The translations under genes and the position numbers were made by a program. From contig NZ_BAAAXG010000005.1 in the NCBI RefSeq assembly GCF_039535475.1, forward strand, positions 1-30,682: a stretch of DNA of 30,682 nucleotides, written 5' to 3'. Origin of the DNA: Streptomyces showdoensis. GTDB lineage: Bacteria > Actinomycetota > Actinomycetes > Streptomycetales > Streptomycetaceae. A model generated the notes under the pieces. That model did not search any database, was not told the origin of the DNA, and was given only the letters and a program-made list of their open reading frames with translations. Position 1 is the first letter of the stretch; each line of letters opens with the position of its first letter. Shown here piece after piece: positions 1-30,682 of this stretch.

Positions 1-1
1 G

Positions 2-940
2 AAGCGGGCGGGCGGCCGACACCGGACTGTTCTACGACTCCTGGAGGCGCCGAGCGAGGCGCTGCTCGTCGAGGAGTGGATCGAGCCGACGTTGAGGGCC
101 GTCCGCGGCGATTCGACATGGTTGGACATCGAGCGGCTGAAGGCGTCGATCCTCGATGTCCGCAACCCGCCGAGCCGATCCCGCCGGTTCTGGTTCAACC
201 AGATCACGGCCGCAGAGGACGCTTTCCCTTGCCGTTACGAGTGGGATGCCTGCCCGCACGAGGGCGTGAGCCTCGACGAGGGCGACGAGATCGTCTGCTT
301 CTTCGACGGCTCGAAATCGGATGACGCCACCGGCCTGGTCGCCTGCCGGCTGCGGGACGGCCATGTGCAGACGCTCGGGGTGTGGCAGCGGCCCGCGAAC
401 TGGCCGGACGACGTTCCATGGCGGGTGCCTCGCGAGGAGGTCGACGGCGTGGTGGACCACACGTTCGCCATGTACAAGCCGCTCGCGTTCTTCGCCGACC
501 CGGGCTCCGGGTTCGACGACGCGGACGGCGAACGCTACTGGGACGGGTTCATCGACGCGTGGGCGCAGCGCTACGGCAAGCGGCTGAAGCTGAAGGCGGT
601 CTCGTCGGGCCCGGCGCTCACGCGGTGATGTGGGACATGCGTGATCGCCGCCGGCAGCAGACGTTCACTGAGCCGTGGACCGGTTCTACCGGGACGTCCT
701 GAGCGCCAGCTGACCCACGACGGTCACAAGGTGCTGCGTCAGCACGTTGCGAACGCCAGGCGCCGCACGAACGCCTGGGGCTACACGATCGGCAAGGAGC
801 ATCGCGAGTCGGCCCGGAAGATCGACCTGGCGGTGTGCGCGATCGGCGCGCGGATGCTGCGCCGCATGGTGATGAACAGCCCGGCCTGGGCGAAGCGGTC
901 AACGGCTCGTGGCAAGGGAAGGGTGGTGGTCCTGCGGTGA
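2..940 (+). pseudogene. Phage terminase large subunit, 5'-truncated and frameshifted remnant
   Basis: Fragments of one terminase large subunit lie in order but in different frames. ADTGLFYDS is in frame 3 near bases 16-45. Frame 2 then carries a long nuclease-like stretch up to a stop at 626-628, containing FFDGSKSDDATGLVACR and LGVWQRP. AVDRFYRDVLSA follows near 673-710, then LTHDGHKVLRQHVANARRR and GKEHRESARKIDLAVCA, ending at 940. The acidic FxDGSKSxDxT segment fits the large-terminase nuclease domain that cuts packaged DNA. At least four frame changes (near 45, 626, 672 and 710) prevent a single product. Some look like single lost C/G bases, so sequencing error is as plausible as decay. 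The window edge removes the N-terminal ATPase part. The stop overlaps the GTG of the portal remnant, the usual phage packaging gene order. Confidence 0.75.
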
Positions 941-1335
941 CGATTCCCACCCTCCCCCTGCTCGACCTGTCGGACGACGAGAAGCAGATCCTCACTTTGC
1001 TGCGAACCGATCTGCTGGCGCAGCGCTTCAAGCTGGAAGTGCTGGACGCCTACTTCAACGGCGAGCAGGTGATTCGTGACTGGGGATCAGCATCCCGCCG
1101 CAGCTGAAGACCCTGCACACGGTTATCGGCTGGCCGCGGGTCGGGGTGGAGGCGCTTGAGCAGCGCCTCGACCTCGAGGCGTTCCGATGGGCCGACGGCA
1201 CGGACTCCGCGGAGCTGGAGGAGATCGCCCGAGGCCAACGACCTCTACGACGAGTCGAGCCTGGCGCACCTGGACGCCCTCACCTATGGCCGCGAGTACG
1301 TCCCACGATCCGGAGGCCATCCGCTGCGCTCCCTT
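937..1335 (+). pseudogene. Phage portal protein, N-terminal remnant with frameshifts
   Basis: A GTG start at 937 overlaps the terminase stop and opens VTIPTLPLLDLSDDEKQ, LDAYFNGEQ. The frame breaks at a run of G near 1082-1085 and resumes as ISIPPQLKTLHTVIGWPRV and VEALEQRLDLEAFRW. It shifts again near 1230 to EANDLYDESSLAHLDALTYG and once more near 1305 (DPEAIR). The order YFxGEQ, IPPxL, WPRVxVExLEQRLDxExFR, AND..DxESxLxHLDALxYGR is what I recognise from actinophage portal proteins (SPP1-type fold), which form the DNA entry ring of the capsid. Only about the first 130 residues are present and nothing phage-like follows. With the terminase this is a truncated packaging module, a prophage scar or an error-rich contig edge. 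Confidence 0.68.
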
Positions 1336-1406
1336 CCGGACCGCGGCACCCGGGCCTCCGAGACGGCCGGCTCGTCCCGCTGACGTCGCCTCCGCCGAAG
1401 CCGAGT

Positions 1407-1441
1407 CCGTCGGCCGGCCGGGAGACCGAGCCGGCCGACGG
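1407..1441 (-). terminator. Hairpin terminator candidate after the VOC gene
   Basis: A perfect 12-bp stem (1407-1418 pairing with 1430-1441) with an 11-nt loop lies 16 bases beyond the stop codon of the minus-strand VOC gene. There is no clear U-tract, as is common for actinobacterial terminators. Confidence 0.55.
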
Positions 1442-1457
1442 GAGCGGTCGCCCCGGG

Positions 1458-2195
1458 TCAGCGAGGGGCGAGGAGGCAGAACTCGTTGCCTTCCGGGTCG
1501 GCGAGCACCGCCCAGGAGATGGCGGACCGGTCGACGTCGGGGACGGTGGCGCCCAAGGCGCGGAGCCGGGCTTCCTCTGCCTCCAGGTCGTCGCCGGGAT
1601 AGGGGCGGATGTCGAGGTGGACCCGGTTCCACACGGTCTTGACGTCGGGGGTGCGGATGAACTCCAGGTAGGGGCCGACTCCCTTGGCGGACCGCATGGC
1701 CGCGTGGTCGTCGGTGACCTCGTGCAGCGTCCAGTCCATCGCCTCGTCCCAGAACCCGGCCATCCGCCGCGGGTCGGCGCAGTCGACCACGACCGCCGCG
1801 ATCGGCCCGGTGTCCCGGTAGGTCGGACGGGGCTCCAGGACGCAGAACTCGTTGCCCTCCGGATCGGCCATGACCGTCCAGGGGACGTCGCCCTGGCCCA
1901 CGTCCGCGAGCGTCGCGCCGAGGTCCCGCAGGCGCGCGACCAGGGCCGCCTGGTGGGCGGTCGAGGTGGTGGCCAGGTCGAGGTGCACCCGGTTCTTCAC
2001 CGTCTTGGGCTCCGGGTCGGCGACGATGTCGATGCAGACGGCCGCGGGATCGGGGTAGGAGAAGCCCACGGGTTCGAGGTTGGTCACGCCCGGGCCCTCG
2101 CTGTCGACACCCCAGCCCAGCGCCTCGGACCAGAACCGGCCGAGCGCGGCATCGTCCCGGGCCTTCATGTTGATCTGCACAAGTCGTGTCGCCAT
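1458..2195 (-). CDS. Two-domain VOC (glyoxalase/bleomycin-resistance-like) protein
   Basis: The 245-residue product carries two tandem vicinal-oxygen-chelate modules. Each has the same pair of signatures: NRVHLDL then DPEGNEFCVLEP in the first half, and NRVHLDI then DPEGNEFCLLAP in the second. The His of NRVHLD and the Glu of EGNEF are typical VOC metal or structural positions. Cytosolic two-module VOC proteins of this length are common in Streptomyces and usually lack an assigned substrate, so detoxification or drug binding is only a family-level guess. I chose the ATG at 2195 (MATRLVQINMKARD), because the upstream in-frame extension does not resemble the fold. It is monocistronic or last in a short minus-strand run, 112 bases below the next gene, and followed by a hairpin. 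Confidence 0.88.
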   Translation of the reverse strand: MATRLVQINMKARDDAALGRFWSEALGWGVDSEGPGVTNLEPVGFSYPDPAAVCIDIVADPEPKTVKNRVHLDLATTSTAHQAALVARLRDLGATLADVGQGDVPWTVMADPEGNEFCVLEPRPTYRDTGPIAAVVVDCADPRRMAGFWDEAMDWTLHEVTDDHAAMRSAKGVGPYLEFIRTPDVKTVWNRVHLDIRPYPGDDLEAEEARLRALGATVPDVDRSAISWAVLADPEGNEFCLLAPR

Positions 2196-2307
2196 GCCGC
2201 CGATCCTAGAAGCCCGCAGCGCCCGGGCCACCCGCAGGTCAGCTCGGTCGCGGCACAGGAGTCGTCGGCCCGGGAGAAGGCGGGCGCGGACAAGGGCCGC
2301 GCGCCGC

Positions 2308-2865
2308 TCACGGCTGCCAGCGCGGAGCCTCGTCGTCGGGTGAGTCCGGGCTCGCGAAGTGGAAGGGGACGGAAAGGTGCTCGGCGAGCGCGCGACCGGC
2401 GCGCTCGGCGGCCACCGCTTCGGGGTGGCGGGGGCGGTGGTCCCGCGACTCGCCGAGGTAGCGCTGGGCCGTCGACCGGTAGACGGTGGCCAGCTGCGCC
2501 TCTCCCGCCGGGTCGGCGGTGACGGCCAGCAGCTGCACGAACCAGTCGTGGACGGTGTCGCCGTCCCAGACCGCCTCGATCGCCACGACGCGGCCTGCGC
2601 ATCCGGCTGCCCGGTGGGCCAACGACTCCTGATCGAGCGGGCTCTCCGGTCGGCGGGCGATCCGGTCCCCGTGGTGGAGGTAGCGGTCGCCGACGATCAG
2701 TTGAGCGGTATCGACCCCTGTTCCACGGGGATCCCGGCCGATCTCGGTGATGACCCTCACCGCCATGAGCCGCGCGTCCTGGAGGACGTACCCGTCGACC
2801 TCCTCGCGGATCCCGGCCGGCAGGGTCTCCCACCATACGGCCCTGGCCGCCTTGTCCATGCTCAT
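2308..2865 (-). CDS. Conserved hypothetical protein
   Basis: A 185-residue product starting MSMDKAARAVWWETLPAG. The ATG at 2865 is preceded by GAGGA about six bases away, which favours it over an ATG two codons later. I see no signal peptide, membrane segment or catalytic motif that I can name. The N-terminal half is acidic, with IREEVDGYVLQDARLMAV and IGRDPRGTGVDTAQLIVGDR; the C-terminal half contains YRSTAQRYLGESRD. Third-position GC is high throughout and the frame is unbroken, so it is probably a real cytosolic protein. Function unknown. It lies upstream of, and on the same strand as, the VOC gene, with 112 bases between them. Confidence 0.72.
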   Translation of the reverse strand: MSMDKAARAVWWETLPAGIREEVDGYVLQDARLMAVRVITEIGRDPRGTGVDTAQLIVGDRYLHHGDRIARRPESPLDQESLAHRAAGCAGRVVAIEAVWDGDTVHDWFVQLLAVTADPAGEAQLATVYRSTAQRYLGESRDHRPRHPEAVAAERAGRALAEHLSVPFHFASPDSPDDEAPRWQP

Positions 2866-2996
2866 GCGCTTCCTCGCCCCCTGAGCCCCGTCGACGGAGC
2901 CTCGCGCCACTGTACGGCGTGGTCCGCCACCGTCTACGACGGCTCGTGTGCGGGGCCACTACTCGCCGAGGGACGGACCGGTCACCGGGCCCGGGG

Positions 2997-3013
2997 GTCC
3001 GTCCGGGACGGAC
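2997..3013 (-). terminator. Short hairpin, possible terminator
   Basis: GTCCGTC-CGG-GACGGAC forms a 7-bp stem immediately beyond the stop of the small membrane-protein gene ending at 3017. It is short but GC-only in the core. Support is positional and modest. Confidence 0.3.
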
Positions 3014-3016
3014 GGG

Positions 3017-3280
3017 TCAGCCGCGTCCGACGCGCGCTGCCAGCACCTGAGAGGGCCTGCAGAGCCGGTCCACGATGGTGGAGGTCACGACGAGGTAGTG
3101 GACGCTGACGTACCCGTGCTCCTTGTCCACCAGGGCCGGCGCGCCGTCACGGTGGATCCGGCGCAGATAGCGGCTGCGCAGTGGGGCCCCGGCCACGAGC
3201 AGGACCGGAGAGGCGACCACAGCCGCCACGGCAACCCCGAACCTGGTGGCAGTGATCTTGGCAGTCTCGTGCGTGCGCAT
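3017..3280 (-). CDS. Small single-pass membrane protein, unknown function
   Basis: An 87-residue product. After a short polar N-terminus (MRTHETAKITATR) there is one hydrophobic segment at about residues 14-33, then a basic run (RSRYLRRIHRD) and a soluble tail. This suggests one membrane span with a cytosolic positive flank. No family motif is recognised. The ATG at 3280 has no strong ribosome-binding site, and the gene lies only 51 bases beyond the end of the large minus-strand operon. It could be a trailing operon member or an independent small gene. Confidence 0.5.
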   Translation of the reverse strand: MRTHETAKITATRFGVAVAAVVASPVLLVAGAPLRSRYLRRIHRDGAPALVDKEHGYVSVHYLVVTSTIVDRLCRPSQVLAARVGRG

Positions 3281-3331
3281 GGCACAGTGTCCTCGGTGCG
3301 TTCCACGTTCCCGCGGGTGGCCGGGGAACGG

Positions 3332-3847
3332 CTACTCGCGGGCTCGATCCGGCGCCTTCCGGATGCCCCTGCCCTCGTGCCACAGCCGTGCCGCGCATAC
3401 GGCGGCCGAGGCGGCGAAGAGGCAGGCCGTGATCAGCAGCCACCGGCCCAGGAAGACGTCGGCCGGAAGGCCCGTGGAGGCGGAGTAGTGGCCGACCTGG
3501 CGGAGGATCAGCGGCCAGTACACGAGCAGCAGGACGCCCGAGACGAAGGCCGGCACGCGGATGTGGTTGATGCCGGGGCGGGGGCGGGTAGGGCGGTCCG
3601 CCGGGCGGCGTCCGAGGGCCCGTTGCAGGGCGAGGTCCGCGTACGCGTAGAGCGGCAGGAGGACGAGGTCGTGCAGGAGGGCCGCTCCTGCGAACCAGGC
3701 GGCGACGGCGAGGCTGTCGCCCTTCAGGAGCCGCACGCCCGCGTAGCAGGCCAGGGCGAAGGAGGCGAGGAGGAGCAGCAGGTGGAGCGGCGAGGCTCCG
3801 TAGCGGCGTCGGAAGGCCGTGCGGAGCGGTGGGGTGGAGGGTGTCAT
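3332..3847 (-). CDS. Multi-pass membrane protein, last gene of the six-gene operon
   Basis: A 171-residue product starting MTPSTPPLRTAFRRRYGASP, with about four hydrophobic segments: LLLLLASFALACYAGVRLL, VAAWFAGAALLHDLVLLPLY, VPAFVSGVLLLVYWPLIL and a span near LLITACLFAASAAVCA. The second carries a His-Asp pair. The ATG overlaps the stop of the oxidoreductase gene by four bases (ATGA), implying translational coupling. I do not recognise a named family. The position suggests a membrane accessory to the cytochrome-b/sulfite-oxidase fusion, which is inference. The basic, charged C-terminus (RLWHEGRGIRKAPDRARE) is probably cytosolic. Confidence 0.78.
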   Translation of the reverse strand: MTPSTPPLRTAFRRRYGASPLHLLLLLASFALACYAGVRLLKGDSLAVAAWFAGAALLHDLVLLPLYAYADLALQRALGRRPADRPTRPRPGINHIRVPAFVSGVLLLVYWPLILRQVGHYSASTGLPADVFLGRWLLITACLFAASAAVCAARLWHEGRGIRKAPDRARE

Positions 3848-5223
3848 GCCGGTTCCCCGAAGGTGAGGCGGGTGACCCATTTGGTGTTGTGGACGCCCGG
3901 GGCCCCGGGGACGATGATCCGGGCCGGGTAGCCGTGGTCCTGGGACAGGACGGCGCCGTTGACCCGTACGGCCAGGAGGGAACGGGCGTCGCGTGCCTGG
4001 TGGGCGCTCAGGACGACGGAGCTGAACGAGCCGCCCCGTTGCAGGGACTCGACCAGGACCTGGGGCGTGTCCGTGCCCAGGCCGACGAGTGCGGCCAGGT
4101 CGGTGAGGCGGACGCCCCTCCAGTGCTGGTCGGGGGTGGACCAGCCTTCCACGCAGGCGATGGGAAGCAGGGCGTCGTTCTGCGGCATGGCCAGCAACCG
4201 TTCGTAGGTGAGGTCGGTCTGTCGGCCCGCCCCTCGTACGGTGAGCCGCCACCCGGGGCCGATGTCGCTGGGGCGGATGCCGACGGAGGCCGCGGTCTTG
4301 TTGATCTGGAAGCCGTTCGGGCCGGAACCCGGGTCCTGGCCGTGCGGGGCGAGCAGGGCCGTCTGCCGGAACCAGCCCCCGATGCTCTGGCCCGCGGTCA
4401 CGGCGAACAGGGCGAGGGAACCCAGTCCGACCATGCCCAGCGCGCCCCGCCGGGAGATCGTGGGCGGCGCCGGGCGGGGCGAGACGAGGCCGGCCGCCTC
4501 CTCGCTGCCGGGGGCCGGCTGGCGCGGCCCGGAGCGCAGGGCCCGCACGGCGCGCGGCAGGCGGAGGGTCACGTGGACGGCGAAGGCTCCGATGAACACC
4601 CAGGCCCCGTACAGGTGCAGCGTGTAGAAGGAGCCCGGGAAGACGTAGTGGAGCTGCACGTTGAGGATGCCGGTGACGAACTCGAAGCCCGCGCCTCCCA
4701 CGAGCAGGAGCAGGGAGAGACGCTCGGCGGCCTGGGCGGCCGAGCGGACGGGCGGCCAGGCGAACAGCTTCGGGATCACCGACCACAGCTTGGCCAGGAG
4801 TACGGGCACGAGCACGATGCCCAGGGTGACGTGGACGCCCTGGGTGACGCGGTAGAGCCAGTGGGGGGAGGTCGGCCAGGAGAACAGGTAGAAGCCGAGC
4901 CATCCCTTGTCGGGGGTCTGGTCGTTGACCGCGGCCAGGTCCGGGTCGTAGGCGGCGTACGACAGCAGGCCCGTCACGAAGAGGATCGTGACGCCGAAGA
5001 GCAGGACCGTCCCGAGCACCGCGGTCAGCCAGGGGCCGCGCAGCGGGCTGCGCCAGAACTCCGGCCGGGACGGGCCGCTTGGCGGGCCGGCCCGCCAAGC
5101 GGCGGCCGTCGTGTCCTTCAGTCGTGTGCGCCGGGTCCGGGCGGTGTCGTCGGGTTGCGCTCCCGCCCGCGCCCGGCCACCGGGTGGGGGCGTCCCGTCG
5201 TCCTTCGTGTCCGTCGTGTCCAT
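3844..5223 (-). CDS. Cytochrome-b-like / sulfite-oxidase-type molybdopterin oxidoreductase fusion
   Basis: A 459-residue fusion. Residues ~63-222 contain four hydrophobic segments with paired histidines (HWLYRVTQGVHVTLG; LHLYG...FAVHVTLRL), typical of a di-haem cytochrome b561-like anchor. A twin-arginine-like SRRGALGMVGLGSLALF at ~257-273 precedes the C-terminal domain. That domain has the sulfite-oxidase-fold signature ACVEGWSTPDQHWRGVRL; Cys357 is the expected molybdenum ligand. Further fold motifs are DHGYPARIIVPGAPGVHNTKWV. The predicted role is electron exchange between an extracytoplasmic substrate and the membrane quinone pool through haem; the substrate is unknown. The ATG at 5223 has GGAGG about seven bases upstream. 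The gene follows the GT87-like gene by 23 bases and overlaps the next gene by four. Both redox halves on one chain is a notable arrangement. Confidence 0.88.
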   Translation of the reverse strand: MDTTDTKDDGTPPPGGRARAGAQPDDTARTRRTRLKDTTAAAWRAGPPSGPSRPEFWRSPLRGPWLTAVLGTVLLFGVTILFVTGLLSYAAYDPDLAAVNDQTPDKGWLGFYLFSWPTSPHWLYRVTQGVHVTLGIVLVPVLLAKLWSVIPKLFAWPPVRSAAQAAERLSLLLLVGGAGFEFVTGILNVQLHYVFPGSFYTLHLYGAWVFIGAFAVHVTLRLPRAVRALRSGPRQPAPGSEEAAGLVSPRPAPPTISRRGALGMVGLGSLALFAVTAGQSIGGWFRQTALLAPHGQDPGSGPNGFQINKTAASVGIRPSDIGPGWRLTVRGAGRQTDLTYERLLAMPQNDALLPIACVEGWSTPDQHWRGVRLTDLAALVGLGTDTPQVLVESLQRGGSFSSVVLSAHQARDARSLLAVRVNGAVLSQDHGYPARIIVPGAPGVHNTKWVTRLTFGEPA

Positions 5224-5246
5224 CGTCGACCTCCGCGGCTTTCGCG

Positions 5247-6818
5247 TCACAGGGTCCGGCGGGGCCGCCCCGCCGGGAAGAACGGGGCACTCCGCAGGCG
5301 AGGGAGGGCCGGTGGTACGCCGCTCCGGCGCGCGGTCGTCGACGTGGAGGTGGACGGGGCCGTGGACGGGGACGTGTGAGGGTCCGGCCGGCTGGTCCCG
5401 TCGGGCCCGGAGGAGCGTCGCGCCCCGCCGGGGCCGGTCGTGCTTCCTGAGCCGCCCCGGAGCAGCCGGCCGCACACGACGGCCAGGGCCGCGACGGCGT
5501 ACGTGACCGTGCCCGCGTCGGCGACCGCGCGGGAGGTCAGGTACGCGGCCGCTCCGGCGACCGCGACGCCCATCCACTCCCAGCGGCCGTCGAGCGCCAC
5601 CAGGGCCACCAGGAGCAGGGCGTACCAGGAGTAGCCGGGTGTCGTGAGGAGGAACGCGGTGCCGGTCACCAGGAGGGCGCCGCTCCAGGGGCGTCGGGGG
5701 TCGCCGCGCAGCATCACGTACACGGTGACGGCAAGCATCCCGGTGATGACGGCGGGCAGGGCCCAGGTGTCGGGGAGCAGCAGCCGCAGGAGCGCGTAGC
5801 GCTCGCCGGCCGAGGCGTCCTGGTAGCCCTCCTCGTCGGCGTAGCCGCGGAGGTAGCCGAGGACGGAGGAGTGGGACAGCAGGACGTACGGGAGGTAGAG
5901 GGCGGTGAGGACGGCGGCGGCGGGGACGAGGACCGCTGCCGCGTCGCGGGGCCGCCGCACCCCGGACAGGGTTCCCGGGACGAGGACCGCGGGCAGCAGT
6001 TTGACGGCCGTGGCCAGGCCCAGCAGGGCGCCGCCCCAGGCCCGGTGGCGGACCGTCAGGCCCAGGGCCGCGACCGACAGCAGGACGCCGAGCACGTCGG
6101 CGTGCGCGTTGTTCACCGCTTCGAGGGGAACGGCGGGGCACCAGGCCCAGTAGGCGGCGGTACGCGGGTCCCCTCGGCGCCGGAGGATGCGCAGCAGGAT
6201 CGGAGTGGTCGCCACGGCGAGGAGCGCGCCGCCCGCCTGGAGGGCCTTGTGGCGGGCGCCGTCCGGGGCGACGGCGTGGACGAGGAGGAAGTACAGCTCG
6301 CCCGCCGGGGGGTAGATCGTGTGGACGTGGGGGCGGTTGATGCGCGTGCAGCCGCCGTCGGGGAGGGCGGCGAGGTCCGGCGCGTCGCATTCCCGCCCGG
6401 TGGGGAACAGCCAGCGGTCCCGGTACGGGAGGAGCGCGGCGTCGGCCGGGGCGTGGTCGTAGGGCGAGACGCCCGCCGCCTGCACCCTGCCGTCCCAGGC
6501 GTAGCGGAACATGTCGGTGCTCGTGCGGGGCGCCGCCACCAGACCGGTGGCGGCGACGACGGCGCCGCCGGTGAGGACGAGCACGGCGACGTGCCGGGCG
6601 GGTACCGCGCGGAGGGACCAGGCCGCCGCCGCGAAGAGGGCCCAGCACACGGCGTACCACCAGGACAGGACCGCCGGGTCCGTGGCACGGCCGTCGTCGC
6701 GGACGGTGAGGACGAGGACCGCGGCGAGGGCGGCCACGAGGACGGCGGTCCGGAGGGTCGCGGGGAGCCGCGGCGGCCGCGCCGATGCCGCAGACCCGGT
6801 GCGGGGCGGCCGCGTCAC
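5247..6818 (-). CDS. GT87/DUF2029-like polyprenyl-phosphate-mannose glycosyltransferase
   Basis: A 523-residue polytopic membrane protein. The first extracytoplasmic loop carries Asp102 and RYAWDGRVQAAGVSPY at ~105-120, a signature of GT-C mannosyltransferases of the DUF2029/GT87 type, which take sugar from polyprenyl phosphate. Further family features are RINRPHVHTIYPPAGELYF, EAVNNAHADVLGVLL and TAVKLLPAVLVPG, followed by many hydrophobic segments to ~455. The last ~70 residues are a low-complexity Ser/Thr/Pro/Arg tail with no recognised fold. Its ATG overlaps the methyltransferase stop by four bases. With a family 2 transferase and a DUF2064 protein upstream, it probably performs the membrane step of glycan or glycolipid assembly. 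The donor and acceptor cannot be read from sequence. Confidence 0.85.
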   Translation of the reverse strand: MTRPPRTGSAASARPPRLPATLRTAVLVAALAAVLVLTVRDDGRATDPAVLSWWYAVCWALFAAAAWSLRAVPARHVAVLVLTGGAVVAATGLVAAPRTSTDMFRYAWDGRVQAAGVSPYDHAPADAALLPYRDRWLFPTGRECDAPDLAALPDGGCTRINRPHVHTIYPPAGELYFLLVHAVAPDGARHKALQAGGALLAVATTPILLRILRRRGDPRTAAYWAWCPAVPLEAVNNAHADVLGVLLSVAALGLTVRHRAWGGALLGLATAVKLLPAVLVPGTLSGVRRPRDAAAVLVPAAAVLTALYLPYVLLSHSSVLGYLRGYADEEGYQDASAGERYALLRLLLPDTWALPAVITGMLAVTVYVMLRGDPRRPWSGALLVTGTAFLLTTPGYSWYALLLVALVALDGRWEWMGVAVAGAAAYLTSRAVADAGTVTYAVAALAVVCGRLLRGGSGSTTGPGGARRSSGPDGTSRPDPHTSPSTAPSTSTSTTARRSGVPPALPRLRSAPFFPAGRPRRTL

Positions 6819-7720
6819 GGGGCGGCTCCGGGCGGGTGCGGGGCCGTGGCGGGGCCCCCGGCGGCGCGGTCGCGCTGGTGGGTGGTCGCGAGGTCACGCA
6901 TGTCGGCGGCGGTTCGGTCTCCTGTGTCGGTGGCGGAGCGGTCCCCCGTATCGGAAGGGGCGCGGTCACGGGTGTCGGACGGGGCGCGGTCACGGGCGGG
7001 GGCGGGGGCGCGGTCACGGGCGGGGGCGCGGTCACGGGTGTCGGCTGGCACGAGTTCGGCGAAGTGGCGGCCGGTCACCTGCCAGCCGTGGACGGCCCGC
7101 CAGCCGGTGGAGCGGGCGTGGTGCCGCAGGGCCGTGCCGCCGACGCGGGCCCAGGGAAAGGGGGCGCCGAGGCCGCCCCGGCCGTCGTCCAGGCGTACGT
7201 CGCACCGCTCGTCCACCTCGACGGGCGCGGTCTCGACCAGCAGGCGCCCGCCGGGGGCGAGGAGGCTCGCGACGCGGTCGAGGAGGGCTTCGGGATCACC
7301 GCCGATGCCGATGTTCCCGTCCATCAGCAGTGCGGTGTCCCAGCGGTGCTCGCCGGGCAGGGGGTCGAACACCGAACGGCACAGGGCCGTTCCGCCGCGG
7401 CTCACGGTCCGTGCCACGGCGGCCGGGGTGACGTCGATGCCGAGGGCTCTCCGTCCGCGTTCGGCCAGGGCGGCGACGAGCCGGCCGGGACCGCAGCCGA
7501 TGTCGAGGACGGCCCCGTGGCAGCGCGCCAGGACGCTCTCGTCCGCCGCGTCGGCGCCGGCGCACCAGCGCTGGACGTCCAGGGGCAGCAGCCAGCCGTC
7601 GGCCCGGTGGAGGAAGAGGGGCCCGCGCCCGGCGCGCAGGGCTCCGGCGTAGGGGTCCGCGCGCCAGGCCTGGGCCGGGACATCGCGCGGCCCGGAGGCC
7701 GTGGAGGTGGCGGGGGTCAT
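6815..7720 (-). CDS. Class I SAM-dependent methyltransferase with repeat tail
   Basis: A 301-residue product. Motif I, VLDIGCGPGR, is at residues 71-80, with the acidic end of strand 2 in ALGIDVTPAAVAR; a late LLAPGGRLLVET motif fits the Rossmann-fold methyltransferase core to ~220. Residues ~226-286 are a low-complexity tail of DTRDRAP-like units, not part of the fold. The ATG at 7720 overlaps the preceding stop by four bases, and its own stop overlaps the GT87-like start. It is probably cytosolic and may methylate a sugar or lipid intermediate made by the operon. The substrate is unknown. Confidence 0.87.
   Translation of the reverse strand: MTPATSTASGPRDVPAQAWRADPYAGALRAGRGPLFLHRADGWLLPLDVQRWCAGADAADESVLARCHGAVLDIGCGPGRLVAALAERGRRALGIDVTPAAVARTVSRGGTALCRSVFDPLPGEHRWDTALLMDGNIGIGGDPEALLDRVASLLAPGGRLLVETAPVEVDERCDVRLDDGRGGLGAPFPWARVGGTALRHHARSTGWRAVHGWQVTGRHFAELVPADTRDRAPARDRAPAPARDRAPSDTRDRAPSDTGDRSATDTGDRTAADMRDLATTHQRDRAAGGPATAPHPPGAAP
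6863..7045 (-). repeat. Coding low-complexity repeat, (D/A)xRDRAP-type units
   Basis: About nine imperfect 6-8 residue units (DTRDRAP, ARDRAP, DTGDRSA and DTGDRTA variants) make up the C-terminal tail of the methyltransferase. At DNA level this is an array of GGTCACGGGTGTCGG-like and GGGGGCGCGGTCACG-like units, the best conserved near 6960-7040. It looks like recent in-frame tandem expansion. Confidence 0.8.
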
Positions 7721-8346
7721 CGTGCCGCCGCCAGGGCGGTCGTGAGTCGCCGGTGGCACGTGGCGAACCGCCCGTGCGGCGCCAGGGCGGCCACCTCCGC
7801 GGCGTCGGCCGCGGTGTCCACGTCCCGGAGCCGTGGGAGCAGCGCGGTGCGCAGCCCGGCCGCCCGGAGCCTCCCGTACTGGACCTCGCCGGTCTCGGGC
7901 CTGGACATGGGCACGCCGAGCAGGAGCTCGGGGTCCGGTTCCGCCAGGCCCAGGGCCCAGAACCCACCGTCTTCGGCGGGACCGAACCAGGCCTCGCACG
8001 TGTCGAAGCGCAGGGCGGGCGCCAGCAGCCCGGGGGTGACCTGAGGAGTGTCCATGCCGATCAGCAGGGCCGGTCCGGGGCAGGCGGCGAACGCGGCCGC
8101 GATCCTCTCGTCGAGGCGCCCGCCGGACTGGGGCACGACGTCGAAGCCGGGTGGCAGCCACGGTCCGGGGGCCCCGTCCAGGACCAGCACGTGCCGGTCC
8201 GCGGGGGTGGCCGCCACCGCGGCCAGGGTGTCGGCGAGCGCCGCCTCGGCCAGGGCCGCCGCCTCGTGGGCGGTGAACGGTGGGGTGAGGCGGGTCTTGA
8301 CGCGGCCCGCCACGGGTTCCTTGGCGATCACGAGGAGGCTGGTCAT
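7717..8346 (-). CDS. TIGR04282/DUF2064 family glycosyltransferase-like protein
   Basis: A 209-residue product. The N-terminus MTSLLVIAKEPVAGRVKTRL, followed by TPP, is the nucleotide-sugar-binding signature of the DUF2064 family, a nucleotidyltransferase-like GT-A fold. LLIGMDTPQVTPGLL supplies the acidic metal-binding segment, and WFGPAEDGGFWALGL is the conserved late motif. TIGR04282 members are named after arsenosugar biosynthesis in other bacteria, but no other arsenic-sugar gene is visible here, so that pathway should not be assumed. The ATG at 8346 overlaps the family 2 glycosyltransferase stop; its own stop overlaps the methyltransferase start. DUF2064 and a family 2 transferase are often adjacent, which supports a shared pathway. 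Confidence 0.9.
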   Translation of the reverse strand: MTSLLVIAKEPVAGRVKTRLTPPFTAHEAAALAEAALADTLAAVAATPADRHVLVLDGAPGPWLPPGFDVVPQSGGRLDERIAAAFAACPGPALLIGMDTPQVTPGLLAPALRFDTCEAWFGPAEDGGFWALGLAEPDPELLLGVPMSRPETGEVQYGRLRAAGLRTALLPRLRDVDTAADAAEVAALAPHGRFATCHRRLTTALAAAR

Positions 8347-9038
8347 CGCGCGCTCCCGAGGGCCGGTGCGGCGTACGGGGCCTCCGCGAGCACGGCCCGC
8401 ATGTCGCGGACCGCGTGCCAGGTCCCCCGCCAGGTGCCGGTGACCTTGGACCTGCCCGCTCGCGGCAGGTAGGGGACGTCCTCCTCCCGTACCCGCCAGC
8501 CGGCGTCCGCGGCCCGGACGACCATCTGCAGCGGATAGCCCGAGCGCCGGTCGGTCAGCCCCAGGCCGAGCAGCGGCTCGCGGCGCATCGCGCGGAGGGG
8601 CCCGAGGTCGTGCAGCCGCAGCCCGGTGCGTCGGCGCAGCATCCGCGAGAGCGCGGCGTTGCCGGCGCGGGCGTGCGCCGGCCAGCTCCCCCTGCTCTGC
8701 GGCCGGCGGCGCCCCAGCACCAGGTCGGCCCGGCCGGCCGCGACGGTGCGGACGAACCCGGCCAGCAGTCCGGGGTCCAGCGAGGCGTCGCAGTCGCAGA
8801 AACAGAGGTACTCGGCGTCCGAGGCCATGGCGCCGGCGTGGCAGGCGGCTCCGAAGCCCCGCCGGGACTCGGTGACGACGGTGGCCCCGAGCGAGCGGGC
8901 GATGTCGGCGGACCCGTCGGTGGATCCGTTGTCCACGACCAGGGCCCGCCAGCCGGCGGGAACGCGGGCGAGGACCCAGGGCAGGGCCTCGGCCTCGTCG
9001 AGACAGGGAAGGACGACGTCCACGGTGTGTTCGGTCAC
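8343..9038 (-). CDS. Family 2 glycosyltransferase (dolichol-phosphate-mannose-synthase-like)
   Basis: A 231-residue cytosolic GT-A protein. VDVVLPCLDEAEALPWVL opens the fold, VVDNGSTDGSADIA binds nucleotide, and DCD at residues 82-84 (YLCFCDCDASLDPG) is the metal-binding acidic motif. LGRRRPQSRGSW and DLGPLRAMRREPLL are typical of polyprenyl-phosphate-directed members. No membrane spans follow, unlike longer homologues. I chose the GTG at 9038; another GTG nine bases upstream is possible, and neither has a strong ribosome-binding site. It is the first gene of a six-gene minus-strand operon and diverges from the response-regulator gene across 124 bases. Confidence 0.88.
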   Translation of the reverse strand: MTEHTVDVVLPCLDEAEALPWVLARVPAGWRALVVDNGSTDGSADIARSLGATVVTESRRGFGAACHAGAMASDAEYLCFCDCDASLDPGLLAGFVRTVAAGRADLVLGRRRPQSRGSWPAHARAGNAALSRMLRRRTGLRLHDLGPLRAMRREPLLGLGLTDRRSGYPLQMVVRAADAGWRVREEDVPYLPRAGRSKVTGTWRGTWHAVRDMRAVLAEAPYAAPALGSAR

Positions 9039-9162
9039 GACTGCCACCGTAGGAACTCTCGCCGGACATAGCGGACACCGACTCCTTACGAAACGCGGAC
9101 GTCGGTCGTTCGGGGCAGCCGGCGGGCGGACGGGGGCGGGCGTGCGGTGCGACTCTTGCGGC
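9039..9162. promoter_or_regulatory. Divergent intergenic region, glycosyltransferase operon / response regulator
   Basis: These 124 bases must hold the promoters for the six-gene operon leftwards and the two-component system rightwards. I see no confident -35/-10 pair and no CCATCC-type sigma site. Neither start has a good ribosome-binding site, so leaderless or short-leader transcripts are possible. Control of the operon by the adjacent regulator is inferred from position only. Confidence 0.4.
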
Positions 9163-10032
9163 ATGAGCGCGACCCCGTCCCCGACCCCGGCCCCGGCCCC
9201 AGCCCCGCAGCCGTCTTCGGCCCCGACCCCGTCCCCGCCGCCGGCCTCGGCCCCGCCGGCCCCGTCCCCGTCTCCGCTCCCGTCCCCGACTCCGTCCCCG
9301 GTGCCGGCGCCGTCTCCGACTCCGCCGCCCGCCCGGATCCTCGTCGTCGACGACGACCCGACCGTCGCCGAGGTCGTCACCGGATACCTGCACCGGGCCG
9401 GCCACGCCGTCGAGCATGCCGCCGACGGCGCTGCCGCCCTCCGGTGCGCCACCAGGAACCCGCCCGACCTGGTGGTCCTCGACCTCATGCTGCCCGGCAT
9501 CGACGGCCTGGAGGTGTGCCGGCGGCTGCGGGCCGAACGCCCGGTGCCGGTGATCATGCTGACGGCGCGCGGGGACGAGGACGACCGGATCGCGGGCCTG
9601 GAGCTGGGCGCGGACGACTACGTCACCAAGCCGTTCAGCCCCCGCGAACTGGTCCTGCGCGTCGAGTCCGTGCTGCGCCGCAGCCGCACCGCGCCCCCAG
9701 CCCCGCTCGGGCCGGCCGTGCTGCGCGCCGCCGGGATCCACGTGGACCCCGCGACGCGCCGGGCCACCAAGGACGGCCGCGACCTCTCCCTCACCCTGCG
9801 GGAGTTCGACCTCCTCGCCCACTTCCTCGCCCACCCCGGCCGGGCGCACGCGCGCGAGCGGCTGATGCGGGACGTGTGGGGCTGGGAGTTCGGCGACCTG
9901 TCCACCGTCACCGTCCACGTGCGCCGACTGCGCGCCAAGATCGAGGACGACCCGGCCTCGCCCCGTCTCATCCAGACGGTCTGGGGCGTCGGCTACCGCT
10001 TCGATCCGGCCGGGCCGGAGGCGGGCGCATGA
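9163..10032 (+). CDS. OmpR/PhoB-type response regulator with proline-rich N-terminal extension
   Basis: A 289-residue product if the ATG at 9163 is used. Residues ~58-175 are a receiver domain: the acidic triad is at D63-D65, the phospho-acceptor Asp107 is in VVLDLMLPG, with MLTARG and the conserved Lys in YVTKPFSP. A winged-helix DNA-binding domain follows (LTLREFDLLAHFLAHPGRAHAR, TVTVHVRRLRAKIEDD, VWGVGYRF). The first ~57 residues are nearly all Pro, Ala, Ser and Thr, which is unusual for this family. An in-frame GTG at 9301 (residue 47) would give a normal length, but neither start has a clear ribosome-binding site. The stop overlaps the kinase start by four bases. Likely targets are the divergent operon or its own promoter, by position only. 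Confidence 0.88.
   Translation: MSATPSPTPAPAPAPQPSSAPTPSPPPASAPPAPSPSPLPSPTPSPVPAPSPTPPPARILVVDDDPTVAEVVTGYLHRAGHAVEHAADGAAALRCATRNPPDLVVLDLMLPGIDGLEVCRRLRAERPVPVIMLTARGDEDDRIAGLELGADDYVTKPFSPRELVLRVESVLRRSRTAPPAPLGPAVLRAAGIHVDPATRRATKDGRDLSLTLREFDLLAHFLAHPGRAHARERLMRDVWGWEFGDLSTVTVHVRRLRAKIEDDPASPRLIQTVWGVGYRFDPAGPEAGA
9170..9336 (+). repeat. CCCCGTCCCCGAC-like low-complexity tract
   Basis: Short C-rich units with period near six (CCCCGT / CCCCGG / CCCCGA) encode the Pro/Ala/Ser/Thr stretch at the N-terminus of the response regulator. Such tracts change length easily by slippage. Confidence 0.65.
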
Positions 10033-11147
10033 AGGACGTCCTGCTGATCGCGGCCTTCGCCCTGGCGGGCGCGGTGTGCGCAGGTGCGGCCGGGGCGGTC
10101 GCGCTGCGGCTGCTGCGGCACCGGTCGGTCGCCGTCTCCCTGACCGTCGTCGCCGCGGTCACGGTCACCGCGATGCTCGCCGGCACGCTCGCCGTGGCCT
10201 GGGCGATGTTCCTGTCCCCGCACGACCTGAGCGTGGTCACGCTCGTGGTCGCCATGGCGGCCGTGGTCTCGCTGGCCACGGCGCTGGCGCTCGGGCGGTG
10301 GGTCGTGGCCCGTGGCCGCGACCTCGCCCTCGCGGCGCGCGAGTTCGGCGAGGGCGGCAGTTTCTCGGCGCCTGCCGGCAGGGCCACCGCGGAGCTGGCC
10401 GCGGTCACCCGCGAACTCGCCACGACCAGTGCCCGGCTGGCCGCCTCGCGCGAACGCGAACGGGCCCTGGAGGCGTCCCGCCGCGAGCTCGTCGCCTGGA
10501 TCTCGCACGATCTGCGGACGCCGCTCGCCGGGCTGCGGGCCATGGCGGAGGCCCTGGAGGACGGCGTGGCCGCCGAGCCCGCCCGCTACCACCGCCGGAT
10601 CCGTACCGAGGTCGAACGCCTCGACGCGATGGTCGGCGACCTCTTCGAGCTCTCCCGCATCCACGCCGGCGCCCTCGAACTGGTGCCGTGCCGCCTCTCC
10701 CTGCGGGACCTGGCGGCCGACGCGCTCCTGGGCGCCGATCCGCTGGCCCGCGAGCGCGGCGTGCGCCTCCACGGGGACGACATCGCGCACGCGCCGGTCG
10801 ACGTGGACGGCAAGGAGATGACCCGCGTCCTGGCGAACCTCCTCGTCAACGCCATCCGCCACACCCCGGCCGACGGCACCGTCGCCGTGCGCGTCGACCG
10901 GCGCGCGGACACCGCCGTGCTCTCCGTCACGGACGGCTGCGGCGGGATCCCCGAGGAGGACCTGCCGAAGGTCTTCGACACCGGCTGGCGCGGCAACCCG
11001 GCCCGTACCCCACCCGCCGGCGCCGGACTCGGACTCGCGATCGTACGGGGCATCGTCGAGGCCCACGCCGGGCGGGCGCGGGTGCACAACGTGCCGGGCG
11101 GCTGCCGCTTCGAGGTGACCCTGCCGCTCGCACGTGCGCAGGCGTGA
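10029..11147 (+). CDS. Membrane sensor histidine kinase, partner of the preceding regulator
   Basis: A 372-residue product. Three hydrophobic segments (~4-27, ~35-60, ~68-90) with very short loops leave almost no extracellular sensor domain, so it probably senses within the membrane. A HAMP-like linker and coiled-coil region (~90-150) lead to the dimerisation helix with phospho-acceptor His160 in WISHDLRTPLAGL. The ATP-binding domain shows the N box (NLLVNAIRHTP), G1 (DGCGGIP), the F box (VFDTGWRG) and G2 (GAGLGLAIVRGIVEAHAG). The ATG at 10029 overlaps the regulator stop, so the pair is translationally coupled. The stimulus is unknown. The neighbouring envelope glycosylation and redox genes make cell-envelope sensing a reasonable guess. 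Confidence 0.92.
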   Translation: MKDVLLIAAFALAGAVCAGAAGAVALRLLRHRSVAVSLTVVAAVTVTAMLAGTLAVAWAMFLSPHDLSVVTLVVAMAAVVSLATALALGRWVVARGRDLALAAREFGEGGSFSAPAGRATAELAAVTRELATTSARLAASRERERALEASRRELVAWISHDLRTPLAGLRAMAEALEDGVAAEPARYHRRIRTEVERLDAMVGDLFELSRIHAGALELVPCRLSLRDLAADALLGADPLARERGVRLHGDDIAHAPVDVDGKEMTRVLANLLVNAIRHTPADGTVAVRVDRRADTAVLSVTDGCGGIPEEDLPKVFDTGWRGNPARTPPAGAGLGLAIVRGIVEAHAGRARVHNVPGGCRFEVTLPLARAQA

Positions 11148-11185
11148 CGGCGGCGTGGGCCGTGTCTTCCGGACCGGGACGGCTC

Positions 11186-11212
11186 GGCCCGCGGCGCCGG
11201 GCGTCGCGGGCC
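11186..11212. terminator. Hairpin between convergent kinase and epimerase genes
   Basis: An 8-bp perfect GC stem (11186-11193 with 11205-11212) with an 11-nt loop lies in the 85-base gap between two convergent stop codons, where a bidirectional terminator is expected. Confidence 0.5.
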
Positions 11213-11232
11213 CGCCATGATCCGGACGCGAC

Positions 11233-12294
11233 CTAGACCACCCCGGCCGACGCCCGCTGCCCCGCTCGGGCGAACTCGGCCACGCCCTCGGCGAACCCCA
11301 CGGTGGGACGCCAGCCGAACACGCGCCGCAGACGGGACGAGTCCGCGGTGATGTGCCGGACGTCGCCCAGCCGGAACTCCCCCGTCACCGCGGGCTGCGG
11401 GCCGCCGTGCTCGGTGGCGAGGGCCGCGGCCATCTCGCCCACGGTGCGGGGTTCTCCGCTGCCCACGTTGTACGCCGTGTGGTGACCGGCCGGCAGTTCC
11501 CCGATGCCCGCCAGGACCGTGGCGTTGGCGCCGGCGACGTCGCGTACGTGGACGAAGTCCCGCCGTTGCGCGCCGTCCTCGAACACCCGGGGCGCCTCGC
11601 CCCGGGCCAGCGCCGAGCGGAAGTACGAGGCCACGCCCGCGTACGGGGTGTCCCTCGGCATCCCCGGCCCGTAGACGTTGTGGTAGCGCAGCGACACCGC
11701 CGTGCCTCCGACGGACCGCGCCCAGGCGGCGGCCAGGTGCTCCTGTGCCAGCTTCGTCGTCGCGTACACGTTCCGCGGGTCCACCGGGTCGTCCTCCCCC
11801 ACGAGTCCCGGCAGGAGCCCGTCACCGCAGCGCGGGCACGTCGGCTCGAAGCGGCCCCGCTCCAGGTCGGCGACGGTCCGCGCGCCCGGTCGGACCGTGC
11901 CGTGCTCGCCGCACGCGTAGCGGCCCTCGCCGTACACCACCATCGATCCCGCCTGCACGAGCAGGCGCACCCCGGCCCCGGCCATGGCCGCGAGCAGGAC
12001 CGCGGTCCCCAGGTCGTTGCAGGCGACGTAGTCGGGCGCGTCGGCGAAGTCCTTGCCCAGGCCGACCATGGCCGCCTGGTGACAGACCGCGTCCACGCCC
12101 CGCAGGACGCGCCGGACGGCCTCGGCGTCGCGGACGTCACCCCGTACGAACTCGACGTCGGGGATGTCCGGCACCTGCGGATGGGCGGCCGCCAGCAGTG
12201 CGTCGAGCACCACCGGCGTGTGTCCCTCGGCCTCCAGAGCGGAGACCACCTGTGAGCCGATGAACCCGGCTCCTCCTGTGACGAGTACGCGCAT
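11233..12294 (-). CDS. NAD-dependent nucleotide-sugar epimerase/dehydratase (extended SDR) with Cys insertion
   Basis: A 353-residue extended short-chain dehydrogenase. The N-terminus MRVLVTGGAGFIGS holds the GxxGxxG dinucleotide-binding loop. The catalytic elements are GSMVVYGEG and YATTK (Tyr177, Lys181). Between them is an insertion with Cys128, His131, Cys153 and Cys156 (ACGEH and CPRCG), which looks like a small zinc site. I associate that insertion with proteins annotated as dTDP-L-rhamnose 4-epimerases, but this specificity is not proven by the sequence. The C-terminal substrate domain has YHNVYGPGM and RDFVHVRDVAGAN. It is cytosolic, lies 64 bases below the cytochrome b gene on the same strand, and could supply an activated sugar to the glycosyltransferases nearby. 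Confidence 0.9.
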   Translation of the reverse strand: MRVLVTGGAGFIGSQVVSALEAEGHTPVVLDALLAAAHPQVPDIPDVEFVRGDVRDAEAVRRVLRGVDAVCHQAAMVGLGKDFADAPDYVACNDLGTAVLLAAMAGAGVRLLVQAGSMVVYGEGRYACGEHGTVRPGARTVADLERGRFEPTCPRCGDGLLPGLVGEDDPVDPRNVYATTKLAQEHLAAAWARSVGGTAVSLRYHNVYGPGMPRDTPYAGVASYFRSALARGEAPRVFEDGAQRRDFVHVRDVAGANATVLAGIGELPAGHHTAYNVGSGEPRTVGEMAAALATEHGGPQPAVTGEFRLGDVRHITADSSRLRRVFGWRPTVGFAEGVAEFARAGQRASAGVV

Positions 12295-12358
12295 GTCCGG
12301 CAGGCTACGGATTCCTCCCCCGTGGTGACCGTTCCCGCACCGGGCCGTAAGGCTTTCG

Positions 12359-13046
<688 letters not shown>

Positions 13047-13063
<17 letters not shown>

Positions 13064-13760
13064 CGTCACGTCCGTTCGACCTTCCGACCCAGGCGTCCGT
13101 GTCGTAGCCGCGTTCCTCCCAGTATCCGGGCCGGACCGTGTCGGTGACAGTGATTCCGGAAAGCCACTTGGCCGACTTGTAGAAGTACATCGGTGCGACG
13201 TAGAGGCGGGCGGGGCCGCCGTGGGCGTGCGAGAGCGGCTCGTCGCGCAGCTTCAGGGCGACGAGCACGTCGTCCCGCCGGGCCTGGTCCAGGGTGAGGC
13301 TCTCGGTGTAGGCGCCGTCGAAGCACCGGAACCGGACCGCTCGTGCCCCGGGCCGTACCCCCGCCCTCGCGAGGAGGTGGGCGAGCGGGACGCCCTCGAA
13401 GGGGGTGCGGGGCACGCGCCAGCCGGTCACGCACTGCACGTCGTGCACGATCCTGCGCTGCGGCATCGCCTGGAGGTCCGCCAGCCGGTACGCGGCGGGG
13501 CGCTCCACCATTCCGTCGACCGTCAGTGTGTACGTCTCCGGGCCCCGTTCCGGGACGGACGAGGTCACGGAGTAGTACCGGAATCCGCCGGACCCGGGCA
13601 GTGCGGCCGCGAGCCCGGTGGGGTCCCGGCTCACCACCGCCTCCTGGGCGCGTTGCAGCCGGGGGCCCGCCAGGACGCCCACCGCGCCGAGGCCGAGGAG
13701 CCCCAGCACGACGCGGCGTCCGACCGGGGCGCCGCGGGTCTCGTCGTCGTCTTCGTCCAT
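13047..13760 (-). CDS. Sulfite-oxidase-fold molybdopterin oxidoreductase, membrane-anchored or Tat-exported
   Basis: A 237-residue product. An acidic N-terminus is followed by GRRVVLGLLGLGAVGVLAGP (~14-33), a twin-arginine-type signal or anchor. The catalytic domain shows HDVQCVTGWRVPRTPFEGVPL, with Cys110 at the molybdenum-ligand position, then VRFRCFDGAYTESL, ALKLRDEPLSHAHGGPARLY, and YFYKSAKWLSGITVTD. These match the YedY/MsrP-like sulfite-oxidase fold without the dimerisation domain of true sulfite oxidases. The substrate is unknown; MsrP-type repair of oxidised methionine is one possibility. I chose the ATG at 13760, since the upstream extension is low-complexity. It overlaps the cytochrome b gene and is read in the same direction as sigma/anti-sigma, 227 bases below them. 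Confidence 0.9.
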
Positions 13761-13853
13761 GGCGCCGATTCGACCAGGCGGTGACGCCGGTGACCAGGGC
13801 GGACGCTCGCCCGTCAGGGTTTCGTCATCTTTCGCCCCGCCGGGCCCCGCCCC

Positions 13854-13904
13854 GGTGCGGTGCACGGGTCGGTGCGGTGCGCGGGTCGGTGCGGTGCGCG
13901 GGTC
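13854..13904. repeat. Three tandem 17-bp repeats
   Basis: The unit GGTGCGGTGCGCGGGTC occurs at 13854-13870 (one mismatch), 13871-13887 and 13888-13904, followed by a degenerate partial copy. It lies in the 227-base gap between the anti-sigma gene and the sulfite-oxidase-like gene. Confidence 0.9.
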
Positions 13905-13987
13905 GGTCGCGGGCACCGGGAAGGCCGCGGCGCTCTGCGCGGTGGTCAGGCCGCCGACCGCGCGCAGGGTCAGCGCGCGGGCGGGCG

Positions 13988-14764
13988 TCAGGCGGGCAGG
14001 GCCAGCAGGAGCAGGGGCTGCGTCGTGGGCTGGGCGGATCCCCCGGCGGGTTCGAGGGTGAGCCCTACGGCGGTGGCGTCGGCGGGGTCGCCGGCGAGGG
14101 GGACGGTGCCGTCGGCGCGGATGAATCCGGCCGGTCGCATGGTGCCGTCCTGGTCGAGCCAGAGCTGGTAGGTGCTTCCCTCGGCCGGGACGGGCAGACC
14201 CGCTGCCGTGAAGACGGCCTTGTTCTGCCGGTCGGAGCTGACGACCGTGGTGAGCGCGCCGTTGGTGGCCAGGCCGTGCACGGTGCGGGCGTCCGGCGCG
14301 GCCAGCACGGCGCTGACGGCGTCGAGCTGCCGGGCGGTCTGCCGGGCCTGCTGCCGGGCGTCCTGGCTCTCCTGGTACTGCCAGGCGGCGAGGCCGGCGA
14401 AGGACACGGCGGCGGCCAGGCTGGCGGCCAGGGCGAGGGGGACGGCCTTGCGCCTCAGGGCGCGGGCGGAGCGCCGGGCCGGGCCGGCCGCGGGGGCCTG
14501 TGCCGGGTCGGTCGCGGGGAGCCGGGGCGGGAGCTGCCGCACGGCGTCGATGGCGTTCATGGTCCGCTGCTTGAGGGCGGGGGGCGGGTCCTGGGCGGTC
14601 GCCGCGGCCAGGCGGGCGGCGGTCGCCTCGAACTCGGCCACGTCCCTGCGGCAGTCCTCGCAGTACGGGAGGTGCGCGGCGAAGTCGTCGCGCTCGGCGG
14701 GGTCGAGGGCGTCGAGGGCGTAGGCGGCGGCGAGGGCGTGGAGGTCGGAGCGGTGCTGGTTCAT
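13988..14764 (-). CDS. rskA: RskA-type membrane anti-sigma factor
   Basis: A 258-residue product. The N-terminal zinc anti-sigma domain has LHALAAAYALDALDPAER and HLPYCEDC (His31-x3-Cys35-x2-Cys38), the classic sigma-binding ZAS motif. A basic linker precedes one transmembrane helix at ~108-127. The extracytoplasmic C-terminal domain (QYQESQDARQQA onwards; STYQLWLDQDGTMRPAGF; VGLTLEPAGGSAQPT) matches the RskA C-terminal domain. The protein should hold its sigma factor at the membrane until the signal-dependent release seen for M. tuberculosis RskA. The ATG overlaps the sigma stop by four bases, which fits stoichiometric co-translation. Confidence 0.92.
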   Translation of the reverse strand: MNQHRSDLHALAAAYALDALDPAERDDFAAHLPYCEDCRRDVAEFEATAARLAAATAQDPPPALKQRTMNAIDAVRQLPPRLPATDPAQAPAAGPARRSARALRRKAVPLALAASLAAAVSFAGLAAWQYQESQDARQQARQTARQLDAVSAVLAAPDARTVHGLATNGALTTVVSSDRQNKAVFTAAGLPVPAEGSTYQLWLDQDGTMRPAGFIRADGTVPLAGDPADATAVGLTLEPAGGSAQPTTQPLLLLALPA

Positions 14765-15417
14765 GTGGTCACCCCCATGCAGTCGCGGAGCCGGATGAGT
14801 CCGTCGCGCATGCGTGTCTTGATGGTGGGAAGCGGCGTGTGCAGGGTCTCGGCGACTTCACGGTAGGTGAGTCCCCCGTAATAGGCGAGTGTGACCGCCT
14901 GGCGCTGGAGTTCGGTCAGGCCGCGCAGACAGCGCCGTACCTGCTCGGACTCCAGGCGGGTCTCGACCTGCTCGGCGACCTCGTCGAAGGCGGTGGTGTG
15001 CTCGCGGGCCGCCTGCGCGTGTTCGCGGTCGGTGGCGGCCTGGGCGGAGCGGACCCGGTCCACGGCCCGGCGGTGGGCGATCGTCGCCGCCCACGCGGTG
15101 ACGGACCCGGCGGCGGGCTGGTAGCGGGCGGCCTGCCGCCACAGGTCGATCATGACCTCCTGGGTGACCTCCTCGGACTGGGCGCGATCGCGCACGACTC
15201 TGATCACGATGCCGAACACCGTCGGGGCGAGGGCGTCGTAGAGGGTGGCGAACGCCTGCTGGTCGCCCTGGGCGACCTTCCGCATCACCTCGTCGAGGGC
15301 ATGGCGCGGGGGCGGGCCGGGGGCGTCGAGGGGAACGGGGCGGTTCACCGGGCGGGCTCCGTGCATGGGGACCAGACGCAGCCGTCCGGGACGGCCGGCC
15401 GGGGGCGGGGTGTCCAT
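14761..15417 (-). CDS. sigK: SigK-like ECF RNA polymerase sigma factor
   Basis: A 218-residue ECF sigma factor with regions 2 and 4 only. Region 2 (~50-125) has AFATLYDALAPTVFGIVIRV, EEVTQEVMIDLWRQA (core binding) and WAATIAHRRAVDRVRS (-10 recognition). Region 4 (~165-213) has LTELQRQAVTLAYYGGLTY and the helix-turn-helix YREVAETLHTPLPTIKTRM (-35 recognition). The ATG at 15417 has AAGGA about ten bases upstream; a later ATG (residue 18) lacks one, so the longer form is preferred. Pairing with an RskA homologue and closeness to dipZ and an MPT83-like gene identify it as SigK-like. A CCATCC-type promoter 83 bases upstream, shared with dipZ and the lipoprotein gene, suggests it transcribes itself. 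Confidence 0.92.
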   Translation of the reverse strand: MDTPPPAGRPGRLRLVPMHGARPVNRPVPLDAPGPPPRHALDEVMRKVAQGDQQAFATLYDALAPTVFGIVIRVVRDRAQSEEVTQEVMIDLWRQAARYQPAAGSVTAWAATIAHRRAVDRVRSAQAATDREHAQAAREHTTAFDEVAEQVETRLESEQVRRCLRGLTELQRQAVTLAYYGGLTYREVAETLHTPLPTIKTRMRDGLIRLRDCMGVTT

Positions 15418-15499
15418 CGCATGCGGGTCCTTGGTCGGGGGCGGGGCCGGCCCGGGGACGTGGGCCGGTCGCAGGGCCGGAAGGCTGCCTGCACAGACC

Positions 15500-15526
15500 C
15501 TTCGTAGCGGACGGGCGTGCGGATGG
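15500..15526 (-). promoter_or_regulatory. SigK-type promoter of sigK-rskA
   Basis: Reading leftwards, CCATCC (15526-15521), a 15-nt spacer, then ACGAAG (15505-15500). It matches the dipZ and fasciclin promoters in both boxes and spacing, and TCCGCT just before the -10 box is shared with the fasciclin site. The start codon is 83 bases from the -10 box. This implies autoregulation. Confidence 0.78.
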
Positions 15527-15558
15527 GAGACGTTTCCGCCGTCGCCTCCGGCCTGCGC

Positions 15559-15574
15559 TCACTCGTACGAGTGA
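15559..15574. promoter_or_regulatory. 16-bp perfect palindrome, possible operator
   Basis: TCACTCGTACGAGTGA is a perfect inverted repeat with no spacer, 33 bases upstream of the sigK -35 box and ~317 bases upstream of the dipZ -35 box. Its size suits a dimeric transcription-factor site. The cognate regulator is unknown. Confidence 0.55.
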
Positions 15575-15789
15575 AAGGATGGCGGGCCGCCCGTCCGGAG
15601 GCCCGGTGACCCCGAACGGCACGGGAAGGAGCCGCTCCTGGCTCCTCCGCCGGCCCGCGCAGGACACGGGCGGAGCGCCCGGGCGGCGCGCGCCGCACGC
15701 AGAGCCGTGGTCCTGGGCGGGCCGCGTGCTCCCCGCGTGGCCCGGGCGCCGCTTCCGTAGCTTCCGCACCTCTCCGCCCCCTCGCACGG

Positions 15790-15852
15790 CACCAGACACC
15801 AGACACCCGGCATCCGGCATCCGGCACCCGGCACCCGGCACCCGACACCCGA
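15790..15852. repeat. Nine tandem heptamers, CACCCGG family
   Basis: Nine consecutive 7-bp units (CACCAGA x2, CACCCGG, CATCCGG x2, CACCCGG x2, CACCCGA x2), ending 38 bases upstream of the dipZ -35 box. A related heptamer array lies at 18643-18698. Confidence 0.9.
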
Positions 15853-15890
15853 CATCCCGGACTCGGGCTTCAGGCACGGCCCCTGCCGTG

Positions 15891-15917
15891 CCATCCGGCG
15901 GCGCGTCCGGACCGAAT
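15891..15917 (+). promoter_or_regulatory. SigK-type promoter of dipZ
   Basis: CCATCC at 15891-15896, a 15-nt spacer and CCGAAT at 15912-15917; the dipZ ATG is 42 bases downstream. Both boxes and the spacing match the fasciclin promoter exactly and the sigK promoter closely. Confidence 0.82.
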
Positions 15918-15958
15918 AGGCGTCGAGAGACAAGCCCGGGACGAAGGAGGTCTTCGAC

Positions 15959-17737
15959 ATGGTCACTCTGGTGCTGATCGGGCTGCTGGGCGGTCTGATC
16001 ACCGCGGTGTCGCCCTGCATCCTCCCCGTCCTGCCCGTCGTCTTCCTGGCGGGCGGCCCCGGCACGGACGCCCCGGCACGCCGCGAGCACGCCGCCGTCG
16101 GTGCCCCCGGCGGGCCGGCCCACGACTCCGTGCCCGCCGGCGCGCCGCCCCCGGCCCGTCCGCCACGGAACCTCCGCCCCTACGCCGTCGTCGCCGGACT
16201 GGTGCTGAGCTTCGGCTTCTTCACCCTCCTCGGCGTGACGATCATCTCCGCACTGGGCCTCCCCCAGGACCTCCTGCGCTACCTGGGGCTCTCCCTCCTC
16301 GTCCTGATCGGCCTCGGACTCGTCTTCCCGCCCGTCGAACGGCTCCTGGAGAGGCCGTTCGCCCGCATCCCGCAGCGGCAGGTCAACAAGGAGGGCAGCG
16401 CCTTCGTCCTCGGCCTCGGGCTCGGCCTGCTCTACGTCCCCTGCGCCGGGCCGGTCCTCGCCGCGATCACCGTCGCCGGGGCGCGCGGCGAGATCGACGC
16501 CGACATCGTCGTGCTCACCGTGGCCTTCGCCGTCGGCACCGCGATCCCGCTCCTCGCCTTCGCCCTCGCCGGACGGCGCGTCGCCGAACGGGTCGCCGCC
16601 TTCCGCTCCCGGGCGCGCAGGCTCCGCGTGGTCTCCGGCATCCTCATGATCGCGCTCGCCTTCGCCCTCGCCTTCGACGTCACCACCGCCCTCCAGCGCG
16701 CCCTCCCGGACTACACGCGTGCGGCACAACGGCGGGTGGAGGACAGCGACACCGCCCGGCAGAAGCTCTCCGGCCTCTACGACTCCTCCAACAAGGACCT
16801 CTCCCGCTGCGAGGACGGCGTCGACGAACTCCGCTCCTGCGGCCAGGCACCCCCGCTCGCCTCCCTCTCCGCCTGGCTCAACACACCGGGCGGCCGGCCC
16901 GTCGACCTCGCGTCCCTGCGCGGCCGGGTCGTCCTGATCGACTTCTGGACGTACTCCTGCATCAACTGCCGGCGCAGCATTCCGCACGTCGAGGACTGGG
17001 ACCGCGCCTACCGCGACAAGGGCCTGACCGTCATCGGCGTCCACTCCCCCGAGTTCGCCTTCGAGAAGGACGCCGGCAACGTCGCCGACCAGACCCGGAA
17101 GCTCGGCATCACCTACCCGGTCGCCCTCGACAACAGGCTCGACACCTGGGACAACTACCGCAACCGCTTCTGGCCCGCCAAGTACCTGATCGACGCGAAC
17201 GGCACCGTCCGGTACTTCACCTTCGGCGAAGGCCGCTACGCCCGGACCGAGAACCTCATCCGCGAGCTGCTGCGCCAGGCCGACCCCACCACCGTGCTCC
17301 CGCCGCCGACCGACCGGTCCGACGACCGGCTCACGGCGGACCGCACCCCCGAGACCTACCTCAGCACCCTCCGGCTGCACGGCTACACCGGGACTCCCGC
17401 GCTCGCCGAGGACCGGCCGGTCACGTACTCCTTCCCCACCGCAGGCGTCCCCCTCGGCGGGGTCGCCCTGGCCGGCACCTGGACCACGGGATACGAGCAC
17501 TTCACCGCGGGCCCCGACGCCCGCCTCGCCCTCACCTACCGGGCCGGGAACGCCAACCTCGTCCTCGCGGGCGAGGGCACGGTGACCGTCTTCGTCGACG
17601 GCGTACGGACCCGGACCGTCGAAGTCCACGGCACACCCACCCTGTACCGGCTCACCGAGCACGACACCGCCCGCGAGGCCCGCCTCGAACTCCGCCTCAC
17701 CCCCGGCCTGCAGGCCTTCGTCTTCACCTTCGGCTGA
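15959..17737 (+). CDS. dipZ: DipZ-like thiol-disulfide redox protein (CcdA/DsbD membrane domain plus TlpA-like thioredoxin domain)
   Basis: A 592-residue product. Residues 1-245 form a CcdA/DsbD-type membrane domain with redox cysteines Cys20 (AVSPCILPVLP) and Cys162 (YVPCAGPVLAA); a Pro/Ala-rich loop at ~32-72 separates the first two spans. Residues ~297-435 are a TlpA-like thioredoxin domain with active site CINC (Cys334, Cys337) in FWTYSCINCRRSIPHVEDW. Residues ~445-592 are a beta-rich domain typical of DipZ C-termini. Extra cysteines at 284 and 294 lie in the linker. It should carry cytosolic reducing equivalents across the membrane to extracytoplasmic disulfides. The ATG at 15959 has AAGGAGG eight bases upstream. 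The SigK-type promoter and the convergent fasciclin gene reproduce the mycobacterial DipZ-MPT70/83 association. Confidence 0.93.
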   Translation: MVTLVLIGLLGGLITAVSPCILPVLPVVFLAGGPGTDAPARREHAAVGAPGGPAHDSVPAGAPPPARPPRNLRPYAVVAGLVLSFGFFTLLGVTIISALGLPQDLLRYLGLSLLVLIGLGLVFPPVERLLERPFARIPQRQVNKEGSAFVLGLGLGLLYVPCAGPVLAAITVAGARGEIDADIVVLTVAFAVGTAIPLLAFALAGRRVAERVAAFRSRARRLRVVSGILMIALAFALAFDVTTALQRALPDYTRAAQRRVEDSDTARQKLSGLYDSSNKDLSRCEDGVDELRSCGQAPPLASLSAWLNTPGGRPVDLASLRGRVVLIDFWTYSCINCRRSIPHVEDWDRAYRDKGLTVIGVHSPEFAFEKDAGNVADQTRKLGITYPVALDNRLDTWDNYRNRFWPAKYLIDANGTVRYFTFGEGRYARTENLIRELLRQADPTTVLPPPTDRSDDRLTADRTPETYLSTLRLHGYTGTPALAEDRPVTYSFPTAGVPLGGVALAGTWTTGYEHFTAGPDARLALTYRAGNANLVLAGEGTVTVFVDGVRTRTVEVHGTPTLYRLTEHDTAREARLELRLTPGLQAFVFTFG

Positions 17738-17769
17738 CACGGAGCCCCTCGTACGAAGAGCGCACACGA

Positions 17770-17814
17770 GAAGGGCGGTGCGCCACCGGTACGGCCGGCG
17801 GCGCACCGCCCTTC
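17770..17814. terminator. Strong bidirectional terminator between dipZ and the fasciclin gene
   Basis: A perfect 15-bp GC-rich stem (17770-17784 with 17800-17814) with a 15-nt loop lies between the convergent stops at 17737 and 17828. It should end transcription from both sides. Confidence 0.85.
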
Positions 17815-17827
17815 GGCGGCCCCGGGA

Positions 17828-18469
17828 CTACTTGGGCATGAGGACCGTGTCGACGATGTAGACGGTGGCGTTGGCGGTGGGCACGTTGCCGCAGACGACC
17901 TTGGAGGAGTCGTTCACGGTGTACTCCTGGCCGGAGCCCTTGGTGGTGATCGTGCCCTTCTCCAGGGTCACGAACGTGCCGTTCTCCAACTGCTTCGGCG
18001 TGAGCTTTTCCCCGACGACGTGATAGGTGAGGATCTTGGTGAGGGTGGCCTTGTCGGCCAGGACCTTGTCGAGGTCGGCCTTGGGGATCTTGGCGAAGGC
18101 CTCGTTCGTCGGCGCGAAGACGGTGATGTTCTGGGCGTTGTTCAGGGTGTCGACCAGGCCCGCCTGCTTGACCGCGGCGACGAGGGTGGACAGGGCCGGG
18201 TTGTTGGAGGCGGCGGTGGCCACGGGGTCCTTGGCCATGCCCTCGAACGAGCCGGCCCCGTCCTTCGGCACACCGGCGCAGGCCGGTCCGAACGGGCCGT
18301 CGGACGCCATCGGGTCGGAGGACGTCTGCGCCGCGGGCGGCGCGGCCTGCGCGGTGTTCTCGGCGGACGACGTGTCCTTCCCGGAGTCGGAGCAGGCGGC
18401 GAGGGCGAACGGCAGGGCGGCCGCGGCGGCCACGGCCACCGCGGAACGACGGAAGCGCAGGGTGTTCAT
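17828..18469 (-). CDS. Fasciclin (FAS1) domain lipoprotein, MPT83/MPT70-like
   Basis: A 213-residue product. Signal peptide 1-25 ends in lipobox LAAC, with Cys26 the lipidation site. A low-complexity Ser/Ala/Pro linker runs to ~58, then one FAS1 domain. Family motifs are GMAKDPVATAASNNPALSTL, ITVFAPTNEAFAKIP (H1 box), LTKILTYHVVGEKL and ANATVYIVDTVLMPK (H2 box). Cys64 (GPACAGVP) and Cys193 (KVVCGNVP) sit where MPT70/MPT83 form their single disulfide, and the surrounding residues closely resemble MPT83 as I recall it. It is probably an envelope-anchored adhesion or interaction protein. The ATG at 18469 has GGAG eight bases upstream. It is convergent with dipZ and preceded by a SigK-type promoter 124 bases upstream. 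Confidence 0.93.
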   Translation of the reverse strand: MNTLRFRRSAVAVAAAAALPFALAACSDSGKDTSSAENTAQAAPPAAQTSSDPMASDGPFGPACAGVPKDGAGSFEGMAKDPVATAASNNPALSTLVAAVKQAGLVDTLNNAQNITVFAPTNEAFAKIPKADLDKVLADKATLTKILTYHVVGEKLTPKQLENGTFVTLEKGTITTKGSGQEYTVNDSSKVVCGNVPTANATVYIVDTVLMPK

Positions 18470-18592
18470 GGGGTGCTCTCCAGAGGTGAGGCAGGCGTAC
18501 GGAGACCGCGGAGAGCATCCGGCGGCGACCAGCTCGCGGCAGGCGGGGCTCCCGGGTGCCGCGGGGTCGTCACGTCGGTGCTCATGTCCGGC

Positions 18593-18619
18593 ATTCGGAG
18601 CGGAACCCCGGGCGGATGG
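18593..18619 (-). promoter_or_regulatory. SigK-type promoter of the fasciclin lipoprotein gene
   Basis: Reading leftwards, CCATCC (18619-18614), a 15-nt spacer, then CCGAAT (18598-18593). The -10 box lies 124 bases from the ATG, implying a leader of ~115 nt. Identical boxes and spacing occur before dipZ. Confidence 0.82.
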
Positions 18620-18642
18620 GTGCGATCCGCCACCACGTGCCG

Positions 18643-18698
18643 GAACCGCGAACCGGGAACCGAGACCCGAGACCCGGGACCCGAGCCCCGGGACCCGG
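18643..18698. repeat. Eight tandem heptamers, GACCCGG family
   Basis: Eight consecutive 7-bp units (GAACCGC, GAACCGG, GAACCGA, GACCCGA, GACCCGG, GACCCGA, GCCCCGG, GACCCGG) lie 24 bases upstream of the fasciclin -35 box. The shared core ACCCGG and the position just outside the promoter mirror the array upstream of dipZ. Confidence 0.9.
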
Positions 18699-18799
18699 GA
18701 GTGGCCCGTCGCCGCCGCCCCGCGTCTCGCCGGCGGCCAACCGGCGCGGGTGCGTCGCGGCCCTCGAGCGTCCGCGCGCCGTCCACGGAGGGGGCACGG

Positions 18800-18830
18800 C
18801 CGAAGCCGCCCCGTGGCCGGGCGGCTTCGG
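18800..18830 (-). terminator. Hairpin terminator after the ricin-domain fragment
   Basis: A perfect 11-bp stem (18800-18810 with 18820-18830) with a 9-nt loop lies 57 bases beyond the stop of the minus-strand lectin fragment, separating it from the fasciclin promoter. Confidence 0.65.
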
Positions 18831-18886
18831 ATTCGTCACCACACCCCCACGGAACGAGGGCATGGCCGGGCAGAGCGCGGCTCGGC

Positions 18887-19252
18887 TCAGGACCACAGGG
18901 TCCAGCGCTGGTTGACCGCACCGTTGCACGGGTACTGGCGCACCTGCTCCCCCCCGGTGCCGCTCCAGGTCGCCTCCAGGCACTTGCCGCTGTGCACGGC
19001 ACGCAGCTGGACGGCTCCGCCCGAGACGGCTTCCAGGCGCCACCGCTGGTTGGTGTCCCCGTCGCACTGCCACTGGATGAGTCCGGCGCCGTCGGCCCGG
19101 CTGGCGTCGTACACGTCGAGGCACTTGCCGCTGTGCCGCGCGACGATCGCGTAGCTGCCGTCGCCGTTCCGCACGAAGTCGAATGCCCCGCCCGCGGTGC
19201 GAGGCCGGGGCTCACGTCGAGGAGCATGGTCGGCGTGGTGTCCCGAGCGCAT
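18887..19252 (-). pseudogene. Ricin-type beta-trefoil (CBM13-like) lectin domain, C-terminal part of a broken gene
   Basis: The frame encodes two ricin repeats, each with a GKCLD/E motif and a closing QRW motif: ARHSGKCLDVYDASRADGAG with IQWQCDGDTNQRWRL, and HSGKCLEATWSGTGGEQV with YPCNGAVNQRWTLW. These bind carbohydrate in secreted actinobacterial enzymes. A full domain has three repeats and a secreted protein needs a signal peptide; both are missing. The first ~25 residues of the open frame do not resemble the family, and upstream sequence gives only scrambled frames. The gene is therefore 5'-truncated or frameshifted at ~19.2 kb, just where sequence quality seems to fall. Native length and any linked catalytic domain cannot be recovered. 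Confidence 0.75.
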
Positions 19253-19489
19253 GGGGCGTGTGTCCCGAACCGCTGGGACGGGGCGGCGCTGGGGGGCCTG
19301 GTCGTCGCCGTGAGGGAGGACTTCGCGGCTCCTCCGGGCCCCGGATGTGCTTGACCGGAGGGCCAGGAGTGCCCGGGTCGGTCGATCACGGACGCGCCGG
19401 ACCCGTCCCCCGGCCGGGCGGCCTTCCGGCGTTCACGGCGTGGCGCGGCGCTGCCGGGAGCAGGATGAGTGTGGTGCCGAGCCGGCGCC

Positions 19490-19760
19490 TTACCCCTGCC
19501 ACAAACCCCCATAGGCGCGCCGAGGTGAATTCCCGATGGTGACGGACGCGGTACGGCAACCCCCTGCACGAGTGCACCCTGGAGACGGCCGGGCACCTGC
19601 GACCGGGCCGTCGAGGCGCTGCTCCACTTTCAGCCCGGAGGTCGAACGGGCCGTCGGTGACTGCCGTCGACAGCGCGCCCGCCTCGCCGCTCGCGCAGTC
19701 CTTCGCCGCGTACTTGGGGGTGCTCTGGGTTTTTCCGGTAACGTGAACACAGTTTTCTCT
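19490..19760 (-). pseudogene. Possible decayed or error-broken coding fragment
   Basis: Between ~19640 and ~19735 one minus-strand frame (TPKYAAKDCASGEAGALSTA, then VTDGPFDLR) uses almost only G/C at third positions, like the intact genes. It then shifts to another frame (LKVEQRLDGPVAGARP). No family is recognised. It may be an upstream part of the lectin gene or a separate gene with frameshifts. Confidence 0.3.
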
Positions 19761-20320
19761 TTTTGTTTTCTTGTGACGGGCCGCTGGACTTCGCGGCACG
19801 CGCGGCGGTGTTGTGCGCGATGGCACTAGTACCTGGCCCGGGTATCCGGACCTTTGTAGGCACGTAAGACCGGCCGCTAACGCCGGGCCTGCCCTGCGCG
19901 GAGCCGGGCTGCACGTCACGCAGGGCCGCGCCTTGCTCGCGCAGACCTGCGGCAGGCCTCGGGCTGCTGGAGGAGCTGTCCGCCTGTGCGTACCGCGAGG
20001 GAACTCGCGCTCAGCCCTTGCCGTCGCGCACCAGCTGGACTTCTTCCAGCACGCGCGACGCCGTACGCCTGCGAGCGACCGGATCGCGAGCCCTGTCCGC
20101 TCTGGACCCCGCGACCCGACACACCAGCTGGTGCTGGCATGCTAGCGCGTTCGGGCTTGAGGACGTCGGGTCACTACAGCGCAGGCCGAGGAGGCGGGCT
20201 CGCCGCGCGTCGAACACGACCCTCGGCGAACGAAAAGCGTCGCTGGGCGATCCAGCGCACACCCGAGTGAGTCCTCACAGTACGAGACCTGCAGGGACGC
20301 AGGTCGAAGCATCGCTACCT
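19761..20320. other. Transitional gene-free stretch
   Basis: Still fairly GC-rich, with patches resembling Streptomyces coding DNA, but no frame holds for more than a few dozen codons. No RNA gene, insertion sequence or clear repeat is visible. Confidence 0.6.
20011..20075 (-). pseudogene. Possible 3' end of a lost minus-strand gene
   Basis: The frame ending at 20011 closes with TASRVLEEVQLVRDGKG and a stop, with strong third-position GC, resembling a genuine actinobacterial C-terminus. Upstream the signal is lost within ~60 bases. No product can be named. Confidence 0.2.
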
Positions 20321-21116
20321 CGACGCACGGCGCGGCCGACTGGGCGCGGACAACATACTCTCGACGTCGCACACATAGTGGCACTCACTGCTACGCCGAC
20401 TAGAGACGGGGCCGGGACACCGCACGCGCCAGCCCTAAATGGCGCGTCTACGACGCCGATACTCGGCCTGAGTCACCCGCGACTACGACAGGACTCGACA
20501 ACAGCCGCGTGTATACGGCCCGCGATAGGACATCATGCTGGACGCCCTAAAACCATGCGCGCAGGCTGAGTGGGCGGATACACAATCAGAGTAACTTGGC
20601 GATAATGCATGAGGCACCGACGACCGAAGGCACAGCTTGGAAGCACCATACAGGCAGACGCCCTCCTCGTGGGCACGGACGCGGGCTCGCCACCCGCCGG
20701 ACCTTACGCCTTCAAAACGACGTACCCACACACGCGACACAGGATATGGCGCTTCGAAGCCGGGATCCCCGACGTCGGACCCTGCCTAGACGCGCCGGCC
20801 GCGAAGACGGACTCATCGCGGACACGGTCGGAGGGCTGACCCGCGCAGACGCCGGCACGGACCGACCCGACACCGTCGGTCAAACAACCACAGGCATGAC
20901 AGGGCCGAAATCGGGGACCACCGCCATGCGAGGCGTTCGCTCGCGACAATACGCACCGGGGCGACCACGCCAGACGACAGTCGTGGGACATGCGTGGACG
21001 CCTGCGCCGCAGGCTGCACGAGTTCTTGGGGGGCAGCCACGCCCAGCGCGACGACACACAAAGAGCACTCTTGCCTCGACTCCAGACCATCACGGAAATA
21101 TCCACACATAAACCCA

Positions 21117-21142
21117 TTTTTCTTTTTTTTTTTTTGTTTTTT
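21117..21142. repeat. Poly-T tract
   Basis: Runs of 5, 13 and 6 T separated by single C and G bases. This is unlike the GC-rich genome to the left, and odd in a stretch otherwise poor in T. Confidence 0.9.
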
Positions 21143-22302
21143 CCTTTGTGGGGTTGCCCCCGGCCCCAAAAAACCATACACGGAAAGGCCAGTCGCAAGG
21201 ACCCTCCACCCCCATTGCAGGAGCGTAAGCCGCAACGACAAGCAACCCCATAGAGCACCATAGCATTGCACTACATTCGGAAGCACTCTCCCTCCCCCTC
21301 CCCCACTATGACCAACTAGTTAGCAGAATTGCGAAGCACAGGGGATCACACAGCAGCCATAGAACAACGCAAGACATAAAGTCGCCCCCTTAAGCTTTAT
21401 TTTTAAAATATCGGCAACACTCTCAACAGTCTAAGCACGCGTTACGATAATTGAATCAGCCCCCTAGAGAACCCAAAGGGGCCCGGGCAAACGAAACATA
21501 CATGCATAAATAACACCGTCCCGAAACATCTATGTGGTAAATAGCCACCCAAATCCGACCCCGCCCTTAGCGACCAAACGGGACACGCCCCAATACTGAA
21601 CCACAATTAGTAAGCCGCACGCCATCCCAGTCCCCCCCTCCCCTCCACCCGTGAGAGCGCTGCTAGCCTGAGTGCCCACCGGACCCCAGTAACAATACAC
21701 CTACCGGCAGACACCAAGACATATTCTAGCCTACACCTCTGATACCGCATTAGGCTCCGAAAACGTCAGGCATAAAGCACACTCAAACTACTAAGAGCTA
21801 GAGAAAAAGAAGGCCAAGTCCGGGCTAACAAAAACCAAGTTTCCACATGACGATCCGCCAACAGGCCCATGTGGCAAACCATCGAGGTGCCACACGGCAA
21901 CGTATCAAGAGCATTACGCACACGGGCCTGTCCGAACGGCAAACCAATGAAGGCCTTAATTTAGACTACAAAGAAGCACTAATCGGCTCACGCCAACACA
22001 CAACAAATTAGCACTGGAGGCAGCATAAAAGAGGCACAGATACCCAAGCCGAAAGACTGCATAGATCAACAAGCACAATCAGTAGGCCACGACACCACCC
22101 GCGCCCACAGCAACTGAAGCGCATCAGGCGCCAGCGGCCAGGCACCCATAACGTTCCACACACATCACAGTCAGCACGCATACAACATACCGCACACGCC
22201 GAGCTCTGACATTCAATGCATAACAACCAATGGCTCCCTCTGCCACCCAATTGACCCTGAATAACCAAGCGAACCCCATTGAGACGCCAACCAGCAGACC
22301 GT

Positions 22303-22326
22303 CCCCCCCCCCCTTCCCCCCCCCCC
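22303..22326. repeat. Poly-C tract
   Basis: Eleven C, two T, eleven C. Runs of this length are rare in real bacterial DNA and typical of poor consensus. Confidence 0.9.
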
Positions 22327-22737
22327 TCGTTATCTCTAGACCAGACCAGCTATAAAACCAGTAGCCCACGTTAAGGCTTTCTAGCAAGCTACCCAGGGAC
22401 CACGGATTCGACCACGGCGTTTGGGATTGCAGCAGCGCCTTACAGGGTCGACCGCAACAGCCTCACTAGAGTTGCCGCACCACAGTCCATCCCAGTCGCC
22501 TAACCGCGTAACTAAAAGCTCATGTAAGCCCCCAGCAAACGTGAAATAGACAGCTTGTAAAAAGAATCCACGCGTCCCATACGCTTAGGCGGTCGACGCA
22601 TATTCATCTTGCTCTAGTGCAGGACTATACAGAGGCAAGAACAGCCAGACATGGAGCAACCTCGAGATGACCGCCCCGCGCGATACCGGAAAACCTAGGG
22701 GACGCCTTCCTTTCAAACCTCCAGGTGCAGCCGATCG

Positions 22738-22747
22738 TTTTTTTTTT
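22738..22747. repeat. Poly-T run
   Basis: Ten consecutive T, a further homopolymer in the gene-free stretch. Confidence 0.85.
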
Positions 22748-25700
22748 CAACTGGTGTCCGTCTCCGTGACAACTCGGGAGCCACCGACAAGCAGAAAACA
22801 CTCACTCCGCAAACACGTCCGGACCATGCGCACTAGCACCCGGCCCTCCTAACGTAAAGCACCAGTGATATCCGAATCGCCTTACGACTCCACAAAAGAC
22901 GTCTACGGTTGCTTAACTATTTCGCCTCGGCGCCTGGAGCGGGCCGTCTGGTCCGTCGGGTTCCGACGGGGCACCATCAACCGTCCGTAACAGCGCCCCC
23001 ATAACCCGGCCCATCGGTGCCTCAAGCCTAGACCCCGGCCCTTACGTAGCGCTCCGACCGCACAACATACTGCTCCCCCGACTTCACTCGTACGCGACAG
23101 TTAAGCCATATTTTACCACCATTGCACCAAAGAATCCTCCTCAGCGCTTCGGGTCGCCCCCCCTCTCCTCGGATTCCACACGATCCACGTCCCCCGGACG
23201 AAGTACACCTCACAATCCGAGACCCATAAAGGCCTACAATGACATTACCAAGCATGTCGTCATCTTGACCAGGACGCCAGTAATCGCCCTTTAAACGCCC
23301 TCGGAAACCGTCTACATGACGCCACGCCTCGACATGGCCCCCACACGGTCCCCCAGGGGACTTAACCGCTTCCCGCCCGCGGACCCCGGATCGCCCCATA
23401 TTCGCGACCAGGAAGCACAAGAAGGACTACGTATTAGCCACTACGCCCCCTCTTCTGGCAAACTTACCGCCGCTGGCACGACGCACAAACGGGAGACCGC
23501 CTGCCCAATGAACCCGTCCGAAGGACTCAATCCGATGTTCAACCGCCACAAGTTGAGAATAATAGACCTTCTACGCGGCCGTACGCCCGGCCGTACTGCC
23601 TCCCTTCTAGCAGAAACGCCGTCCTCATAAATACACCTCCTTAAGAACACCGAGCAAATGCCCATGCCGCGCCCTCACGTAGCACGTAACAGCAGGCCCT
23701 TGCGCCAGATGAAACAAAGAGATCAATTCCCAAAGCCAATTAGAGTACATGAGTGTCGTATAATCGTACCTATTAAGACACAGTATGGGCAAGACGCTCT
23801 AAACGCTACAAACAGGTCCCAGGATGTGTAGAACCGCACAGCACAACATCCCGCCCGCCGAGGCGACACTTTGAGACGGGCATAGCCCTACGCCCACTGC
23901 AGCCCCCCAGTCGACCCCCACTCGCATGCGGGGAAACTTGTTCCGCGGCACCTCCACTTACTCTTGGATATGGATCATTCGCTGCGCACACGAAGTAACC
24001 AAAGTAAAACCGCCCCCGTAGCCAAAGAGCCATGCTGCACAGATGATGCCGCCCAGCAGCACGAAATGCAAGCCTCGTACCCTATAAGGCCCCTAGCCCG
24101 CAACTTTCGGCTGAGAGAGGCCCTCGGGACCGTCAGAAACGCCCCTGCGCTAGCCGATAGAGCAGGCAGACGAGGTATCCCCACTTACCGCCCATACAAA
24201 GTAGACCGGTCAATGAAGCAGATCGGTACGTGACGTGAAACCGGCCCCCCCAGGATGCGCCACAGATAGAAGCCTAATCAACCCGGAGGAACCCTCTCCA
24301 TCCCCCCCCAAGAGCACACTCCGGACCACGGCGTACTACCTTATCCCAGCCGGAGCCGAATACAGCTGTCCGAAGGCCGCCGCACCGTGCGCCTTTTTCT
24401 TCACACTCCCTTTACAGCGAGGACCTAGGGATCACCATTCATAGCGACCCAGGACGTGGACCTACGCCGAGCAACCAGCTCGACCCGACGGCGACCCGCA
24501 CAACGTTGGCCGCCACGTTTAATTGGCCCTATTGGAAGGTACGCGACCGACCCCCATTCCAGCCCGGCGCACGCATATCACAGCCCGGCCTTCACAAACA
24601 TATGCGCGCGCCGCCAAGCGTGCTTCCAGGTATGTGCAAGTCCTAAACATAGTGGCCATTTAAGCTGCTACTGTGTCCTCCATCATCCGACATCGTCAAA
24701 CATGCGAAGGCGATACACTGCCTAACGCAGAACCCGCCGCCACTGTCTATCTGGAAGGAATAAGCCAGGTAGCAACCACCACTAGATAGCACGCAGTAAG
24801 ACGTATATTCATCGTAAGACCTTATGCGGGTAATGCAACAGGGAACGCGGAAGGCTCAACACAAGACCGGCACACGGGAATACAAAGGCGCCGAAATAAG
24901 GAGCCAAACTAGCGCGACACCCTTACGTCGAGTTTGCGTAAGCAGCGGCACTCCCAATTACGCTCTAGTCCTGCCGCCTGATTCCACGCAGCATAAATCC
25001 TGCAGAGGCCGGGCATAGTCCGCAGTGCGTCCAGCCCGCAACCGTCACGCGAATATTGATCGTCCTAACAAGTAATTCAGACATGACAGGAAAATAGCAC
25101 CGCAGGCCAAACAGGCCGATTCACACGCGCACCAAGCGAGCATGGCGCCAGAGCACTCAAGGCCTGGACCCGGACCAGACCCCACCACCCAAGGCGCTTA
25201 TCCATGTCCAGATTAAAAAAGGATTGTACGCCAACACCGACAATGAAGACCCACAGACGAGAAGACCACGAGGAAAAGCCAAGATCGAAGAGAAGACCCG
25301 AGCAAACCTGTACTGACCAAACCGCAATACGGGCGAGAGCGGTCGGCGAATCGTGGTACATCCGAGCGCAAATCACGCATCCTGAGAGCCACAGGTCAAA
25401 AGGCCCATGAAGAAATCCAGCCCACTACAGGCACGCCCGATCCGAGCACCTCTACGCAATTCGGGCAGGCCTGACCCTCCCGCCCCCCCCACAAGTGGCC
25501 GCCCCCCAGTCTTGAGCAATTAATCGCCGCCCGCAGACGAGTTCTGGAAGCCTAATTTCTGGTTGGAGAATCAGAGTGCGGAGCATACCCACATCATCAG
25601 GAGAGTCCAAAGTATAGCACCGCTTCAGAGAGCGTCGTGATGCGATCCCTCGACCCACTGCCGAAACCGCCCCCGCCTGAGCAATTCGTAGTTCGCGCGG

Positions 25701-27900
25701 CTGATGGCACCCCGCCCCCCGGGGTTCTCTATGTCGGACACTCGATACGAACGACGACAAACGTCCGGATAAGCACATCCAATCATAGCATATAGGCGTC
25801 CATGTAAGGTGCCCCGTGGGCGCTCAACAAAACAACGTACAACGCTCCCACAGATCGCAGCACACTGCGCAACGAGCGCACGCGCCCCACCCATCTCGCG
25901 ACTCCGGTCATTAGCACCCTGTGGTGGCAGCACGCGAAGCACTTCGCTGCTACTACGGCAATTGTGAGGCCTGACGACCATGTGACCAGTAGATCTGCCC
26001 AAAGAGCTAAGCCAAGGTATCTCCGTGGGCCTATCAACGGCAAAGAGCACCAGAGGGAAGCCTTATAGACGTGAGTTGTACGATCCGTATTTAGACTCGC
26101 CCATTATTGACCCTCAAGACCCGTCACCGTCTGTCCCGAAGAAACTTTTCCTTCGGGCACCTCATATGACGCCGAAGTCTCGACACGGTGACATTACCCG
26201 AAGCCATCTGCTAGCACCGGCCTAGGGGTGATTCGATGACGCGACTTGCTAGGACAGGCCCCCCCCACACGGTCAAGTTTGGTCCGGGGTCGGCTACCGG
26301 GGGGTGTCCAGGGCCCTCCAAATGGCCCGCGCTGGCGGGCCCACTAACTGGCCCATCCGCAGCCGCCCGTGTGCGACCATAGGTGTAGCGACAGACGTGC
26401 GCGCGACCGCTATCATCAGCGGCGGAAGCAGGCGGCAGGGCACCGCGGCCCAGCTCGCACCTCGCATAATCGCCTTTTTTTGACGCGGAAATGATGAGAC
26501 AAGGGCACAAAGCGAAGCAAATTCTTTCGAATGTACACAACGTGATGACTAGGTTCTAGTCTCCCTCGCATGGCGCCGCGCCGTTGCTTCCACCACGTAA
26601 GCTCCGGGCCCACACGACAGAGTATTGCCAACTTCAGAGCGACAGCCACGACCTAGTCGAGCCCGCTCTCCGCATCACGCCCTTGGTTCCGTTCCTAGTG
26701 AGCCACACTGTTATCAGACCCCCACTAATTGTCGCCGCTAGCGAGCCTCAGCTACACGCTGATACAACAATACGTAATATAAAGAGAGCGTATAAACGCT
26801 AGCGGGTGTTACAACTAGACAACTACAGAATACGGTCCCGAACGAGGGAGTACGCACGAATTCCTTTTCAACTTACGTTCTTCTCTCCCCCCCCAGGACG
26901 GCTGCGAAATACCACAATAGACGCGCTGCAGAACCGCGCGATGGACAGCTGGAGCTCAGTACAAGAGCCCAAAACGTGATTTCAATGTATAGTACAAGCC
27001 TGAAAAACTATTAACAACGTGGCTTCTCGAGCCATACATAGTCCGTTTCAGAGACGCGACCCCTCCCTTTTTAACTGCTCTATTACTCTTCTCTTGTGAG
27101 GCGTACGGGCAGGCAGTACATGAAAAGGAAACCGCAGACGCCAGCGACAGCCAAGACAGATAATTTTGGATTAAGTAGTGCGAAAGACTCCGCCCAGCAG
27201 AGAGTGTTGGGACAGTCTGCGACACACTGTAGGAACAGGGCAGTGACCGCCACAGCCAAGTCCCCTGTGCGCTTACTTTCCAGTCCTTCGATTGGGCTTC
27301 CCACCATGCATCGATCGCTCACGAGCCGCACAAGGTGAAGCGTTGCTTTGAAGCGCCGGCGGGTATGTTCCACGCCTCCGCCGCTGACGCTGGGGAACGA
27401 CCCCAGCGGCCAGACGTGAAGGCACTATCGCACGGTTGTAATAGACCGGGGCCACTACGCGCACGCCGGGGCACGTGTCCTTAACGCGGCCGCAAGCGGC
27501 CGATTAGCCATTCAACACCGACGAACGGGGGATCCACGAGACCGTGTTCCACCACATTGGATCGGAAGGCGAACCAAGCCTCAGTCCGTGGAAGCCGAAC
27601 TATGGCAAAGCACCCGGCTAGCACAGAACGAGCGTCGGACGTGCGAGGCGCTGAGAGACCGTCGACGTAGAAGCCAGGTTCCGCCGACCACAGTCAGATA
27701 CTGCGCCACGCCCACCGTCACCTGCCCCGAGGACAAGTGATGTCCGGCCGGCCGCCCCGAGGACGGGATTCAGCCGCTTGCCCAAGTAATCCTCAACTCT
27801 GTGGGACGTGCCCCGCTTCTAGCGCCACCACGGCTGTGGAGCCGCCTCCCCCCGCCGGAAGCACGACATCCGCCCACGAGCACGCCAAGAATAGAGATCA

Positions 27901-30682
27901 CTCGAGCAAGTCAGGAGTGGAGGAATAACGAGGCCGCCGAGGCACCAAGACCAGCATTGGCGAAGTACAGACGGCTGTGAGTTAAGCCGCTTTCCCGAGG
28001 GGAACGACCACCACCACCCGAGTGTAGTCACCCGGAGAACGTTCGCGTTTTAGGAGCACAGCGCCCGCCACCTGTTGTCCCGCGAGGTCCAACGAGAGCG
28101 ACCGATCCAGCCAAGACGGTAACGGGTCGAACGAGAGGCTCCAACGCCGGGAGTATCCAGGCCAACCATAGCCTGCGCCGCACATTTTACAACGCGGCGT
28201 CGGCCCGAGACCCTGGTGCGTGGTTGGGACTAGAGACCCGGATCTAGGGGGTGGCGGTGCGCCGGGTCTGCACTGTCGCTGTGCGTCGAGCACCAGGGTA
28301 AGCAAAGCTCCTCGGGGCGACCCGACGCTCCTCCTTAGAGCTGCTCCTCCACGGATAGGGGTCGAGGGCGTAACTGTCAATGCGACCCGGGCATGCAAGG
28401 ACCGAGCCGGAGATGAGGAACAAGTCGTGTGAGATTACCCCGACAGCCCACGCACGGGCGTGGTAACGGCAGCTCCGCGGGGGTGTCGCCAGGTGGTCGA
28501 ACGTGCACCTCGACGACGTCAACCACCATCCGCATGCAGGTATAGTGCAGTATTGTCGAACGTGAATGTGATCGTCTCACTCACAGGCGCAGCCAAGCCA
28601 CCTGTCGGTCCTGCACGGGTCGCTCGGAGCAAGGACACACGCCGGCTCGCCGCGGCTACACGATAAGCCGTGAGTTGAAGGAGCCGACCAGACAATGACC
28701 CGGTGCTGCGAGCACCCGGACCACACCGATTACACCTCGTCACGAGCCCCCGGGTCGCGCAGGGCGCAGCGTCCGGCGGTGACGAGGCCGCGGGGCAGCA
28801 GGCCGAGCCGTCCGCACTGCGGTCACGGGCGAGCCCGCGCCTTCGCGCGATCGTGACGTCGGTGCTTACGGTGCGTGGCACGGACAGGGACAGCAGCCGA
28901 GCAGGTGCCGCAGGCCGCCACACAGAGAAGCTTCATGGACAGAGACGCCCAGCAGCGGACCGGGCTGTGCGTCAGGGTAAGAACACGGTGACGAAGGATC
29001 TGTCCACGGCGCTAGGGAGGGTCCAGGGTGCGTGTGGTCATGGCCCACTCATGAGGAGAGAGACGGGCCCTTTACAGTGGTGCGGCGGGTCAGGCGACGT
29101 TGCCTGAGCAACTGGGTCGGTTTAGGGGCGACGCCGAGGATCATCAGGGGCGGCTGACGGCCCGGAACAGCACGGCGCCAAGTACCAGGGGCCCTGGATA
29201 GATGGAATGGTGCCTGCTAGGGCTCGATCGCGACCGCGCGCCCGAAGTGCACGAATGAGGAGGGAGCATGGACCCTACTGGGGACACGCCTCACGCCGCT
29301 GGCCGCGAGGCCGGCTCCTCGGAAGTCGGGAGCGGCCCCCCGCGCTGCCCGCAACGGCGCCCCCGAGCAGCCAGCGCCGTACGCCTGCGCCCACCACCCC
29401 CCCCATACGACCCGCCACCAGCACCGGGTCTCACCCTCTTCCTGCTCGCGCGCCCGACCGCCCCACACTGCCTTTGGTGCACGCCAGGACGAACGGCCCC
29501 CCCCAGAACGGACGAGCGAGTACGCGAGGGCGTCTGGCCCGCTCTTGGTAACAGCGGATCGCCCGTCGTGCGCAGGCACGCTACGGCAGGACGGCGCACC
29601 GCCAGGGCAATCAGGAAGACCCTCGGTGGGAGGCCGTAGAGAGAAGGCAGTACAGGTCGAGATACGAGGACCGTGACAAGGAGGCCGTGGACGGTCAAGG
29701 AGGGGTCTCACGGTCGCGAGGGCAGCAGGATAGACCACCGGCGCCCGCTGAGGGAATAGTAGACGGCCCGAGTCATCCCAACGGGCGGTAGAGTCACGAT
29801 CCAGGCTCGTCATTGGCGCAGTGGGACCCCGAGGGGGGCCCGCCGAGTGGCGCTAAAGGCGTGAGGACCAGGTGGGAGAGGCTCGTCTGCCACGGACGGG
29901 CGAAGCGACGGGGCGTGGAAGGTGCGGGGACTTTTGTACCAGCCCCCAAGCGCGGACAGGGTCTTATGGACGCTCTGCGCGCCCCTCGGCTGGGGGCATG
30001 GAGAAGGTACACGAAGACCGTTCGCCGACGGTGGACAGGCTGAGGAACCACGCGCAGAGCGGCGCCCCAACAGAAGACTCCGTACACGGGCGCCTCCGCG
30101 CAAGCGCCCGCTAGGCGTCCACACGGCGCCGCGGGGGCCCCGGTGGACGCGGACAGGTGAGCGGCCTTAGGGTGGGAGCTGCGGGCTGGTGGTCCTGCTC
30201 GGGCCGTAGGTAAGGACCGCCCGTCGAGGAGGTGAACCAGCCCGGCACGCCGGCGGATTTCAGACACAGCGCAGCCGGCCTGGCCGCCACGCAGACCACA
30301 AGCTGTGGTTGAGCACGAACGACCGCCTCGAACGGGACACCTGGGCACGCCCCTGCCGGCCCCGTCCGGCCGTGAGCACGGCTGAGGGACCGCCCAGAGG
30401 GGGAGCGAAGGCGCCGAGGTGTCATCACCCCGTCCGTCGCACCCCCGACAGGCCAGGCGCACCAGCGGTACACCTGATGTCAACGCGTGTTCGGGTGCGA
30501 GGTCGAACGGGAATCTAAGAGGGTGATGGCCCCCGGTTGGACATCCCAGTCGCGGGGCGCAGGTCCCCCCCAGGGCCCGCAAGGGTAGGTTCACGGCCGT
30601 GGGTATTCTGCCTGCGACCGGGGCGCACCGGAGCACCATTGCCGCCCGCGTCGGGCATGGTCCCAGGTGGCACCATGGACTG
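27901..30682. other. GC-rich but gene-free right end
   Basis: Composition returns to roughly two-thirds GC, yet no frame has the G/C third-position bias of the left part or any recognisable domain. The longest open frame (minus strand, 29794-30639) is rich in Cys, Arg, Pro and Gly with no motif, as expected by chance in GC-rich DNA. No telomere-like palindrome series, RNA gene or mobile element is seen. Confidence 0.6.

Follow-up and report, generated by a model that had tools for sequence, protein, structure and literature searches.

The three SigK-type promoter sites in the 30,682-nucleotide stretch of Streptomyces showdoensis DNA analysed here (the window) very probably belong to one regulon, in which SigK reads the promoters, RskA controls SigK, the sigK-rskA operon is directly autoregulated, dipZ and a fasciclin lipoprotein gene are the output, and the whole is shared among three cassettes of the genome. 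Under the proposed mechanism, RskA would keep SigK at the membrane until a cell-surface signal frees or switches it, probably with a redox change at two conserved cysteines. Freed SigK would transcribe its own sigK-rskA operon, providing direct positive autoregulation, as well as the fasciclin lipoprotein gene and dipZ, the latter for transmembrane thiol-disulfide transfer. It is probable that each of the three SigK proteins recognises every site, giving a shared envelope-redox and surface-protein regulon. This would tie a regulon otherwise known chiefly from tuberculosis-group bacteria to a tractable soil genus in which sigma factor, anti-sigma factor and targets are clustered.

The window contains exactly three copies of CCATCC-N15-(A/C)CGAA(T/G), on the coordinates and strands that an earlier note on this DNA had given, and a scan of the whole window found no fourth exact match. 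The sigK-rskA site (15500..15526, minus strand; class R) reads CCATCC-N15-ACGAAG with GCT ahead of the -10 box, and the dipZ site (15891..15917, plus strand) and the fasciclin site (18593..18619, minus strand), both of class E, read CCATCC-N15-CCGAAT. Each site stands upstream of a start codon with the fixed 15-nt spacer, as had been claimed, at 41 nt for dipZ, 123 nt for the fasciclin gene, and 82 nt (ATG 15417) or 151 nt (GTG 15348) for sigK. A search for sigma-70-type promoters within 13400-19000 found none. The sequence supports the prediction that all three sites are promoters read by SigK holoenzyme.

The sigK gene (14761..15417, minus strand, with the alternative GTG start) encodes an ECF19-type sigma factor that scores 282.5 bits against NCBIfam NF007228 (cut-off 226) and matches PDB 4nqw with an E-value of 1e-48; the SigK redox cysteines, residues 133 and 183 in M. 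tuberculosis, align in this match. The end of sigK overlaps by 4 nt the anti-sigma factor gene rskA (13988..14764, minus strand; PF10099, 103.4 bits, plus zf-HC2), whose product, paired with sigK, has an RskA_C domain and helix motifs (AYALDAL and ERDDFAAHL, compared by eye) that fit the AS19-1 consensus as printed in the available part of the ECF19/AS19-1 classification (PMC7406223). On the plus strand, dipZ (15959..17737) encodes a DsbD-type membrane domain and thioredoxin-like domains by Pfam, and its product matches the PDB DipZ entries 5cyy (E 1.5e-96) and 2hyx (E 1.6e-96). The fasciclin-domain lipoprotein of MPT83/MPT70 type (17828..18469, minus strand) has a PF02469 score of 118 bits, a match to MPT70 (1nyo, E 1.6e-35) and a lipobox-like LAAC read from the translation. 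The Pfam and PDB matches thus bear out the proposal that the targets are homologues of the mycobacterial SigK regulon members DipZ and MPT70/MPT83. Downstream of rskA, a molybdopterin oxidoreductase gene (13047..13760, minus strand; PF00174) has no SigK site of its own in the motif scan upstream, and is a possible read-through target of sigK-rskA transcription. The same scan found no motif upstream of the adjoining cytochrome b561-type gene (12359..13063, minus strand; PF01292).

Genome-wide, three SigK proteins exceed the NF007228 cut-off (the next best scores 117 bits), and there are three RskA_C genes and three distinct fasciclin genes. An apparent fasciclin duplication on contig C29 was rejected, being the same locus with 0 mismatches and 13 gap openings over 2124 positions; the window beyond ~19.7 kb resembles an error-rich contig tail. 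The same promoter code stands before the other two cassettes of sigK, rskA and a fasciclin gene, located on C24 and C25, so the local regulon described in the earlier note stands as regards its three sites and the clustering of sigma factor, anti-sigma factor and targets, and is not only local; a regulon common to the three co-resident cassettes is probable from their shared code. The C24 fasciclin site lies 580 nt ahead of the called start, and the flavin operon there has a separate site with one mismatch. That the paralogs are instead insulated, each SigK reading only its own cassette through flank or spacer differences and the window forming a closed local regulon, is a reading that we think unlikely. 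Each cassette does possess its own sigma factor, anti-sigma factor and fasciclin gene, and two C25 effector sites have CAATCC where the window sites have CCATCC, but boxes and spacing are otherwise identical, the window SigK shares 83% and 79% identity with its paralogs, their C-terminal (sigma-4) parts being almost identical, and CCATCC and CAATCC are mixed within single loci in many species. On these sequences the putative -35 box is better written C(C/A)ATCC than CCATCC alone. The second -35 base covaried only weakly with the sigma-4 helix (highest mutual information 0.29 bits, uncorrected for relatedness), and this line was dropped. With three paralogs in one genome behind a single promoter code, insulation from cross-talk becomes a cleanly posed question.

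Within the shared regulon, dipZ is the thinnest case, weaker as a predicted SigK target than sigK-rskA or the fasciclin gene. DipZ is a member of the M. tuberculosis SigK regulon, and the window dipZ has its SigK-type site at 15891-15917. The alternative that this site is an accident of the adjoining sigK promoter region and that dipZ is no SigK target seems quite improbable, and draws on the rarity of dipZ in Streptomyces (6/121 genomes at E<=1e-80), on the other five dipZ loci (L285-L289), none of which has a site with <=1 mismatch, and on a distant family, f4, which we take to be mycobacterial, where three loci with dipZ at or near sigK have no relaxed site. Against it, the window site is exact and close to the gene; CAATCC-N15-GCGAAG, a relaxed site, lies 51 nt ahead of the cassette-linked dipZ of L209 (which is also the gene of L287), and CCGTCC-N15-CCGAAT stands 39 nt ahead of that of L057. 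Moreover, dipZ directly precedes sigK in two of those f4 loci and lies one gene off in the third, and in two f4 genomes it sits between two fasciclin genes, with a SigK-type site before the first of these in L336 and not in L337.

Across Streptomyces, the relaxed motif was found upstream of 168/214 sigK, 49/54 flavin oxidoreductase and 50/75 molybdopterin oxidoreductase genes, as against 0/204 rskA genes and 55/2463 genes without a query match in the same survey. Gene starts in the comparative loci came from a simple purpose-made caller, and some distances are therefore rough. Even the relaxed motif is missing from 46 of the 214 sigK genes, 39 of them outside the window's SigK subclade. A site within 330 nt was found for only 27/89 fasciclin genes, a number of which sit behind a molybdopterin gene, and for only 2/6 dipZ matches. 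Both redox cysteines are conserved in 214/214 SigK proteins. In f4 the same boxes and spacing precede the sigK operon in 11/20 loci, with no site before sigK in 9/20, including the three loci that have dipZ at or near sigK. All of the present evidence is by association, and an ECF gene of another type adjoins the C24 sigK, so that the site might be bound by another regulator or ECF factor with SigK a mere neighbour. This is very unlikely, as the second C24 ECF gene has no match in the window or in L018, the site accompanies sigK across Streptomyces and also in f4, and conserved SigK sites are described in the available excerpts of PMC7509140.

The earlier note had held a chance triple match to be very unlikely. 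Twenty-seven Streptomyces genomes without SigK (no match at E<=1e-60; ~210 Mb in total, listed sizes summed by hand) together hold 98 copies of the motif, which predicts ~0.0015 per 3.1 kb; the three window sites are therefore not chance. The genome-wide scan that the note proposed, for CCATCC-N14-16-MCGAAK, gave 16 matches versus 6 for the reversed control, and C(C/A)ATCC-N15-(A/C)CGAA(T/G) gave 10 in the 8.5-Mb genome versus 2 for its control. Rather than being spread equally over random positions, 8 of these 10 lie in the three SigK cassettes, 1 is the C29 contig's reading of the window fasciclin promoter (the 18593 site) and 1 is elsewhere. A site at C26:4040224 lies 58 nt ahead of a 203-aa gene. 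That short GC-rich boxes merely happen to lie upstream of these genes is a negligible prospect, for while genomes without SigK average 3.6 exact matches (n=27; 6.5 with SigK, n=94) and matches with <=2 mismatches in the window number 16 versus 8.9 expected (a count reached by 2/100 shuffles, so that the exact class is the outstanding one), exact N15 matches concentrate in the cassettes and an N15 spike recurs in sets of 80, 133 and 20 loci. The strict pattern in the 80 named sigK loci has 136 matches at N15 and between 0 and 8 at each of the other spacings in the range 10-21. With a 16-nt spacer there are 15 matches in 216 loci, 6 of them in front of sigK, fasciclin or molybdopterin genes, and a few N16 sites may be real. 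For the reversed-box control, the 80 named sigK loci gave 19 matches with an 11-nt spacer. With so few other genomic sites, the whole predicted regulon is testable in one experiment.

Mycobacterial SigK sites resemble CCATCC and CCGAAT; neither hexamer was found in the SigK papers among the matches listed by the literature search. According to the available excerpts of PMC7509140, SigK sites are conserved in Actinobacteria and the mpt70 promoter is read by orthologous SigKs, M. tuberculosis sigK is autoregulated via the Rv0449c promoter, RskA inhibits its cognate SigK and altered forms activate it, as reported for M. tuberculosis and Yersinia, and a minimal mpt83-sigK-rskA cassette with a conserved SigK site was described by Veyrier 2008. 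The conserved site and this cassette are thus already known from those excerpts; three co-resident paralogous cassettes with one code, and two promoter classes in the subclade, go beyond the earlier note. With the M. tuberculosis regulon (MPT70, MPT83), as excerpted there, the window shares the sigma factor, anti-sigma factor and fasciclin lipoprotein families, the two redox cysteines and autoregulation, the last predicted here from the site. In contrast to the route via Rv0449c, the window sigK is immediately preceded by a SigK-type site of its own, and no neighbouring gene is called as a flavin oxidoreductase match; dipZ, the fasciclin gene and sigK-rskA here form one cluster, and this one genome has three paralogous cassettes. 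The fasciclin gene with its upstream site beside sigK-rskA resembles the Veyrier 2008 cassette, as cited in that source, in gene set and promoter site, whereas the window adds dipZ and the C24 and C25 cassettes have genes for molybdopterin oxidoreductase, flavin oxidoreductase and cyclopropane synthase nearby. The SigK of Streptomyces coelicolor (SCO6520) has the name alone in common, being a group 3, SigB-type and not an ECF factor in the part of PMC9205884 available. None of the literature searches brought up a description of an ECF19 regulon in Streptomyces.

In the window's SigK subclade, promoters of sigK and of the flavin/cyclopropane operon end in CGAAG, whereas those of exported effectors end in CGAAT. 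CGAAG had been considered as a genus-wide mark of sigK promoters (58/65 in the first 80 loci) and proved largely confined to this subclade. The CGAAG and CGAAT sets differ in SigK residues P174 (72/79 versus 0/79), Q72 (70 versus 1), D68 (64 versus 0) and A88 (63 versus 0); the difference is confounded with one clade, and for this reason no causal claim is made for these residues. One tentative and rather doubtful possibility is a two-tier code, in which one ancestral change made the regulatory and lipid promoters, those of sigK and the flavin/cyclopropane operon, GCT-N-CGAAG while exported effectors kept CGAAT; feedback and output strength would then be tuned separately by one sigma factor, limiting runaway positive feedback among cross-reading paralogs in multi-cassette genomes. 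The split between CGAAG and CGAAT yields a one-base prediction on feedback strength.

All three SigK-type promoter sites described in the earlier note are present, and each matches the pattern CCATCC-N15-(A/C)CGAA(T/G) exactly; a pattern scan of the window returned no fourth exact match. The sigK site lies on the minus strand at 15526-15500, 82 nt before an ATG at 15417, or 151 nt upstream if the GTG at 15348 is the start. The dipZ site is on the plus strand at 15891-15917, 41 nt before its gene, and the fasciclin site is on the minus strand at 18619-18593, 123 nt before the gene for an MPT83/MPT70-type lipoprotein. SigK scores 282.5 bits against NF007228 (cut-off 226), and its closest solved relative is M. 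tuberculosis SigK (4nqw, E 1e-48). The anti-sigma factor RskA carries RskA_C and zf-HC2 domains and N-terminal motifs consistent with the AS19-1 consensus given in PMC7406223; its sole solved match, the 'probable conserved membrane protein' 3hug, is weak (E 3.4e-4). DipZ matches solved DipZ at E 1.5e-96 and the lipoprotein matches MPT70 (1nyo) at E 1.6e-35, with transforming-growth-factor-beta-induced proteins scoring slightly higher for the latter. The window also encodes two molybdopterin oxidoreductase-domain proteins (3844-5223 and 13047-13760), the second lying close behind rskA and accompanied by a cytochrome b561 gene, and a minus-strand ORF with a ricin-type lectin domain (18887-19252) upstream of the fasciclin promoter.

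The genome-wide scan proposed in the earlier note, with spacers of 14 to 16 nt, gave 16 matches against 6 for a reversed control, and the form C(C/A)ATCC at N15 gave 10 against 2. These ten fall in the window (3) and on the contigs C24 (2), C25 (3), C29 (1) and C26 (1). The genome holds three SigKs above the cut-off (the next factor scores 117 bits), three RskA_C genes and four fasciclin matches, one of which is the C29 overlap described below. Identities to the window proteins are 83% and 79% for the SigK paralogs, 74% and 70% for RskA, and 78% and 78% for fasciclin. On C24, exact sites precede sigK and, 580 nt away, the fasciclin gene, and a one-mismatch site stands ahead of the series flavin oxidoreductase, DUF1365/cyclopropane synthase, DUF1295. 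On C25, an exact site lies ahead of sigK, and CAATCC sites lie ahead of a His/Trp-rich protein, which we take to be secreted, and of a molybdopterin oxidoreductase followed by fasciclin on the same strand; the latter site and the called start share one base, and translation therefore probably begins further inside the gene. In locus L018, a His-, Trp- and Lys-rich protein of 132 aa (9115-9513) has a CAATCC SigK-type site, which 11 of 16 relatives share, and no Pfam match. Apart from the cassettes and the C29 overlap, the genome has just one exact N15 site, at C26:4040224-4040250; the gene that it precedes by 58 nt encodes 203 aa and has no Pfam match, and the site may be a chance occurrence or a further SigK site.

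The C29 match is not independent, being the same locus as the window's fasciclin site: the alignment of C29:1-2114 to window 17605-19725 contains 13 gap openings and not one mismatch, and thus the two contigs overlap at one locus. Beyond this, identity to C29 drops from 99% to 72% across window 19601-21083, where gaps are numerous; no clear C29 match was found between about 21 kb and 28.7 kb, and the stretch near 28.7-30.4 kb matches at about 58%. GC falls to 52-60% across much of 19725-30682, which looks like an uncorrected contig tail, a chimeric contig being the less likely alternative. ORFs in such an uncorrected tail are therefore unreliable; the three-site finding is untouched.

Recurrence was assessed in 80 named loci (78 titled Streptomyces), 133 loci of a genus sample and the three cassettes of this genome, with some overlap between the named and unnamed loci. 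The strict pattern was counted 136 times at N15 in the named loci and 128 times in the genus sample, and at most 8 times at any other tested spacing; a reversed-box control on the named loci (L039-L118) gave 19 matches at spacing 11. Of 15 matches with an N16 spacer in the 216 loci, 6 lie before cassette genes (sigK, fasciclin or molybdopterin). With the last box relaxed, a site preceded 168/214 sigK genes (the sigK call is missing in 2/216 loci), 49/54 flavin oxidoreductases, 50/75 molybdopterin oxidoreductases, 11/16 His/Trp-rich proteins, 27/89 fasciclins and 2/6 DipZ genes, as well as 0/204 RskA genes and 55/2463 genes without a query match. For the genus sample together with the three cassettes, the strict search placed an exact site before 54 of 127 called sigK genes (9 of 136 loci had no call at that score cut) and a site within two mismatches of the CCATCC form before 38 more; 35 had none. 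In L051, L052, L055, L061 and L062, CAATCC-N15-CCGAAT near 19-20.5 kb precedes genes that no cassette query matched, of which one weakly matches CHRD; these are possible further SigK targets. Among 121 Streptomyces genomes, 94 carry at least one SigK and 8 at least three.

The promoters fall into two classes. The window's SigK belongs to a subclade of 83 leaves that is exactly monophyletic in a FastTree tree (support 99), and, counted over distinct promoters, the subclade's sigK and flavin-oxidoreductase promoters end mostly in G (61/64 and 16/19), with GCT before the -10 in 55/64 and 13/19, respectively. Its effector promoters end in T (molybdopterin 31/32, His/Trp-rich 8/8, fasciclin 8/9, dipZ 1/1), as do 67/80 sigK promoters outside the subclade, where 6 end in G. 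The three cassettes of this genome fit the split, with G at sigK and T at the effectors, and the C24 flavin operon promoter ends in C. Residue 174 in the sigma-4 region (numbered from GTG 15348) is proline in the window SigK and in 72/79 SigKs with CGAAG-type own promoters, and glycine in 79/79 with CGAAT-type own promoters. On the tree, the G/T switch maps to what is essentially a single event, which supports a coordinated history and does not thereby show a functional role.

In the proposed mechanism, RskA would hold SigK at the membrane. Two cysteines, present in 56% of ECF19 proteins by a published figure, are both found in 214/214 aligned SigKs. The predicted targets (DipZ, molybdopterin oxidoreductases, fasciclin lipoprotein and other apparently exported proteins) suggest upkeep of envelope redox state and surface proteins. 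Because the DipZ family moves thiol-disulfide exchange across the membrane, one may speculate that SigK activity in turn influences the redox signal that triggers it.

The system is of a kind already known, since PMC7509140 describes SigK sites highly conserved among Actinobacteria and an mpt83-sigK-rskA cassette present even in Gram-negatives. The literature searched, which leaves out most subscription papers, yielded no description of an ECF19 regulon in Streptomyces, and the passages seen of PMC8914203 and PMC4821874 contained no SigK promoter sequence. A Streptomyces albus ECF19 protein is tabulated among non-canonical mechanisms (PMC8999054), a soil actinobacterium exposed to ultraviolet light is reported to have less RskA (PMC8965627), and the 'SigK' of S. 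coelicolor is a different, SigB-type factor (PMC9205884).

Beyond the genus, SigK scored above the cut-off in 166/296 genomes of a class-level sample. One locus was taken from each of 20 of the 23 SigK-bearing genomes of a distant family, f4, which from its gene orders appears to be mycobacterial. A site precedes the sigK operon in 11/20 loci, always ending CCGAAT (a second site in one locus ends CCGAAG), and in 8/11 the -10 is preceded by GCT; the strict pattern was counted 13 times at N15 and no more than once at any other spacing from 10 to 20. Two of four fasciclin upstream stretches carry a site (L336 and L339, not L337 or L338). That dipZ is not a SigK target, despite the exact site before it in the window, is improbable; in its favour, two f4 loci have dipZ directly 5′ of sigK and a third has it one gene away, and none of the three has a relaxed site. 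The series flavin oxidoreductase, DUF1365, cyclopropane synthase, DUF1295, sigK is matched in 4/20 loci, and in two f4 genomes dipZ has a fasciclin gene on either side.
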